Shown here: positions 1 to 64,000 of the stretch, piece by piece
Layout of the letters: every line of letters begins with the position of its first letter
Numbering within the stretch: the first letter of the stretch is position 1
Assembly (NCBI RefSeq): GCF_012726345.1
Contig: NZ_PTXN01000009.1
Location: forward strand, 1 to 64,000
Origin: Marinomonas sp. UCMA 3892
GTDB taxonomy: Bacteria; Pseudomonadota; Gammaproteobacteria; Pseudomonadales; Marinomonadaceae
Reading direction: 5' to 3'
Length of the DNA: 64,000 nucleotides
Notes under the pieces: model-generated
Told to the model about the DNA's origin: nothing
What the model saw: only the letters and a program-made list of their open reading frames with translations
Databases searched by the model: none
Program-made: the position numbers and the translations under genes

Positions 1-1
1 C

Positions 2-85
2 CCTGTTAACAATGCCACCCTCAAACACAGCCTAGGTCTGACTGAGTATCGGGCTTTGCGCTATTTTGCACGCTTACCCACCTAA
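2..85 (+). CDS. 3' end of an unidentified gene (partial)
   Basis: Reading from base 2, the plus strand is open for 27 codons and ends in TAA at 83-85. The peptide ends in LTEYRALRYFARLPT. It enters from outside the window, so start and family are unknown. It is basic and has no motif I recognise. A row of hairpins follows it, which fits a gene end, but a stretch this short could be open by chance. Confidence 0.35.
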   Translation, partial: PVNNATLKHSLGLTEYRALRYFARLPT

Positions 86-189
86 ACTGCCGAAGCAGGT
101 TCACTTGCGTTGTGTACTGTTAACTTCCTATCGCTTCCTTCAGACCCTGCCGTTGGCCAGCAACGCCCTTGCGATTCGGATTCTCTTCC

Positions 190-252
190 CCCCAGTCGGG
201 GTGAGACAGGTTTCTTACAACCTGACGGGTTTGCCAGCTTCGCTGGGCAAAC
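190..252. repeat. Row of three short hairpins
   Basis: Three consecutive inverted repeats lie between the partial gene and the opgH terminator: CCCC/GGGG at about 190-201, CAGGTT/AACCTG at 207-224, and a 10 bp stem with one bulge at 229-252 (arms GTTTGCCAGC and GCTGGGCAAAC). They could be an intergenic repeat element or the plus-strand terminator of the partial gene. There is no convincing T-tract. Confidence 0.4.
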
Positions 253-256
253 AAAA

Positions 257-283
257 AACGGCGCAAATACAATTTGCGCCGTT
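257..283 (-). terminator. Rho-independent terminator of opgGH
   Basis: A perfect 12 bp stem (AACGGCGCAAAT against ATTTGCGCCGTT) with a 3-base loop. On the minus strand it is followed by TTTTTTG. It lies 27 bp beyond the opgH stop codon. Confidence 0.85.
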
Positions 284-309
284 TCTAACTTAAGCCAAAT
301 CAAACTCAC

Positions 310-2460
310 TTAAGCCAACACAAACTCTTCAGGAAGTTTGCTAGCCTGCTTATCTTTGGGCAAATACTTCTCCATTGCTGTCATCAGCTCTCGATGTTGC
401 AGAATAGCAAGACACTCTTTTTCATTGAGGTGATCTAACAAACTTTGAATATCGTTACTGTTAAGAATTTGCCATTCGGCGCAAATCCACGCGCGACAAA
501 ATTCTTTGTTAGGCTCATCCATTGGCATTTGAGCAAGGTGCCAATAAAAAAGTGTCGCATCAGATGACAAGCGTTTTAAAGAAGACAGAGCGCCATCAAA
601 ATCTAGCTCGCTCTGTGCATCATCATAGCGACTTTGCATGTCAATAATTGGGTGCGGACGCTTTTCTTCTGGTGCGCGCATAAGGCCCAAATAATGGATC
701 ACATTGCCACGTTTAGCGCCGCCACTGATCCAAGATAATGGAATAGACAAAATCAAACCAAAGCTAATTGGTAAAGACCAATAGAACAACTCGATACTTA
801 AAAATAGTGCACCACTTGCCAACCCTAAGCCCAATAAAGTATGACTACAGTGCGCACGAGCAGCGACTTTCCACGACGTTGCGCCGTCATCACGAGACTG
901 AGGCTTCCAACCACTGTCGCGGCCTTTAAAAACATCATAAACAACTTGGAATTGAGACAACATCAGAATCGGCGCATACAAAGCCGATAACACTGTTTCT
1001 ACCAAGGTACTTAAGGTCAGTAATATCGGACCGCCAAATTGCATACAGCGGCGAAAGTTCAACATTGCGGACAACCAACCATACACTTTAGGTGCTAGCA
1101 CCAGTGCCATGGATAAAATGAACAAAGAACGCGCTTTTTCGAAATCAAATACCGGCCATGTTGGAAACAAGGATGGATTGGCGAAATATTCTGGACGAAC
1201 AAAGTACGCCTGAACCGCCAAAGCAAAACCCACCACGATCAACATCAACCAGAAAACAGCACTGAGGTATGACATGATGCCAGACATCAAATGTAAGCGA
1301 GTCGCGAAGTGAAAACCTCTAGCAAACACAAAGGCTTTGTGCTGCAAGTTGCCCTGACACCAACGACGATCACGTACAATCACATCCACCAGCGACGGTG
1401 GTGCTTCTTCATAAGACGCTTTCAAATCCGTATCGAAACGCACGCCCCAACCAGCACGACGCAATAACGCGGCCTCCATAAAGTCGTGGCTCATCACATG
1501 ACCACCGAAAGGTGCTTTACCTTCTAAAACTGGCAAGCCACAAGCATCGGCAAATGCTTTGGTACGAATAATGGCATTATGTCCCCAAAAATTAGAAGAA
1601 TAACCATGCCACGCCGCCAAACCAGAAGCATAAATAGGACCAAAACAATGGTTGGCAAACTGCTGAATACGGCTATATAAAGTGTTCGCACGAATGATAG
1701 TTGGCAAAGTTTGAATCAATCCCAAACCCGGTTCGGCTGCCATACGACGAGTCAGAGAAATAAGGCAATCCGCCCCCATCAAACTGTCAGCATCCAACAC
1801 AATCATGCATTCATAATCGCCACCGTAACCCGTCACCCATTCTGCAATGTTGCCAGCTTTACGCTCGGCATTATTGTAACGACGACGGTAATAAATTGGG
1901 CAAGCCGTAGCATCATCATTTAGTAAAGGACGAAACGCTTGTTCCTCGGCAATCCATGCATCCGCTCTGTTGGTATCACTTAAAATGAAGAATGCAAACT
2001 TGCCCGGAGCTTGTTTCATTAGGTCTTCGTGCATGGCTTGGATATTGGCACGAATACGCAGAGGATCTTCATTATAAACAGGTAATAAAATAGCCGTAAC
2101 GCCTTCTACGTCTTGTTCTTTTCGAGTGCGAGAAAAAGGCCACAACTGGAAAATTAAGCCAAGCGTTGCTTGTGAGAACGCAAAAGAAATCCACGTAAAG
2201 TTAATACAAAATAAAACCAAGAACGCCCACTGCAAGCCTGCAATCGCATTAGTATTCAGCACACTGTACATTTCAGTGGCACCGTACCAAGACAACCCAG
2301 CAGTGCTAAATAAAACAAACAAGCGCGAAAGAAATGTCGTAACAGCAAAACCTTGTAATCTTTTCTTGCGAGCTTGGGGAGCTTCATCAACGGTATGACG
2401 CGGCATATCCAAAGGCGAAGCTGGCGGCAATGCTAATTTTGTTGCGCTATCCTTTAACAT
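310..2460 (-). CDS. mdoH: Glucans biosynthesis glucosyltransferase H (OpgH/MdoH)
   Basis: Inner-membrane glucosyltransferase that makes the beta-1,2-glucan backbone of osmoregulated periplasmic glucans from UDP-glucose. The 716-residue protein has a family-2 glycosyltransferase core with the LLPVYNED entry, the VLDADSLM acidic motif and the late RDRRWCQGN motif. Hydrophobic helices flank the core on both sides. A longer reading frame starts upstream at 2490, but the ATG at 2460 lies 2 bp after the opgG stop and has AAGGAA about 8 bp upstream, so I chose it. It forms an operon with opgG. The protein is somewhat shorter than the Escherichia coli form (about 850 residues), mainly at the N terminus. 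Confidence 0.95.
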   Translation of the reverse strand: MLKDSATKLALPPASPLDMPRHTVDEAPQARKKRLQGFAVTTFLSRLFVLFSTAGLSWYGATEMYSVLNTNAIAGLQWAFLVLFCINFTWISFAFSQATLGLIFQLWPFSRTRKEQDVEGVTAILLPVYNEDPLRIRANIQAMHEDLMKQAPGKFAFFILSDTNRADAWIAEEQAFRPLLNDDATACPIYYRRRYNNAERKAGNIAEWVTGYGGDYECMIVLDADSLMGADCLISLTRRMAAEPGLGLIQTLPTIIRANTLYSRIQQFANHCFGPIYASGLAAWHGYSSNFWGHNAIIRTKAFADACGLPVLEGKAPFGGHVMSHDFMEAALLRRAGWGVRFDTDLKASYEEAPPSLVDVIVRDRRWCQGNLQHKAFVFARGFHFATRLHLMSGIMSYLSAVFWLMLIVVGFALAVQAYFVRPEYFANPSLFPTWPVFDFEKARSLFILSMALVLAPKVYGWLSAMLNFRRCMQFGGPILLTLSTLVETVLSALYAPILMLSQFQVVYDVFKGRDSGWKPQSRDDGATSWKVAARAHCSHTLLGLGLASGALFLSIELFYWSLPISFGLILSIPLSWISGGAKRGNVIHYLGLMRAPEEKRPHPIIDMQSRYDDAQSELDFDGALSSLKRLSSDATLFYWHLAQMPMDEPNKEFCRAWICAEWQILNSNDIQSLLDHLNEKECLAILQHRELMTAMEKYLPKDKQASKLPEEFVLA

Positions 2461-2462
2461 GA

Positions 2463-4070
2463 TTATTCCTTCATCCAACGATACAGCCAAGTAGGAGCGA
2501 CGGCGGTATCTCCTTGTTTAAGTTGCACTCTTAACTCTGCCAAGTTGACATCCTCAGGATCAAATGAAACGTAAACACGGACACCATTTTTATGGGGATT
2601 CTTGACAGCTATCGCTTCGAGTATTTTTCCTTTGCTAATGCTGGCGTCAATCTTCAGATCATCAACATTTACATCTGGCATTTTATTGAAATCAATCACT
2701 ACTTCTGGGTTTGTCTTAAATAGTTTCACGCCTTTGGCGCTGCGAACCACACGAGGGTAATCCAATGAAACAGGCGTGTCGTTAGACCAAGTCATCAAAT
2801 ATTGATAAGTATATGATTGGTCTTTTTTAAGCCCATCTTTAGGCTGCCAATACGCAACGATGTTGTCATTGGTCTCCGAATTTGACGGAATCTCTACCAG
2901 TTCAACATGCCCTGCCCCCCAATCATTCATCGGTTTAATCCAAGCAGAAGGACGAGTGTGATAGCTGGCCTCTAAATCTTGATAGTCCTCAAACTTACGA
3001 TGACGTTGGATTAGGCCAAAGCCTTTTGGCGAGGTGTCACTAAAAGCGCTGACTTGTAGAGATTTAGGGTTGTTCAAAGGTCGCCAGAGCATCTCGTCTT
3101 TACCGGTTAAAATCTGTAAACCATCAGAGTCATGAACAGCAGTACGGTAATCAGGCACATCCGAAACATCCAGTGAGCTGTTGTACATGAACATCGATGT
3201 CAATGGAGCAATACCCACATTTTTCAAATCAACTCGTGGAAACAAGGTCGCTTTTACATCGATACGAGTCGGCTTTCCTGGATAGATGCCGAAACGATAA
3301 GCTCCAGTAACACTCTTACTGTCCAATAAAGCATGAACAACTATCGCATCTTGGCTTGATGATGGACGTTCAATCCAAAACTGCTTGAACATTGGGAACT
3401 CTTCACCCTTTGGCTGGGCAACATCTACAGCAAGGCCTCGGGCTGACAAACCATAAGACTGTCCTTTGGAAACTGCACGAAAATAACTAGCGCCTTGAAA
3501 AACAGCAAATTCATCATTCGTATTCGCATCATTAATTGGGTAATGCAATCGTAATCCGGCATATTTACCAACCTGAGAAATTAGCTTACTAATCTCTGCA
3601 TTCGGTGTGGTAAAAGAATCTGACGATACATTCAAGGGAAAAGCACGGCCATTTTCCACGACATCAATAGAGACTAAATCTTTAAATATAAAACCAGGAG
3701 CAAAAAGCTGAACTGAAAATTTTGTTGGCGTGTTTCCCCAAACCGCTTGGTTTTGCTGGAAATTAATTTGTCGATAGGTAGGATAATCCATCTCAGTCAG
3801 CGCTTGCGGTGCTTTCTCCGCAGGCTTCATTGGAGATTGAGCCAACTCTTTAGCCAAATCGATAACCGTTTGATTCGAAAAAGCATACCCTTTTGACTCT
3901 TGCTCTAATTGAACGCTTTCAGCCACAGGAACAGAATCTACCTTAACATCAGACTCTTCTGCTTGTGCATGACCTATTAAGTTAATTAATAGGGATGTTA
4001 ATAAAGATCTTTTTATAAGCCAAAACGAATTGGCGCGCATATGAGATAAAGAAGTAAAAAATAATTTCAA
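2463..4070 (-). CDS. mdoG: Glucans biosynthesis protein G (OpgG/MdoG), periplasmic
   Basis: Periplasmic protein needed to elaborate osmoregulated periplasmic glucans with OpgH. It is 535 residues long. A basic N terminus is followed by a hydrophobic segment ending in HAQA (about residues 20-38), a Sec signal peptide. The family-typical body follows (YPTYRQINFQ, YFRAVSKGQSYGLSARGLA, WRPLNNPKSLQVSAF, WVWxP-like segments). The start at 4070 is a TTG with GAGAG upstream. The first ATG, at 4040, has no Shine-Dalgarno, so the start is uncertain by 10 codons. It is first in the opgGH operon; the 282 bp upstream is its promoter region, in which I could not fix a promoter. Confidence 0.95.
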   Translation of the reverse strand: MKLFFTSLSHMRANSFWLIKRSLLTSLLINLIGHAQAEESDVKVDSVPVAESVQLEQESKGYAFSNQTVIDLAKELAQSPMKPAEKAPQALTEMDYPTYRQINFQQNQAVWGNTPTKFSVQLFAPGFIFKDLVSIDVVENGRAFPLNVSSDSFTTPNAEISKLISQVGKYAGLRLHYPINDANTNDEFAVFQGASYFRAVSKGQSYGLSARGLAVDVAQPKGEEFPMFKQFWIERPSSSQDAIVVHALLDSKSVTGAYRFGIYPGKPTRIDVKATLFPRVDLKNVGIAPLTSMFMYNSSLDVSDVPDYRTAVHDSDGLQILTGKDEMLWRPLNNPKSLQVSAFSDTSPKGFGLIQRHRKFEDYQDLEASYHTRPSAWIKPMNDWGAGHVELVEIPSNSETNDNIVAYWQPKDGLKKDQSYTYQYLMTWSNDTPVSLDYPRVVRSAKGVKLFKTNPEVVIDFNKMPDVNVDDLKIDASISKGKILEAIAVKNPHKNGVRVYVSFDPEDVNLAELRVQLKQGDTAVAPTWLYRWMKE

Positions 4071-4352
4071 AAGAAGCTCTCTCGTTGCTTAATTGGACTT
4101 AACCAATCCTCAACATAAGGATGACGTCATAAATTTGACATTCATGATATAAGTAAACTCGCGCGAGATTAAGGCAGCAAAGTCGGAGGAATTCATAAGA
4201 ATTAAGGAGAGATTGTGCTTAAGGAAGCTTAATGACATTTATTATCATTAACCCACATATCTCAACCGACTACTGCGCACTACTAATACACTTACTCGAC
4301 TGATATTGAACAATATATTAAACAAGCCTTCGTATTCAATAGAGATAAAATA

Positions 4353-5123
4353 ATGTTCAAACAATTCAATAATTGGCTGGAAAAACGGCGAATCAAAGCA
4401 ATGGGATTTACCATAGAACAATGGGAATCCGCCATTGCTGACTGGCCCGTTATGATCCGTTACCAAGGCACTGAGCGTGACACACTTCGTGATATGAGCT
4501 TTCATTTCCTTGCTCGTAAAGGTGTTACACCTGGTGCCGACTTTCAATTCACTGAAGCCATGTGCCTAAAACTTGCCACTATGGCGTGTGTGCCTATTTT
4601 GCATCTCGGTTTAGATTGGTACGACCACTGTAAAACCATCATTTTGTACGAAGGAGACTTTATCACCAACCACCCTTATCAAAGTGAAGATGGTGTCGTA
4701 CACGCGGAAGGTCGAGGGTTAAGCGGCGAAGCATGGCAGAGGGGGCCCTTGATTCTTTCGTGGGAATCCATCCTAGAAACGGGCGCTCATGCCCGTCATG
4801 GCAAAGCCAGTAATGTGGTCATTCATGAATTCGCACATAAATTAGACATGCTTCGTGATGGCGCTAATGGTGCTCCGCCTATGCACCCTGACATGAAGCC
4901 CGGCGAATGGCATGACATATTCACCGAATCATTCCAACACCTACGAATGGATTGGCAGCATCATAAACACTTGCCGCTCGATGAATATGCCTTAACTAAT
5001 CCTGCCGAGTTCTTCGCAGTGTGCAGTGAAACTTTTTTTGAAGATCCTAAAATGATGAAAAAAGAGATGCCTGATGTTTACCGACTACTGTGCCAATTTT
5101 ATCGTCAGCAACCAGCGCCCTAA
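4353..5123 (+). CDS. mtfA: MtfA family zinc peptidase (DgsA/Mlc anti-repressor)
   Basis: MtfA is a cytosolic zinc aminopeptidase-like protein. In E. coli it binds the glucose repressor Mlc and so relieves repression of ptsG. The 256-residue protein has the gluzincin motif HEFAH (residues 158-162), and Glu219 in NPAEFF fits the third zinc ligand. Length and the C-terminal ETFFEDP segment match the family. It is monocistronic and converges on the LysR gene with a 5 bp gap. The Mlc link is family knowledge; no Mlc gene is in the window. Confidence 0.92.
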   Translation: MFKQFNNWLEKRRIKAMGFTIEQWESAIADWPVMIRYQGTERDTLRDMSFHFLARKGVTPGADFQFTEAMCLKLATMACVPILHLGLDWYDHCKTIILYEGDFITNHPYQSEDGVVHAEGRGLSGEAWQRGPLILSWESILETGAHARHGKASNVVIHEFAHKLDMLRDGANGAPPMHPDMKPGEWHDIFTESFQHLRMDWQHHKHLPLDEYALTNPAEFFAVCSETFFEDPKMMKKEMPDVYRLLCQFYRQQPAP

Positions 5124-5128
5124 CTAGG

Positions 5129-6052
5129 TCATAGGTCCAATTCAAATGTCGATACAGTATCGTCCAGTGTTTGCATAAAGCCACGAATCAATTCATGAAC
5201 TTTCATGCACTCAGGGCGCTCCAAATTATCTACTCTTGACCAAAGCGCGATGTCGCGCCTTGGTCCTTTTGGTTCTGGCACCTTAATCAATTGATCAATT
5301 TCAACCGCCCCAGTCATTAAAGCTAAACGAGCAGGTAGACGGACCAATACCTCGGACGTATTTAAAAGGTATAAAACAGAGCGAATACTGCCCGTAAACG
5401 CCATGCTGGCAGCTTTGAGCCCAATAAGCTCGCTCGGACGATCAAGAAAACCGGCATTTGCTCCAGCTACTATCCAATTTTGCTTCTCCAAAATCTCTTG
5501 AGAAATAATGGTATTCTCTCCTCTAAGAGCCGATTTTTTCCCAACAAAAACACCGGAGCGATCTCGAAACAACAACTGTCTATCGAGCGCCCCCTGCTTA
5601 ACTGTAAGGTGCGCAGGCGCCAATAAAAAGTCGAGTTCACCCTTTTGTAATAACTCAATCTGCGCGGCCGCGGAGCCCGTCCTAAAGTGAAAGACATAAC
5701 GCTTTTCTTGCATAAAATAGGCGGTCATTTGCTCTACCGTGGCAAATTCCCAAAGCGGATCAATACCAATCACAAATTCATTATGATAGCCGCTATGAAA
5801 CTGTCGAATGACCTCTTCGCCTTGTTCTGTTTCAGCCAAAATCCTTTCGCCAATTTGCGCTAATCTTGCACCTATTTCGGTAGGCTGTACGCCATAACGC
5901 GTTCGAATAAGCACTGGTGCACCGACTCTCATTTCCAACTGCTGAATACTACGTGTCAATGTTGGCTGAGTTATATACAGCTGTTCGCAAGCTCGACTAA
6001 GAGAGCCCTGCTTCACAACGATGGCTAATTGCTTCAATAAGTTAGGATTCAT
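5129..6052 (-). CDS. LysR-type transcriptional regulator, divergent from mobA
   Basis: A 307-residue LysR regulator with an N-terminal winged helix-turn-helix (about residues 3-62, core SLSRACEQLYITQPTLTRSI) and a C-terminal periplasmic-binding-type effector domain. It is transcribed away from the 3-hydroxybenzoate monooxygenase gene, with 137 bp between start codons. That arrangement is typical of an LTTR controlling its neighbour, so 3-hydroxybenzoate is a plausible effector. The characterised Comamonas mobA is controlled by a MarR protein instead, so this pairing would be a different solution. The start ATG has no clear Shine-Dalgarno. Confidence 0.9.
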   Translation of the reverse strand: MNPNLLKQLAIVVKQGSLSRACEQLYITQPTLTRSIQQLEMRVGAPVLIRTRYGVQPTEIGARLAQIGERILAETEQGEEVIRQFHSGYHNEFVIGIDPLWEFATVEQMTAYFMQEKRYVFHFRTGSAAAQIELLQKGELDFLLAPAHLTVKQGALDRQLLFRDRSGVFVGKKSALRGENTIISQEILEKQNWIVAGANAGFLDRPSELIGLKAASMAFTGSIRSVLYLLNTSEVLVRLPARLALMTGAVEIDQLIKVPEPKGPRRDIALWSRVDNLERPECMKVHELIRGFMQTLDDTVSTFELDL

Positions 6053-6189
6053 CTATGCGTTTTCTATTAGTCTTGAGATAAAAATCTATTTTTACTTATA
6101 CCTTGAATACATTAAAGTCATTTCTATTCCAGACAGCAAATCTTTTAATTTCTAATAGCCAGCCACAGACAATAATAAGAGGACAATCC

Positions 6190-8103
6190 ATGCAATTTTA
6201 TCAACAAGGCTTTCACCCAGGCGATCCTAAAATTACAGATCCTGCAGATCGAATCATCGCTCCGCCTTTAAAACATCCACTACCAGCAGAAGTCGATGTA
6301 ATGATTGTGGGTTGTGGTCCTGCAGGGCTCAATCTCGCCGCGCAGTTGTCGAAATTTGCCTCTATTTCTACCTGTATTGTCGAACAAAAAGACGATCGTT
6401 TATTAGTAGGTCAAGCTGATGGTATTGCTTGTCGTACCATGGAAATGTTTGAAGCCTATGACTTCGCAGATCAAATTAAGCAAGAAGCCTACTGGGTAAA
6501 CGAAACCGCTTTTTGGAAACCTAATACTGAACAACCAGAACAGATTGCACGCAGTAGCAAAATTCAAGACGTGGAAGATGACTTATCTGAAATGCCTCAT
6601 GTCATCATCAACCAAGCCAGAGTGCATGACGCCTTTCTTGATGTGATGCGCCACGGGCCAGGGAAAATCGCTCCTCATTACTCCCGCCAACTACTCAACC
6701 TTGAAGTCGATCCAGCAGTCACAGACTACCCGATGACACTGACGTTTGAACGCTTAGACTCTCAACATCTTGGCGTGATCGAAACGGTTAAAGCCAAATA
6801 CGTGGTTGGGTGTGACGGTGCTAGGAGCACAGTACGTAAATCCATTGGCCGTGAATTGGTCGGCGATTCTATTAATCAAGGATGGGGCGTTATGGATGTA
6901 TTGGCAGTAACCGACTTTCCTGATATTCGACTAAAATCAGCGATTCATTCCAGTAATGAAGGCAACATGCTGATCATTCCGCGCGAAGGCGGTTACATGG
7001 TGCGCTTGTATATTGAGCTGGACAAACTAAAAAACAATGAACGACTCAGCAAACAATCAATCACAACCGATTACCTTATTGCTGCAGCAAACCGCATCAT
7101 ACATCCGTACACCATTGAAGTGAAAGAAATCGCTTGGTGGAGCGTGTATGAAATCGGCCAACGGCTTACTACCGCATTTGATGACGCCGAAGATGGTCGA
7201 TTACCTCATGTATTTTTAGCTGGTGACGCTTGTCACACTCACAGCCCAAAAGCGGGACAAGGACTGAATACTTCGGTCAATGACACATGGAATTTGGGCT
7301 GGAAACTTGCCCATGTGCTAACAGGAAGAGCAAATGCAGAATTACTGCAGTCTTATTCTTTCGAAAGACAAACTGTGGCTCAGCAATTAATCGATTTCGA
7401 TCGCGAGTTTTCGAAAATGTTCAGCGCCAAACCTAAATCTGCAACCAATCCGGATGGTGTTGATCCAACCGCTTTTCAGCAATACTTTGTTCAGTTTGGT
7501 CGCTTCACCGCCGGTACCGCCATTCACTATCCGCAGTCAGACTTGGTATCGTCTGGACAACATCAAGGTTTAGCAACAGGGCAAACCATTGGTATGCGTT
7601 TTCATTCTGCCAAAGTAACTCGCCACGCTGATGCAAAACCGGTACATCTTGGTCACAGTATGAAAGCCGATGGTCGTTGGCACATTCTCGCCTTTGCAGG
7701 AGAGCAAAGCTTTATGAGCGATACTTGCAAAGTTAAAGCCCTGTGCGAGTTTTTACAAAACAACCCGTCATCCCCTATCCAACGTTTTACACCAAAAGAT
7801 GCAGATATCGATGCCATAATCAATGTGCAAGCTGTCTTCCAAGTACCTCATCGGGAAATAGAAGTAGCCGATATTCATTCGCTTTTACAGCCATCAAAAG
7901 GCTGCCACGGGTTAAAGGATTATGAAAAAGTCTACAGCGCTCTTTGTGAAGAGAACTCGTTCTATGACAAACGAGGAATCGACAAGAAAAACGGCTGCAT
8001 AATCATCGTTCGACCTGACCAATATGTTGCTGATGTTGTGCCATTAGACGATCATCATGGATTAATGAGTTTCTTTGAGAAAGTACTTATTCAAAGTACT
8101 TAA
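6190..8103 (+). CDS. mobA: 3-hydroxybenzoate 4-monooxygenase (FAD-dependent)
   Basis: Flavoprotein hydroxylase converting 3-hydroxybenzoate to protocatechuate with NADPH and O2. The 637-residue chain follows the MobA/phenol 2-monooxygenase plan: the FAD GxGxxG (IVGCGPAGLNLAAQL, about residues 38-52), the DG motif (VVGCDGARSTVRK), the GD motif (FLAGDACHTHSPKAGQG) and a C-terminal thioredoxin-like domain. The start (MQFYQQGFHPGDP), GQADGIACRTMEMFEA and VVRPDQYVA-type ending agree closely with Comamonas MobA as I remember it. The frame is open further upstream, to 6103, but AGAGGA lies about 7 bp before the ATG at 6190. No protocatechuate ring-cleavage genes are in the window. Confidence 0.9.
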   Translation: MQFYQQGFHPGDPKITDPADRIIAPPLKHPLPAEVDVMIVGCGPAGLNLAAQLSKFASISTCIVEQKDDRLLVGQADGIACRTMEMFEAYDFADQIKQEAYWVNETAFWKPNTEQPEQIARSSKIQDVEDDLSEMPHVIINQARVHDAFLDVMRHGPGKIAPHYSRQLLNLEVDPAVTDYPMTLTFERLDSQHLGVIETVKAKYVVGCDGARSTVRKSIGRELVGDSINQGWGVMDVLAVTDFPDIRLKSAIHSSNEGNMLIIPREGGYMVRLYIELDKLKNNERLSKQSITTDYLIAAANRIIHPYTIEVKEIAWWSVYEIGQRLTTAFDDAEDGRLPHVFLAGDACHTHSPKAGQGLNTSVNDTWNLGWKLAHVLTGRANAELLQSYSFERQTVAQQLIDFDREFSKMFSAKPKSATNPDGVDPTAFQQYFVQFGRFTAGTAIHYPQSDLVSSGQHQGLATGQTIGMRFHSAKVTRHADAKPVHLGHSMKADGRWHILAFAGEQSFMSDTCKVKALCEFLQNNPSSPIQRFTPKDADIDAIINVQAVFQVPHREIEVADIHSLLQPSKGCHGLKDYEKVYSALCEENSFYDKRGIDKKNGCIIIVRPDQYVADVVPLDDHHGLMSFFEKVLIQST

Positions 8104-8129
8104 TTCTGAAAATTTTACTCGAAGACAAT

Positions 8130-8162
8130 TTTCTCCTCTCTTAATTACTAAGAGAGGAGAAA
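8130..8162 (+). terminator. Strong hairpin downstream of mobA
   Basis: A 14 bp perfect stem (arms TTCTCCTCTCTTA and its complement) with a 5-base loop, 27 bp after the mobA stop. No good T-tract follows on either strand, so it may act as a 3' stabiliser or a weak terminator for mobA and the pseudogene end. Confidence 0.55.
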
Positions 8163-8195
8163 TAAAAAGCGGTCTCTATCAGCCCTAAGGGTCAA

Positions 8196-8464
8196 CTATC
8201 GGACTAGAGTATTAATTTCCGTGCTAACCGATGCCATCAATTTATGGATAGGACATTTATCCGCAATAGTTCCTAGGCTTTGCCGTTGCTCATCGGTTAA
8301 GCCACCGTTTAACTTAAGGCTGGCATTAAGCACATAAACACCTTTACTCTCGTGACTGTTATCACGTTCAATATCTATATCTACGCTGATTAGCGCTATT
8401 TTTTACGTTGAGCGTACATCAGCAAAGTCATAGCGTTACACGCCGCCAATGAAGCATCATATTC
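8196..8464 (-). pseudogene. OsmC-family protein remnant (frameshifted, N-terminus lost)
   Basis: Two overlapping minus-strand frames read as an OsmC-like protein broken by a frameshift near 8400. The upstream frame gives EYDASLAACNAMTLLMYAQ and then RKK-stop. The next frame gives ISVDIDIERDNSHESKGVY, continues through LTDEQRQSLGTIADKCPIHK and ends at the stop at 8196-8198. The SLAAC-AMTL segment and the CPIHK segment are the two redox-active cysteine regions of the OsmC/YhfA peroxiredoxin family. An in-frame stop precedes EYDAS, so the first half of the gene is missing. It is dead as written, unless there is a sequencing error. Confidence 0.75.
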
Positions 8465-8601
8465 TTAAGCCGTTTCTGATAATGCTTTTCATAGACGACA
8501 AGCTATTGCTTGTTTTTGCCAACGCCATAAAAAAGGCTTTCTCGATTCACCATAAATAACTAACATTTGGCCTTTATTTTTTATTTTCTGGAGTCTTTAA
8601 C

Positions 8602-9009
8602 ATGAGCCAAGCAACGGTTGAATTACTGCAAACTTACTACAATGCCTTTAATGCTCAGGATATGGACCACTTTTTGTCTTTACTTACAGAAGATGTGATT
8701 CACGATATTAACCAAGGCAACCGCGAAGTAGGTAAACACACCTTTGCCGCCTTTATGGATCGCATGAACAAAAACTACAAAGAAACCATCGTCGACATAG
8801 TAATTATGACGAATCCATCTGGCGATCGTGCTGCGGTTGAATTTACCGTATTAGGTGAATACATCGCCACGGATGATGGACTGCCCGAAGCCAATGGTCA
8901 GACTTACAAACTACCGGCCGGTGCTTTTTTTGATATTCGTGATGGCAAAGTGGCGCGTGTCACCAACTATTACAATCTAGAAGATTGGATCGCACAAGTC
9001 TCTGCATAA
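8602..9009 (+). CDS. SnoaL-like / ketosteroid isomerase-related protein
   Basis: A 135-residue NTF2-fold protein (SnoaL/ketosteroid isomerase-related) beginning ELLQTYYNAFNAQDMDHFLSL and ending in the strand DIRDGKVARVTNYYNLEDW. NTF2-fold proteins bind small hydrophobic ligands; the reaction here is unknown. GGAG lies 8 bp before the ATG. It is the first gene of a likely three-gene operon, 31 bp ahead of the GNAT gene. The family name does not imply steroid metabolism. Confidence 0.82.
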   Translation: MSQATVELLQTYYNAFNAQDMDHFLSLLTEDVIHDINQGNREVGKHTFAAFMDRMNKNYKETIVDIVIMTNPSGDRAAVEFTVLGEYIATDDGLPEANGQTYKLPAGAFFDIRDGKVARVTNYYNLEDWIAQVSA

Positions 9010-9040
9010 ACCCGTTTCTGATCATGGTAGAAAATAGACT

Positions 9041-9631
9041 ATGCTGACATTCCAATGCTTATCAGGCTCCGCTTTAAATCAATACATTGATGAATTAGCC
9101 CACCTGCGAATGGGTGTTTTCCGCGACTTCCCCTACCTTTATGATGGGGATACACAATACGAAGCTCGCTACCTTAAAACCTACATTGAAGCACCAAACA
9201 GCGTGATCGTCTTAGCATTTGATGGTGATAAAATCGTCGGGGCTTCGACAGGCTTACCACTGCGCTATGAAACCAATGAAGTAACACAGCCTTTTATAGA
9301 GGCCGGTTATGATCTCGATGAGATCTTCTATTGTGGAGAATCAGTGCTTTTACCTGAGTATCGAGGACAAGGGGCTGGTGTCGCCTTTTTTGATCACCGG
9401 GAAGCTCATGCGAGAAGCATTGAAGGAATAAAACTCTCTTGTTTTTGCGCGGTGCAACGTCCGGACAATCACCCCGATCGCCCTGATAATTACCAACCTC
9501 TGGATCTGTTCTGGCATAACCGTGGCTATGAAAAGCGCCCAGAGCTTGCCACTCACTTCTGTTGGAAAGAAGTTGGTGAGAAAACAGAATCTCTCAAACC
9601 CATGACATTTTGGATGAAATCCTTAGCGTGA
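9041..9631 (+). CDS. GNAT family N-acetyltransferase
   Basis: A 196-residue GNAT-fold protein. The acetyl-CoA pyrophosphate loop is seen as SVLLPEYRGQGAGVAFFDHR (R/Q-x-x-G-x-G type), preceded by the strand GASTGLPL. Substrate unknown. It lies between the SnoaL-like gene and the carbon-nitrogen hydrolase gene with gaps of 31 and 16 bp, so the three are probably co-transcribed and act on one nitrogen-containing compound; that is inference. Confidence 0.85.
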   Translation: MLTFQCLSGSALNQYIDELAHLRMGVFRDFPYLYDGDTQYEARYLKTYIEAPNSVIVLAFDGDKIVGASTGLPLRYETNEVTQPFIEAGYDLDEIFYCGESVLLPEYRGQGAGVAFFDHREAHARSIEGIKLSCFCAVQRPDNHPDRPDNYQPLDLFWHNRGYEKRPELATHFCWKEVGEKTESLKPMTFWMKSLA

Positions 9632-9647
9632 ATGCGACTGACAAATT

Positions 9648-10514
9648 ATGAGCAAATTTAAACTGGCTACCGCACAATATGACATTGGCTTTTTCAGCCA
9701 ATGGGAAGAGTTTGCCGAAAAGCTAGAGCGCTGGGTAACCAATGCGGCACAACAAGATGCTCGACTCTTGGTCTTCCCTGAGTATGGCAGTATGGAGCTG
9801 GCTTCTTTGTTTGGCGAAGCTGTTTATAGTGACTTACAACAACAGCTTCATGCTATGCAAAGCCTATTACCAAAGTGGTATGACCTGCATGCAGAATTAG
9901 CAAAACGCTATAACCTATTTATCCTCGCCAGTAGCTTCCCTACCCAGCAGAACGACGGTCGCTTTCTAAATCGCGCGAATCTTTTTGGCCCCTCTGGTCT
10001 TATTGATTTTCAAGATAAGCTGATGATGACACGCTTTGAAAACGAGCAATGGTATATTAGCGGCGGTGAACAGATAAAAGTTATTGATACTGAACTTGGT
10101 CGCATTGGTATTCATATTTGCTACGACTCAGAATTTCCCATGATTGCCAATCGACAAGTGGCTGCGGGCGCCGATCTATTACTTGTACCAAGTTGCACAG
10201 ATACTCAAGCGGGTTTTCATCGTGTGCGAATAGGCTGCCAAGCTCGTGCTTTGGAAAACCAATGCTATGTTGTGCAATCCCCTACTATTGGCAATGCGCC
10301 TTGGTCCGAAGCAGTAGACGTGAATACAGGACGTGCTAGCGTTTATACACCTGTGGACTATGGATTCCCTGATAATGGCATATTAGTAGAAGGTAAAGAT
10401 AACCAAGCTGGCTGGGTATTTGCTACTGTGGATTTATCCGAAATCGCCCACATCCGTGAAGAAGGCCAAGTATTTAACTACCGAGACTGGCCCAAGCAAT
10501 TTGACTTCAAATGA
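9648..10514 (+). CDS. Carbon-nitrogen hydrolase (nitrilase superfamily amidase)
   Basis: A 288-residue nitrilase-superfamily hydrolase with an intact triad: Glu45 (LVFPEYGS), Lys124 (DFQDKLMM) and Cys158 (GIHICYDSEFP). The CYDSEFP context points to the amidase/carbamoylase branches rather than to true nitrilases, which have CWEHY or CWENH. It probably hydrolyses a linear amide. The third gene of the SnoaL-GNAT-hydrolase unit, with a poor Shine-Dalgarno, which suggests translational coupling. It is unlike the two nitrilases near the right end of the window. Confidence 0.88.
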   Translation: MSKFKLATAQYDIGFFSQWEEFAEKLERWVTNAAQQDARLLVFPEYGSMELASLFGEAVYSDLQQQLHAMQSLLPKWYDLHAELAKRYNLFILASSFPTQQNDGRFLNRANLFGPSGLIDFQDKLMMTRFENEQWYISGGEQIKVIDTELGRIGIHICYDSEFPMIANRQVAAGADLLLVPSCTDTQAGFHRVRIGCQARALENQCYVVQSPTIGNAPWSEAVDVNTGRASVYTPVDYGFPDNGILVEGKDNQAGWVFATVDLSEIAHIREEGQVFNYRDWPKQFDFK

Positions 10515-10741
10515 TTGGATTAAATCTTTGAAAGCCTTAGTAAAATAGCATCTAAAGAATTGAAAATATTCAATAATGTTGTGTAGGCACATCATATCTC
10601 ATACCGCATAGCCACCTCAAAATGGGATACAATAAAATACTAATTATTTCATTTTATGTATCTCATTGTGCTATCTTTTTCTACGTGGAGTTCAAAAATA
10701 ATTGTCTAAAAATAAAAATATATGAATTCAATGAGGTCTAG

Positions 10742-11662
10742 ATGGAACCACTTATTCAATCTCATCATAACCTGCTACCCGTAGAAATGTTCACTTCAGA
10801 AATCCGTAAAGTGTGCGGACAATTTGATGTCGAACCCAAATCAAGAACAGGTATGATTGATGGAGGAATAACTACCGAACGCTTCGGGACGTTTGATACC
10901 GCAATTGTAGATATTAATTCTGTTCAAATAAAAAGAGATAAAAAAGCCATACGCCAAGACCCTGGAGAATACTTTTTCCTTTTAGTGCAAGACTTAGGGT
11001 GCAGCCATGTCCAACAAGAAGAAAATATAACAAAATTGCGACCAGGCGATATGTTTCTTGTCGATTCAGTGAAACCCTCAATATTCCAATATGATAATCA
11101 CAGATCTCGCCAAATATCCTTTCACATTCCTCGAGACGAAGCGATGCATCGCTTTGGTAATATTGGCTATGGTGGCATTAACATATCTCGAGATGACCCA
11201 CTCTGGTTGGCAATACATTCTGTCTTAAGAAAAATGATTACCGCTGACGATGTGCATCAACAGTCTTTAGGTGATGCTTTTCTTAGTTTAATTAGTGCAT
11301 ACCTTCACACCACATATAATGTTAGCCATATAGAGCCAAACGAACAGCTACTTTCAAAAGCGTTGGCACTCATTGATAAACACTGTTTAAACGCAAGTTT
11401 TTCTCCACGTGACGTTGCATATCATTTAAATATTTCTGAACTAACCCTACAAAGGCACTTTCAAGTTTTAGGCGAAACACCAAGACATAGGATTATTAAT
11501 AAAAGACTTGAACACGCTCACACTAGACTATGTTTACGAAAAGATGGGGGATTAAATGAAAGTGTGACCGATATAGCACTTAACTCAGGATTCAACGACT
11601 TATCTTACTTTTATCGCGAATTCAGAAAAAAATACCATACAACACCTGGGGCAACGGAGTAG
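10742..11662 (+). CDS. AraC family transcriptional regulator
   Basis: A 306-residue AraC-type activator. The N-terminal cupin-like sensor domain (about residues 30-180, with LRPGDMFLVDS) resembles the AraC_binding_2/FeaR type. The C-terminal tandem helix-turn-helix (about 205-306) is intact: FSPRDVAYHLNISELTLQRH, then SVTDIALNSGFNDLSYFYRE. GAGG lies 5 bp before the ATG. The aldehyde dehydrogenase gene starts 119 bp downstream on the same strand and is the obvious target. FeaR-type proteins respond to amines or aldehydes, which would fit; the effector is unknown. Confidence 0.9.
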   Translation: MEPLIQSHHNLLPVEMFTSEIRKVCGQFDVEPKSRTGMIDGGITTERFGTFDTAIVDINSVQIKRDKKAIRQDPGEYFFLLVQDLGCSHVQQEENITKLRPGDMFLVDSVKPSIFQYDNHRSRQISFHIPRDEAMHRFGNIGYGGINISRDDPLWLAIHSVLRKMITADDVHQQSLGDAFLSLISAYLHTTYNVSHIEPNEQLLSKALALIDKHCLNASFSPRDVAYHLNISELTLQRHFQVLGETPRHRIINKRLEHAHTRLCLRKDGGLNESVTDIALNSGFNDLSYFYREFRKKYHTTPGATE

Positions 11663-11781
11663 TGGCGTAATTGTCCAATTACCTTGTCGGATAAGTCCAA
11701 GTCCCCACGATTACATTTTTTCTATGATCCTTGTTACTCGTTATTTGTTACGACACCGAGCAACTATGGAGAATAAAAATA

Positions 11782-13173
11782 ATGAACAGTTCCATTTCAA
11801 ATAGATCAGCTGATGCAAGTTTCAATGTCTTAAACCCTTCTACAGGTCAAATTATTGGTCAGACGGCCAATATGGGAAATGAAGAATTAAATATAGCAGT
11901 GGAATCCGCTAAATCCGCTTTCCCACATTGGTCTTCGCTGACTGATGATGAACTTAAAGAGAAATGCCTTGCAATAACTAAGAAAATAGAAGATCACTCC
12001 GAAGAACTAGCAAAACTAATAACCCTCGAACAAGGAAAACCATTAAATGGTTTAGGTTCTCGCTGGGAAGTTGGTGCAGCTGTAGCTTGGGCTGGATATA
12101 CATCTAATCTATCTATTCCCGTCAAAATCTTACAAGACAACACAGATGGAAAAGTAGAGCTACACCGAAAACCACTTGGCGTTATCGGTTCAATAACACC
12201 ATGGAACTTTCCTATATTAATCGCAATTTGGCATGTAATACCGGCGCTAAGAACAGGTAATACGGTTGTGATTAAACCCTCACCAAATACCCCCCTATCT
12301 ACCATTCGTCTAATTGAAATAATGCAAGAAGTATTACCTCCTGGCGTTATTAATGTCGTAACAGGCGACGATCAAGAATTCAACTTAGGCGCAGCAATGT
12401 CAGCACACCCAGATATAAGAAAAATTGTTTTCACAGGCTCATGTGCAACAGGTATAAAAGTCATGAAGACTGCTGCCGACAGTATGAAAAGACTCACCTT
12501 AGAATTAGGTGGTAATGATGCGGGCATTGTTTTACCAGATGTCGATCCTAACGCCATTGCAGAAGGCTTATTCTGGGGGGCGTTCATTAACAATGGACAA
12601 ACCTGTGCTGCAATGAAGCGACTATATGTACATGAGTCAGTATATGACGCTGTATGTGAATCACTTGTTGAATTTGCTAAAAAAATACCTGTTGGTGACG
12701 GTATGAATGAATCAAGCATATTAGGCCCAATCCAAAATAAAGCACAGTTTGACAAGGTTTCACGCTTGATTTCAGAAGCCAAACAGCAAGGAAAGGTGCT
12801 TTTAGGGGGCGAGCCTGGCAAAGGTCTTTTCTACCCACCAACTATTATTTCCGATTTGAAAAACGGAGACTCTTTGGTTGATGAAGAACAATTCGGCCCC
12901 GTATTACCTATTGTAAAGTACTCCAATATAGATGAGGCGATTCGTCTTGCTAATGACTCACCTAATGGCCTAGGTGGCTCTATTTGGTCATCAAATATCG
13001 AAACGGCGAAAAGCATTGCTAACCAGTTAGAGTGCGGCTCAGTTTGGATTAATAAGCATGGTGCTATTCAACCGAATGCTCCCTTCGGAGGCGTTAAATC
13101 ATCTGGTATCGGGGTGGAATTTTCAGATGAAGGCTTAATGGAATATACCGATATTCAAGTTATTTTCAGTTAA
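11782..13173 (+). CDS. NAD(P)-dependent aldehyde dehydrogenase
   Basis: A 463-residue member of the aldehyde dehydrogenase superfamily, oxidising an aldehyde to its acid. The catalytic Cys275 (NNGQTCAAMK) and general base Glu241 (LTLELGGND) are present, as are SITPWNFPI and the cofactor-site sequence VFTGSCATG. The frame is open from a TTG at 11731, but the ATG at 11782 follows GGAG at good spacing and begins a normal N terminus. Sitting between an AraC activator and an exported alcohol-oxidising GMC enzyme, it probably takes the aldehyde product of that enzyme to the acid. Substrate unknown. Confidence 0.92.
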   Translation: MNSSISNRSADASFNVLNPSTGQIIGQTANMGNEELNIAVESAKSAFPHWSSLTDDELKEKCLAITKKIEDHSEELAKLITLEQGKPLNGLGSRWEVGAAVAWAGYTSNLSIPVKILQDNTDGKVELHRKPLGVIGSITPWNFPILIAIWHVIPALRTGNTVVIKPSPNTPLSTIRLIEIMQEVLPPGVINVVTGDDQEFNLGAAMSAHPDIRKIVFTGSCATGIKVMKTAADSMKRLTLELGGNDAGIVLPDVDPNAIAEGLFWGAFINNGQTCAAMKRLYVHESVYDAVCESLVEFAKKIPVGDGMNESSILGPIQNKAQFDKVSRLISEAKQQGKVLLGGEPGKGLFYPPTIISDLKNGDSLVDEEQFGPVLPIVKYSNIDEAIRLANDSPNGLGGSIWSSNIETAKSIANQLECGSVWINKHGAIQPNAPFGGVKSSGIGVEFSDEGLMEYTDIQVIFS

Positions 13174-13272
13174 TTCTTGCTAATCAACTCCCAAAATTAA
13201 AATGGCCTCGGTCATAAAGTGATACGAGAGCCATTCCTTTGAAATAGTCTACTAAATAATAGTGAGTTCATT

Positions 13273-14928
13273 ATGACGGATACAAAAACAAAAAAAATCG
13301 ACTTATCACGACGCAGCTTTATTGGACATACTATGGTGGCATCTGGAGTATTAGCTCTAGGTGGTGGCCTTTTTGGAGCTAGTATTAATTTAGCTAATGC
13401 CGCTGAGGGTTCATATGATTACATCATTTGTGGAGCAGGCTCCGCAGGATGTGTCCTTGCTAATAGATTGACGGAAAATGGTGCTAGCGTGCTCCTTATT
13501 GAAGCTGGCGGACCTGACAATAGTGAAAAAATATCTACTCCTATACGTTTAATAGAACTATGGGGGACGGCGTACGATTGGGGTTATTCAACGGTGCCAC
13601 AAGAACATGCCCATGGTCGCTCACTTTATTGGCCTAGGGGGAAAGTACTCGGTGGCTCCTCTTCTCTAAATGGCATGATTTATGTGCGAGGTAATGCCTC
13701 AGATTACGACCAATGGGCAAACGAATTTGGCTGCACTGGGTGGGACTACGACTCAGTTTTGCCCTACTTTAAAAAATCAGAAGATTTTTCTGGCGGAGAA
13801 AACCACTATCATGGTGTCGGTGGTCTACTTCATGTTACTAGCGAATTCACACCCCACCCTGTTACAAAAGCCATTGTAGAAGCCGCTCAACAAGCAGGAT
13901 TAGCCTATAACCATGATACCAATGGAGCTTCTCAAGAAGGGGTTGCCTTCACCGACCTTAATACTAGGAATGGGAAACGAGATTCAACGGCAGTCGCTTT
14001 TTTACGCCCCGCTCTTGAACGTAAAAATTTAGCGCTAATCACCAATGCTCGCGTTCATAAAGTAGAAATAGAAAAAGGCAGAGCTGTAGGTGTCACCTAT
14101 ATGCAGGAAGGTAAGAAACAAACCGTAACAGCTAAAAAAGAAGTCATAGTATGTGGTGGAGCAATTGAGAGCCCACGTATTTTAATGCTCTCTGGAATAG
14201 GTCCAAAACAAGAGCTTGAAAAGCTTGGGATTGCAGTAAAAGTTAACCTACCTGGTGTAGGTAAAAATTTACACGATCACACCCTATGCCCTGTAATTTA
14301 TGAAGGAGCAAAAGAAATACCGCCACCAACAGACATGTCAATCCAGATTCTTCATGGACATTGCTTCGTCAAATCAAAAGAAAGTCTACCTGGACCTGAT
14401 ATGCAGCCACTATTTTTTCATGTTCCCTACTACGCACCAGAACAAGAAAAACCAACAATGAACGCATATTCTTTGTGTGCAGCAGGAGTTCGACCAACAT
14501 CTCGTGGCAGCATCACTCTGCGCTCATCCGATCCCGAAGATGAAATGAACATCGATCCTCAGGTTCTACAAACGAAGAATGATATAGATATTCTAGTCCA
14601 ATCAATTAAACAAATGCGGGAAATCAACTCACAACCAGCACTAGATGAATGGAGAGGACGAGAAATTTACCCTGGACCATCCGTGCAAACGGACGAACAG
14701 CTGGCTGAGTATGCGCGTTCGGCAGTTTTATCTTATCACCACCAAAATGGCACTTGTAAAATGGGCAATGATGCAATGTCAGTTGTAGATCCTCAATTAA
14801 GAGTAAAAGGCATAAAAGGGCTAAGAGTAGCAGACGCATCTATATTCCCTTATGTCATGGCCGGCAATACAAATGCACCTGTCATCATGGTCGCAGAGAA
14901 AGCGGCCGACATAATTAAAGCGAGCTAA
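13273..14928 (+). CDS. Tat-exported GMC family oxidoreductase (alcohol/choline dehydrogenase-like)
   Basis: A 551-residue FAD enzyme of the glucose-methanol-choline family. A twin-arginine signal (SRRSFIG, residues about 13-19, then a hydrophobic stretch ending ANAAEG) predicts folded export to the periplasm, unlike cytoplasmic BetA. The FAD motif YIICGAGSAGCVLANRL, the RGKVLGGSSSLNGMIYVRG signature and the C-terminal active-site histidine region YHHQNGTCKMG are intact. It would oxidise an alcohol in the periplasm and pass electrons to a quinone or cytochrome. It is in the same transcription direction as the aldehyde dehydrogenase (99 bp gap). Choline is one candidate; other alcohols are equally possible. 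Confidence 0.9.
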   Translation: MTDTKTKKIDLSRRSFIGHTMVASGVLALGGGLFGASINLANAAEGSYDYIICGAGSAGCVLANRLTENGASVLLIEAGGPDNSEKISTPIRLIELWGTAYDWGYSTVPQEHAHGRSLYWPRGKVLGGSSSLNGMIYVRGNASDYDQWANEFGCTGWDYDSVLPYFKKSEDFSGGENHYHGVGGLLHVTSEFTPHPVTKAIVEAAQQAGLAYNHDTNGASQEGVAFTDLNTRNGKRDSTAVAFLRPALERKNLALITNARVHKVEIEKGRAVGVTYMQEGKKQTVTAKKEVIVCGGAIESPRILMLSGIGPKQELEKLGIAVKVNLPGVGKNLHDHTLCPVIYEGAKEIPPPTDMSIQILHGHCFVKSKESLPGPDMQPLFFHVPYYAPEQEKPTMNAYSLCAAGVRPTSRGSITLRSSDPEDEMNIDPQVLQTKNDIDILVQSIKQMREINSQPALDEWRGREIYPGPSVQTDEQLAEYARSAVLSYHHQNGTCKMGNDAMSVVDPQLRVKGIKGLRVADASIFPYVMAGNTNAPVIMVAEKAADIIKAS

Positions 14929-14968
14929 ACTCATTTAAGCTATCACCAATATAAGTCATCGAGCACCT

Positions 14969-15008
14969 AAAAGCCGTATTTAGAGCATAAATCTAGATAC
15001 GGTTTTTT
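14969..15008 (+). terminator. Rho-independent terminator after the GMC gene
   Basis: Stem AAAAGCCGTAT-TTAGA against TCTAG-ATACGG with a 7-base loop, followed by TTTTTT. It lies 41 bp after the GMC stop and closes the AraC-ALDH-GMC region. Confidence 0.8.
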
Positions 15009-15154
15009 AAGTCAAAATCGAATCAGTTTTATAAAAACTTAGTAATACGGCCCTTTTTCCTTACTAGTGAATGATAAAAAATGGTTCCGCATATTTCATT
15101 CATGCTGTCGCTATTTTTAATTAATCACAAAGATTTATTTCTAAAAAATAATTC

Positions 15155-16132
15155 CTAGTTACTATTGACCAACGCTTGCCTAACTAAATTATTCAAATCC
15201 CCATCATGCTTAAAACCCACTTCCTCCGCAGAAGGGGTTTCAAGTGGAGGAAAACGCCCAAACAAGTTTTCAATCATTAGATTTGGCTTATAGCTAACGA
15301 GTTCTTTCGCGTTCTGCTTATAAACCAAGCCAATAGCATCGACTATTTCTGCCATACTGAAACAAAGAGTGGGCAAGGTAAAGGTTCTAGTCGCCTTTAG
15401 TTTGCTTTCTTCTACTGCTGCACCATGGATAAGGTTTTCAATAATGTTTGGCAAAGACGATGCCCATGTTTTTGCTTGTGCCGACATAGGGCAAACGAAA
15501 GCATGACCTTGGGATAACTCACGAATAATATCGCTTAAAAAAGCCGACAATTGACCCGTTTCTGCGGGCGGGCGAGCCAATACTCCAGGTAAACGCAATG
15601 AGCGACCATCGACCCAGCCACGGCGACTAAAGTCATTAATCATAACCTCTGCAACGATTTTATGGGCACCATAGCTCATCTGAGGTTTCAGCGGTGTATC
15701 ATCGGTGACCAAGTCTGACATGATACCAAAGACCGCAATGCTACTAGCAAACACCAACACAGGCTTGTGACCTATCGATTGTGTTTGCGCTTTGCAGATT
15801 TCCAGCAAGGTCATTGTGGCATCAATATTCACACTGCGACCGAGCTCGTCATTTTTTTCTGCCATGCCACCGGGAATACTGGCCAGATGGTAAAGAACAT
15901 CCATGGGGAAACGTCCCAGTGTGTCTTTAAGCCATTGATCGTCAGCAAGGTCACCGCTATGTTGCTCAACTACAAAATCGAATGATGAGCTATCAATAAC
16001 AGCACCATCAAACTGACGATCCAGCAAGGTCAAACGCGAGACCTTACTTTCTCCAACACAGCCTTGGGACAGAATATGGTTTACCAGCGCTTGTCCAACA
16101 AAGCCATTAGCGCCCGTAATTAATACATGCAT
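15155..16132 (-). CDS. NAD-dependent epimerase/dehydratase (DenD-like SDR)
   Basis: A 325-residue extended short-chain dehydrogenase. The N terminus MHVLITGANGFVGQALV carries the NAD-binding GxxGxxG. The catalytic YxxxK is seen as SYGAHKIVAE, with the serine in FASSIAVFG. Overall it resembles the D-erythronate dehydrogenase (DenD) subgroup. The frame reaches 16171, but the ATG at 16132 lies 10 bp after the FAA hydrolase stop and has AAGG upstream. It is the last gene of the cupin-FAAH-SDR unit. In an aromatic cluster it may oxidise a hydroxylated ring-cleavage product; the sugar-acid assignment is only by similarity. Confidence 0.8.
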   Translation of the reverse strand: MHVLITGANGFVGQALVNHILSQGCVGESKVSRLTLLDRQFDGAVIDSSSFDFVVEQHSGDLADDQWLKDTLGRFPMDVLYHLASIPGGMAEKNDELGRSVNIDATMTLLEICKAQTQSIGHKPVLVFASSIAVFGIMSDLVTDDTPLKPQMSYGAHKIVAEVMINDFSRRGWVDGRSLRLPGVLARPPAETGQLSAFLSDIIRELSQGHAFVCPMSAQAKTWASSLPNIIENLIHGAAVEESKLKATRTFTLPTLCFSMAEIVDAIGLVYKQNAKELVSYKPNLMIENLFGRFPPLETPSAEEVGFKHDGDLNNLVRQALVNSN

Positions 16133-16142
16133 CTGGCAGCCC

Positions 16143-17126
16143 TTATTTATTCGCCATGACTTTTTGCTCAATCACACCAAATGGGCCATCGCGACCATCA
16201 TCAAATTTCGCCTGCATACGGACACTATCACCAAAACGCATATACTGGGTTTTAATCTCACCAAGATCGATTTTCTCAATCACTCGTCGTTCTGCTATAC
16301 ACGCTGATCCTGCATCTCGTGATTTATTGGAAACAGTACCTGATCCTATGACACAACCAGCATTTAATTTGCGAGTTCGTGCCGCATGAGCGATCAACTC
16401 AGGGAAAGAAAAATTCATTTCGCTACCATGAGGCTCACCAAAACGCTCACCATTCCATGTGATGTTAAGATGCAAATTAAAGCGTCCATTTTTCCAAGCA
16501 TCCCCCAGTTCATCAGGAGTAACCGCAACTGGTGCGAAACTTGATGAAGGCTTAGCTTGTATAAAACCAAATCCCGTCGCCATTTCACGAGGCCCAAACG
16601 ATCGTAGACTCCAATCGTTTATTTGTACTAACAAACAAATCGCCTGAGCCGCTTCGTCCAGAGTAGCCGCCATAGGTACTGGCCCTGTAATCACACCAAA
16701 CTCACCTTCGAAGTCGATACCATCCTCTTCATTTGGCATCAGAATATCTGCAGTTGGACCTTGAAAGTCATCGCTCGCACCTTGGTACATCACAGGAATG
16801 GTGTCGAAATCGGGAATAGGCTTAGTATTAAACGCTTCCTCCATCAATTTACCATGATTGATAAACGCAGAGCCGTCTAACCACTGCGAACTTCTTGGCA
16901 ATGGTGCAAGACAAGTAGACGGATCAAAATCAAAAGCTGCATCAACTTTTCCTGCATTTAATAAGTCGTACAAAGCCTGAAGATCGGCGGCTTTTTCTCG
17001 CCAATTTTGTACTACTGATAATAAGTTAGGCGCAATAACTGTGGCGTCGACAGCTTTACTTAAATCTTTTGAAACAACGACTAGACGACCGTCTAAGGTG
17101 CCATTCGGTAGGGTTGCAAATTTCAT
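16143..17126 (-). CDS. Fumarylacetoacetate hydrolase family protein
   Basis: A 327-residue FAH-fold hydrolase that cleaves C-C bonds of 2,4-diketo acids produced by aromatic ring opening. Metal-site and core motifs are present: DFEGEFGVITG (the two acidic ligands), QINDWSLRSFGPREMATGF (the Asp ligand), GSGTVSNKS and GDSVRM. In gentisate-type pathways this enzyme hydrolyses fumarylpyruvate or maleylpyruvate. Neighbours (FAD hydroxylase, cupin) make that likely but do not prove it. AAGGAG lies 7 bp before the ATG; 11 bp separate it from the cupin gene upstream. Confidence 0.9.
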   Translation of the reverse strand: MKFATLPNGTLDGRLVVVSKDLSKAVDATVIAPNLLSVVQNWREKAADLQALYDLLNAGKVDAAFDFDPSTCLAPLPRSSQWLDGSAFINHGKLMEEAFNTKPIPDFDTIPVMYQGASDDFQGPTADILMPNEEDGIDFEGEFGVITGPVPMAATLDEAAQAICLLVQINDWSLRSFGPREMATGFGFIQAKPSSSFAPVAVTPDELGDAWKNGRFNLHLNITWNGERFGEPHGSEMNFSFPELIAHAARTRKLNAGCVIGSGTVSNKSRDAGSACIAERRVIEKIDLGEIKTQYMRFGDSVRMQAKFDDGRDGPFGVIEQKVMANK

Positions 17127-17137
17127 GTTATGACTCC

Positions 17138-17716
17138 TTATTTAGTTAAAGCATTAGCCAATTGATCGTCGTACTGTCCACCGATTAAGATGAATAATAT
17201 ACGGCACATTTTTCCTGAGCGATTTGCCCACGCATGGTTAGTACCACGCTGAATAACGACACTACCGGGCCTTAAAATGGCTTCGCCATTATCAACAATC
17301 AAAGTCAACTCACCTTCAATAACAATGCCATAATCCACTGACTCAGTGCGATGCATCAAAGGATGAGGGGAATCTTCTTTTACCGTGGAGGCTTCTTCAT
17401 CTCCGACTTTTGAAAACATCTCTTTCATCTTGCCCTTCCCCTGAGTCAAAAACTCCTCAGTGTCCGGCGGAACATCGACAAACCGAATTCGAGTGCCCGC
17501 CTTCATCGGTGATAAAACCACAGGCCCTATAGTTGGGTCAGTTTGATTGCTGGTAATCGGAGCAGGTGTATCGTTGGTATTCCATACTTCATGAAACTTA
17601 GTACCTGGAACGGCTTCAAGATCCATCACAGTATTAAGTGGGCCGTTTTCTAAAATAATCGCGTTACCGTCCTCATCATGACCCGTGACCACACGGTAAA
17701 TATCGGGAAAACTCAT
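17138..17716 (-). CDS. Cupin-domain protein of the aromatic cluster
   Basis: A 192-residue protein with one cupin barrel in its C-terminal half: MHRTESVDYGIVIEGELTLI and GSVVIQRGTNHAWANRS. The metal-binding histidine pattern is degenerate compared with gentisate dioxygenase, which is also about twice as long and bicupin, so a ring-cleavage role is doubtful. Such small cupins often sit beside FAA hydrolases and FAD hydroxylases. It could be an isomerase or a regulatory ligand-binding protein. GAGAGG lies 7 bp upstream of the ATG. Confidence 0.75.
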   Translation of the reverse strand: MSFPDIYRVVTGHDEDGNAIILENGPLNTVMDLEAVPGTKFHEVWNTNDTPAPITSNQTDPTIGPVVLSPMKAGTRIRFVDVPPDTEEFLTQGKGKMKEMFSKVGDEEASTVKEDSPHPLMHRTESVDYGIVIEGELTLIVDNGEAILRPGSVVIQRGTNHAWANRSGKMCRILFILIGGQYDDQLANALTK

Positions 17717-17760
17717 GGAGTAACCTCTCTAATGTTAAAAAGCACACAGAACAAAGAAAT

Positions 17761-17796
17761 AAAAAATGGCAGTGAACACAAATGCGTCACACTGCC
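17761..17796 (-). terminator. Terminator/attenuator inside the aromatic gene string
   Basis: A 7 bp stem (GGCAGTG/CACTGCC) with a 15-base loop, followed on the minus strand by ATTTTTT. It lies between the FAD monooxygenase and cupin genes, so expression probably drops for cupin-FAAH-SDR, or these have their own promoter. Confidence 0.6.
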
Positions 17797-17806
17797 CAAG
17801 GGAGTT

Positions 17807-18937
17807 TTAAATAGGCTGACTTAACGCTATTAGTGACTGTCCCATAATTTTTGAGTGTTCAGCTTTATCGCCACCATTGATCTCGATATGGCATAAGCGA
17901 GCAGAATTTTCGACCACCATGCGACAACGCTCCCAGCGACGCTCATGAAACTTATCAAGCGCCACCTGAACATCATCATTAGCCGCCAACTCATCCGCTA
18001 ATACGATACCGCTTTCGATACCGATTCCTGCGCCAGACGCAAGATGAGGAGTCGTCGCGGCAACCGTATCACCAATCATCACTAGACGACCTTTGTTCCA
18101 AGGTGTTTTAACCAGCAAATTAGCAAGCGGTCGGTAGTCGATGTTTGCTTCTTCTTTAAATGCAAATGGGATCAAGGCTCTTACGACTGGATTAGGAAAG
18201 CTTTCCATCAAATCGGCCAGAATTTGCGGCCACGTTTCTTTATCTATGTGTTCTTTCGTTGGACGATCTTCGGTAATAAACATATACATATGAGTATCAG
18301 ATACAGGATTAAGCCCAAGCTTAAGATGATCTCCCAACCACATAGTCACACGATTTATTTCTACAGGACGAGGCATGATCGCACGCCACACACCTTGACC
18401 TATGTATTCAGGATCAGCCACTTCAGGGAAGAATTCTTTGCGTATTTTTGAGTGTACACCGTCAGCGCCAACAACAAGGTCATAGCTCTGTGTTGTTCCA
18501 TCTGTAAAACTCACAACTGCGCCAGATTCAGTCTGTTGAATGTCTGTATAGGTGCAGCCCAAGCGGACATTGACACCAGACTCAAGTGTCGCAGTAGACA
18601 TAATGCGAGCAAGAGTAGGACGGAAAATACCACCACTGCCCCCAACAGAAGAGCCCACAGGGCTTGGCGTTGGTAGCTCCATAATTAAAGGACCATGAGC
18701 TAAATGGATAGCAACACCATCAGTAACACAACCTTGCTCAACCACTTGTTGATACAACCCCAGATTCTCTAAGGCTCGCATAGAAGCACCATTAATGCTG
18801 ATACCAGCGCCCAACTCACACCACTCAGGATCAATCTCAACAAGATCAACTTGAATGCCATGACTGCGCATTTTAATTGCTGTGGCCATACCGGAGAAAC
18901 CACCACCAATGACCAATACTTTATTTACTGCAGCCAT
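17807..18937 (-). CDS. FAD-dependent aromatic monooxygenase (salicylate/3-hydroxybenzoate hydroxylase-like)
   Basis: A 376-residue single-component flavin hydroxylase. The FAD fingerprint VLVIGGGFSGMATAIKM (about residues 7-23), the DG motif (VVGADGVHSKIRKEF) and the GD motif (MIGDTVAATTPHLASGAG) are all present. Size and motifs fit the class of salicylate 1-hydroxylase and 3-hydroxybenzoate 6-hydroxylase, NAD(P)H-dependent enzymes. With the FAA hydrolase downstream, a gentisate-type or hydroxyquinol-type pathway is plausible. AAGGAGTCAT precedes the start, almost the same leader as the FAAH gene. Confidence 0.87.
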   Translation of the reverse strand: MAAVNKVLVIGGGFSGMATAIKMRSHGIQVDLVEIDPEWCELGAGISINGASMRALENLGLYQQVVEQGCVTDGVAIHLAHGPLIMELPTPSPVGSSVGGSGGIFRPTLARIMSTATLESGVNVRLGCTYTDIQQTESGAVVSFTDGTTQSYDLVVGADGVHSKIRKEFFPEVADPEYIGQGVWRAIMPRPVEINRVTMWLGDHLKLGLNPVSDTHMYMFITEDRPTKEHIDKETWPQILADLMESFPNPVVRALIPFAFKEEANIDYRPLANLLVKTPWNKGRLVMIGDTVAATTPHLASGAGIGIESGIVLADELAANDDVQVALDKFHERRWERCRMVVENSARLCHIEINGGDKAEHSKIMGQSLIALSQPI

Positions 18938-18969
18938 TTAATGACTCCTTATTTTTGTTGTTAGTAGAA

Positions 18970-19332
18970 TTAATTAATGTCTGTTAATGAAATTGAGACC
19001 ATACCCATCGAATTAACATAAACTGGTACTTTTTTTAGCCTCTTACCAAGGCAAGGCCCCTGAATACACAACCCCGTGTCAGGCTCAAATAAGGCGCCAT
19101 GGGCGTGACAAGCAACGTGTTGCTTTTTAGCATCCATATAAGCATCTTTACGCCATGCCATCGGTGCGTTATTCACATGAGGGCAAGCATTTCGCCAACC
19201 ATAAAATTCATCGTTAAATTTCACCACAAATAGCAGGTCTTGCCCGGCCTCGTTTTCTAAAAAACCTTTCGTGTCGCCTTCTTTAAGATCATCGATGTGA
19301 CAAAGCACAACTTCATTTTCAGTCAATATCAT
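18970..19332 (-). CDS. Rieske [2Fe-2S] ferredoxin
   Basis: A 120-residue single-domain Rieske protein. The cluster ligands are Cys50 and His52 (CPHV) and Cys75 and His78 (CHAH). It is soluble and ferredoxin-like and would carry electrons to an oxygenase. No Rieske oxygenase large subunit is in the window, so the partner is either elsewhere or the neighbouring monooxygenase. The frame begins with a GTG at 19335, but the adjacent ATG at 19332 has GAGGTG at better spacing. It overlaps the RND gene's stop codon, so the two are translationally coupled. Confidence 0.88.
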   Translation of the reverse strand: MILTENEVVLCHIDDLKEGDTKGFLENEAGQDLLFVVKFNDEFYGWRNACPHVNNAPMAWRKDAYMDAKKQHVACHAHGALFEPDTGLCIQGPCLGKRLKKVPVYVNSMGMVSISLTDIN

Positions 19333-21731
19333 CACAACACCTCATGTTTGGAGTCTTCACTATTCGCGTATTTTGGCTTAAGCAGAAAATGCGCTAGAGC
19401 AGGCAATAAAATCAGCGCTCCTAACATGTTCCAAATGAACATAAACGCCAGCAATAAACCCATATCAGCCTGAAACTTAATCGGGCTTGCGATCCAAGTA
19501 ATCACTCCAACAGACAAAGTCACACCGGTTAACATCACGACTTTGCCGGTAAAATTAAGCGCTCTTAAGTAGGACTGAGATAAGCTGGTACCTTGACGTA
19601 ATCCAACCAAGGTAATGGACAAGATATATAAGGCGTAATCGATACCAATACCGACCCCTAAAGCGATTACTGGCAAAGTGGCGACTTTCACGCCCATGCC
19701 TAATTGCACCATCAAGGCTTCGACCATAATAGAGGTCAGCATCAAAGGAAGAAGCGCCACAACAACTGCTTTAAAAGAACGGAAAGTAATAAGAGACAGT
19801 AAAGCCACAGCACCATAAACAAGAAACAGCATTTGATACCAAGCCGCTTTTACGGAGATATTGGTTGCCGCTTGAATCCCTGCACTACCCGCAGCTAATA
19901 GAAACTGCACATCATCGGTATTATTGTCTTTTGCAAAAGCTTCCACATGATTAACAATATTACTCAAGGTGTCTGCTTTGTGATCTTGTAGATAGACATA
20001 AACCGTCAACAGATTGCAGCTGCTATTGTACAAACCTCGTGGTGCGCCCGCCGTGATGTAATTCAACATACTTTGGTTAGGTAGAAACTCGTACCATTTA
20101 GGGTTGCCTTCATTTAGGCCAGACAACACACGACGAGATAATAGAGCCAAAGAATTCGTTGATTCCACGCTAGGAAGCTGACGTAATTGCCACTCAAGTG
20201 CGTCTATTTTTTTTAGGGTATCGTATTGAGAACATTGGCCATCAGGGGTTTTGACCATTATCGCCACCACATCACTGGAAGCGCCATAATGCTGATTCAT
20301 GAAGGCGATATCTTGATTGTAACGACTGTCTTGACGTAACTCAGGCGCCCCTTGATCAAGATCGCCTATCTTCAATTGAGTACTTAACGAGAATGCCCCA
20401 ACTGCCAATACGGCACCTGCTATCAAGGCACCAGTTGCCCATTTACGCTGGGTAAACTTATCTAAGAATACCCATAATGCAGGCATCTTTTTCGCGCTGG
20501 TTTGATCAATGTCGTTTATCACGCTGCGTTGCGCTGCTTTTTCACCAACACCAACATAAGAAAGCATAATGGGCAAAAGAATAAGGTTGGTGAAGATCAG
20601 TACAGCAACCCCAATAGAAGCAGCAATAGCTAACTCTTGAATCACCTTAATATCGATCACTAACAGCACAGCAAAACCAACGGCGTCTGCCAACAAGGCT
20701 GTTAACCCCGCCATGAACAAACGCCTAAAGGTAAAACGTGCCGCGACCAGTTTGTCAAAACCACGGCCAACATCCTGCATAATGCCATTCATTTTTTGTG
20801 CGCCATGACTCATGCCGATAGCGAACACTAGAAAAGGCACTAATATTGAATACGGGTCTAATACATAACCTAGTGTAGGTAGAATACCTAGCTGCCATAC
20901 CACCGCTAATATAGAAGCAAATACCACTAAGAAGGTTGAGCGTACACAACGGGTATACCAAAACACCATAATGGTCGCGATCACAACAGCCAATGCGAAG
21001 AACCACAAAACTGCTTGTACACCATCGATTAAGTCACCCATTACCTTGGTGAAACCAGTAATATGAATTTCCAAACCTTCGGCTTGATACTTAGTTCGGA
21101 GGTCTTCAAGCACCTTGGAATATTTTGCGTAATCTAAAGCTTCACCAGTAGCATCTTGACTTAGCAATGGCATGTAGATAATTGTGGATTCTTCATCTGC
21201 TGCGACCAATTGACCAATTTGCCCTGAGCGCGCAACGTTGGCTTTTAAGGTTTGCAAACTAGCAGGAGAACCATCGTAACCTTCAGGAATAACAGGACCG
21301 CCATCTAAGCCCTCTTCAGTAACTCCAATCCAGCGCGTTGACGGCGTCCAAAGAGACGTCATTTGCACTCGGTCTACGCCGGGTAATAGAAAGACTTCAT
21401 CACTAAGTTGGCGCAATAGCTCTAAATAGTGAGCGTCATAAATACTACCGTTAGGGTTAACAACAGCAATTCGTAATGCATTACCTAGACCTGTTAACTC
21501 ATTCTCATATTTCAAATAGTTTTGAATATAAATTTGATGTGTTGGTAAGGTTTTTTCGAAACTCGCATTGATTGTTAGCTTAGTCGCTTGCCAACCTAAT
21601 AACCCAGTCACCAAAGCACAAATGATAATAACGACTAAACGATGATTGAATAACACCCGCTCAATAAAGGAGCCCGAATTCGTGTCAAACTTATCCTCGG
21701 GTGAAGTGGTAGTAGACATATGATGTTTCAT
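19332..21731 (-). CDS. RND superfamily (MMPL/HAE3-type) transporter
   Basis: A 799-residue inner-membrane RND protein with two repeats, each one transmembrane helix, a large periplasmic loop and a block of five helices (about residues 240-400 and 640-790), so 12 helices in all. The second block has the conserved GIGIDYALYIL. It belongs to the MMPL/HAE3 group that moves hydrophobic or lipid-like molecules. It overlaps the Ycf48-like gene by ATGA. Together with Ycf48-like, DUF1302 and DUF1329 proteins it forms a module often seen beside catabolic genes for hydrophobic substrates. Direction of transport is not known from sequence. Confidence 0.88.
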   Translation of the reverse strand: MKHHMSTTTSPEDKFDTNSGSFIERVLFNHRLVVIIICALVTGLLGWQATKLTINASFEKTLPTHQIYIQNYLKYENELTGLGNALRIAVVNPNGSIYDAHYLELLRQLSDEVFLLPGVDRVQMTSLWTPSTRWIGVTEEGLDGGPVIPEGYDGSPASLQTLKANVARSGQIGQLVAADEESTIIYMPLLSQDATGEALDYAKYSKVLEDLRTKYQAEGLEIHITGFTKVMGDLIDGVQAVLWFFALAVVIATIMVFWYTRCVRSTFLVVFASILAVVWQLGILPTLGYVLDPYSILVPFLVFAIGMSHGAQKMNGIMQDVGRGFDKLVAARFTFRRLFMAGLTALLADAVGFAVLLVIDIKVIQELAIAASIGVAVLIFTNLILLPIMLSYVGVGEKAAQRSVINDIDQTSAKKMPALWVFLDKFTQRKWATGALIAGAVLAVGAFSLSTQLKIGDLDQGAPELRQDSRYNQDIAFMNQHYGASSDVVAIMVKTPDGQCSQYDTLKKIDALEWQLRQLPSVESTNSLALLSRRVLSGLNEGNPKWYEFLPNQSMLNYITAGAPRGLYNSSCNLLTVYVYLQDHKADTLSNIVNHVEAFAKDNNTDDVQFLLAAGSAGIQAATNISVKAAWYQMLFLVYGAVALLSLITFRSFKAVVVALLPLMLTSIMVEALMVQLGMGVKVATLPVIALGVGIGIDYALYILSITLVGLRQGTSLSQSYLRALNFTGKVVMLTGVTLSVGVITWIASPIKFQADMGLLLAFMFIWNMLGALILLPALAHFLLKPKYANSEDSKHEVL

Positions 21732-22813
21732 TTGAAATCTCCTACATCAATAAAGACAGGCCCATTGATGCTTAAAGCAAGTACACTACCGTTCGCTTTT
21801 TCTAGAATATTGGTTAAAGGTGGAAGCCGCTTACGGGTAAGTGGAACGAGTCGATTCGCTCTCAAGCCAAGCAAGGTTCCCGCTTGATTCGCCACGATTA
21901 CTTGGCCGTCTGAATGAATAAAAGAGGCCATAATCGACGAACTAATAGGATTTTTAATATCTTTCCAATGCTGACCATTATCATCGGATACTAGGGTGTT
22001 ACCTCGTAAGCCAGCCAGCACTATTCCATCTTGCTCAAGCAGCTGAGCAGTAAAAAAGCTGCCTTCATAAGGCGTTTCGATGGTTTCGAACGACTGACCA
22101 TTGTCCATAGAAAGTGCGACAAAACCTTGCTCACCTGCAACCAGTATGCGCTCACCTTGTTTACGAATGCTGTATAAGTGCAACCCAAATGGGTTATCAA
22201 TGCGATCCATCCAAGATGTCCAAGACTGGCCACCATCGTTACTTTCAAAGGCAAAGCCATAAGCACCAACAACCACAAGGTGATCTCGTCCAAGTACCAA
22301 CAAATCTAAAAAAGGTTTGTCTGGGCCGTCGGCAATCAGCAATTTGGCCTGACGAATCGATTCTTCGTCTTTAGATTCTTCAGCTTGTTGTAATAGTTTC
22401 TCTGCTAATTGACGTCCATTCAGCTGCACTTTCCAATCATTACCAGCATTTGTAGTACGCAAAACAATGCCGCCATGACCAATGGCATAGCCATTTTCAT
22501 CATCAAAAAAACTTACTCCAGTCAAAGTAACACTGACTGGAGAAGACAACTGATGCCAGCTTTTGCCATCGTCATCGGAGCGCAAAATCAAACCGCGCTC
22601 ACCAACAGCAACAAAATGATCGCCAACAGATGTCACCGACAATAAAACAGAATGCGCGCCCAAATTAGACTCAATAGCTGGACGATCAATAGCATCAAAA
22701 ACGGCAGCAATAACCCCTTCAACTCGACAAAGCGAAAAAGCCATCAGAGTGATCATAGTGAGCTTACGTAACAAGCTAGCTGGATGCGTTGTCGCTTTCT
22801 TCTGGTTAGACAT
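21728..22813 (-). CDS. Ycf48-like beta-propeller protein, exported
   Basis: A 361-residue protein with a signal peptide (basic start, hydrophobic LTMITLMAFSLC, then EGVIAAVFDA). A series of BNR/Ycf48-type propeller repeats follows, recognisable by SDDDGKSWHQL, TTNAGNDWKVQL, SNDGGQSWTSW, SMDNGQSFETI and SDDNGQHWKDI. It is probably periplasmic and works with the RND pump encoded just downstream (ATGA overlap). I chose the ATG at 22813, with GAGGTGG before it, over the GTG at 22825 that overlaps the MFS stop. Confidence 0.85.
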   Translation of the reverse strand: MSNQKKATTHPASLLRKLTMITLMAFSLCRVEGVIAAVFDAIDRPAIESNLGAHSVLLSVTSVGDHFVAVGERGLILRSDDDGKSWHQLSSPVSVTLTGVSFFDDENGYAIGHGGIVLRTTNAGNDWKVQLNGRQLAEKLLQQAEESKDEESIRQAKLLIADGPDKPFLDLLVLGRDHLVVVGAYGFAFESNDGGQSWTSWMDRIDNPFGLHLYSIRKQGERILVAGEQGFVALSMDNGQSFETIETPYEGSFFTAQLLEQDGIVLAGLRGNTLVSDDNGQHWKDIKNPISSSIMASFIHSDGQVIVANQAGTLLGLRANRLVPLTRKRLPPLTNILEKANGSVLALSINGPVFIDVGDFK

Positions 22814-22821
22814 TATCCACC

Positions 22822-23985
22822 TCACGCCACAGACTCAGATTGAATAGCATCTGAGCTGCGCTGAAAGACACGTATAAAACACACAAGTGAAATCGTACCG
22901 AACACCAAAGCGGCTATACCAATGCCTTGATAGCCAACAAATTTAATAATGGTTCCACCTAAAATTGGACCAACCGCCGCTCCAATCATTAGCATCGCAG
23001 GGGTCGCTGCCAGGGCACGCCCAGACTCATCTAAACGAGCCAATAAGCCAAAAACAAAGGTATGGGTAAATATCATCAGAGACACAAAACAAGATGCTGA
23101 AGCGGCATAAAAAGCGAAGCTACTTGCATTCATCATAATATTGGACAAGATAATTTGTAGAACAGGGCCTGTGCATAAAACAACACGGGCAGAAAGGCGC
23201 TTTTCAAAAATACCAGCGGATGCCGCTGCGACAATGTTAATCACAGTAAGCACAATTAGTACTAACGTCACTGACTCGGTGGAAAAACCTCGATCGCTGC
23301 CTACTCGTTCCATAAAGCTAAACGTCATGGCTTGAGTCACTGCCATTAAGCTAATGCCAACAATGCCATACCAAACGCTAGACGGAATTTTCGTTACAAC
23401 CTGTTTGGCATTCTCACAGCCTTCTTCATCTAGAACCAAAGAAGGAAAGGCAACAGCACAAACAAAAGCAGCGAACGTCATAATGCCACCAAAGATAATG
23501 AACAATGAATGTCCACCTACTGCCTTGGTAATATTGGGTGTTGCGCCCATAAAGACGAACGCCATAATACCCAAGGTAAGTCCGGCAATAGCAAATAACC
23601 TGTGCGGATTTTCTCCTCGAGCGAACGTACCATGCGCCATGCTTAGTGCCGCGCTTGAACTAATACCCGCCAGAAGATGCAAAAAAGACAATTGAACATA
23701 GTCATTGATCTGAGAAGCAGCAAAGAAACATAAACCTGAAGCAAAAAAACCAAAACTGGAAACCATACGTCGGTTTAGTTTTTTAAAACGCGGAGCAATT
23801 AATATGCTAGCGCACACAGCTCCAATTAAAAACAAAGTAACTAAGCCGCCCGCTTGCTGGCTATCAAAGTGATACGTGGCGACTAATACCCCAATCCATA
23901 AAGGTAGCGCGACTAGGTCTAACATGCCGGCACTATGGGAAACCATCAAAGCAAGATTGCCTTTAAACCCAAAACGTTGGCTCAT
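22822..23985 (-). CDS. MFS transporter
   Basis: A 387-residue major facilitator with about 12 hydrophobic helices. A charged cytoplasmic loop between helices 2 and 3 (RFKKLNRRMVSS) is in the usual place. The frame reaches 24033, but AAAGGTGG lies just before the ATG at 23985. It is the first gene of the MFS-Ycf48-RND-Rieske-hydroxylase string and may import the aromatic substrate across the inner membrane. The substrate is unknown. Confidence 0.85.
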   Translation of the reverse strand: MSQRFGFKGNLALMVSHSAGMLDLVALPLWIGVLVATYHFDSQQAGGLVTLFLIGAVCASILIAPRFKKLNRRMVSSFGFFASGLCFFAASQINDYVQLSFLHLLAGISSSAALSMAHGTFARGENPHRLFAIAGLTLGIMAFVFMGATPNITKAVGGHSLFIIFGGIMTFAAFVCAVAFPSLVLDEEGCENAKQVVTKIPSSVWYGIVGISLMAVTQAMTFSFMERVGSDRGFSTESVTLVLIVLTVINIVAAASAGIFEKRLSARVVLCTGPVLQIILSNIMMNASSFAFYAASASCFVSLMIFTHTFVFGLLARLDESGRALAATPAMLMIGAAVGPILGGTIIKFVGYQGIGIAALVFGTISLVCFIRVFQRSSDAIQSESVA

Positions 23986-24125
23986 CGTACACCACCTTTC
24001 AGGAAGGTCAGCTCGCTTAGATCCGTACAGCAAAAAATCCCGTATCTCACAGATATCATCAACATACTTTTACTACCCACTTTGTTTATTGTTATTTCGT
24101 GGTAACGACGTATCGTCGCTTTTAG

Positions 24126-24173
24126 TTTTTTATGGGGCAGCAATCTATATTTACTGCTCCTCCCCACAAAAAA
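24126..24173. repeat. Long hairpin between VOC dioxygenase and MFS genes
   Basis: Nested inverted repeat on the plus strand: T6, TGGGG, AGCA, a 12-base loop, then TGCT, CCCCA, A6, with small bulges. It may stop or process the transcript leaving the VOC gene. The outer T/A arms are part of the stem, so a classical terminator is not clear. The rest of 23986-24222 shows nothing else. Confidence 0.5.
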
Positions 24174-24222
24174 TTTTCTTTTATTTCAAATACTTGAACA
24201 ACTTTCTTGTACTTAAATTAAT

Positions 24223-25176
24223 CTACTCATAATCACCATTATGCGGGGTATCTTTTCCTGGTGACCATTTACTGCGATAGCGCAAAAGAAATGCTTGTGA
24301 ATTATCTGCACCCATTGGTAGCGCACGAGGACTCCAATTTTGATCATGCAAATCCATATCCGCATCCATCTCAATATGACAGGCAAATGGGCTATTGAAA
24401 TACCAGAACCAGTTTGACCCCATAATATGTCGCCCAGGTCCCCAAAACGCCTGATAGCCTTTTTCGATAAACTGAGAACCGTTTTGCATCACTTCAGTAG
24501 GACCACCGAAATGGAAGGTGAAATGTTCGACGCCTTGCATAAACGATGGCGCACCAATCAAGAAATGTGTGTGGTGATCTAACGTGCCTGCTGGTTGTAA
24601 AAATGGACCAGCGCCTTCAAATCTATCTGTGCAGCGGAAGCCCAAACGCTCAACATAAAACGCTTCAGCTTTAACGGGATCAGGTACAAAATACACAATG
24701 TGAGACAAGGTTCTAGGACGAATTGGCCCCGCATCTAACTGCACAGCTCGATGGTTAACTGGCCGTTGAAATGGTGATCCTGGTACATTGGAAATTTCAC
24801 CTGCCAAGTTCAACTCTTTACGAGTAGTCACCTGAAAGCCAATCACAAAACCAGAATCATCCGTAGACTCAATAGAGCCATCCGCTAATTGACGAACCTC
24901 TCGGTCTTTACTCAGCTCTTCGGTAATCGCCTGAATCGTTGCGGTATCAGCTACACCCATGACTGTTTTTCGCATCATGCAGCCATTACCAATACTGGCC
25001 GGAATACTTTCGTCCGAGGCATGAGCTAAAACAACAGCTGTGCCATCCAGTGCTTCAAAACGCCCGCCTGTTTCAGTTACATCAACAGGAAACAAACCAT
25101 AATCTGTTAAAAAAGTCGCACAAGAGACAACATCCTCAACACCAAAAATGATGGTTTCTAAACCGACTATCTTCAT
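24223..25176 (-). CDS. VOC-family extradiol ring-cleavage dioxygenase
   Basis: A 317-residue two-domain vicinal-oxygen-chelate protein of the 2,3-dihydroxybiphenyl/catechol 2,3-dioxygenase type. The likely Fe(II) ligands in the C-terminal domain are the His of TLSHIVYFVPD, the second His of EHFTFHFGG and the Glu of CHIEMDAD. The N-terminal domain is the degenerate copy usual for the family. It would cleave a catechol-like ring next to the hydroxyls. It lies between the MFS operon and a fossil hydrolase gene. GAGG lies 9 bp before the ATG. Confidence 0.85.
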   Translation of the reverse strand: MKIVGLETIIFGVEDVVSCATFLTDYGLFPVDVTETGGRFEALDGTAVVLAHASDESIPASIGNGCMMRKTVMGVADTATIQAITEELSKDREVRQLADGSIESTDDSGFVIGFQVTTRKELNLAGEISNVPGSPFQRPVNHRAVQLDAGPIRPRTLSHIVYFVPDPVKAEAFYVERLGFRCTDRFEGAGPFLQPAGTLDHHTHFLIGAPSFMQGVEHFTFHFGGPTEVMQNGSQFIEKGYQAFWGPGRHIMGSNWFWYFNSPFACHIEMDADMDLHDQNWSPRALPMGADNSQAFLLRYRSKWSPGKDTPHNGDYE

Positions 25177-25190
25177 TATTCATTACCTCT

Positions 25191-25313
25191 TTACGATTGG
25201 GCCATATGGCCATTCAATGTCTTTGCAATCCAATCGGCGATATAAGCCCCAACATTGCCAGAATTATCAAAACTAGAGTGCTGAACACCCTCTTCACAAT
25301 CCGTGAAACTCTA
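25191..25313 (-). pseudogene. C-terminal fossil of an alpha/beta hydrolase
   Basis: The minus strand encodes FTDCEEGVQHSSFDN and, seven codons later, YIADWIAKTLNGHMAQS, then a stop at 25191-25193. This aligns with the last 36 residues of the intact hydrolase encoded at 30670-31830 (FTEREGGVEHVG, YIADWFAKTFNG), including the catalytic-His region. An in-frame TAG at 25311-25313 and no upstream continuation show that the rest was deleted. A paralogous hydrolase gene therefore once stood between DUF1329 and the VOC gene. Confidence 0.8.
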
Positions 25314-25384
25314 AGATTTTTGAGAACTAAAGCTTACAAACAGCTTGGTTTGTAAAACGATTCCCCCTCGATCAAATCAAAACC

Positions 25385-25441
25385 TGTATCAAAGGACGAG
25401 CGAAGCCAAAAGGGGTAAGACTACGCCCTTCCTTTGATACA
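25385..25441 (-). terminator. Large inverted repeat after DUF1329 (probable terminator)
   Basis: 11 bp arms (TGTATCAAAGG at 25385-25395, CCTTTGATACA at 25431-25441) enclose a second stem (AAGGG/CCCTT). It lies 34 bp beyond the DUF1329 stop. The minus-strand sequence that follows is only moderately T-rich. Confidence 0.6.
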
Positions 25442-25474
25442 AAAGTAATCGGATTAACAGAGTATTAAATCAAT

Positions 25475-26836
25475 CTATCGAGTGCCCTGACGTGCTAAAC
25501 CTTGTCCAGTAAAAGTACTGGTAGGAAAACGCTCTACAGGTCTATTTTGTGAGGACTTATCATTCATCATGTTAGCCACGTAAGCCTCACCGGATAACAA
25601 ATTATAGAAACCAAAGGTTTGCGGAATCGTTCCAGGGAATTCAGGCATGATGTAGTTAAACTGCCATAGGGTTTTCCATAACTGACCATTAGCGTCCCAA
25701 CGATCAGCCAAAGATGCCTGCCAAGTATCTTCATCTAGATAGTATTTACTACGCACTGCTTGATGACGTTTGCCCTCTGCAAGCGTTGCTTCAACAACCC
25801 AAACGCGATGTAATTCCCAACGAACGGCATCTGGATTCAAATGATTGCCTGTAATTGCTTGCTCATCGCTGTACTGTAAGAAGCGGTTCTCGTTATAAGG
25901 CACTAATATTTCTTTCTTACCCAATAACTTCCAATCAAACACTTCAGTCGTACCGGAAAACACGCTTAACTCATCGAAGGACATTAGACCTGCCGTCGCT
26001 GGAGTCGGAGTATCACAGCAAGCATTTGGCAGTTTACGTACACGACGCTGCCCCGTCAGATAGACGTATGATTGAGTCTTGTCTTCATCAACATTGTTTC
26101 TTCCAGCAATCCGTTCTCCCGCACGAATTGGTGGTCCATAGTTTTCAAGGTTAACTTCCCAGAAATAGCCATCAAACTCTTCACTTGAACCTTCCTGAAA
26201 GTAGTAAGGCATTTGGTTCTTCAACAGACCATCCGTTGTCAAAACGACTTTGCCACTTGAGGTAATTTGATATTGATTGATATCCGCTTCCCAGCTCACA
26301 CCACGCCAAGACAAACGGTGGTTATTAATCGCTTCTAGACCATTTTGAGGAATTGGAAATGGGATGCCTGCGTAAGCACCTATGATCTTGTGACCATCCA
26401 TCTTTGCCTTCAAGGCATTTTGTACAGTGTAGTTATATACCCAATCTGGCGCTGTCGCCGTTCTATGAGTTGGGTAAACATCTAAGCGATAAGTGTCTGG
26501 ATACTTTTGTAGCATCGCCTTTACACCATCGGTTAACTTATCAGCATACTTATCCATATTCGCTGCAGTCACTGTGTATAAAGGTTTCTCATTAGCGAAA
26601 GGATCTAAGCGCTTGCCACCCAATATTTCACCTTTTATTGGGTCATTAAAACCACCCGTCCAAGCAGGGATAGATCCATCACTATTGCCTGCTTTTTCGG
26701 CACCAAAAGGAGTTAAATCAGCCCCCAATCGAGCTGCTTGCTCAGAGCTAACAGCTGCATAAGAAGCCAGTGAAAAACAACCTAGTACTGCAGAGGCTGC
26801 TAAAATACTAAGAGAGTGTTTTTTATTTTTATACAT
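25475..26836 (-). CDS. DUF1329 domain-containing exported protein
   Basis: A 453-residue DUF1329 protein. Signal peptide: YKNKKHSLSILAASAVLG, ending SYAA at about residue 28. The mature part starts with the family's AARLGADLTPFGAEKAGN and is rich in beta-strand. DUF1329 is related in fold to LolB/LolA-like lipid-binding proteins and is nearly always beside DUF1302, as here (17 bp gap). A role in passing hydrophobic substrates across the periplasm is inferred from neighbours. I chose the second Met, at 26836, because GGAG is 7 bp before it and only 1 bp before the first Met. Confidence 0.88.
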   Translation of the reverse strand: MYKNKKHSLSILAASAVLGCFSLASYAAVSSEQAARLGADLTPFGAEKAGNSDGSIPAWTGGFNDPIKGEILGGKRLDPFANEKPLYTVTAANMDKYADKLTDGVKAMLQKYPDTYRLDVYPTHRTATAPDWVYNYTVQNALKAKMDGHKIIGAYAGIPFPIPQNGLEAINNHRLSWRGVSWEADINQYQITSSGKVVLTTDGLLKNQMPYYFQEGSSEEFDGYFWEVNLENYGPPIRAGERIAGRNNVDEDKTQSYVYLTGQRRVRKLPNACCDTPTPATAGLMSFDELSVFSGTTEVFDWKLLGKKEILVPYNENRFLQYSDEQAITGNHLNPDAVRWELHRVWVVEATLAEGKRHQAVRSKYYLDEDTWQASLADRWDANGQLWKTLWQFNYIMPEFPGTIPQTFGFYNLLSGEAYVANMMNDKSSQNRPVERFPTSTFTGQGLARQGTR

Positions 26837-26853
26837 TGCCATTCTCCAAAAAA

Positions 26854-28464
26854 TTAAAAGGTGGTGCTTACAGAAGCTGAGATAAAATCTCGATCTTTTT
26901 GCGACTGCTTGTACGTTGCATTATTTGAACTGTCATTGAATACACCTTCATCTCCTAAATATTTGATATAGCTCAAAGAGGCATTCCAACGATTTAAATA
27001 CACAGCATTAACGCCAACGTTAATATCACCACCATCATCAACACCAAAAGACGAACCTAGCGCTGAAGATTTACCCCAAGTGTGACCAATGCCAATAGAA
27101 GGACTTAGATCAATCCCGTCGAAAGCTTGACGATACATCGGCGAATAAACCATTTTTATGCCAATAGCAGATTTGTCGGCGTTAGGGTTTAACTTGTCTT
27201 CATTTTGAGTAGTTTTTACGCGAGTGTTCCAAGCAATTTCACCAACAAAACTGGACTCTTTAGAGAGGAAATTCGAACCCAAACTTGCCAACCAAGAGAA
27301 TTGAGCATGAGCTGTCTCACCGATGGCATATCCAGGATTTTTATCGTTATCGTATTGCACACCTGACGTTGTTATCGATGTAGAAGCACTCGCAAGAGGT
27401 GTATTTACACGATATGAAATTTCACCGGCCAAGCTCCAAATCCCAACGGTTTTTGCCATACTGGCACCATAGGCTTCAACGCCTTTGGCATAAGCCCATT
27501 TATATTGACTAGGATGGAAAGCAGCATCCAAAATGGTATACATATTACTTGGGGAGCTAGAATCAAAACGAATTGCATACAAACCAAAGTCCGCATCAAG
27601 GTCATAATCACTCCATTTGAGTTGTAGACCGTACTGACCGGAGTCTGAGCCTTCATCATCAGAGGTGTGTATAGCTGTGTATGGTCCAGCAAGCAGTGCT
27701 TCGCCTTCTAATGTATCTCCAGTAGAAAGATAAGAACCTGCTGGAAGGAAGCGAGATTTCTCCCACTCATAACCCACATAAGCCCCTAAAGAAGCTGTTT
27801 CAGAAATAGGAATATCGATCGAAACCTTGCCAGTTGGTCGCATTGTTTCTTTAAAAGTAGAGTTAGGAACAGATGATAACTTCACCACATCAACTGGTCC
27901 TTGTCCGCCAGCAATACCGTTAGAGCCAAAAAACAAACTTTCGCCCCACAACAAGCTATGGCGCCCAACACGAATAGTACCTTCCATACCATTCATCACA
28001 GGGAATCGGGAATAAACAAAAGCATCAAGAATTTCGGCATCTCCACCCATGGTCTTTTTGGTGGTATCCGAAAACTCACTGGCAGGGCGATGGTTTGAGG
28101 TCGTGCTGGTATTATCCGTATCTTGGTGATAAACATCGTCATACCAAGCAGCACCGCTAATACGAATACCGGCATCTTTATAAGAGAGGTCAAATTCGGA
28201 AAATAGATCTAAGCGACTCGAAACTACCCCTTTATCAAAGTTGTTATCACCATCGTTATAATTAACTGCACCACTTCCTTGAGTTAAACCTGAAGAGGCA
28301 TCCTTAGTACGAAAAGCAGTACTGTATTTGATAGTATTACCTAGGCTGAGCCTTAAATCAGAGTTACCTGTTTCTATTTCAAATCCATAGGCAGTAGAAG
28401 TGCTAGAAACAATAGCAACAGCCAATGCTTTTAGCCGAAATGGCGTCGAGTTGATTATTTTCAC
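26854..28464 (-). CDS. DUF1302 outer-membrane beta-barrel protein
   Basis: A 536-residue DUF1302 protein. A signal peptide (FRLKALAVAIVSSTSTAYG) precedes a long alternating-strand region ending in the aromatic C-terminal residue (SVSTTF), typical of outer-membrane barrels. The segment RVGRHSLLWGES is characteristic of the family. It probably forms a channel for a hydrophobic substrate. Translation starts at a GTG with GAGAGGA upstream. It is first in the DUF1302-DUF1329 operon, downstream of two CATTCGA palindromes. Confidence 0.88.
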   Translation of the reverse strand: MKIINSTPFRLKALAVAIVSSTSTAYGFEIETGNSDLRLSLGNTIKYSTAFRTKDASSGLTQGSGAVNYNDGDNNFDKGVVSSRLDLFSEFDLSYKDAGIRISGAAWYDDVYHQDTDNTSTTSNHRPASEFSDTTKKTMGGDAEILDAFVYSRFPVMNGMEGTIRVGRHSLLWGESLFFGSNGIAGGQGPVDVVKLSSVPNSTFKETMRPTGKVSIDIPISETASLGAYVGYEWEKSRFLPAGSYLSTGDTLEGEALLAGPYTAIHTSDDEGSDSGQYGLQLKWSDYDLDADFGLYAIRFDSSSPSNMYTILDAAFHPSQYKWAYAKGVEAYGASMAKTVGIWSLAGEISYRVNTPLASASTSITTSGVQYDNDKNPGYAIGETAHAQFSWLASLGSNFLSKESSFVGEIAWNTRVKTTQNEDKLNPNADKSAIGIKMVYSPMYRQAFDGIDLSPSIGIGHTWGKSSALGSSFGVDDGGDINVGVNAVYLNRWNASLSYIKYLGDEGVFNDSSNNATYKQSQKDRDFISASVSTTF

Positions 28465-28557
28465 TTGTTCTTCCTCTCAAATTTTATTTTTATGTTTTTA
28501 AGAACAAACTAAATGTAAATCACCACAACCTTTCGGAAAAACCCTTTAAATAGAATC

Positions 28558-28582
28558 AATCATTCGACGCCATCGAATGATT
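28558..28582. promoter_or_regulatory. LysR operator box 1 (upstream of DUF1302)
   Basis: A perfect 10 bp inverted repeat (AATCATTCGA / TCGAATGATT) around a 5-base spacer, 94 bp before the DUF1302 start. It shares the core CATTCGA-N5-TCGAATG and the flank CCTTTAAAtAGAATCAA with the box at 32099. Confidence 0.75.
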
Positions 28583-28764
28583 AAGAAAACAATAAAAAAA
28601 CCACTAAAAGCAACATAAAAGACAGCAGATTATTAATAGTCTGAATACTTTTTATTGATTATTTTCACTTACCTTCTCGAGCAAAAAATTTCATTTCCAT
28701 TTAAAAAAAGAATCTAATGCAAACTTCCACAACCATTCGAAAAAAACCTTCTATTAGACCAAAC

Positions 28765-28783
28765 CATTCGATATGATCGAATG
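28765..28783. promoter_or_regulatory. LysR operator box 2 (between DUF1302 and the LysR gene)
   Basis: CATTCGA-N5-TCGAATG, perfect arms, 31 bp before the LysR ATG and 300 bp from DUF1302. An extra half-site CATTCGA at about 28734 lies on its left, as in LysR activation sites. The position suggests autoregulation plus control of DUF1302. About 80 bp around boxes 1 and 2 are similar to each other, so the promoter region looks duplicated. Confidence 0.75.
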
Positions 28784-28814
28784 AACATAAAAACAAGAAG
28801 CTGCGAGAACATGT

Positions 28815-29744
28815 ATGCGATTTAAAAAACTCGACCTCAATCTATTGGTAGCATTGGACACTCTGCTCACCGAACAAAGCATCACCAAAGGTGCAGAAAA
28901 GCTCAACATGAGTCCTTCAGCCCTGAGCAACTCTCTGTCCAGATTGCGAGATTATTTTGAAGATGACCTACTAACACAAATCGGTCGAAGAATGGTCATT
29001 ACCCCCTTAGGAGAAAACCTAAAAGTCAGTGTTCGTAACGCCTTAAACAACATCGAAAGCACTATTCTTGTACAACCGAGTTTTGAGCCTCAAACAACGG
29101 ATCGGATCTTTAGTATTTTCTGTTCAGACTACACACAGACGGTACTTGTGCCACATGCGTTAGAAATAGTAGGTAAACAAAAAAGCACAGCTCGCTTTCA
29201 GCTTTTAGCTCAAGTAGCAAACAATCCCCATGAGCAGCTCGAACAAGGCAAAGCCGATTTACTTATCATTCCATCCGATTTTATGTCCACAGAACATCCC
29301 TGCGACATACTCTATGAAGAAGAATTTGTTTGTGTCGTGTGGAAACACAGCAAGATCGCATCAGGAGAATTGACTGCAGAAAAATACGCAGCAGCAGGAC
29401 ACGTACTAATGCGACCAGAGGCAACTAAAAAAGATTTTTTTGGGACCTTATTCACACAAAAGTACGGTATTAAACGACACGTAATCGCCACTACCTTCAG
29501 CTTTGCTTCTCTACCAGCCCTGGTAATAGGCTCAGAAAATATCGCCACAATTCACGCGAGATTAGCGACAAAAATGGCCAAAGTATGGCCACTTAAAATA
29601 CTGCCTTTACCTTTTGATATCCCCCCAATGAAACAATGCGTACAGTGGCATCAATACAGAAATAATGATGAAGGGTTAATTTGGTTACGAAATACTTTAA
29701 AAGAAGCGGCAATCAATATGGATATTGAAAAAACAGAGCCTTAA
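28815..29744 (+). CDS. LysR-type regulator (NodD/LinR-like), putative controller of the CATTCGA regulon
   Basis: A 309-residue LysR protein. The N-terminal helix-turn-helix LTEQSITKGAEKLNMSPSAL (about residues 18-37) and the start MRFKKLDLNLLVALDTLL are of the NodD/NahR subgroup. The C-terminal effector domain is complete. It is divergent from DUF1302-DUF1329 and is the only regulator gene inside the region where CATTCGA-N5-TCGAATG boxes occur. NodD-type LTTRs bind palindromic or T-N11-A boxes of this form. That it binds these boxes is inference. Confidence 0.9.
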   Translation: MRFKKLDLNLLVALDTLLTEQSITKGAEKLNMSPSALSNSLSRLRDYFEDDLLTQIGRRMVITPLGENLKVSVRNALNNIESTILVQPSFEPQTTDRIFSIFCSDYTQTVLVPHALEIVGKQKSTARFQLLAQVANNPHEQLEQGKADLLIIPSDFMSTEHPCDILYEEEFVCVVWKHSKIASGELTAEKYAAAGHVLMRPEATKKDFFGTLFTQKYGIKRHVIATTFSFASLPALVIGSENIATIHARLATKMAKVWPLKILPLPFDIPPMKQCVQWHQYRNNDEGLIWLRNTLKEAAINMDIEKTEP

Positions 29745-29749
29745 TCTCA

Positions 29750-29780
29750 AGGGTTGTTTTAAGAATAACCTTATTTATTT
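29750..29780 (+). terminator. Probable terminator of the LysR gene
   Basis: Imperfect stem AAGGGTTGTT against AATAACCTT, followed by ATTTATTT, starting 6 bp after the LysR stop. Confidence 0.5.
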
Positions 29781-29812
29781 GCCCAAACAGCTGTAGATTT
29801 CGTTAAGGAAAA

Positions 29813-29839
29813 GGGAGCTGAACCTATGTTTGCTCCCTA
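29813..29839 (-). terminator. Terminator of the hydrolase-cyclase operon
   Basis: Minus strand: 7 bp stem AGGGAGC/GCTCCCT with a 13-base loop, then TTTCC, 45 bp beyond the cyclase stop. Confidence 0.6.
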
Positions 29840-29883
29840 GCTAAAATGTTAAGCGTTTGTCATAATTTATGCCTGAAACAATC

Positions 29884-30663
29884 TTAACTTTCGATAATAG
29901 CAACAGCACGAGTCCAGCCAGCGGAACCACCACGGACTTTATGAGGAAAACACACTACCGTGTAACCAAAAGGTGGCAAAGCTTCGAGATTATGCAGTTT
30001 TTCCAAATGGCAATAACCAATATCTCTACCAGCTTTATGCCCTTCCCAGATAAGTGAGTTGTCCCCTGTTTCCGCCACTCGTTTAGCAGTATGACTGAAT
30101 GGCGCATCCCAAGACCAAGCATCTGTGCCAGTGACACGAACCCCGCGCTCAAGTAGATACATCGTCGCTTCGTAGCCCATGCCACAACCGATATTGACAA
30201 AATCAGGATCACCTAGCGCACTTCCCGCTGCGGTATTAACCAAAACAATATCCATTGGCTGCAATTCATAACCGATACGTTTTAGTTCAGCTTCCACATC
30301 CGCAGCGGTAACCACATAACCGTTTTCGAAATGACGAAAGTCCAACTTCACCCCAGGGCGAAAACACCAATCTAAAGGTACTTCGTCAATGGTAATCGCC
30401 CTTTCACCATTGTTCATCGTAGGATGGAAGTGCCAAGGAGCGTCCAAATGTGTGCCATTATGTGTCGTGAGCTTCACTGTTTCAGCAGCAGCAAAACCAT
30501 GACCACCAGGAAACTCATCTGCCGCCACACCGGGAAAAAAGTGATTCGCTTCAGAGACTGTTTCTGCGTGTGTCTGATATGTGATCTCTGGACGCATAAA
30601 AGGCGGGTCGGTAATCACATCATTTTCAAGGTAGATAGATAAATCAATAAATTGACGAGCCAT
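29884..30663 (-). CDS. Cyclase family protein (kynurenine formamidase-like metal hydrolase)
   Basis: A 259-residue cyclase/KynB-family protein with the metal-binding signature THNGTHLDAPWHFH (residues 67-80). Members hydrolyse amides, lactones or esters such as N-formylkynurenine or isatin. It lies 6 bp after the alpha/beta hydrolase gene in the same operon, so both hydrolases probably act on one pathway. Substrate unknown; kynurenine genes are absent from the window. Confidence 0.87.
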   Translation of the reverse strand: MARQFIDLSIYLENDVITDPPFMRPEITYQTHAETVSEANHFFPGVAADEFPGGHGFAAAETVKLTTHNGTHLDAPWHFHPTMNNGERAITIDEVPLDWCFRPGVKLDFRHFENGYVVTAADVEAELKRIGYELQPMDIVLVNTAAGSALGDPDFVNIGCGMGYEATMYLLERGVRVTGTDAWSWDAPFSHTAKRVAETGDNSLIWEGHKAGRDIGYCHLEKLHNLEALPPFGYTVVCFPHKVRGGSAGWTRAVAIIES

Positions 30664-30669
30664 AACAGA

Positions 30670-31830
30670 CTACCCTCTTTGACCGTTAAAGGTTTTTGCG
30701 AACCAATCTGCAATGTAATCACAAGCAAAACTCATATTATCTGCGCCAACATGTTCAACCCCACCTTCACGCTCAGTAAAGATTTTAAACTCACGATTCG
30801 GTGAGTTAATAAGCTGATCATAACTTTGGTAAGCGTAATCTAAGCTAATTTGACGATCTTTTTCCCCATGAGTCACAAGGAAAGGCACCTTAATTTTTTC
30901 CATCACACCATTAAGATTCATCCCTTCGGCTTTAACAAAGAAATCATCCATATCTTTTGCGCCAAACACCCACATAACATGCGCCCAATAATGTGGAACA
31001 GGGTTTTCACCTTCACGCTTTAAGCGTTTCTGCTGCACTTCTGCCCAGTTATGATTTGCTCCCCATACAGCACCAGCTGCAAATCTTGGTTCATAAGCAA
31101 CGGCTCTAGGCGCATAATGACCACCTAAAGAAATTCCCGTCATACCAATACGGGAGACATCTACATCGTCTTGTTGCTCTAGCCAATCAACCGCTTTGGA
31201 AGCCCAAACTTCACTGTTATAAACCGCAGGCAAACCGTAAGTGCGCAATGTATCACCAGTACCAGGTTGATCAACACACAGCGTCGATATTCCTCGCTTA
31301 GCCAGCGCTTGAGGTAGGTTTGACCAATAGAGCATCTCTTTACAACTGTCCAAACCATTGCAATAAACGACCGTTGGGTGAGGTCCTTCTCCTTCAGCTC
31401 GAACATACAACGCAGGCATAGTTCCGCCATTATCAAGTGGCACCTCTACATACTCACAATTATCTTTGCTGAGCCTAATACTTTTACGGAATGTCTCTTG
31501 CGCTTTATCCCAAGTCTCTTTTCGATTCGGATGTCCTTGACCTTGCATCCGCTCAGCCACCATTAAATACAGCGCTGCTCTCTTTAACTTGGTACCAGCC
31601 GAATAATAATTCCCTGCAGCTTCATCTTCGTCGGCTAATCCAATCAGCTTATCCGCCATATTAACCCACTGAATCAAAAACTCTGCTGTTCCAGCATCTT
31701 CACCATTTTCTGCAGCCTCGCGCAGCGGCTTACACATATCGATAATTTCGCCAATTTTAGCTCCGCTTTCCACAGCAATAGAAACGGACAAATTCCAAAC
31801 ATAATTGGGAAAATATTCAAATAACGCCAT
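30670..31830 (-). CDS. Alpha/beta hydrolase similar to 2,6-dihydropseudooxynicotine hydrolase
   Basis: A 386-residue hydrolase. A helical N-terminal domain (about 1-125) is followed by an alpha/beta core. The inferred triad is Ser234 (TGISLGGHY), Asp325 (HGEKDRQIS) and His360 (GGVEHVG). Size and domain order resemble 2,6-dihydropseudooxynicotine hydrolase, which cleaves a C-C bond next to a ketone, and the FrsA-like group. A C-C or ester cleavage of an aromatic ketone side chain is plausible. A box of the CATTCGA type lies 269 bp upstream. A fossil of a close paralogue sits at 25191-25313. Confidence 0.85.
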   Translation of the reverse strand: MALFEYFPNYVWNLSVSIAVESGAKIGEIIDMCKPLREAAENGEDAGTAEFLIQWVNMADKLIGLADEDEAAGNYYSAGTKLKRAALYLMVAERMQGQGHPNRKETWDKAQETFRKSIRLSKDNCEYVEVPLDNGGTMPALYVRAEGEGPHPTVVYCNGLDSCKEMLYWSNLPQALAKRGISTLCVDQPGTGDTLRTYGLPAVYNSEVWASKAVDWLEQQDDVDVSRIGMTGISLGGHYAPRAVAYEPRFAAGAVWGANHNWAEVQQKRLKREGENPVPHYWAHVMWVFGAKDMDDFFVKAEGMNLNGVMEKIKVPFLVTHGEKDRQISLDYAYQSYDQLINSPNREFKIFTEREGGVEHVGADNMSFACDYIADWFAKTFNGQRG

Positions 31831-32098
31831 GTTTACACCTCTAATATTTATAATAGTGTCAGATTATTTATTGAAAAAAATACTTATAAATGGTGATGTG
31901 ATAATCAACACATTCCCCTCTATATTTAATTAAAAATCTTTAAAAAAATAATCAAATAGAGAGCCTTATAAAAACCATTTTATATTTTTATACATTTAAC
32001 TAATGAACTAACGTAATCAAAAAAATCTAGTATCATTTAAAAATCATATTTAATATAAAGCACTTCAGCTTTTCATTAAAAACCTTTAAACAGAATCA

Positions 32099-32121
32099 AC
32101 CATTCGATCTGATCGAATGGT
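32099..32121. promoter_or_regulatory. LysR operator box 3 (upstream of the hydrolase-cyclase operon)
   Basis: ACCATTCGA-N5-TCGAATGGT, perfect 9 bp arms, preceded on its left by CCTTTAAACAGAATCA as at box 1. The remainder of 31831-32228 is very AT-rich and shows no other gene. Confidence 0.75.
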
Positions 32122-32228
32122 CTTAGAAAACTCATAAATACTTAAAGGATTTAGGAAGCCAAATTTCCATTGCTTGTAGCGTTTAGCTCGTTACTGACCA
32201 AAAAGAACACCTTAGGAGACGTTTTATG

Positions 32229-33467
32229 CTATGAATAAAACCTTCGTTTTATCTCTTGCTTCACTTTTTTCATTGGCAATTGATGACTTAACAAACCTAT
32301 AGTTTCCGACATTTTCGGTACGGCATGAGAAAAGTGAGATTTAAAACCATCGCATAGATAGTTACGATTCAATAATCCATCACTAGAAGGCTCAAATCGG
32401 TGTTTTGGGCAGCCACCATGGCACACGGAACGTACTTCACATTGATGGCAATCAATACTGATATTACTGAGTTTGTCTTGGCCAAATTTAAGGTTTTGCG
32501 GCAAATTAACTAGTTCAATCAACGAGGTATCATTAACGTTGCCTAACTTATGCTCAGGGTAAACATAGTGATCACATGAATACACATCCCCGTTAGATTC
32601 CATTGCTAAGCCATTACCGCACGTTTCACTAAACACACACGCCCCCGGACGACCAACAAGCTGACTCATGGTTTGCTCAAAGTTCATCACGAAGACTCCA
32701 CCCAAATCGTTTTGAATCCAATGATCAAAAATCGTATTCAAAAACTTGCCATACGCTTTAGCTGGGACAGACCATTTGGCAAGATTGGATCCTCCAGCAA
32801 ATGTCGGTTGAATCAAGGTTAAGCCATGGCTATCTGGGACAATGGCTTTACGTTCAACCAAGGGAATGAATTGCATATATCGACTGCCAATACGCTTTAG
32901 AAACGCATAAACATTCAATGGCCGCTTAACGTTTTCTGCATTCACTACTGCCAACGTATTAAAATCCACATTATGCTTTTTAAGTAACGCAAGACCGTTC
33001 AGCGTTTCGTCAAAGGTGCTTTTACCTTTACGGGAAAGACGATAGGTATCGTTACTAATTCGATCACCATCGATAGAAACACCAATTAAAAAATGGTGCT
33101 CTTTGAAAAATAAAGCCCACTCCTTATCAAGTAAAGTCGCATTGGTTTGCAAGGAATTAGTCACTGTTTTATAACCGCGATATTGCTCTTGAAAAGCTAT
33201 TACCTGGCGAAAGAAGTCCACCCCTAACAACGTGGGCTCGCCTCCCTGCCATACAAAGTCAATAACATCCCCTTGCTGAGACTGAATTTGCTCACGTATG
33301 TAATTTTCTAGTGTGGTATTGTTCATACGCCACTGTTTTTTTCTATCCGGATAAAGGTTCTCTTTCTCCAGATAGAAACAATAGGTACAGTCAATATTGC
33401 AGACCGAACTACTCGGCTTTGCCATGACGCCGAAGTTATTTATTCGCTCTATTAGCTTGTGGCTCAT
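32229..33467 (-). CDS. Radical-SAM sulfatase-maturating enzyme (anSME-like)
   Basis: Installs C-alpha-formylglycine in sulfatases. The radical-SAM cluster motif is CNIDCTYC (CX3CX2C) near the N terminus. The C-terminal SPASM-type cysteines occur in CVFSETCGNG, YSCDHYVYPEHKLG and CHQCEVRSVCHGGCPKHR, giving the two auxiliary 4Fe-4S clusters of AtsB/anSME. It follows the sulfatase gene directly, so it most likely matures that protein. The frame is open to 33512, overlapping the sulfatase; GGAGG just before the ATG pair at 33470 and 33467 favours one of these. The enzyme works without O2 as cosubstrate, notable next to oxygenase genes. Confidence 0.9.
   Translation of the reverse strand: MSHKLIERINNFGVMAKPSSSVCNIDCTYCFYLEKENLYPDRKKQWRMNNTTLENYIREQIQSQQGDVIDFVWQGGEPTLLGVDFFRQVIAFQEQYRGYKTVTNSLQTNATLLDKEWALFFKEHHFLIGVSIDGDRISNDTYRLSRKGKSTFDETLNGLALLKKHNVDFNTLAVVNAENVKRPLNVYAFLKRIGSRYMQFIPLVERKAIVPDSHGLTLIQPTFAGGSNLAKWSVPAKAYGKFLNTIFDHWIQNDLGGVFVMNFEQTMSQLVGRPGACVFSETCGNGLAMESNGDVYSCDHYVYPEHKLGNVNDTSLIELVNLPQNLKFGQDKLSNISIDCHQCEVRSVCHGGCPKHRFEPSSDGLLNRNYLCDGFKSHFSHAVPKMSETIGLLSHQLPMKKVKQEIKRRFYS
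32231..32302 (+). other. Possible 5' stub of a lost exported protein
   Basis: AGGAGA lies 11-16 bp before an ATG on the plus strand that reads MNKTFVLSLASLFSLAIDDL and stops after 23 codons. The start looks like a signal peptide, but the frame overlaps the C terminus of the maturase gene on the other strand. It may be a truncated gene left when the sulfatase-maturase pair arrived, or chance. Confidence 0.25.
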
Positions 33468-33486
33468 CATGCCTCCAGCAACCGTC

Positions 33487-35322
33487 TTATCTGCCATTAT
33501 AGGAAGCAGCATGCTCTACTACTTTGTTTTGGCGAATGTATTCGCGGAACTCTTCTTTCATACCAGCCAACACATCAGGATATTCAGCTGACAAGTCTTT
33601 CGTCTCCCCACGATCTTTAGAGATATCATACAAGGCAAAAGGAACATCCTTTGTGAACACTGGCGTACTACTTAAAGGCGCTTGCTGACTCAACTTCCAG
33701 TTATCACGAACCAGATAACTGGCTCCCATCAACTCATCTGCCAACACACTTCCTTTCGGATGAACGTCAGTAAAACCTCCTGATTTTTGTAAGGCAGATA
33801 AAAATGACACGCCTTTAGGTGGGTAAATCTCTTTATCCTTATAGCGTGTACTCGGTAGATCGACGCCAGCAACATCTAATACGGTAGGTAAAATATCTAC
33901 AACCTGCAGGCGAGCATTCGAATTGGGTCTATGCTCTTTTTGATCGTTTAACTTCACAATAAAAGGTGAGGCTGTCGCCCCTTCTGCACCAGTAAAACCT
34001 TTAAATAAACGAAAGGGGGCAGCACTCACTTCAGCCCAACGAGGCCCATACGCCACAACGGAACCTTGCTTACCCATATTGTCTAATGAGTTATCTACCT
34101 TGGTACCAGGAATTGGCAACATGAAAGCTGGGGCGCCTTCTGCCCCATTGTCAGACATAAATAGGATCAAGGTATTATCGTATTCATTCATGTCTTTCAG
34201 ATGAGCGACTAGCTTTCCTATATGGCGGTCTAGATTGCTTACCATAGCCGCATAAATTTCCATGTTTTTAGCTTCTTTAAGCTTCTCTTCTTCCGTTAGT
34301 TCATTCCAACGTTTTGGACCAATAGACTCTGCGGCAACTTGGTTAACATCCTTAATTAAACCTAAGGCCTTCATTCTGGAAATCCGCTTTTCTCTGATGG
34401 CATCATAGCCTTCATCATATCGACCTTTTTGAGCATCAATATCCGCTTGCGGCGCTTGTAATGGCCAATGAGGAGCCGTATAGGCGGCGTAGGCAAAGAA
34501 AGGTTTACCATCGCCACGACTCGAATCAATATAATCAATTAGCTTATTGGTATAGAACTCAGTGGAATAAAAGTCTTTTGGTAATTGCGTGGCAGGAAAT
34601 AAACGATCATTTTCAGCATACATGGTTAAATCAAGCGGAGTAGGCACGGCTGGTGGAGCAAAATGTGACCCGCCGCCATCCACTAAAGTATAGCTTTTCT
34701 CAAACCCTCTCGCGTAAGGCAGAGCACTTTTATTAACACGGTACCAGCGTTTGTGATCTTTATCAGGTGCTTTCACGTCGTAAGCTAAATGCCATTTCCC
34801 TACCATATAAGTATGATAACCAGCATCAGAGAGCAACTCTGGCATAGTGGCTGTTTTTTCACTTATATGACCATGATAGCCTTCAGGGATATTATCAAAA
34901 TCATAGCTATTTGATGCTCCCCAAGGTGCATTGATTGGCTTATTCTGAACAATATTCAGCCCTACAACCTCACCCATATTACCGATACCGGCCAAATGGT
35001 GATCTACCCCAGTCATCAAACTGGCACGAGTAGGCGAACACACAGCTGCGGTATGAAAATTAGTTAGAATACGACCATGTGCTGCCAAAGCATCAATATT
35101 TGGAGTGTTTATTTCACTGCCAAAAGCACTCAGATCTGAATAGCCCAGATCATCAGCCATGATCAACAATATGTTGGGACGACTAAGGTTGGAGGGAGTT
35201 GTCTCTGCTTGAATAGAAACAGGCATACTTAACAAAGAAGCGGCAACAAAGCCAAGAGATAAATGAGAAATTTTGAATTGAGACAAGGCACTCATGCCAT
35301 TGTCATGAAAGCGATCAATCAT
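33487..35322 (-). CDS. Periplasmic type I (formylglycine) sulfatase
   Basis: A 611-residue sulfatase of the alkaline-phosphatase superfamily. A signal peptide (LSLGFVAASLLSMPVSIQAET) is followed by the metal-binding MADDLGYSD and the formylglycine signature CSPTRASLMTG, where the Cys (about residue 95) is the modified residue. GKWHL and FMSDNGAEG complete the active site. It resembles arylsulfatase A-type enzymes. The Cys-type site matches the maturase encoded next to it. It would desulfate an aryl or alkyl sulfate in the periplasm. I chose the ATG at 35322 over a GTG at 35334. Confidence 0.93.
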   Translation of the reverse strand: MIDRFHDNGMSALSQFKISHLSLGFVAASLLSMPVSIQAETTPSNLSRPNILLIMADDLGYSDLSAFGSEINTPNIDALAAHGRILTNFHTAAVCSPTRASLMTGVDHHLAGIGNMGEVVGLNIVQNKPINAPWGASNSYDFDNIPEGYHGHISEKTATMPELLSDAGYHTYMVGKWHLAYDVKAPDKDHKRWYRVNKSALPYARGFEKSYTLVDGGGSHFAPPAVPTPLDLTMYAENDRLFPATQLPKDFYSTEFYTNKLIDYIDSSRGDGKPFFAYAAYTAPHWPLQAPQADIDAQKGRYDEGYDAIREKRISRMKALGLIKDVNQVAAESIGPKRWNELTEEEKLKEAKNMEIYAAMVSNLDRHIGKLVAHLKDMNEYDNTLILFMSDNGAEGAPAFMLPIPGTKVDNSLDNMGKQGSVVAYGPRWAEVSAAPFRLFKGFTGAEGATASPFIVKLNDQKEHRPNSNARLQVVDILPTVLDVAGVDLPSTRYKDKEIYPPKGVSFLSALQKSGGFTDVHPKGSVLADELMGASYLVRDNWKLSQQAPLSSTPVFTKDVPFALYDISKDRGETKDLSAEYPDVLAGMKEEFREYIRQNKVVEHAASYNGR

Positions 35323-35414
35323 AGATACATCCACTAACTAGCTGTGTTTTATTTTTATTAGAAACAAAGCTATCAGTAACTAGCCTTTGATCAAGCCCTT
35401 AAAATTGAACCCAT

Positions 35415-35433
35415 GTATTGATGATATCGAATG
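35415..35433. promoter_or_regulatory. LysR operator box 4 (degenerate, upstream of the sulfatase)
   Basis: GTATTGA-N5-TCGAATG, with one perfect arm. Its left flank CCCTTAAAATTGAACC resembles the flank of boxes 1 and 3. It lies 93 bp before the sulfatase start. Confidence 0.5.
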
Positions 35434-35466
35434 ATGATGGCCCAACAATTTAACTTAGCTCAAAGC

Positions 35467-36132
35467 TCATAATGGTTTATAGGTAATTTTTACCTTAATT
35501 GAAATATCCGTCTCAAATGTATGAGAAAAAGAGCTAGCCTCGCCTGCAAAGATATCAATAGGCTGTAATTGGCGGCCAATGGTGCGAAATGAGTAATTCG
35601 AGGAATAACTTAATAAAAAACTAGATTGCAAAATATTATCTCTCTTTCGATCCAACTCACAACCGACTTCAAATTTATGCACCTCTCCAACATATAAAGT
35701 CTCAGTAATTGGACGTACTTCACAAGAGTCGTCTCTACTGGAAATAACGATGTCAGATATCATGATTCTGACAGGGTCTTTTTTACTCTGTGAAATAACT
35801 AGCGCTTTATTCAATTTATCAATATTTTTTAACAGCCATTTATCCAAGCTTAAAATATTGTCAATATAATCTTGTTTTGTGAAGGTAATCACCAAATGCG
35901 GGGCTTTTACTTTCTCTGCAGTGACTAGCTGTATAAATGAAGAAATCCCTGAGGCCGTATGTAAATTAGTTTCGCTCATCTCTTTCAATTTCTCCCTTTC
36001 CAATAACACCATTTCATCTCGGCTGTAATGAGTAAAAATAGTGTTATCAACTTCGGGAAAATCCATCACTTCAGCAAGCAACACTCGGCTAAATATAAAT
36101 AAAAAAATAAAAACCGTAATTCTATAAACCAT
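35467..36132 (-). CDS. Exported protein of unknown function
   Basis: A 221-residue protein that I do not recognise. A hydrophobic N terminus (VYRITVFIFLFIFSRVLLAEV) looks like a signal peptide or anchor. The rest is mixed, with two cysteines about 18 residues apart (SCEVRP and VGCELD) that could form a disulfide, so a periplasmic place is likely. I chose the ATG at 36132 because AGGA lies 6 bp upstream; a longer TTG-initiated frame to 36177 has no support. It stands alone between the sulfatase and PrpD units. Confidence 0.6.
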   Translation of the reverse strand: MVYRITVFIFLFIFSRVLLAEVMDFPEVDNTIFTHYSRDEMVLLEREKLKEMSETNLHTASGISSFIQLVTAEKVKAPHLVITFTKQDYIDNILSLDKWLLKNIDKLNKALVISQSKKDPVRIMISDIVISSRDDSCEVRPITETLYVGEVHKFEVGCELDRKRDNILQSSFLLSYSSNYSFRTIGRQLQPIDIFAGEASSFSHTFETDISIKVKITYKPL

Positions 36133-36203
36133 CTCGTATCCTAATACAAACATCCATTTTAAAAGGTAGAATAACAAAGAAAATATCGAAAAGCAGATAT
36201 CAA

Positions 36204-36228
36204 AAAGCCGAATACTGTATTCGGCTTT
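36204..36228 (-). terminator. Rho-independent terminator of the MmgE/PrpD gene
   Basis: Perfect 11 bp stem AAAGCCGAATA/TATTCGGCTTT with a 3-base loop; on the minus strand it is followed by TTG after the T-rich arm. It lies 45 bp beyond the PrpD stop. Confidence 0.8.
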
Positions 36229-36273
36229 GACAACCTATAGCTTTTAATTCAAAAAAATAATAAATGATTAGTT

Positions 36274-37623
36274 CTAATGATGGATATGAAGTAAGCGTAC
36301 ATCATTCGGGATATCATTTTCTCTTAGTATCAAATGCTCAAGACGTGCTTTCTCTGAGTCATGCAAAATCCCCATAGTGAGTTCGTTAAACTTCTGAACC
36401 AACTCATCGTCTGTTAAAGGATCTTCCGGATCCCCTTTACGGGTTTGCTGATGGTAAAAAAGCTCCTCGCCATTGGTAAGTTTAATAATGACGCGAGCCG
36501 AGCGAACTCCGGGATAAAGCTTGCTAAGCTCCTCGTCTCTATAAACAGAAACACGCTTGGCAAAGTTGCGGATATCTTGTCGAGCCAAGGTTTCGTCGTT
36601 AAAGGCTTCTAGGCGGACTTTTCCGGTCAAGCAATGGGCAGCGATACAGTATTGCAGGCTAAAGCGCGCTTGTTGTGCGTCTTGCGGGTTAGTTCTATCG
36701 CACATTTTTTTCGTAGCATCGTAACCATAAACATCAATAGACTCGATGTCTTGATATCCAATATTGTGTGTTGTTAATAAGTTACCCACGCCATCTATTG
36801 CAGGGAAAATATGTCCGCAACAACCATGATTTTTGATCGTCATGCGAGTTATTGGTGTCCATACATAGGAACCCAAAAAAGCTTTTTCCCAATTAACAGT
36901 GGCTTCTGTTGTAGCATTCGCCCATCCAAACGGGCCACTTAAACTGTCTATGGATGCTTTTACTCCAGCCAAAGCAGCATTACCAGCCAAAATGCCGGCT
37001 TGGGCTGCATGACCGGCATGAAGCGCTTTTGCACCACCTTCACCTTGAAGGTTAGCCTGATGCCCACCTGCAAAACTACTCGCAATACCAATCGCGTGCA
37101 TCACTTGTTCTTGCGTACCTTTTGCTAACAACACACATGCTACTGCTGCGCCAATGGTACCGACCGTTGACGTGGTATGCCAATACTTATAATGAGCAGG
37201 CTGAATAGCAAGAGACAAGCGACAACCCACTTCGTAAGCACCAATAATAGCGCGATGTAAAACATCCAAAGACACATTGTTATGCTGGGCAATGGCTAAG
37301 GCAGCCGAAATGGTTGGGCTGCCGGGATGGTAACCGCCATCTTTGAAAATATCATCGAATTCAACCGTATGACTGGCGACACCATTCATAAAGGCAGAAT
37401 AACTAATCGATCTTGGTTCACCATCTACATAAGAAAACGCATTTCCACTTCCTGATTCAATAAAATGTTTAAGCTCTATTGATGGCGAGCGGATTGTCCC
37501 AGGTAAAGTAGTTGCGTACCAATCTAATATTGCTCTGCGAGTAGCCCAAGAAACGTCATTAGAAAGTGGGCATGTCAACCAATAGACAGCCAAATTAGAT
37601 AATTGAATAATTGGATTTTCCAT
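36274..37623 (-). CDS. MmgE/PrpD family protein
   Basis: A 449-residue member of the MmgE/PrpD family (2-methylcitrate dehydratase, cis-aconitate decarboxylase and relatives). Family landmarks are SYSAFMNGVASHTVEFDD, AGGHQANLQGEGGAKALHAGHAAQ and GCCGHIFPAIDG. Many relatives are not methylcitrate enzymes but act on other tricarboxylates or dehydrate hydroxy acids; no prpB or prpC is nearby. It shares direction with an orphan TctC-like binding protein encoded 128 bp upstream, so its substrate may be an imported polycarboxylate. Confidence 0.88.
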   Translation of the reverse strand: MENPIIQLSNLAVYWLTCPLSNDVSWATRRAILDWYATTLPGTIRSPSIELKHFIESGSGNAFSYVDGEPRSISYSAFMNGVASHTVEFDDIFKDGGYHPGSPTISAALAIAQHNNVSLDVLHRAIIGAYEVGCRLSLAIQPAHYKYWHTTSTVGTIGAAVACVLLAKGTQEQVMHAIGIASSFAGGHQANLQGEGGAKALHAGHAAQAGILAGNAALAGVKASIDSLSGPFGWANATTEATVNWEKAFLGSYVWTPITRMTIKNHGCCGHIFPAIDGVGNLLTTHNIGYQDIESIDVYGYDATKKMCDRTNPQDAQQARFSLQYCIAAHCLTGKVRLEAFNDETLARQDIRNFAKRVSVYRDEELSKLYPGVRSARVIIKLTNGEELFYHQQTRKGDPEDPLTDDELVQKFNELTMGILHDSEKARLEHLILRENDIPNDVRLLHIHH

Positions 37624-37674
37624 GCATACTCCAAAAAATAGAAATATATAATGTTTAAAATACAGATAAAATTA

Positions 37675-37704
37675 ATGCCTGCCTCATTGTCATGAGGCAG
37701 GCAT
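37675..37704 (-). terminator. Strong hairpin between tctC-like and PrpD genes
   Basis: Perfect 13 bp stem (ATGCCTGCCTCAT/ATGAGGCAGGCAT) with a 4-base loop, then TAATTTTA on the minus strand. It is a terminator or 3'-end stabiliser for the binding-protein mRNA. Confidence 0.7.
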
Positions 37705-37751
37705 AGATAGCAGTCAGAATTACTGTGGTATCGAGAGGACGTTATGTAGTT

Positions 37752-38738
37752 TTATTTAATTACGCCAGCACGTTTCAAGTTGTATTCGGCAAGATCCGAA
37801 ATACGCTTAGCAGCAGCTGTATATTCATCAGGCCCTAACCAAGAATCAATAACACCTGAGTTACGTGCGTATTCTTGGTAATCTTTATCTAGCATCGCTT
37901 TATGGAAAGCATCAGAAATCTGTTCTTGGATGTCTTTCGGTATGCCTTTTGGACCAAACACACCACGTAGTTGCACCCAGCTATTGTCAACTTTATAACC
38001 TTGATCTGTAAAAGTTTGAATATTGTCATAGCCATCTAACTTAGTCATACCATGAACACCTAAGCCTTTAATACGGCCAGCGTCAAAGAAGGATTTAGCA
38101 CCACCTAAACTAGACATACCAACATCGATATGACCACCTAATAATGCTGCAACAATATCAGGTGTTGCATTAAATGCTACCCAATTCAGATCAATTCCAG
38201 CAGCTTCGGCATACATACTCATACTTATAAACTGAGTAGAACCAATTGGCCCAAAGCCTCCTACATTAATGGTGCGTTTTTTTGCTGCTTCTTCTAAGTC
38301 TTTTAGATTATTAATATCCGAGTCAGCACGAACATACATTAGATTTTGATCTTCTTGAGTCGTTGCAATCCAAGAAAAATCGTCTAAAGAAAATGTTCCC
38401 TTTAAATTATCTACCATACTAGTAAAGGCTGTTAGAGTATTAATGCCTAATGTTTGACCATCAGGTTTCGCTGCGCGAACACGAGACATTTGAGCGGCAC
38501 CACCACCGCCAGGAGAGTTAACAACAATAATATTTTGTTTGATTTGTGGCTCTAAAGCTTTTGCTAAAGTTCGAATAAAAATATCGGATGAACCACCAGC
38601 TTTAGTATGCATATAAATAGTAACTGGACCTGTCGGCCATTTATCGGCGGCTAATGCGCTAACACTTATCACTGCAGAGCATAGTGTGACGGTGATTTTC
38701 TTGGTTAGAGATTTCAGATTATTCATTTTTAAAATCAT
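37752..38738 (-). CDS. TTT-family (TctC) substrate-binding protein, orphan
   Basis: A 328-residue periplasmic binding protein of the tripartite tricarboxylate transporter family. A signal peptide (KKITVTLCSAVISVSALAA) precedes the mature start DKWPTGPV. The ligand-loop segments NSPGGGGAAQ and NATPDIVAALLGGHIDVG are present. It is a close paralogue of the TctC encoded at 49222-50220, with most positions identical by eye. No TctA or TctB is beside it, so it probably shares the membrane subunits at 47-49 kb. Confidence 0.9.
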   Translation of the reverse strand: MILKMNNLKSLTKKITVTLCSAVISVSALAADKWPTGPVTIYMHTKAGGSSDIFIRTLAKALEPQIKQNIIVVNSPGGGGAAQMSRVRAAKPDGQTLGINTLTAFTSMVDNLKGTFSLDDFSWIATTQEDQNLMYVRADSDINNLKDLEEAAKKRTINVGGFGPIGSTQFISMSMYAEAAGIDLNWVAFNATPDIVAALLGGHIDVGMSSLGGAKSFFDAGRIKGLGVHGMTKLDGYDNIQTFTDQGYKVDNSWVQLRGVFGPKGIPKDIQEQISDAFHKAMLDKDYQEYARNSGVIDSWLGPDEYTAAAKRISDLAEYNLKRAGVIK

Positions 38739-38884
38739 GATCTTTCCTTCTTTCTTTTTATTAGGGATCTGAAGAACACCAAGATAATCTCATTATAGTT
38801 TTACTAGTAAAACTGAACATATGTAATGGCCGCTCTAACATTTCCATCACTTACTATTTAGTCATAATCAACAACGATAAAAAT

Positions 38885-39766
38885 TTATTTTCTCATAGAC
38901 TCTCTCATCCATTTTAAAAAGGTCAAAAGCGTGTCACTAGGAGCAACCTTATTGGACCAAACCAAATAATAACTTTCGCCTGTTGTATGAGAATCGGGGA
39001 ACGGAGAAACTAGCTTTCCTTTAGTCAGCAACCCCTCAACAAATACTTTTACCGCAAGAGCAACTCCCATTCCCATAGCGGCAGCTTCATAAGCCGAGGA
39101 AGAGTTATCAAAACGAATTCCTTTATGGCTGTCTACCTTCACCTCTCTAGACTTTAACCAACTTTCCCAGTCATGATTTCTTGCCATAGAATGCAATAAG
39201 GTGACGTTTTGTAAGTCTTGCGGTGTATGCAACGGATTATTTGCCAAAAACTCTGGTGTACAAACAGGAATAAGTTCTATTTCAACTAATCTTTCTGCAT
39301 GCAATTCAGGCCATTTTCCATAACCAGAACGAATCGCAGCATCGATATTTTGTGTTTCGAAATCTACAGGGGCAAGTGAAGAAGATAAACGGACCTCTGT
39401 TGCCTCAAAACGCTTGTGGAAGTCTGCCAACCTAGGTATCAACCAACGCTGCGAAAAAGTGGTATAGGATTGAATCGATAAAACATCACGACGCCCTCTT
39501 CGAGATACTTTTCTAGCCGCATCAGCGATATCTTGAAAAGCGGTACTGATTCCGTCGTACAGCTCTTTTCCCTCATCCGTTAATTCAATTCCACGGTGCA
39601 AACGCTTAAATAACGCAACACCAAAATAATCTTCCAGCACCTTAACCTGCCGACTCACCGCCACTTGTGACACATTTAGATCTTCTGCCGCAGCAGTAAG
39701 ACTCAGTAACCTTGCGGCAGACTCAAATGCCTTAAGAGGATTTAGAGGAGGGAGAGGATACTTCAT
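38885..39766 (-). CDS. LysR-type regulator (GcvA-like)
   Basis: A 293-residue LysR regulator of the GcvA/AmpR subgroup: PPLNPLKAFESAARLLSLTA, then the helix-turn-helix EDLNVSQVAVSRQVKVLEDY. The effector domain is complete. It is divergent from the thioesterase gene, with a palindrome of exact T-N11-A form between them. Likely targets are the thioesterase gene and the adjacent transport and CoA genes. Confidence 0.9.
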   Translation of the reverse strand: MKYPLPPLNPLKAFESAARLLSLTAAAEDLNVSQVAVSRQVKVLEDYFGVALFKRLHRGIELTDEGKELYDGISTAFQDIADAARKVSRRGRRDVLSIQSYTTFSQRWLIPRLADFHKRFEATEVRLSSSLAPVDFETQNIDAAIRSGYGKWPELHAERLVEIELIPVCTPEFLANNPLHTPQDLQNVTLLHSMARNHDWESWLKSREVKVDSHKGIRFDNSSSAYEAAAMGMGVALAVKVFVEGLLTKGKLVSPFPDSHTTGESYYLVWSNKVAPSDTLLTFLKWMRESMRK

Positions 39767-39840
39767 AATAGGTACCTTAAAGCCTGAGTAGAAAAATAGA
39801 ATATAAAAATATTAGCAGCCATCATTAGACATAACATTTT

Positions 39841-39870
39841 GTTAGTCAATACAATTATTGTAAGGCTAAC
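39841..39870. promoter_or_regulatory. Probable LysR operator between LysR and thioesterase genes
   Basis: TACAATTATTGTA (39850-39862) is a perfect palindrome of the T-N11-A type. GTTAG lies on its left and CTAAC on its right, giving an outer inverted repeat. Confidence 0.6.
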
Positions 39871-39942
39871 AGGCAAGCACTAAAAAACTTTTTCCTCTAA
39901 AATAAATTCACTATAAACAACACCTCACGACAGAGATAAACT

Positions 39943-40326
39943 ATGTTTCATACCACAATAATAAAACCTAGATTTTCTGAAACAGACAAACTAGGACATA
40001 TAAGCAATACTGTTTTTCCTGTTTGGATGGCCGAATCACGCTCTGACTTCTGCCGCTCTGCTCTTGAAATAACACAACCTTGGGTGGTTGCTAATATTTC
40101 TATCGATTTTAAAAATGAAGTGCTTCATGGTGATGATGTTGTCGTCAACACTTGCGTAGAGCGCATCGGCGGTAAGTCAGTGACTTTTTACCAGGAAATG
40201 TTTCAATACGAAAAGCGTTGTGTAGTCGGACGTACAACCGTTGTATGCATAGACAAAGCGACAAAACAATCTTGTTCGTTGAACAACAGCGACAAGGAAA
40301 AACTCCAACCCTATCTAGCCGTGTAA
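39943..40326 (+). CDS. Acyl-CoA thioesterase (4HBT hotdog fold)
   Basis: A 127-residue hotdog protein of the 4-hydroxybenzoyl-CoA thioesterase/YbgC type. The N-terminal motif is KPRFSETDKLGHISNTVFPVW, where the Asp of ETDKLGH is the usual catalytic residue, and the helix-strand pattern continues with NISIDFKNEVLHGDDVVV. It would hydrolyse an acyl- or aryl-CoA, probably as a safety valve for the CoA pathway encoded next to it. Divergent from the LysR gene. Confidence 0.85.
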   Translation: MFHTTIIKPRFSETDKLGHISNTVFPVWMAESRSDFCRSALEITQPWVVANISIDFKNEVLHGDDVVVNTCVERIGGKSVTFYQEMFQYEKRCVVGRTTVVCIDKATKQSCSLNNSDKEKLQPYLAV

Positions 40327-40351
40327 ACCTAGGAACACATAGACTAAAAAA

Positions 40352-40370
40352 GCCAGCCCAAAGGGCTGGC
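40352..40370 (-). terminator. Rho-independent terminator of the beta-oxidation operon
   Basis: 8 bp GC-rich stem GCCAGCCC/GGGCTGGC, 3-base loop, TTTTTT on the minus strand. A second hairpin (AACCACG/CGTGGTT, 40383-40405) lies just before it, directly after the thiolase stop. Confidence 0.85.
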
Positions 40371-40406
40371 AAACTTAGCTCTAACCACGACTGAGCAGCG
40401 TGGTTA

Positions 40407-41612
40407 TTACACTCGCGCTATAATCAGAGCAATACCTTGACCAACACCAACACACATACTGATCAATGCATAACGCCCAGATGTTTTTTCTAGCTGATTA
40501 ATGGCTGTCGTTACTAAGCGAGCGCCAGATGCACCAAGTGGATGTCCGATGGCAATGGCACCACCATTCGGATTCACTCGTGCGTCATCGTCTTTTAGAC
40601 CAAGCTGACGCGTTACGCCAAGTGCTTGTGCGGCAAACGCTTCATTCAGTTCAATCACATCCATTTGCTCAAGAGTCAGATTGGTTTGCGCCAATACTTT
40701 CTTAATAGCTGGAACGGGTCCCATGCCCATCACTCTTGGCGGTACACCCGCGACAGACATGCCAACCACTTTAGCTCTTGGCGTAAGATTGTAGTCTTTC
40801 ACCGCTTGCTCATTTGCCATCAACAAGGCACACGCACCGTCATTAATACCCGATGCATTACCCGCCGTCACTGAGCCATCTAACTTAGTTACACTACGCA
40901 ATTTCGTTAACGCTTCTAACGTCGTCTGTGGACGTGGATGTTCATCTTTAGCAACGGTCACATCTTCTTTTTTAGGGACAGAAATAGTGACAGGAAACAC
41001 TTCATTTTCGAAGAAGTTTGCTTCACTAGCCGCAGCCCAGCGCTGCTGACTACGCAATGCAAAAGCATCTTGATCTTCTCTGGAAACAACTTCTTCTTCG
41101 GCAACGTTTTCTGCTGTTTGTGGTAGTGCATCCACACCATAAAGCGCTTCCATTGCTGGATTCACTAAACGCCAACCAATGGTCGTATCTTCTAGAGCTT
41201 GGCCTCTATCGAATGGCGACATGGCCTTTTTCATTACATAAGGTGAGCGACTCATACTTTCGACACCACCAGCGATAACCAAACTTGCTTCGCCAAGGCG
41301 TAAAGTACGCGCTGCTGAACCTACCGCATCAAGTCCTGAACCACACAGACGATTTACCGTTAAGCCCGGAACAGTCTCCGGCAAGCCAGCTAAAAGGCCG
41401 GACATACGGGCGACATTGCGATTGTCTTCACCCGCTTGGTTAGCACAACCGTAAACAACATCATCGACTTTCGACCAATCGACCGAAGGATTACGTTTCA
41501 TTAATTCTTTGATTGGTAAAGCGCCAAGATCATCAGTACGAATAGACGACAAACCGCCCATAAAACGACCAAACGGAGTACGTATCGCATCACAAATGTA
41601 AGCTTCTGACAT
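40407..41612 (-). CDS. Acetyl-CoA acyltransferase (3-oxoadipyl-CoA thiolase type)
   Basis: A 401-residue thiolase that releases acetyl-CoA from a 3-oxoacyl-CoA. The nucleophile is Cys90 (NRLCGSGLD); the His ([11 protein letters not shown]) and second Cys (MCVGVGQG) are in place. The N-terminal [30 protein letters not shown] and LEDTTIGWR are characteristic of PcaF/PaaJ 3-oxoadipyl-CoA thiolases. The preceding FadB-like gene suggests use after dehydrogenation of a dicarboxylic or aromatic-derived acyl chain. I chose the ATG at 41612 over 41624 on ribosome-site spacing. Last gene of the operon. Confidence 0.9.
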
Positions 41613-41635
41613 ATTTCTCACCATTAATTTTGTTG

Positions 41636-43681
41636 TTATTTCTTTAGTGTCTGTACCTTGCCCGCTTGGTGTCCCTTACCATTTACGTCAGCAAGATGAG
41701 CCATTAACGCTGCCAACTCACCGGCTGGCATGTGACGAGCAATAAAGACTGGACCGCCTTTCCAGCGAGGGAAGCCGTAACCATTAGTCAAAGCAATATC
41801 AATCTCTTCTGGGGTTTCGCACACTTGCTCTTCAAGAAGTAATAAAGATTCGTTGATCAAGCTGCCAATTACACGCTGCTGAATATCCTCATCTGTAAAC
41901 ACTTTAGCAACGATGCCTTTTTCTCGACGATAAGCAGTTAGCAGCTCTGCAATAAAAGTATCTGATTCTGGTTTACCATTATGGCCATATTGGTAATAAC
42001 CACTGCCCGTTTTGCGACCCAAGCGCCCGGCTTCACAGATTCGGTCTGGAATTTCTACATAGCGAGACAAATGACGCGTGTCTTTCGTCTGTTCGCGCAT
42101 GCGCCAAGCAATGTCCAAGCCAGACATATCAGCCACTTTAAACACCCCCATGGCAAAACCATAAGATTCTATTGCTTGATCTATTTGCTCTGGGCTAGCG
42201 CCCTCTTCCATTAGGAACTCGCACTGGCGTCGGTAAGCCGCATACAAACGGTTACCCACAAAGCCCCAGGCATTTTTTGTCGTAATGGCTTTTTTGCCGA
42301 GTTTTTTCGCAAAAACCATCGCTTTGTTAAAGGTTTCTTGACTGGTTGAAGCAATTTTCACCACTTCCAATAACGACATGATATGAGCGGGGCTGAAGAA
42401 ATGCAGACCCAAAACCCGTTCGGGATATTGAATACCAGCAAAAATCTCATCCACATCAAGGTATGACGTATTTGTTGCCAACAAAGCATCAGCACGAACG
42501 ATATTTGCTAAATTACTAAACAAGGATTTTTTCGCGTCTAAACTTTCAATAATGGCTTCAACGGCAAGATCCACATCTTTAAGAAGATTCAGATCCGACG
42601 AAGTATGAAGTTTATTCAAACACTGAACTTTTTTATCTTCTGTTAGTTTTCCGCGTTTAACCGCACCATCCAACTCAGACAAAATTCTTGCTTTGCCTGC
42701 TTCAAGCGCTTGCTCATTTATCTCAACCAGAAAGACTTCATAGCCAGACATAAGCGCATTCAAACAGATACCACTGCCCATTGTGCCTGCGCCGATGACA
42801 CCAACTCGTTCAATGGGCGAAACTGTTGCTATGTTTTTACCTAAGCTATTTTCGACGAAGAACAAATAACGCAAAGCCTGAGCTGGCTGGCTACCACGAA
42901 GCTTTAAGAAAGTTTCACGCTCCAACGCTACACCATCAGCAAAACTCAAGCTGGATGTTTTGGCTAGTAAATCTGCCGCGGCGTGAGCCGATGGCAAACC
43001 TCTTGAACGTTTTAATAAGCCTTTTGATTGAGTTGCAAAGTCATCATGGTCGTAACCCGGAATATTACGCTCACTAAGGCGTTGCTTAGACAAAGGTTTC
43101 TCAAAAGCAGAAAGAAGCTGAATCACCTCATCGATCGAATCCTGGCCAATAAGTGAGTGAATAAGACCACGGTTTACGGCCTCTTCTGCACTAATTGGCT
43201 TACCTGAAATAATCATATCCAAAGCGTGTAACATACCAATAGCACGAGGCAAGCGTTGCGTACCGCCTGCACCCGGCACTATGCCAACAGACACTTCAGG
43301 AAGCCCCAACTTCGCCCCTTTAACAGCGATTCGATAGTCACTTGCCAATGCCAATTCAAGGCCACCGCCAAGGGTAAAACCCTTGACGATAGCAACAACT
43401 GGTAACGGAAACTGTTCAATAGACTGAGTCACTTGAGGCAAGGTTGGTTCAGTCGGCTCGTTTTCCAATTCATTTAAATCGGCGCCAGCCATCAAACAAC
43501 GGCCTTCACCTTGCAAAATGACCCCATCAACAGCGTCAACATTGACTTGTGCCAAACGCGCCAAAATGCCTTTTCGCACAGCATCTGTACTAGCGTTGAC
43601 GGGAGGATTATTAATGGTCACCACGGCAAAATTTTGTACTATTTGCAGTGATACAGGATGCTGATCGATAAGTTGCGTCAT
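41636..43681 (-). CDS. Bifunctional enoyl-CoA hydratase/3-hydroxyacyl-CoA dehydrogenase (FadB/FadJ-like)
   Basis: A 681-residue multifunctional enzyme. The N-terminal crotonase domain (about 1-190) has the oxyanion-hole segment GRCLMAGADLNE and EVSVGIVPGAGGTQRLPR. The middle NAD domain (about 290-470) has VGVIGAGTMGSGI. The C-terminal dimer domain (about 475-590) includes AWGFVGNRL. It hydrates enoyl-CoA and oxidises the hydroxyacyl-CoA. The order hydratase-dehydrogenase in one chain is like the peroxisomal and FadJ type. AAGGAGGGG precedes the ATG. The thiolase gene follows it in the operon. Confidence 0.92.
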   Translation of the reverse strand: MTQLIDQHPVSLQIVQNFAVVTINNPPVNASTDAVRKGILARLAQVNVDAVDGVILQGEGRCLMAGADLNELENEPTEPTLPQVTQSIEQFPLPVVAIVKGFTLGGGLELALASDYRIAVKGAKLGLPEVSVGIVPGAGGTQRLPRAIGMLHALDMIISGKPISAEEAVNRGLIHSLIGQDSIDEVIQLLSAFEKPLSKQRLSERNIPGYDHDDFATQSKGLLKRSRGLPSAHAAADLLAKTSSLSFADGVALERETFLKLRGSQPAQALRYLFFVENSLGKNIATVSPIERVGVIGAGTMGSGICLNALMSGYEVFLVEINEQALEAGKARILSELDGAVKRGKLTEDKKVQCLNKLHTSSDLNLLKDVDLAVEAIIESLDAKKSLFSNLANIVRADALLATNTSYLDVDEIFAGIQYPERVLGLHFFSPAHIMSLLEVVKIASTSQETFNKAMVFAKKLGKKAITTKNAWGFVGNRLYAAYRRQCEFLMEEGASPEQIDQAIESYGFAMGVFKVADMSGLDIAWRMREQTKDTRHLSRYVEIPDRICEAGRLGRKTGSGYYQYGHNGKPESDTFIAELLTAYRREKGIVAKVFTDEDIQQRVIGSLINESLLLLEEQVCETPEEIDIALTNGYGFPRWKGGPVFIARHMPAGELAALMAHLADVNGKGHQAGKVQTLKK

Positions 43682-43690
43682 AGCCCCTCC

Positions 43691-45784
43691 TTATTTGTTC
43701 TCTTCAAGAACAATAACAGCGTCAGCTGCGACAACGCCTGATCCAGCTTTCAACACAAACAATGGGTTGATTTCAGCCGTCACAAGTCGATCACCTAAGC
43801 TGGCAATAAAGTTGGAGAAGTTTACGATCGCTTCTGCAAGCGCTTTGGTATCCCGCAATGCGGCACCACGATAACCATCTAGAAGTGGCCACGAAGTAAG
43901 ATCTCGCATCATACTTTCTGCTTGTTTCAAGCTTAGTCCTTTGCCTTTTTCTAGCAAACGAATCGTCGTATCTTTATACAATTCAGCCGCAACACCACCA
44001 GCACCCAATAAAATTGAAACACCGAGTGCATCTCGGTTTGCGCCGAGAATCAATTCATATCCACCAGATACCATTTCTTCAATCAGGAATGTTTCAGGCT
44101 CATTGCCAGTATGTTTAGCAACCGCTTGCCTCATTACTGTTAGCGCATTGGCGATGTTCGTTTCATCTTGGAACAAAGCTACGCCCCCGATATCACTCTT
44201 GTGCATTAGATTGGCATCCAGCACTTTTAAAACAACAGGTGCTTTCAATGCTTTCACGGCTGCCAAGGCATCGGCCTCATTTTTAACCACTCGACTCTTC
44301 GGTACATTAATACCTGCACTGCTGAAAAGTACTTTTGCCTGAACTTCGTCAAAACTACTGTCACTAAAAGCAGGGGCCGCAGAAACCACTGCTGCCGCTT
44401 TATCGTCTAATGCCGCCAATGCTTCTGGACGAACACGGTACAAAGCTTCCAATCCCGCACTGCAACTTTCAGGAGAAGTAAAGCTTGGAATCCCGGCTTT
44501 ATTAAGACGCTGCAAAGTATCCGGTGCATTTGGACTAACATAAGTGATAACTGGCTTGTCACTGTTTGGTAAACAATCCTGAATCGCACTGACTACAAGA
44601 TCTGGCATAGCCAAACCGGAAGAACCAATAATCACCACCAATGCGTCGTAAGTATTACTTTCAAGCAAAATGGTAATGGCTTTACGCAGTAAGTCTGGCT
44701 GAAGACCTGCCAAGGTGACGTCGATTGGGTTACGATCAAGAACGGTTGGTGTATCGCCTTGAATAGCACGCAAGCGCTCAGCGGTATCTTCATCAGGTAC
44801 TGGCGTTTCAAAGTCCACCATACCCAAGGCATCAGATACCAATGTACCGGCACCACCAGTCGAAGTAAGAATAGCCACGCGACGGCCATGCATAATGCGG
44901 TCATTGGTCAAAGCTGCTGGGATATCAATCAGCTCGTCAAATGTATTCGCACGAATCACACCTAGCTGTTTAAAGAAGGCGTCATAAACGTTATCTTCAC
45001 CCGCAAGCGCGCCAGTATGAGAGCTCGCGGCACGAGCACCAGCTTCAGAACGGCCAATTTTAAAAGCAACAATAGGTTTACCAGCACGGCTCGCCTTTAA
45101 TGCGGCTTCGCGGAAACGATCTGGATTACGAATGGTTTCAAGGTATAAAGCGATGACTTTAGTATTTTCATCGTCTACTAAGTATTCCACAAAGTCAGAC
45201 ACTTCTAGATCTACTTCGTTACTAGTGGATACCAGAGAAGACAAACCAATGCCCTTACCTGCGGCACGAGACAACAGCGCCCCGAGAACACCACCACTTT
45301 GGGAGACAACGGCAATGTTACCCACGGGCAAATCGGCCACTTCCAATGCGCCACTGGCAGACAGAGGAATTTTGTTAGTGAGGTTAATAAGGCCAATCGT
45401 GTTTGGCCCAAGAATGCGCATATCGCCGGCAGCATCAAGTAACTCTTGTTGCATATTCAGGCCATCATCACCAGCTTCGGCAAAGCCACTCGCTAAAACA
45501 ACCGCAGCTTTACAACCTAGCTTGCTTAAAAAGCGAACGGCATCAATGCTTCTTTTCGCACCCAACAATACCAAAGCAACATCCGGTGCCGCTGGAATAT
45601 CATCAATCGATTGGTAGCATTTAAGCCCTTGAATTTCTGTGGCCTTGGGGTTCACTGGATAAATATCCCCCGTAAAGCCATGTTTTAGTAAATAAGAAAC
45701 TGGGCGACCAGAGGTTTTGCTTGGATCAGCAGAAGCACCAATTACCGCAACACTTTTTGGGTTTAATAAGGCGTCCATATGCAT
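43691..45784 (-). CDS. Acyl-CoA ligase of the ADP-forming acetate-CoA ligase family
   Basis: A 697-residue fused alpha-beta enzyme of the NDP-forming acyl-CoA synthetase superfamily. Order: CoA-binding domain (SVAVIGASADPSKTSGRP, about 10-130), succinyl-CoA-ligase-like domain with the phospho-histidine loop SSHTGALAGED (about 260-270), and a C-terminal ATP-grasp domain (from about 480, with VLKVLDANLMHKSDIGGVAL). It makes an acyl-CoA from a free acid, so it probably activates the substrate of the operon. It overlaps the enoyl-CoA hydratase stop (TAATG), with GGAG 7 bp before the start. Confidence 0.9.
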   Translation of the reverse strand: MHMDALLNPKSVAVIGASADPSKTSGRPVSYLLKHGFTGDIYPVNPKATEIQGLKCYQSIDDIPAAPDVALVLLGAKRSIDAVRFLSKLGCKAAVVLASGFAEAGDDGLNMQQELLDAAGDMRILGPNTIGLINLTNKIPLSASGALEVADLPVGNIAVVSQSGGVLGALLSRAAGKGIGLSSLVSTSNEVDLEVSDFVEYLVDDENTKVIALYLETIRNPDRFREAALKASRAGKPIVAFKIGRSEAGARAASSHTGALAGEDNVYDAFFKQLGVIRANTFDELIDIPAALTNDRIMHGRRVAILTSTGGAGTLVSDALGMVDFETPVPDEDTAERLRAIQGDTPTVLDRNPIDVTLAGLQPDLLRKAITILLESNTYDALVVIIGSSGLAMPDLVVSAIQDCLPNSDKPVITYVSPNAPDTLQRLNKAGIPSFTSPESCSAGLEALYRVRPEALAALDDKAAAVVSAAPAFSDSSFDEVQAKVLFSSAGINVPKSRVVKNEADALAAVKALKAPVVLKVLDANLMHKSDIGGVALFQDETNIANALTVMRQAVAKHTGNEPETFLIEEMVSGGYELILGANRDALGVSILLGAGGVAAELYKDTTIRLLEKGKGLSLKQAESMMRDLTSWPLLDGYRGAALRDTKALAEAIVNFSNFIASLGDRLVTAEINPLFVLKAGSGVVAADAVIVLEENK

Positions 45785-46578
45785 TATTTATCTCCTGCTG
45801 CGCGATCAAGAAAAGCTTGAACAGACTGACGATGCTCAAAAGAGGTATAACAAATACCTTGCGCTTTGCTGCCTTCCGCGAACACTTGGTGTTCAGACAT
45901 CTCGTAGCTTTTATTCAGAATGGATTTAGTTAACGCAATAGCCGTTCTTGAACCACTGCTCATTTCTTCGGCCATTTCAATTGCCTTATCAAGCAGCTCA
46001 TCAGATTCACAAATTCGATCTGCAATACCTAATTCCAAAGCTTCTGCCTGCGCCACTTTACGGCCACTAAAAATCAAATCTTTGGCTTTACTTAAACCAA
46101 CACGACGCGGTAAGAAATATAAACCGCCACCATCAGGAACTAGACCACGGGCAATATAAGCCCAAGTAAAGCTTGCGAAAGGTGCTGCAACAATAAAGTC
46201 ACAAGACAAAGCAAAGTCAGCACCAAGACCGGCCGCCGCACCGTTTACCGCAGCAACTGTAGGAATTGGTAAATTAAGTAATAAGCTGGCGGCATAATGG
46301 ACGCCTTGTTGTCGATCCCAACCATTAAAACCAACAGTAGATAAATCCGCTTCCATTCTGACTTTCATGCCCGCAATGTCACCGCCAGCACAAAAACCTT
46401 TACCTTCACCTGTTACCACTAAGGCCTTGATATTTTTGTCGGAACGGATATTAAGAAGATGTTGTACAAGCTCCGCACGCATCGCATCGCTCATAGCGTT
46501 ACGTTTGTCTGGACGATTGAGTGTAAGTATTGCGATATTATTCTTGGTTTCAAACTTAACCAGAGGTGACTGACTCAT
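45784..46578 (-). CDS. Enoyl-CoA hydratase/isomerase family protein
   Basis: A 264-residue crotonase. Oxyanion-hole segments are GKGFCAGGDIAGMK and AAVNGAAAGLGADFALSCDF. The position usually holding the first catalytic Glu falls in the TWAYIARGLVPDGGGLYFLP segment, which carries an Asp, as in isomerase/thioesterase-like members; true hydratases have Glu here. So the reaction may be isomerisation or a ring-opening step. The frame extends to 46629, but GAGG lies 6 bp before the ATG at 46578. First gene of the CoA operon. Confidence 0.88.
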   Translation of the reverse strand: MSQSPLVKFETKNNIAILTLNRPDKRNAMSDAMRAELVQHLLNIRSDKNIKALVVTGEGKGFCAGGDIAGMKVRMEADLSTVGFNGWDRQQGVHYAASLLLNLPIPTVAAVNGAAAGLGADFALSCDFIVAAPFASFTWAYIARGLVPDGGGLYFLPRRVGLSKAKDLIFSGRKVAQAEALELGIADRICESDELLDKAIEMAEEMSSGSRTAIALTKSILNKSYEMSEHQVFAEGSKAQGICYTSFEHRQSVQAFLDRAAGDK

Positions 46579-46999
46579 AATAGCCTCGTTTATTTTAAAC
46601 TTATTTATTTTTGAGGAAGGCCAAAACATAGTCTGGCCAAGGAAGCATTCAATTGTTGAATGAAACCCTTATAAGTCGCAATTGAGCATCCATTAACACA
46701 AACCTAACTAAATGTTAGTCAAAAAAGAATTCGGAATTCGTCTTTAAAATTAAAACAAACCACCCTAAGGACCTTCCCAACAAAAGCTATGGCCTAACCT
46801 AATAAATAGTTAGTTTTGTCCTTTAACCGCTTGAGTCATAGTAATTGAGTACTTATGGCAAGAACTAGAACAACGGAATGACCCTGCTTCCATAGCCATT
46901 TGAAAAAACAATAATAATTCGATTGTCTGTTATCCGAACTGCCTTATCAGATCACATTCTGAAAAGACAAAAACAGGTTAATAGATAAAGAGGACTAAC
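46579..46999. promoter_or_regulatory. Divergent control region between the CoA operon and tctBAC
   Basis: A 421 bp AT-rich gap with no gene. It holds two inverted repeats of the same pentamer, CTAAC-N5-GTTAG (46704-46718) and CTAAC-N10-GTTAG (46794-46813). The same pentamers flank the T-N11-A palindrome at 39841-39870, so the GcvA-like regulator may act here too. No confident -10/-35 pair was found. Confidence 0.4.
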
Positions 47000-47488
47000 A
47001 TGAAAAAAATAAATGACACACCCACCTCAGAGCATCAATTTAGGCTACCTTTCAGTGTATTAGAGGTCATTATCAGTGTCGCTGTACTGATTATTGGCAT
47101 CTTTTATCTAATTGAAACATTACCTTTAGCATCGATGGCATCTGGCTCTCAAGTAGGACCAGGCGGTTTCCCTTTGGGAATCGCCATCATCACGGTGACG
47201 CTTACATCTATGCTGCTGATAAGCAGTGTGATAAAGCTTTTAAAACAAACTGATTCACATCATGTGACCTTCCACCGTTTTATCTATGTGCTGATTAGTA
47301 CCGGCGTCATTGTGTTAATCGGAGGCAATTTAGAGTCACTCGGGGCTTTTTTCAGTACATGGATAATGGCCACAGGCATCATGTTTTGCTGTGGAGAAAG
47401 AGGTCTACGACTACTTATTCTACCACCTTGCATTGGCGCGACTATTTACGTCATTTTTGTCATCGCCCTTGGCGTTTACTTTCCATAG
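47000..47488 (+). CDS. tctB: Tripartite tricarboxylate transporter small membrane subunit TctB
   Basis: A 162-residue membrane protein with four hydrophobic helices and the TctB-typical SQVGPGGFPLGIAII after the first helix. It pairs with TctA in the TTT transporter for carboxylates. AGAGGAC lies 4 bp before the ATG; tctA follows after 9 bp. Confidence 0.9.
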   Translation: MKKINDTPTSEHQFRLPFSVLEVIISVAVLIIGIFYLIETLPLASMASGSQVGPGGFPLGIAIITVTLTSMLLISSVIKLLKQTDSHHVTFHRFIYVLISTGVIVLIGGNLESLGAFFSTWIMATGIMFCCGERGLRLLILPPCIGATIYVIFVIALGVYFP

Positions 47489-47497
47489 GATGTAATC

Positions 47498-48973
47498 ATG
47501 TTTGATAATTTAGTAATGGGGTTTCATGCGTTTGCTGATCCATATGTGTTTCTAGGGCTTTTAGTCGGCGCATTTTTAGGATATCTAATTGGTGCTATTC
47601 CAGGCTTAGGACCAACTTTAGGTGTCTCACTTCTTATTCCGTTCACCTACAGCGTAGACCCTCTTGTCGCTGTGGTTACACTAGTATCACTTTACGCAGC
47701 AGCCGAATACGGTGGCGCGATCTCTGCCATATTAATCAACTCGCCAGGAACAGCAGCGGCGGTTGCAACCTCTTGGGACGGTTATCCTCTTACGCAAAAA
47801 GGCAAAGCTGGGGTTGCGCTTAACATCTCCATTATCTCGTCTGGTATCGGTATTTTTATTAGTACCATTTTGCTTTTCTTTACTGCGGTACCATTGTCTG
47901 AATTTGCCTTAAACTTTGGTCCCGAGGCTTACTTCTCTCTTGCATTAATGGGGCTTAGTTTAGTCTCTATTTTTGCTTCAGGTTCGCTGATAAAAGGCGG
48001 TATTGCAATGATGATAGGCTTAGGCTTAGCAACCATTGGCCTGGATGCACAAACTGGGGTGCCACGCTTTGCCTTTAATCCTGAGTTCTTTGAAGGTTTA
48101 CCCTTAGTACCTGCTTTACTAGGTCTATTCGCTTTGTCTGAAGTCTTGTTTATGATTGAACAATCGCGTCAGGAACCGCACAAAAGCAGTACCATGAGTG
48201 GTATTTTTGTTGTGCCATTTAACGTCTACTACAAGTTGAAATACACATTATTACGTAGCTCACTTATTGGTTATATTATCGGCATCATTCCTGGAGCGGG
48301 TGCTTCTATTGCTTCATTCTTATCATATGGTGTTGCAAAGCGCGTATCAAAAACACCTGACGAATTTGGCAAAGGCAGTTTAGAAGGTATTTCAGCGTCC
48401 GAATCAGCAAACAATGCTGCTGTTTCTGGTGCGCTTGCCCCACTACTCGCTTTAGGTATTCCCGGCTCACCAACCACAGCAATTATTATTGGCGCCTTGA
48501 TGATTCATGGCATTCAACCGGGACCATTGTTGTTCACAATGAACCCTGAAGTGCCATTCACTATCTTTGCTTCACTCTGGATTAGTGTGCCAATCATGGT
48601 GCTAATCGGCCTTCTCGGGGCTAAATATTGGGCAAAAGTAGCGGATGTGCCTCGTTCTATTTTAGCGGCTATCGTGACTTGTATTTGTTTAATGGGCGCT
48701 TATTCTTCCGAAAACTCCATGTTTCCTGTCTATATTACGATTGCGTTTGGCTTGCTTGGTTATATTTTCCGCAAAGCAGATATTCCACTAGCGCCTATCG
48801 TATTGGCATTGGTATTGGGCGAAATGCTAGAAACGAACTTCCGTCGTGCTGTGGTTATCTCAGGCGGGGACTATTGGGTCTTCTTCCAAAAACCACTGTC
48901 ACTAATCTTACTTTCTGTGGCTATTATTTCTTTCCTAATACCTTTTGTTAAATGGATTAGAAGCAAAATTTAA
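47498..48973 (+). CDS. tctA: Tripartite tricarboxylate transporter large permease TctA
   Basis: A 491-residue permease with about 11-12 hydrophobic helices. The signature segments GAIPGLGPTLGVSLLIPFTY and its internal repeat GIIPGAGASIASFLSYG show the two-fold repeat of the family, and GIPGSPTTAIIIGALMIHG is present. It imports a carboxylate by cation symport with a TctC binding protein. Followed by a hairpin before tctC. Confidence 0.93.
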   Translation: MFDNLVMGFHAFADPYVFLGLLVGAFLGYLIGAIPGLGPTLGVSLLIPFTYSVDPLVAVVTLVSLYAAAEYGGAISAILINSPGTAAAVATSWDGYPLTQKGKAGVALNISIISSGIGIFISTILLFFTAVPLSEFALNFGPEAYFSLALMGLSLVSIFASGSLIKGGIAMMIGLGLATIGLDAQTGVPRFAFNPEFFEGLPLVPALLGLFALSEVLFMIEQSRQEPHKSSTMSGIFVVPFNVYYKLKYTLLRSSLIGYIIGIIPGAGASIASFLSYGVAKRVSKTPDEFGKGSLEGISASESANNAAVSGALAPLLALGIPGSPTTAIIIGALMIHGIQPGPLLFTMNPEVPFTIFASLWISVPIMVLIGLLGAKYWAKVADVPRSILAAIVTCICLMGAYSSENSMFPVYITIAFGLLGYIFRKADIPLAPIVLALVLGEMLETNFRRAVVISGGDYWVFFQKPLSLILLSVAIISFLIPFVKWIRSKI

Positions 48974-48982
48974 TCGTTGCCT

Positions 48983-49016
48983 AGTTAGGCCATCCGATAC
49001 AAATTGGGTGGCCTAA
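48983..49016 (+). terminator. Intercistronic hairpin between tctA and tctC
   Basis: 9 bp perfect stem GTTAGGCCA/TGGCCTAAC with short inner pairing and no T-tract. It may set different mRNA levels for permease and binding protein. The remaining gap to tctC (49017-49221) shows no gene. Confidence 0.55.
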
Positions 49017-49221
49017 CTCATCTAATAAGAAATACAAAAAACCACCCATCCTTAGCCAACATTAATTTAAGCTCTGTTTCTTTAAAAACAGCTCCTCTAA
49101 CCTTTGGTAACCCAAGCCATTACTTATGGTCAGTAGCTCCATCTCTTACCTTCTGCGACTCTTTCTATGGGGAACATATCCTTCTCTTCCAACAAAAATA
49201 AACAATAAGGGAGATCATCGA

Positions 49222-50220
49222 ATGATGATTCATAAACTTTTTAAGAATACAGGCAAATTTCTAAGCATTGCGACTATTGCGCTCTCTGCTACCGTTGCGA
49301 CAAGCTCAGCTTACGCAGAAAGTGATTGGCCCACGGGACCTGTAAAAATGATCATGCATACTAAAGCTGGCGGTTCTGCTGATGTATTTATTCGCACTCT
49401 GGCGAAAAGCCTAGAACCACAAATTGGGCAAGAAATTATTGTCATCAACTCCCCGGGCGGCGGTGGTGCCAGCCAAATGGGACGAATTCGTCCAGCAGAT
49501 CCAGATGGCCTGACTCTGGGCATCAACACTCTTACTCACTTCACTGGCATGTTAACCAATCTAAAAGGCACGTTTGCTCTGGATGACTTTTCATGGATCG
49601 CTTCCACTCAGGAAGACGCTATCATCTTCTTTGTTAAAGAAGATTCTGACATCAAGAACATTGATGATTTAATTGCTAAAGCACGCAGCAATAATGGCAG
49701 CATCAGCATAGGTGGTTTTGGTCCAATCGGGTCCATGCAAAATATTGGCATGTCTATGTTGGCAAAATCAGCAGGTGTCGATCTTAAATGGGTCGGTTTC
49801 AATGCCACACCAGATATTATCTCTGCCTTATTGGGGGGACATGTAGATGTCGGTATTTCCAACTTGGGCGCCCTAAAATCATTTTTTGATGCCGACCGGA
49901 TCAAAGGCTTAGGCGTGCTTGGTGAAAAACGTTTATCCAGCTTACCTGACGTAGCGACCATTACCGAACAAGGGTATGACGTTGATAATAGTTGGTTACA
50001 GGTTCGAGGTGTCTTTGGCCCCGCTAACATTCCGATGGAAACACAGCAAAAAATCGCCGATGCCTTCCATAAAGCCATGCAATCAGATTACTACCAACAA
50101 TATGCCCGTGCAGCTGGTGTAGAAGATTCATTAATGGGGCCTGAAGCGTACACCACCTTTGTGAAAAAAATCTCCAAAATTGCAAAAGTTCAGCTAGAGG
50201 AAGCTGGCGTCTTGAAATAA
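49222..50220 (+). CDS. tctC: TTT-family substrate-binding protein TctC
   Basis: A 332-residue periplasmic binding protein with a signal peptide (KNTGKFLSIATIALSATVAT, ending AYA before ESDWPTGPV). The ligand-loop segments NSPGGGGASQ and NATPDIISALLGGHVDVG match the paralogue at 37752-38738. The frame extends to 49126, but the ATG at 49222 has GGGAG 8 bp upstream and starts the signal peptide. Its place after tctBA makes it the cognate binding protein. Its substrate is probably an organic acid that the CaiB-type transferase then activates. Confidence 0.92.
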   Translation: MMIHKLFKNTGKFLSIATIALSATVATSSAYAESDWPTGPVKMIMHTKAGGSADVFIRTLAKSLEPQIGQEIIVINSPGGGGASQMGRIRPADPDGLTLGINTLTHFTGMLTNLKGTFALDDFSWIASTQEDAIIFFVKEDSDIKNIDDLIAKARSNNGSISIGGFGPIGSMQNIGMSMLAKSAGVDLKWVGFNATPDIISALLGGHVDVGISNLGALKSFFDADRIKGLGVLGEKRLSSLPDVATITEQGYDVDNSWLQVRGVFGPANIPMETQQKIADAFHKAMQSDYYQQYARAAGVEDSLMGPEAYTTFVKKISKIAKVQLEEAGVLK

Positions 50221-50227
50221 GTGCCAT

Positions 50228-50255
50228 AGGGTAGCTGCCACATACTAGCTACCCT
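50228..50255 (+). terminator. Hairpin between tctC and the CoA transferase gene
   Basis: 9 bp perfect stem AGGGTAGCT/AGCTACCCT with a 10-base loop, followed by TAAAC. Weak terminator or stabiliser. Confidence 0.5.
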
Positions 50256-50344
50256 TAAACATCTGCAAAAACACAGACAAGGATGTCTTGAAGCAATAAC
50301 AATATTAGGCTTATCTACCCATTTCTTAAGAGGTCAATATCCCC

Positions 50345-51538
50345 ATGCCAAAAGCATTTGATAAAATCCGCGTAATAGACACCACACATGTTCTTGCTGG
50401 TCCGTTTGCCAGCTATCAGCTTGCTGTTCTTGGTGCTGAAGTCATCAAGGTAGAATCGCCTGATGATCCAGACCAAGCTCGTCTACAAGGCTCAGACAGA
50501 GCATTAAACGACATCGGTATGGGGACGGCGTTTATGTCACAGGCGTCCAACAAAAAAACACTTGCTCTGGATCTAAAAACCGAAGCAGGAAAAGAAGCCA
50601 TGAAACGCCTTATTAGCACAGCAGATGTGTTTGTTGAAAACTATCGCCCAGGTGCTTTTGACGCCCTTGGTTTAGGCTATGAAGAGATGTCTAAACTGAA
50701 TCCCAAGCTTATTTACTGTTCTATCTCAGCGTTTGGATCCACAGGGCCACGCCGTGAGCTAACCGCTTATGACAATGTGATTCAAAGTTTTTCTGGCATG
50801 ATGGCCATGACAGGCCATGGTGATGGTAGACCACTCAAAAGCGGTGCTCCTGTGGTAGATTATGCCACTGGCACAACCGCTGCGTTTGCTATTTCAACTG
50901 CTCTTTTTCAAAGAGAAAGAGAGGGTGGCAAAGGCCAATTTATTGATGTATCCATGCTTGATGTGGCGATGATCCTGTATAGTTCACATCTAACAAGCTA
51001 CATGTGGAACGGCAAACACCCAGAACAAAAAGGCAATGTTTTTCCTTTTGCCACCATTGGCTGTTATGAAGCTGCAGACGCTCCGCTGATGATTGCAGCA
51101 TCTAACTTGGCTCAACAAAAAGCCTTATGGACCGCACTTGAACGTGAAGACATGATCAAAACCAACAATAACCAGCGCTTAGACGGCCATGCCGAAGAAG
51201 CCGCCGTGTTAGCCAGTATTATGAAAAATCAAACGGCTGATTATTGGGAGTCGTTTCTAAATGAAAAGCGCGTCCCTGCTTCCCGAATTCGTCGTATGGA
51301 AGAAGCCCTAGCCGATCCACAAGTTGCCGCTCGTAATGCGATACAAACACTTAATGACCCTGACAGCCAAGTAAATGGCTTAAAGGTGCCAGTATCTGCA
51401 TTTAATTTATCCAGCAGTCCTGCAGAAGTGGACAAGGCCCCTCAGCCAGTTGGAGCGCAAAGCGCAGAACTACTCAAAGAGCTTGGCTACTCCGAACAAG
51501 ACATCGCCAAGATGCGAGAACAAGGCGCCACAAACTAG
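50345..51538 (+). CDS. CaiB/BaiF family III CoA transferase
   Basis: A 397-residue class III CoA transferase. Landmarks are LAGPFASYQLAVLGAEVIKVE at the N terminus, the PGAFDALGLGYE segment and the catalytic Asp in GQFIDVSMLDVAM. It moves CoA between carboxylic acids, for example from succinyl-CoA. Co-directional with tctBAC, so it probably activates the acid imported by that transporter. A good terminator follows. Confidence 0.92.
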   Translation: MPKAFDKIRVIDTTHVLAGPFASYQLAVLGAEVIKVESPDDPDQARLQGSDRALNDIGMGTAFMSQASNKKTLALDLKTEAGKEAMKRLISTADVFVENYRPGAFDALGLGYEEMSKLNPKLIYCSISAFGSTGPRRELTAYDNVIQSFSGMMAMTGHGDGRPLKSGAPVVDYATGTTAAFAISTALFQREREGGKGQFIDVSMLDVAMILYSSHLTSYMWNGKHPEQKGNVFPFATIGCYEAADAPLMIAASNLAQQKALWTALEREDMIKTNNNQRLDGHAEEAAVLASIMKNQTADYWESFLNEKRVPASRIRRMEEALADPQVAARNAIQTLNDPDSQVNGLKVPVSAFNLSSSPAEVDKAPQPVGAQSAELLKELGYSEQDIAKMREQGATN

Positions 51539-51568
51539 GTATCTAGCGAAATACCATCATATTTTTCT

Positions 51569-51605
51569 AAGGGGCGAACTCATTCCAGATGATTCGCCCT
51601 TTTTA
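51569..51605 (+). terminator. Rho-independent terminator after the CoA transferase
   Basis: Stem AAGGGGCGAA/TTCGCCCTT with one bulged G and a 14-base loop, then TTTTT, 30 bp after the stop. Confidence 0.75.
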
Positions 51606-51716
51606 CCGTATAAAATACATTCAAGATAAGCATAAATTTTATAGTGACGAGGAACTTAACTCAGCACTAGAATTCCGTTTGGCAGTACTTTTTCTTTTCT
51701 ATCAAAGGCCACAACA

Positions 51717-52235
51717 ATGATCTACACAGTAGAATGCTCATTCAATGATCCAGCTAAAGAAGCAGAATGGAATAAGTTTTATAGTAACGACAAACTGCCC
51801 GCTCTTATTTCTGTCAACGGTTTCTTCACCTCTCAACGCTTCATTGCATTAACCAACGACTGCCCGCGTTATCTCGCCATACACAGCATAGACGAAGCAG
51901 ACGTACTAACCAGCCAGCATTACAAAAACGCTGGCGGCGGTAACTTTGCTAAATGGCAAGAACACATCACAGATTGGCACCGCAATATTTACGATATGCC
52001 CAAACGAGCTCAGGCAGTGAATAACGATGAATACTTACTTTGTAGCGAGGAATCACCACAAGCTTTAATAGACCTTGGGCTAGATCCCATTAGGTTAAAC
52101 GCCATCGCATTAGATAAACATCCTGCGCAGCGTTGGCTGGCGGTTTCAAACCAGCTCCCAATAGATGAAATCAAAGCTAGCTCAGCAAAAATTCATATCT
52201 ACCAAGCCATGGGAAAACAACTTCAAAGTTTTTAA
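51717..52235 (+). CDS. Hypothetical protein, dimeric alpha/beta-barrel-like
   Basis: A 172-residue protein of uncertain family. It begins YTVECSFNDPAKEAEWNKFY and continues with LPALISVNGFFTSQRF and RYLAIHSID, the strand-helix pattern of EthD/ABM-like dimeric alpha-beta barrels. Such proteins are small degradative or ligand-binding enzymes. It converges with the chemoreceptor gene across only 6 bp, with no terminator between them. Confidence 0.6.
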   Translation: MIYTVECSFNDPAKEAEWNKFYSNDKLPALISVNGFFTSQRFIALTNDCPRYLAIHSIDEADVLTSQHYKNAGGGNFAKWQEHITDWHRNIYDMPKRAQAVNNDEYLLCSEESPQALIDLGLDPIRLNAIALDKHPAQRWLAVSNQLPIDEIKASSAKIHIYQAMGKQLQSF

Positions 52236-52241
52236 TAGCTT

Positions 52242-53489
52242 TTAAGAGCGCTGCAATAACTGATTAATAAAAAAAGTAGATTTTTCCATTAACATCTTAG
52301 CTTGGCCATTTAATGATTCTACCGATTGGCTCATCTGTAACGCTTCGTTGTTGACGCTTTGGGCTTGATGATAAATTTCACTCGATGACTGTTGAGCATA
52401 CTCTGCTTGATGAACCAAGGCGTTCAGCCTTTCCCGAATATCATGGGTTGACGTTCGTTGAAGCTGAACACTGTCGGCTACTTCTTGGGAGATATTATTA
52501 ATCTGATTAATAATCACTGACGTGCTTTCTAATCCTTTGATGGTTTGTTCTATCGTGGTTCGAACCAATTCAATTTGATCGGAAATACTGTCGGTGGCTT
52601 GGGAGGTTTGCGAAGCAAGGTTTTTCACTTCCGACGCAACCACCGCAAAGCCTCGCCCTGCTTCACCAGCTCGGGCGGCTTCAATCGCCGCGTTCAAAGC
52701 CAATAAATTGGTTTGATCCGCGATGGATTTTATTAAGCCAATCACTTCACCAATATTCACCGCCGCAGACGACATTTTTTGAATCAAGGCATCCGAACGT
52801 TCTGCTTCTTCGACACCCGTTAAAGAAGCGTCTGTAGCTTGAGAGATTTTATCAGAGATCACTTGCGAGCCTTCCCAAAGCTCACTAACTGAGGCCGAAA
52901 GCGTTTGCATGTTTTGTGCCGAGGCGTCTGTTATTTCCGAGGTTCGTTGTGCTTCTTTTAGTGTCGTTTGAATCGCTGTCACCAAATGCCCAGATGACGT
53001 ATTGAGGCTTGCTGCCGAATCATTAATGTCATTGGCGACACTTTCTACATCGTCTTTAAATTGGTTAGTGAAACCTTCTAACAGCTCTTTATTTTCCAAA
53101 ATCGAAATCGTATAAGGCGTTTTACCAACCATGCTCAAGGTCACAATGGCGGATGTGGTAAAAGTACTGCCATCGGCTTTTTTATAGGTTAAACCACCAC
53201 GCCAATATCGATACTTTTTCAGCTGAACTTTGCCTTCTTCCATCATCTCATCACGAGTTCTTCCGCCTGGCTGAATCTCGTTTAAAATCGTATTAAGGTG
53301 TTTACCTTTTAACTGAGCCGCCGATTTATAGCCTAGCGCCTTCAACATAGCGCTATTCAAAAAGGCTAAGCCTTTGTTTCGACCTGAACCTAAGCAATTA
53401 ATAAAAGCGGGAGACGATAAGTTTTCGATCACTTGATGACCAAGAGTTTGCTGACCAATGAATTGACTAAATAAAGTCGTTAATTTCAT
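52242..53489 (-). CDS. Soluble PAS-domain methyl-accepting chemotaxis protein
   Basis: A 415-residue cytoplasmic chemoreceptor. An N-terminal PAS domain (about residues 20-125, with [20 protein letters not shown]) precedes a signalling coiled coil whose tip, [20 protein letters not shown]-like, is the hallmark of MCPs. No transmembrane helix is present, so it senses an internal signal such as redox state or a metabolite. The frame starts at 53498, overlapping the mutase stop, but AAGGA is better spaced for the ATG at 53489. As the last gene of the Nit1C-type operon it could couple motility to nitrogen or nitrile metabolism. Confidence 0.88.
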
Positions 53490-53491
53490 CT

Positions 53492-55561
53492 CTAACATCC
53501 TTTCATAATTCGCTGATTTTCAAACTGATTAACCTTTATCTTTGCTGCTACGACAAGAATGTCATACAGACTCATAGCAATATCGTTTAGGCTATGCTTC
53601 GCCGTAAAAACAGCTTCAACGCCGATCTTCTCTAATGTATTTTTATCTGAGGTAGGAATCACGCCACCTATGAAAATGGGGCAATCAGTACGGATTTTTT
53701 GAGTAAATTGTGTAACAAAAGGAATATGCGCACCTGATAAAATCGATAAGCCAATGCCATCGTATTGATACATCCCATCTTGCTGAATGATGTCGTCAAT
53801 GCTCGCAAAAATGGGTAAGTAATCCACTTCGATACCAAGGTCACGAAGTAAAGAGACAATCACTTTCGCGCCTCGGTCATGGCCGTCCAAGCCTACCTTA
53901 GTGACTAAAAAGCGCAGCGGTCGACCTAACTGACTCGATAAGGCTTGATAGCGCTTAACCATATCCGCCTCAAGATGGGCATTAAATGGCGCCGATTCTA
54001 TGTGTTCCGGTTTCAGGTAACGCGAGGCTTCATCAGTCAGCGCCTTGATGCATTCCCCAACAGTGGCTCTGACTCGGATCGCATCAATGGTAAAAGGCAT
54101 GAGGTTTTGCTTACTTCTCGCTGCGGCTTGCAACGCCTGCAAAGCACGTTTAACGGCACCATCATCACGCTTTAATTTTAACTGGGCGAGCTTTTTCGAT
54201 TGTTGCAACAGCGTTTTGTCCGAGGCAATTACACGCTGATGTTGAGGACTCGATGACGGACTTTGATAGCAATTTTTGCCCACGATTTTTTTGTTTAGCG
54301 CCTCTTCGTCCATGGCGGTTTGTAACGCTTGCCGATGAATAAAAGTCGTTAATTGGCCCGATGCCACCAGCGCTAACACACCGCCTTCTGTCTCTATGTT
54401 ACTTTGCATGGTTCGCACATACTCGATCATGCTTTGGGTCGCGCTTTCCATCATATAAGAACCGCCCCAAGGGTCGACTACATCGCCAATGCCTGTTTCA
54501 TGTTGCAGAATGAATTGTGTTTCTAGCGCCACTTTGCTGGCTTGATCCGAGGGCAAAGAGATCGCTTCATCATAAGAGTTGGTATGCAGGGATTGCGTAC
54601 CGCCGAAAACGCCAGCCATGGCTTCGATAGTTGTACGCACAATGTTATTGAGAGGTGAGCTTTCGGTGAGTGACACACCCGAGGTTTGGCAATGCATTTT
54701 CAGCCGTTTTGCGCTCTCGGAACGAATACCAAATTCGTCTAATAATTCACTCCATAAAAAACGCGCGGCTCTTAGCTTTGCCACCTCTTTATAAAAACTC
54801 ATGCCAAGTCCAAAGAAAAAGCTCAAGCGTTTAGCAACGAATTCCAGGTCGATACCTTGCTGCTGAAAGTGAGTTAAATACGCTCGTGCATTAGCCATAG
54901 TCAGGGCGAGCTCAAGCTCAGGGGATGCTCCCGCTTCTTGGAAGTGATAACCCGAAATCGACATGCTATTAAAGCGTGGCATGTGTGCGGAACAATAGGC
55001 CACCACGTCGGACACCACACCCATGGAAAAATCCGGTGAGTGAATATAGGTATTGCGGGCGATGTACTCTTTGAGAATATCGTTTTGAATGGTACCGCTA
55101 AGCTTATCAGGCGCTACGCCCTGCTCTTCAGCAGCGACTATAAAACACGCCATAATAGGCAACACTGCGCCATTCATCGTCATGGACACACTGACATTGC
55201 TAAGATCAATGCCATCAAACAACACCGCCATGTCTTCAACAGAGTCAATGGCGACGCCCGTTCGCCCCACATCGGCGGCGGCCAGATCATGGTCTGAATC
55301 GAAGCCTAAATGCGTGGGCAAATCAAACGCCACAGATAAGCCCATTTGCCCTTGCGACAAGGCGCGCTTAAAAAACGCATTGGTTTCCAGTGCTCCTTCA
55401 AAACCGGCGTATTGACGAATCGTCCAAGACTTTTGCTGATACATTTTTTCATATGGGCCACGCACAAAAGGCGCCTTTCCATGGGCATCACGCCAAGACT
55501 CGGCCATTTCTGACACCATCGAATACACGCCTTCGATCTTGGCTAAAGAAGGCGCTTTCAT
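53492..55561 (-). CDS. Adenosylcobalamin-dependent methylmalonyl-CoA mutase-like enzyme (single chain)
   Basis: A 689-residue acyl-CoA mutase. The N-terminal TIM barrel covers about residues 40-400. The C-terminal cobalamin domain starts near 540 and has the base-off motif [12 protein letters not shown]. Residues that set specificity in Propionibacterium methylmalonyl-CoA mutase are conserved: Tyr51 (IRQYAGF), Arg169 (IARNTYI) and His206 ([11 protein letters not shown]), equal to Tyr89, Arg207 and His244. Isobutyryl-CoA mutases have Phe and Gln at the first two. The N-terminal arm is about 40 residues shorter than in classical large subunits. No small subunit or MeaB chaperone gene is nearby. 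It overlaps the LnmK-like gene by ATGA, with AGGGGG before its start. Confidence 0.88.
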
Positions 55562-56508
55562 GATTCGCCCCCTACATTTGTTGAACTTTTTAAACTAGCT
55601 TGCTTCTCTTGAAATCGGACAAGTGAATGATCCAGATAGCGTTTTCGAGTGATGACATTGGCAATAAGAGCATGATCCGATTGACGATAAAGGCGCCCGC
55701 AATGGCTCAGCAATGATGAGTCTTGATCAGCAGATAGCATGGCGTAGAGGTTGGCTTCTAATCCATCGTCTAGATTAATATTGCCATAGTAGCAAATAGT
55801 ACGTTCAACGGTTTGCCACAAGGCCATACTGTTTCGCTCAGAAATGTGATTGAGCGCTTGTAAATCTGATTGAAAAAAGCGTTCAGCGCGATCCATCACG
55901 GCTTGAAATTGCGCGAAATATAAGAAATCCGCCCCATTAAAATCCGCATAAGGACAAGGCTGATAAACAAAAGGCACCGCGCTGACAGACAAGGCCGCAT
56001 CAGGCAAGGTTCGCCCTGCTTTGTGCTGCGCCATCATTTGGCTTGCTGCCTCATTGGCCGACCAATCGCCCTTTGCCATTTCACCACGTGCAACACTTTG
56101 GTTATTACCAAGCTCGGATCGATTGACAAAGCTAGATAATAACTCTACCCGAGCAACACAATCCCGATGACTATCGGGACCCTCTAGATAAAGATCATGA
56201 CGGCTATAAGAGCGAGATGCAGAGACCCGCGTCAGCTGCGTCTCAATCCATAATCGACTGTTTTCAGTCACTTGATGCAATGCCGCGTTACTAATTTTTA
56301 CCACCAGAAACGCGGCATACATATGTCGACCTTGTTGGTCGACAAAGTTTGGAGCAGGTAAATCAAGGCGTTTTGCTAACGCAAGCCAATGTTGATGACC
56401 GCATTCCTTGAGTAGCCAGTTTTCACTCAAACCGCCCAAGGCTAACTGTGGCATTCCAATAAAATAGTCTTGCGAGACAGAAACGAAATCCATTGATTTT
56501 TCTGCCAT
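55558..56508 (-). CDS. LnmK/Pnap_2097-like double-hotdog protein
   Basis: A 316-residue protein resembling the LnmK/Pnap_2097-type biosynthetic family. LnmK in leinamycin synthesis is a double-hotdog enzyme that takes methylmalonyl-CoA, decarboxylates it and loads propionyl onto a carrier protein. Recognisable parts are GMPQLALGGLSENWLLKECG, MYAAFLVVKI and a C-terminal half with YADFNGADFLYFAQFQAVMD. The assignment is by pattern memory and is moderate. The frame is open to 56553, overlapping nitH, but the ATG at 56508 is 1 bp after the nitH stop with GAGG upstream. Adjacency to a methylmalonyl-CoA mutase strongly fits a methylmalonyl-CoA substrate. Confidence 0.7.
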   Translation of the reverse strand: MAEKSMDFVSVSQDYFIGMPQLALGGLSENWLLKECGHQHWLALAKRLDLPAPNFVDQQGRHMYAAFLVVKISNAALHQVTENSRLWIETQLTRVSASRSYSRHDLYLEGPDSHRDCVARVELLSSFVNRSELGNNQSVARGEMAKGDWSANEAASQMMAQHKAGRTLPDAALSVSAVPFVYQPCPYADFNGADFLYFAQFQAVMDRAERFFQSDLQALNHISERNSMALWQTVERTICYYGNINLDDGLEANLYAMLSADQDSSLLSHCGRLYRQSDHALIANVITRKRYLDHSLVRFQEKQASLKSSTNVGGES

Positions 56509-56509
56509 A

Positions 56510-57796
56510 TTAAGACGCCTCAGACAAAGATTCTGTCGATTCTTTTTCGTCAACGACTTGGCGAATCACCTTGCTTAGATACGCCGCATCGGCAGCCACG
56601 CCAGAAAATCGTCCTGACCCCCACGTAAATAACCAAGGCAAACCAATAAAATACACGCCTTTTTCGTTCGTCACACCACGTCGATGAACCGGTGCGCCCA
56701 TGCCATTAAAAACGGGTAAATCAAGCCAAGAAAAGTCAGGCGTAAAACCAATACACCAAATGATGCTGGTAATGCCAGACGCGGCTAAATCCAAGTTTTC
56801 ACGTTCTTCTTTTGGCTCCCACACTGGCTGATAAGGCGGTTCAACGGGAGCATCAATGCCGTTTTTTTCGATATAAGCATCGATGCGCGTATTGATGTTT
56901 TTGTAGGTATCGTCAGCGGCGTCTAAATTCGCGGCTAAGTTGGGTTTGAAGATCAATTGGCCATCTTGGTAATTTTCTATCAAACCAAACAGCTCCATGC
57001 CTTCCAAGGCAAATTTACGCAGATCAATTTCTCGACCGCCGTCGCGCCCTGTCACATAGTGGTTGGTGTTATCACGAACCCCTTCACGCAATGGGTGCTC
57101 ATCCACTGAAATGTTGTAGTAGCCCATATCATCAAGCCACTCCACCACATCTTTTCCACGATATTGGCGTGCCACACGCGGAGCGTTACCCGTTGCAAGA
57201 AACACTTTTTTACCATCAATATGCAGGTCTTCGGCAATTTGCGCACCAGATTGACCCGATCCAACCACCAGCACTGCACCATCTGGCAACTGTTGAGAGT
57301 TTTTATATTGATTGGAATGAATCTGCAGAACGCTTTCTGGAATGCGCTCTGCCATGCGAGGAATGATTGGCTTCAAATAACCACCAGAGGCAATCACCAC
57401 CTGGTCGCCCGTAAACTCGCCTTTTGTGGTAACCACACGGAATTGCCCATTCTCCAGTTTGCTGATTTTTTCAACGCTCACGCCTTCTAAAATTGGCGGT
57501 TTAACTTTGGCCGCGAAACGATCCAGATAACCAATGATCTCTTCTCGCTTCATAAAGCCTTTTGGATCATCGCCATCGTAAGGATGGTTTGGCAGTTCAC
57601 ATTGCCAGTTAGGCGTCACCAAGGTGAAAGAATCCCAGCGTTGGGTTTTCCAGCTGTGCATCATGGTGTTTTTTTCAAAAATAAGATGGTCAATGTCTTG
57701 CTCTTGCAAGCAAGCACTCATGGACAAACCGGCTTGACCACCGCCGACAATTAATACGGAATAATGAGTTGGTTGGCTGTTTTGTGCAGTTGGCAT
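56510..57796 (-). CDS. nitH: Nit1C flavin-dependent oxidoreductase (MSMEG_0569 family)
   Basis: A 428-residue FAD/NADPH monooxygenase-like protein. FAD motif VLIVGGGQAGLSMSACL (about residues 14-30), NADPH motif VLVVGSGQSGAQIAEDL (about 168-184) and the late IIWCIGFTPDFSWLDLP strand are those of flavin-containing monooxygenases. It is the NitH component of the Nit1C cluster. In cyanide-assimilating Pseudomonas the cluster is needed for growth on cyanide; the individual role of this enzyme is unknown. 12 bp downstream of nitG; GAGGAAAC before the ATG. Confidence 0.85.
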   Translation of the reverse strand: MPTAQNSQPTHYSVLIVGGGQAGLSMSACLQEQDIDHLIFEKNTMMHSWKTQRWDSFTLVTPNWQCELPNHPYDGDDPKGFMKREEIIGYLDRFAAKVKPPILEGVSVEKISKLENGQFRVVTTKGEFTGDQVVIASGGYLKPIIPRMAERIPESVLQIHSNQYKNSQQLPDGAVLVVGSGQSGAQIAEDLHIDGKKVFLATGNAPRVARQYRGKDVVEWLDDMGYYNISVDEHPLREGVRDNTNHYVTGRDGGREIDLRKFALEGMELFGLIENYQDGQLIFKPNLAANLDAADDTYKNINTRIDAYIEKNGIDAPVEPPYQPVWEPKEERENLDLAASGITSIIWCIGFTPDFSWLDLPVFNGMGAPVHRRGVTNEKGVYFIGLPWLFTWGSGRFSGVAADAAYLSKVIRQVVDEKESTESLSEAS

Positions 57797-57807
57797 AATG
57801 GTTTCCT

Positions 57808-58095
57808 CTAATCGATAAATCGTGTGACTTTCACAGATGCATTAGGTGTTGTTTCATAGCTGGCGCAGCGTGTCTTGATGACACCCAGCTGATCCATGGC
57901 GCTGGAACAGGCATAGCCGAAACGCTCACGAACACGATTGCTCGCCGCGTTAAGTGCCGTTTCACTGGTCGCCAAAAATTCGTTTAAGGGATACTCTTTT
58001 CCCGCACTAAAGTGCTCTTTAATGACACTGGATGGGGAATAACAGGCTTCGGTTTTACCATCAGGCCAAACCACTTCAAATTGCACTACAGGCAT
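57808..58095 (-). CDS. nitG: Nit1C small protein (MSMEG_0570 family)
   Basis: A 95-residue protein beginning MPVVQFEVVWPDGKTEACYS, with LNEFLATSETALNAASNRV and a C-terminal strand. This is the small MSMEG_0570-type nitrogen-starvation protein found only in Nit1C clusters. Function unknown. Its start overlaps the end of nitF by 10 bp, and GAGAGGA precedes it. Confidence 0.82.
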   Translation of the reverse strand: MPVVQFEVVWPDGKTEACYSPSSVIKEHFSAGKEYPLNEFLATSETALNAASNRVRERFGYACSSAMDQLGVIKTRCASYETTPNASVKVTRFID

Positions 58096-59078
58096 AACAT
58101 CCTCTCTTCTTCGCGCGAGTCTTGCTTATCTTGTCGAAAGCCCAAAAAGGCCGCTTGTTCAAAGTCCCAAAAGGTGACGTTTTGACCTTCGTCTATCACC
58201 TCAATGGAAGGTCGTTCTGTCACATGCCCCATCGCGGCGGCATGAATGTCTCGGCTTTGAAAAAGCGCCACCACGTCATCCACCTTGTCGACGGGACAAG
58301 TCATCACAAAACCAAAACTTGGGAAAGCGCACAGCCAATCTGACCAACTCACTTGATCGGGTTTTGGGATCTGCTGCAAAAACACATCCGCACCTTTTTG
58401 TGAGCAATCCATAAACATGCCTAAGGTGCCCAACAGCCCTGCTTGGCTGATGTCTTTACAGCCTGTCAGCCAGCCTTTTTCAGCCAATAACGGCAGCAAC
58501 TCTAGGTCGCCTCGCAACCGTTCAGCGGGGGCGTTCGTCGTGGCATTCCAATTAAGATACGGCGGACGAAACGCGCCTCGCTGATCCATGGCAACCACAA
58601 TGGCGTCGCCAGTATTGGCATCGAAACTGGTTAACACTTCATTGGCATGACCCAAAATTGAAACAGCTAACTGTGTGGTCTTGCTGTTATGGCTGGTATG
58701 ACCACCGACAACAGGCACGCCATAAGTCGAAGAAGCCGCTTTCATACCGGCAAAAATTTGCGCACTGACGTCGTCCTGTGCACTCCACAAAGCATTTACC
58801 ACGGCTTTTGCTCGACCGCCCATGGCGGCAATATCACTGAGGTTGACCATGACGCCACACCAACCTGCAAACCAAGGATCCTGTGCGACAAAATCGGGCA
58901 GAAAACCTTCTATCGCAAACAAGTCATAGCCGTTGGCGTTTTTCAGCACCGCGGTATCATCGCCATTTGAAAAACCCGACTGATTACGTTTTTCAAATGA
59001 AGATATAACCGGCGCTAACGCCACTTTTGATGCCACTCCGGGGTAATGGCGAACGGTCTCAATGAGTTGTTGAAGCAT
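58086..59078 (-). CDS. nitF: Nit1C AIR synthase-related protein (sll0787 family)
   Basis: A 330-residue PurM/AIR-synthase-like ATP-binding protein. The SNGDDTAVLKNANGYDLFAI strand and VVALDQRGAF-type segments correspond to the N-terminal dimer barrel of the PurM/SelD/HypE family, which phosphorylate amide or acyl oxygens. It is the sll0787-type component of Nit1C. The frame reaches 59099, but GGGAGG lies 6 bp before the ATG at 59078. It overlaps nitE by 20 bp. Confidence 0.83.
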   Translation of the reverse strand: MLQQLIETVRHYPGVASKVALAPVISSFEKRNQSGFSNGDDTAVLKNANGYDLFAIEGFLPDFVAQDPWFAGWCGVMVNLSDIAAMGGRAKAVVNALWSAQDDVSAQIFAGMKAASSTYGVPVVGGHTSHNSKTTQLAVSILGHANEVLTSFDANTGDAIVVAMDQRGAFRPPYLNWNATTNAPAERLRGDLELLPLLAEKGWLTGCKDISQAGLLGTLGMFMDCSQKGADVFLQQIPKPDQVSWSDWLCAFPSFGFVMTCPVDKVDDVVALFQSRDIHAAAMGHVTERPSIEVIDEGQNVTFWDFEQAAFLGFRQDKQDSREEERMLCL

Positions 59079-59691
59079 AGGACACCTCCCCAACACCATG
59101 CGCGAAATCGGATTTGATCAGATTGGGTTCCAAACCCAACAAATATGGGCTGATTTCTGTGTCTTTCACCGGACGACCAGAAACCCAAAAGCCTAAAGAT
59201 GGCTGGCTCAATGGTGGATAATGCTCAAGATCGGCCTGCATTTTGGCGTGCTTCATGCCATGAATATCTTGATACCCTGTCGTTGCCCAATGCAGCCGCT
59301 TAAACAGCACTTCGTTCTGCTCTTGCACCGTGGCTAAAAAGGTATGACAACCTAAGGTATTGGCGCTGGACACGGCGAGGCGAATCAAACTCGCGCCCAA
59401 TACGCCTTGGCGACGAAAGGCCTTTTTCACCGCCAAACGAGAGCCCCACCATAAACCAGGCTCAGGTTGGTGAATTCGCACTGTGCCGACCACTTCTTCT
59501 GGCATCCCTAAGATGGACGTGGTGACAATTAATGACTGCGCGATCAGATCAATGTCGTCTCTATCATGTTCTTGGAACAAGCCTTGCTCTTCGCAGAACA
59601 CTTCACGGCGAATGCGATTGGCTTGCTCAATTTCCCATGCATTCGTCGCCCATTTCACTTGGAATACACGACCTTGTTTAGACAGTGACAT
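59059..59691 (-). CDS. nitE: Nit1C N-acetyltransferase (MSMEG_0567/sll0786 family)
   Basis: A 210-residue GNAT-type protein. Landmarks are RIRREVFCEEQGLF, VGTVRIHQPEPGLWWGSRLA and the acetyl-CoA loop VKKAFRRQGVLGASLIRLAV. It is the acetyltransferase component of Nit1C. Substrate unknown. The frame reaches 59736, but AAGGA lies 8 bp before the ATG at 59691. It overlaps nitD by 14 bp and nitF by 20 bp, so translation is coupled. Confidence 0.83.
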   Translation of the reverse strand: MSLSKQGRVFQVKWATNAWEIEQANRIRREVFCEEQGLFQEHDRDDIDLIAQSLIVTTSILGMPEEVVGTVRIHQPEPGLWWGSRLAVKKAFRRQGVLGASLIRLAVSSANTLGCHTFLATVQEQNEVLFKRLHWATTGYQDIHGMKHAKMQADLEHYPPLSQPSLGFWVSGRPVKDTEISPYLLGLEPNLIKSDFAHGVGEVSYASTTH

Positions 59692-60847
59692 CGGCAGCTT
59701 CCTTTTCAAATCGAGACAGAGACGAGCAAGCACCACAGCGTGCGCAACCAGCTTTCACTTTGTCGGAAGTCATATGGAGATTCACCAATTCTTGCGCCAA
59801 AGGACGCAATACCGCCTCCATAAAAGACGCCGTTGGCGCAGGACGATCTTCTAACGGGGTACCAGAAATCGGCACAAAAGGCACCACGAAGGGATAAACG
59901 CCCATGGCAACCAGCTTGCGACAGGTGTCGATAATGATTTCTTCTGTGTCACCAAGGCCTACCAGAATATATGTGCTCACTTGGCCTCGCCCAAACACCG
60001 CTACGGCGTCTTCAAAGGCTTGAAAATACTCATCCAAAGACACTTCCGATTTGCCCGGTGTAATAGTTTTGCGTAATTCGGACGTAATCACTTCTAAATG
60101 CATGCCTAAGGAATCAATACCCGCGTCTTTCATGCGTTGATACCAAATAGGATCTTTCGGTGGCTCGCACTGACCTTGAATGGGCACATCAACTACAGCT
60201 TTGATGCCTTTGGCACTTTCACACATGACTTTCGCCCCGCGATCAGCACCAGCGGGAGTGCCTGTGGTCATGACAATATGCTTGATGCCGTCCAATTCCA
60301 CCGCGGCTTTTGCCACTTCAGCTAATTGTTCCGGTGTTTTGTGAGCAATGGTGCGCCCTGCTCGCAACGATTGGCCAATGGAACAAAACTGACACGCTTT
60401 ACGACGGCTTTCATAACGAATGCAGGTTTGTAATACCGTGGTAGCAAGCACATCGGTACTGTGCAAGGTGGCGATGTGTGAATAGGGAATGCCATCTGCG
60501 GTGGTTAATTTGTAAAATTCAGGGTCTTTGGCAAAAGTCACATCCGCCAGTGGAATGCTGTTCGATAACAATTGAGAGACTGGCTTATTTTGTGCCGTAT
60601 CGTCTGTATTATGAATACCTTCATCTGACATCTCTTCATTCGAAAGCGTAAACGGCGATGCCCATGCGGTTTGGGTATAAATCGGCACCATTAACGTAGT
60701 GCCATCCACTGTGATCGCTTGATGATCGGATGGACCCGCGCCACCACGGCGGCTAACGTGCTCCTGATCCAACGAGGTCAGACGCAAGCCTTTGGTTTGT
60801 AACTCAGTTAGGAATTGAGATGCTTTCATTTTGAGTTGTGTCGTCAT
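59678..60847 (-). CDS. nitD: Nit1C radical SAM protein (MSMEG_0568 family)
   Basis: A 389-residue radical SAM enzyme. The cluster cysteines are in [18 protein letters not shown], spaced C-x9-C-x2-C, unusual compared with the common CX3CX2C and typical of this family as I remember it. The C terminus ends with a second cysteine group, [12 protein letters not shown], possibly an extra cluster. It is the radical SAM component of Nit1C; its reaction is unknown. The frame extends to 60946, but GGAGGAG lies 6 bp before the ATG at 60847. It overlaps nitC by 44 bp. Confidence 0.86.
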
Positions 60848-61844
60848 GTGACTCTCCTCCATTGAATGATTCAGGAAACACTGAGGTACGAAAAGTGTCT
60901 GGTTCAGACTCGGGTAAGCCTGCAACGTATTGGGATACTTGAGCATTCATTTGTAAGCTCAACAGTTCAGGACGTGCGTAATGTCCAACGGAATCCATCA
61001 TACGTTTGCGCTTATCGATCAAACGGAAATCCAAATCCGCGTAGATAAAACCTTCGCCTTCAGTCATAGGTGGAACAAGGTGTTTACCCTCTGGCGAAAT
61101 GATCGCGGTATTGCAGCCATCTCTTAGGGCTTTTTGCATGGCTGGATCGGGCGTGATGCTTTGAATTTGAGCCTCGGTGAGCCAGCCTGTGGAATTAATC
61201 ACAAAGCAACCCGACTCTAAAGCATGATGACGGATGGTGACGTCCATTTGCTCGCCAAAAATAGGACCCACTAACGACCCCGGAAATTGCGCGCAATGAA
61301 TTTGCTCGTGTTGTGCCATTAAGGAATAACGAGCCAATGGGTTGTAATGCTCCCAACAAGCTAAGGCACCAATTCGTCCAACCGCAGAATCAACCACTTT
61401 TAAGCCAGAGGCATCACCTTGACCCCAAATCATGCGTTCGTGATAAGTTGGGGTGATTTTGCGACGCTTCAAAATCAGCTCGCCGGTTTTATCGAACACC
61501 AATTGGGTGTTGTATAAGCTGCCGTTGTCACGCTCATTCACACCAACCACGACCACCATTTGACGCTCTTTGGCTTTGTGGCCAATAGCTTCTGTCGTGG
61601 CACTCGGCACAACAACCGCTTCTTGGTACAAACGAAGATGCTCAGGGCCTTGACTAACAGGTGGCAGCACAAACGAAAAATAAGGGTAATAAGGCATGAA
61701 GGTTTCAGGAAAAACGATGAGCTCTACACCGCTCTCAGCCGCTTCATCAATCATATTCAGTACTTTGCGCAGCGTACCGGCCAAACTCTCCAAATCCGGA
61801 GCAATCTGGACGGCCGCGGCGCGAACGATTGGGTAATCACTCAT
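60804..61844 (-). CDS. nitC: Nit1C nitrilase (sll0784 family)
   Basis: A 346-residue nitrilase with an intact triad: Glu47 ([11 protein letters not shown]), Lys129 ([13 protein letters not shown]) and Cys163 ([13 protein letters not shown]). The CWEHYNPL motif is that of true nitrilases, hydrolysing a nitrile to acid and ammonia. In Pseudomonas fluorescens NCIMB 11764 the orthologous NitC has been reported to be essential for growth on cyanide as nitrogen source. AGGAG lies 8 bp before the ATG; 14 bp after nitB. Confidence 0.93.
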
Positions 61845-61858
61845 CGCCGCGGCTCCTA

Positions 61859-62341
61859 TTACATTGTCCAGGTATCAATAATCAACGCATTATCACGACG
61901 ATGTAGAAGTTTAAGATCCAATACATCCAATGGATTAATCGGTCTGATTCCTTCGATCAAAGAACGTTCGCCATGGCCATAAAGCGCTTGTAGGGCAAAA
62001 CGACACGCGTAAACTTTCCCGCCTTCTGCCATGAATTTTTTCAACTGATTGTTGAAGTTCATGTGGCCTGGAAATGCTTCATCACCCAAAGTAGGAAAAC
62101 CACGTTGTACCCCCAAATTCACCCCAGGGCCGTAAAGTAGAATACTGGTTTCGTAGCCTTTACGAAGAAGACGAGTGGCTTGCAGCATGTTCACAAAGCC
62201 AATGGAACCTTCAAAGGCAACCGTGTGAAAAGTCACTAAGGCTTTTTCTCCGGCTTCTGCTTTTACGTCTTCAAAGACTTTTTCTTCGTAATCAACTAGG
62301 AAATCACCATCTTTGTTCAGTGTGTGTGTTACTTCTGGCAT
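61859..62341 (-). CDS. nitB: Nit1C nitrogen-starvation protein (MSMEG_0572/Sll0783 family, DsrE-like)
   Basis: A 160-residue DsrE/DrsE-like protein: [40 protein letters not shown], and [17 protein letters not shown], with one Cys in the usual DsrE strand position. This is the Sll0783/MSMEG_0572 nitrogen-starvation response family, always first or near first in Nit1C. Function unknown. It is the first gene of the operon; GGAG lies 7 bp before the ATG and a sigma-54 promoter is about 50 bp upstream. Confidence 0.88.
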
Positions 62342-62400
62342 GTTTTATCTCCGATCATGTTGTTGTGTAAGAAACCGATGTGTTCAATTTCAACTTAAGT

Positions 62401-62419
62401 ATTGCAACAGGAGTGCCAA
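62401..62419 (-). promoter_or_regulatory. Sigma-54 (RpoN) promoter of the Nit1C operon
   Basis: Minus strand TTGGCAC-N5-TTGCAAT matches the consensus TGGCAC-N5-TTGCA exactly in its invariant GG and GC. The -12 GC is at 62404-62405, giving a predicted start near 62392 and a leader of about 51 bases before nitB. Confidence 0.85.
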
Positions 62420-62542
62420 TGATCGTATGAAAAAAAGCAATCAATATGCGATAAAGCAAAACATGATTGAAAAAATTCACGAGAAATTTTTTAAAAAATA
62501 GATAAAACAGGTTTTAACCTAGATCTAGCCTAACTTCTGCTT

Positions 62543-62589
62543 CGCACTATAAAGTTTCATTATGTTTAGACAATCACCAATTGAGTGCA
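62543..62589 (-). promoter_or_regulatory. Two NtrC-like enhancer sites upstream of the Nit1C promoter
   Basis: Compared with the NtrC consensus TGCACCA-N3-TGGTGCA, site A (62543-62559, CGCACTATAAAGTTTCA) matches 12 of 17 and site B (62573-62589, ATCACCAATTGAGTGCA) 13 of 17. Their centres are 30 bp apart, about three helical turns, and lie about 160 and 190 bp upstream of the predicted start. Spacing fits cooperative NtrC binding, as upstream of glnA. Match scores are by hand. The rest of 62342-62779 shows no gene. Confidence 0.55.
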
Positions 62590-62720
62590 AAAAAAGCCAT
62601 AAACAACAATCAATTCATAAAAAAGCGAAGCACTCGTAGAGGCACTTATAGAGGCCTTTGCAAAAAAGATGGCTTTTAAAAGAAGTCATAAAGACTTGGA
62701 AAGGAGAATTAGAAAGACCT

Positions 62721-62755
62721 GAAAAGAAAAAGAGGCAGATTAACAGAACCTGCCT
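62721..62755 (-). terminator. Terminator of the second nitrilase gene
   Basis: Minus strand: 6 bp stem AGGCAG/CTGCCT (62733-62755) with an 11-base loop, then CTTTTTCTTTTC. 24 bp beyond the nitrilase stop; it separates that gene from the Nit1C promoter. Confidence 0.6.
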
Positions 62756-62779
62756 TTAAATAAGCCATTGTTGATTAGA

Positions 62780-63703
62780 CTATTTCTGAAACACCACGCC
62801 AGACTTTGGGCGCTCATCTACCTTAAGTTCGAAAATATCGGGGCGTGAATAATGACCGGACACATCCAAGTCATAACGTGCCTTTGGAATATCCGCAAGA
62901 TCAATCGACGCGCTAAGTAAACCTTCTCTATCTTGCAATGGTCCAGCAAGCACATTGCCCATAGGATCGACAATAATACTGCCTCCACGGATCAAACGGC
63001 GTTGATTATCCCAATGAGGAATATCAATACCAAGTACTTCTGGCGAAGGCTGAATCTGACACGCGCTCACCACAAAGCAGCGGCCTTCGTGACCAATATG
63101 ACGCATGGTGCTTTGCCAAATATCTCGCTCATCCACCGTTGGCGCGCACCAAATATCCACGCCTTTGGCATACATGGCGGCACGTAATAACGGCATATGG
63201 TTTTCCCAACAGATAGCGCCGCCCAATCGCCCTGCTTGGCTTTCTACCACAGGTAAGGTCGAACCATCACCCAGCCCCCAAATAAGACGCTCCGTTCCGG
63301 TGGGCATGAGTTTACGATGTTTCGCTTCAAGGCCATTCTCTGGGGTAAAGTACAAAGACGTACAGTAGAGCGTGCTACCACTGCGTTCAATCACACCAAT
63401 AACAATCGCCGCTTTGGTTCTTACTGATAACTCAGCCAAAGCATCGGTTTCCTCGCCCGGCACGGTCACGGCGCTATCGAAATAAGCGGCAAATGTCTCG
63501 CGGCCTTCATCGATTCGATAACCTAGGTAAGTACCAAAGGTTTCTCCTTTAGGATAACCACCCAACAAGGCTTCCGGCATCACCACCAGCTTGGATTGAG
63601 AGGCAATGATTTGCTCTTCAAAAGATAAAATATGTTCTAAAGTGCGAGCTTTGCCCTCAGGGTGAGAGCCAATTTGTAATGCACAGACGATAAACGCTGA
63701 CAT
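62780..63703 (-). CDS. Nitrilase (aliphatic/aryl type), stand-alone
   Basis: A 307-residue nitrilase with an intact triad: Glu44 ([14 protein letters not shown]), Lys131 ([16 protein letters not shown]) and Cys165 ([17 protein letters not shown]). The [11 protein letters not shown] and CWENHMPL segments are those of classical microbial and plant nitrilases, so it is a different branch from nitC. Own transcription unit: a terminator follows it, and GAGG lies 9 bp before its ATG. Divergent from a LysR gene that probably controls it. It could feed ammonia from external nitriles. Confidence 0.92.
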
Positions 63704-63814
63704 AAATACTACCTCGTTAACGATGTTTTCTTGATGAAAGTATTGGTCACAAAACCTCTATTCAGAGTAAAGTCTTTTGATAAACTCCAACATCCCAATC
63801 CATGACTAAGCATT

Positions 63815-64000
63815 ATGAATGACATCAATATTTCATCGACTGACATGAACTTGTTAAAAGTATTTGAAGCCCTTTACATAGAAGGCAGCGCCAGTCGGGC
63901 AGCGCAGACTCTTGGCCTCACTCAATCAACGGTGAGTGCCTCTTTGCGTCGACTGAGAACACTTTATAACGATCGTTTGTTTGTAAGAGAAGGCAAGGGA
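63815..64000 (+). CDS. LysR-type regulator, N-terminal part (cut by window end)
   Basis: From the ATG at 63815 the frame is open to the window edge (62 codons). It encodes the LysR start MNDINISSTDMNLLKVFEAL and the helix-turn-helix GSASRAAQTLGLTQSTVSAS, then LRRLRTLYNDRLFVREG. The rest lies outside. It is divergent from the second nitrilase gene with 111 bp between the starts, so it is its likely regulator. Confidence 0.88.
   Translation, partial: MNDINISSTDMNLLKVFEALYIEGSASRAAQTLGLTQSTVSASLRRLRTLYNDRLFVREGKG

Follow-up and report, generated by a model that had tools for sequence, protein, structure and literature searches.

A putative two-signal sigma-54 promoter with a candidate MocR operator upstream of a Marinomonas Nit1C operon

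The promoter region of the Nit1C operon that we analysed seems to be a switch reading two signals, general nitrogen hunger and a second signal that would be conveyed by a MocR-type regulator. The window, as the analysed stretch is called here, comprises 64,000 nucleotides of contig NZ_PTXN01000009.1, which belongs to a Marinomonas genome whose nitB-like protein is 100% identical to those of M. arctica and M. foliarum. Upstream of nitB lie a sigma-54 core promoter, two NtrC-like sites and a direct repeat whose presence in other genomes follows that of a MocR gene. We judge it probable (about 0.75) that NtrC drives the sigma-54 polymerase here under nitrogen limitation and that the MocR-type regulator gates this activation with a pathway signal. 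According to the first paper on Nit1C, conserved transcription factor binding sites were not identifiable upstream (PMC1199592), whereas three conserved upstream elements with a testable logic have now been found. These elements would link a cyanide/nitrile pathway to general nitrogen control. They also suggest that most of the proteobacterial Nit1C loci sampled have a regulator of their own, and they make this locus a candidate example of sigma-54 transcription in which a MocR-type protein takes part. Should that sensor respond to cyanide or a nitrile, knowing its ligand would make it easier to identify the natural substrate of Nit1C.

The Nit1C operon and its setting

Ten genes run on the minus strand from 62341 to 52242 with tight or overlapping gaps. 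Judged by its matches to protein family models, the set is an extended Nit1C operon in which nitB to nitH are followed by an LnmK/Pnap_2097-like gene, a B12 mutase gene and a chemoreceptor gene.

61859 to 62341, minus strand: nitB-like gene, MSMEG_0572/Sll0783 family (TIGR04044, 294 bits, cut-off 110)
60804 to 61844, minus strand: nitC-like nitrilase gene, Nit6803 family (TIGR04048, 560 bits, cut-off 503)
59678 to 60946, minus strand: nitD-like radical SAM protein gene (TIGR04043, above cut-off)
59059 to 59736, minus strand: nitE-like N-acetyltransferase gene (TIGR04045, above cut-off)
58086 to 59099, minus strand: nitF-like AIR synthase-like protein gene (TIGR04049, above cut-off)
57808 to 58095, minus strand: nitG-like MSMEG_0570 family protein gene (TIGR04042, above cut-off)
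56510 to 57796, minus strand: nitH-like flavin oxidoreductase gene (TIGR04046, above cut-off)
55558 to 56553, minus strand: LnmK/Pnap_2097-like protein gene (TIGR04099 and TIGR04098, above cut-off)
53492 to 55561, minus strand: B12-dependent acyl-CoA mutase gene (TIGR00641 and TIGR00640, above cut-off)
52242 to 53498, minus strand: methyl-accepting chemotaxis protein gene, the last open reading frame of the run (chemoreceptor models matched, none above its cut-off)
62733 to 62755, minus strand: terminator-like hairpin 3' of the upstream nitrilase gene, a 9-pair stem followed by CTTTTTCTTT

The spacing fits a single transcription unit of ten genes, which agrees with an earlier suggestion, made in a preliminary description of this DNA, that the B12 mutase and the chemoreceptor belong to the same operon. 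The hairpin may set the upstream nitrilase gene apart from the Nit1C promoter; it ranks first among 14 terminator-like hits in 52000-64000, a number at chance level (13.5 in shuffles), and is terminator-like only.

In 31 of 84 locus rows, nitH is followed by an LnmK-like gene, a B12 mutase gene or both (>35% identity), with both present in 21, in a count that enters two genomes twice and includes some incomplete loci. This suggests that some of the proteobacteria have the extended operon (window 53492-56553). Window 43691-51538, beyond the other end of the operon, has genes for a TctABC-type transporter, a CoA-transferase and acyl-CoA enzymes. Nit1C is patchy within Marinomonas: counting the window's own genome, nitB is present in 6 of the 48 Marinomonas genomes.

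For comparison, we used the best 80 of 525 named loci encoding a nitB homologue, a sample that leans to close relatives because it was drawn in this way, plus 41 stretches whose source genomes share the window's genus, order, class or phylum, making 121 rows. The 41 stretches represent four of the five other Marinomonas genomes and all new hits above the family cut-off; the fifth Marinomonas genome (G041), with its locus at the end of a contig, entered only some of the comparisons. Eight stretches duplicate genomes among the 80, leaving 113 distinct loci, the window's own excluded.

The sigma-54 core promoter is conserved upstream of nitB

The core has the form TTGGCAC-N5-TTGCAAT, and its first base lies 78 bp upstream of the A of the first ATG.

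62401 to 62419, minus strand: sigma-54 core promoter (-24/-12) upstream of nitB, TTGGCACTCCTGTTGCAAT

Scored against the sigma-54 consensus TGGCACG-N4-TTGCW, it reaches 11/12 and is the sole place in the 64 kb to do so, eight other places scoring 10. By itself the core is not decisive, because the exact form TGGCAC-N5-TTGC occurs at 13 places in the genome versus 6 for the reversed pattern. Only the Nit1C copy among these 13 has NtrC-like sites (at least 8/12) at enhancer distance; one other has a single 8/12 site at -41, which is too near.

Conservation was extensive. A core of at least 9/12 was present upstream of nitB in 110 of the 113 other distinct loci (a set that includes the best 80 of 525), where about 3 were expected, and one of at least 10/12 in 93. 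The search kept GG and GC intact and extended to at most 170 bp from the nitB start, and base shuffles reached 9/12 in 2.5% and 10/12 in 0.35% of cases. The sigma-54 promoter proposed for Nit1C in the preliminary description is supported. Three loci fell under 9/12, namely L085 (8), L165 (5) and the cyanobacterial L093 (none). The cyanobacterial Nit1C locus is without the sigma-54 and MocR elements and has a GTA-N8-TAC word, like an NtcA site, 91 bp upstream; it is a fitting negative because, to our knowledge, cyanobacteria lack RpoN. The window's genome encodes RpoN (TIGR02395, 498 bits, cut-off 277).

We consider it very unlikely that the main start belongs instead to a sigma-70 promoter, TTGTCT-N16-TATAGT (62573-62546, minus strand), with the sigma-54 match secondary. 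That candidate scores 9/12, faces the right direction and lies in a stretch that is similar in four Marinomonas genomes, including the window's, but sigma-70-like matches in 52000-64000 are fewer than in shuffles (9 versus 16.9) and it is the sigma-54 core that is conserved across genera.

NtrC-like sites and probable nitrogen control

Two NtrC-like sites, scored against the NtrC-site consensus GCACCA-N3-TGGTGC, lie upstream of the sigma-54 core with a start-to-start distance of 30 bp.

62574 to 62588, minus strand: NtrC-like site 1, GCACTCAATTGGTGA, 9/12, starting 170 bp before the TGG of the core
62544 to 62558, minus strand: NtrC-like site 2, GAAACTTTATAGTGC, 8/12, starting 140 bp before the TGG

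The pair had been described previously as two palindromes 30 bp apart, and both are in place, but their scores are modest and site 2 reads as really one good half-site. The sigma-70-like match (62546-62573, minus strand) overlaps site 2. By sequence alone the two sites are weak, because the window holds 20 places of at least 9/12 and 151 of at least 8/12, and the window alone could not settle the observation since the core recurs in the genome and neither NtrC-like site is strong by itself.

It is through its conservation and phasing across genomes, and through a similar pair at the genome's own glnA, that the pattern rises above chance. Site 1 is in the same place in the three nearest Marinomonas genomes compared. 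When the span from -200 to -110 relative to the TGG was scanned in dereplicated MocR-type loci, an NtrC-like site of at least 9/12 was found in 56 of 93 versus 6.9 expected from dinucleotide shuffles, and one of at least 10 in 26; the other 37 had none at 9/12. With one locus per genus the count was 33 of 54, versus 2.1 in base shuffles. When spacers from 0 to 8 were compared, only N3 stood out (33.3 versus 3.6-11.1 for the eight others). The positions of 62 sites are periodic with the turn of the helix (R 0.61 at 10.5 bp, 0.66 at 11 bp), as are those from one locus per genus (R 0.51 at 10.5 bp, Rayleigh p ~7e-5; 0.59 at 11 bp), the shuffled control (mean R 0.35) being a weak one from only ~8 sites. 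Outside the gamma and beta groups the NtrC signal fades, with a site of at least 9/12 in 1 of 11 loci (eight of other classes and three named alphaproteobacteria).

At the genome's own glnA, identified with Pfam, a sigma-54 core is accompanied by NtrC-like sites at -152 and -121, a distance of 31 bp, and a 10/12 NtrC-like site lies upstream of a kinase gene that is followed by ntrC. NtrC itself is encoded in the genome (TIGR01818, 761 bits, cut-off 559). The two P-II gene loci had no pair of sigma-54 core and NtrC-like site. The preliminary description had tied the operon to the nitrogen-limitation response through NtrC. The enrichment and phasing of the sites favour NtrC as the likely activator; the further claim, that NtrC is the sole controller, is not supported, given the MocR gene and the repeat described below.

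A direct repeat beside the -24 box follows the MocR gene

Alignment of the loci on the -24 box revealed a common direct repeat, TTGATYGC-N3-TTGATYGC. In the window it lies within the interval covered by the preliminary description (62401-62589), where it had gone unmentioned, and a gene for a MocR-type regulator was found just past the window.

62437 to 62455, minus strand: direct repeat TTTATCGC-ATA-TTGATTGC with an 11-bp period beside the -24 box, putative MocR operator
Contig 64819 to 66219, plus strand: MocR-type regulator gene, 819 bp past the window edge and 2.4 kb upstream of the promoter
Window 62780 to 63703 and contig 63815 to 64732: second nitrilase-family gene (32% identical to NitC) and LysR-type gene

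The window's copy scores 15/16, is 19 bp long, starts 37 bp before the TGG and ends 18 bp before it. Its spacing from the core is nearly constant: in 30 genus counts the distance from its start to the TGG is 37 bp, in 10 it is 36 bp, and 5 have the repeat at another position. A repeat of at least 13/16, which shuffled sequence reached once in 1660 trials, was present in 83 of 84 distinct loci (from the set that includes the best 80 of 525) in which MocR shares 46% identity or more with one of three queries, and in 3 of 19 with a MocR below that line, which was chosen after the data were seen. None of the six loci with a sigma-54 activator in place of MocR has it. In 6 of the 19 distant-MocR loci, TTGAATG pairs occur 11 or 12 bp apart, as do TTGATTG pairs, one mismatch being allowed and the units differing by one letter.

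Within genomes, exact copies of the repeat lie mostly at Nit1C. The variant TTKATYGC-N3-TTGATYGC, its K chosen to fit, has one exact match in the window's genome, the Nit1C promoter; with up to two mismatches there are 38 places versus 16 for the reversed pattern. The unmodified repeat has 13 exact copies in 12 of 32 other Nit1C genomes, 20 having none, and its reversed pattern has 0. Twelve of the 13 are at Nit1C, two of these in one genome, and the thirteenth (L219) is between two genes that by eye resemble part of a sugar-transport operon. Two exact copies precede one Nit1C operon in G129 (contig 55, 100475-100565). The repeat is degenerate in two sister Marinomonas, G041 (13/16) and G046 (12/16), the latter with a MocR gene adjacent.

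The MocR-type protein of the window's genome has a GntR helix-turn-helix and an aminotransferase-like domain (PF00392 and PF00155 above cut-off). Its nearest named model is EhuR/EnuR (NF052286; 340.7 bits, under the 480 cut-off), and none of the best 25 of 45 models reaches its own cut-off with this protein. With tblastn, MocR was found within the flanks examined in 77 of the named loci (best 80 of 525), in three of them downstream of the operon, and overall a MocR gene is near Nit1C in 103 of the 113 distinct loci (including the best 80 of 525). Of the 119 rows out of 121 with a core of at least 8, 111 carry MocR, 6 a sigma-54 activator instead and 2 neither; the latter are L092, with only 453 bp of upstream sequence, and L155, with 3.6 kb upstream and no downstream sequence covered. 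The position of the PLP lysine in 113 MocR proteins is occupied by K in 104, R in 8 and A in 1. A loss of mocR from the window's Marinomonas group had been considered and was ruled out by the gene just past the window. The absence of an adjacent activator had earlier been taken to leave NtrC alone in charge, a conclusion at odds with this gene and with a repeat that tracks MocR.

Between mocR and the promoter of the window's genome lie the second nitrilase-family gene and the LysR-type gene. The same arrangement occurs in M. foliarum and G044; the second nitrilase gene is present without the LysR gene in M. arctica, both are missing in G046, and in a Vreelandella locus (L017) both are on the far side of mocR.

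The repeat is a likely MocR operator, given how closely it follows the gene. Described MocR operators are reported to be direct repeats two or three helical turns apart (PMC5320631), from which the 11-bp period of the window repeat, one turn, differs. It is unlikely that NtrC and sigma-54 alone control the operon and that the repeat is the site of a different, architectural protein such as IHF. Such an arrangement would draw on the well supported sigma-54 and NtrC elements; IHF commonly helps sigma-54 promoters, and the repeat lies between enhancer and core, where IHF would sit. The conserved YAA of the IHF consensus YAANNNNTTGATW is, however, missing from the logo of 78 loci, in which GC is kept after TTGATY twice, 11 bp apart, and an IHF site was rejected as the identity of the repeat. 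Control by NtrC alone is also hard to reconcile with a repeat that tracks the MocR gene and is missing from all six activator loci.

Loci with NitA-like activators

Some Nit1C loci carry an adjacent sigma-54 activator, which in most of them is NitA-like. With these activators as queries, no such activator was found adjacent to the window's Nit1C or elsewhere in its genome, where the best matches among the 19 strong Sigma54_activat loci were 38-50% identical, mostly in the AAA+ domain, and the top match (L099) is above the NorR cut-off. The earlier statement that no dedicated sigma-54 activator lies adjacent is supported. A motif search for sigma-54 activators near the named loci (best 80 of 525) returned only L073, and a second pattern applied to the same loci (best 80 of 525) returned none. 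A hidden NitA beside Nit1C was dropped as an idea for most loci because the divergent upstream open reading frame, translated in five loci, encodes a MocR-type protein of ~470 residues, not a sigma-54 activator.

Five of the activators in the six rows that have one are 55-99% identical to one another and NitA-like, and that of L073 is different. These rows have the sigma-54 core but lack both other elements, with the repeat in 0 of 6 and, after dereplication, NtrC-like sites (at least 9/12) in 0 of 5. Both types of locus occur in one genus (g24): its four MocR loci have the repeat at 16/16 and NtrC-like sites at 9/12, and its two activator loci score 8-9 for the repeat and 7 for the NtrC-like site, a mixture that may reflect transfer of the whole locus, not change in place. 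Four of the NitA-like loci (L139, L152, L153 and L154) have, by eye, two or three copies of a CTACG-N6-CGTAG-like palindrome, a candidate enhancer of the NitA-like activator; their upstream regions share no word of 7 or more letters.

These loci bear on whether the palindromes of the window belong to another of the genome's own sigma-54 activators, which would then drive the operon. Only NtrC and NorR pass a named cut-off among the 10 that were scanned of the 19 strong Sigma54_activat matches, so the others are uncharacterised, and the match of the window sites to the NtrC consensus is imperfect. Nevertheless, we regard this as quite unlikely, for the N3 spacing of the palindrome agrees with NtrC, a similar pair is present at the genome's own glnA, and the NitA-like loci bear their different palindrome and none of these sites.

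Proposed mechanism

Sigma-54 polymerase requires an AAA+ activator. NtrC is the most likely source of the ATPase because of this requirement and because a Pfam scan of two MocR-type proteins found no AAA+ activator domain. In the mechanism that we favour, nitrogen limitation would lead phosphorylated NtrC to bind the two upstream sites, loop to the sigma-54 polymerase and supply the ATPase step, and the MocR-type regulator would bind the direct repeat beside the -24 box and, once bound, would make activation by NtrC depend on the pathway signal. The signal would most plausibly be cyanide or a nitrile reacting with the PLP of MocR, a guess made because of the role of Nit1C in cyanide assimilation, the cyanide-responsive MpaR and the genes beside mocR. 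The near-constant spacing and upstream place of the repeat suit a bound protein that touches the polymerase or bends the DNA, and an assisting role for MocR is slightly preferred over a blocking one because the repeat is upstream of the core, not over it.

A possible, if doubtful, variant is that MocR is a plain repressor released by the substrate, with NtrC as activator; it overlaps with the favoured mechanism, in which MocR may act with either sign. EhuR/EnuR, the nearest named model of the window's MocR, includes a repressor, EnuR (PMC8739950), and the MocR of the cio cluster of P. pseudoalcaligenes is described as negative (PMC8567248). However, the operators of EnuR overlap core promoter elements (PMC8739950), whereas the window repeat stops short of the core, its near-constant spacing is unlike occlusion, and MpaR, a cyanide-linked MocR-type protein, is needed for the expression of its target (PMC10790758).

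More broadly, and tentatively, a PLP-based MocR sensor of cyanide or a nitrile that docks in a fixed register beside sigma-54 polymerase and licenses NtrC might make Nit1C an AND gate of nitrogen hunger and substrate in many proteobacterial genera, and such a gate and a single NitA-like activator might replace each other in evolution.

Comparison with known systems

Each part of this arrangement is known in kind, and it is the combination that appears new. A promoter of the glnAp2 type has a sigma-54 core with two NtrC sites about three turns apart upstream; the window locus is like it in having such a core and two NtrC-like sites about three turns apart, and unlike it in its extra direct repeat beside the -24 box and its pathway-specific MocR-type regulator.

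Pseudomonas requires Nit1C to assimilate cyanide (PMC8567248, PMC5333837). P. pseudoalcaligenes/oleovorans CECT 5344 has the same seven genes, nitBCDEFGH, linked to cyanide assimilation, and control by sigma-54 is implied there because a sigma-54 activator is annotated (PMC11049912, PMC10138600, PMC8567248). According to the published description, with which our comparison was made, that activator is the divergent, Fis-family NitA (PMC11049912, PMC10138600, PMC8567248), whereas the window locus has a MocR-type regulator, the repeat and NtrC-like sites and no NitA-like activator was found.

Among MocR-type regulators, EnuR/EhuR of ectoine use resembles the window protein in its GntR head and aminotransferase-like PLP domain; EnuR differs in that its target promoter is predicted to be of the sigma-70 type and its repeat operators lie over the core (PMC8739950). 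MpaR of Pseudomonas aeruginosa, which is likened here to the window MocR from its description, is cyanide-responsive and required for cyanide-induced genes, with a PLP-cyanide adduct proposed as its signal; unlike the window system, its promoters are predicted to be of the -35/-10 type, with a short palindrome 61-62 bp ahead of the start sites (PMC10790758). In the open-access literature searched, no description was found of a MocR, sigma-54 and NtrC arrangement at Nit1C. Searches within PMC5979394, PMC12316311 and PMC13207237 found no nitrilase, GntR or MocR words, and one within PMC5491218 found no nitrilase word and one GntR regulator in its NtrC table.

The genes beside mocR (L127:4485-10635, contig 66484-72634) are cydB- and cydA-like, a second MocR-type gene and a NirA-like gene, a set with a cytochrome bd-type oxidase that appears to resemble cyanide-resistance clusters. 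The set is reminiscent of the cio cluster of CECT 5344, which includes MocR, a sulfite reductase hemoprotein and a terminal oxidase (PMC10138600). Homologs of cydAB occur within the examined flanks in 5 of the 121 locus rows, from 4 genomes.
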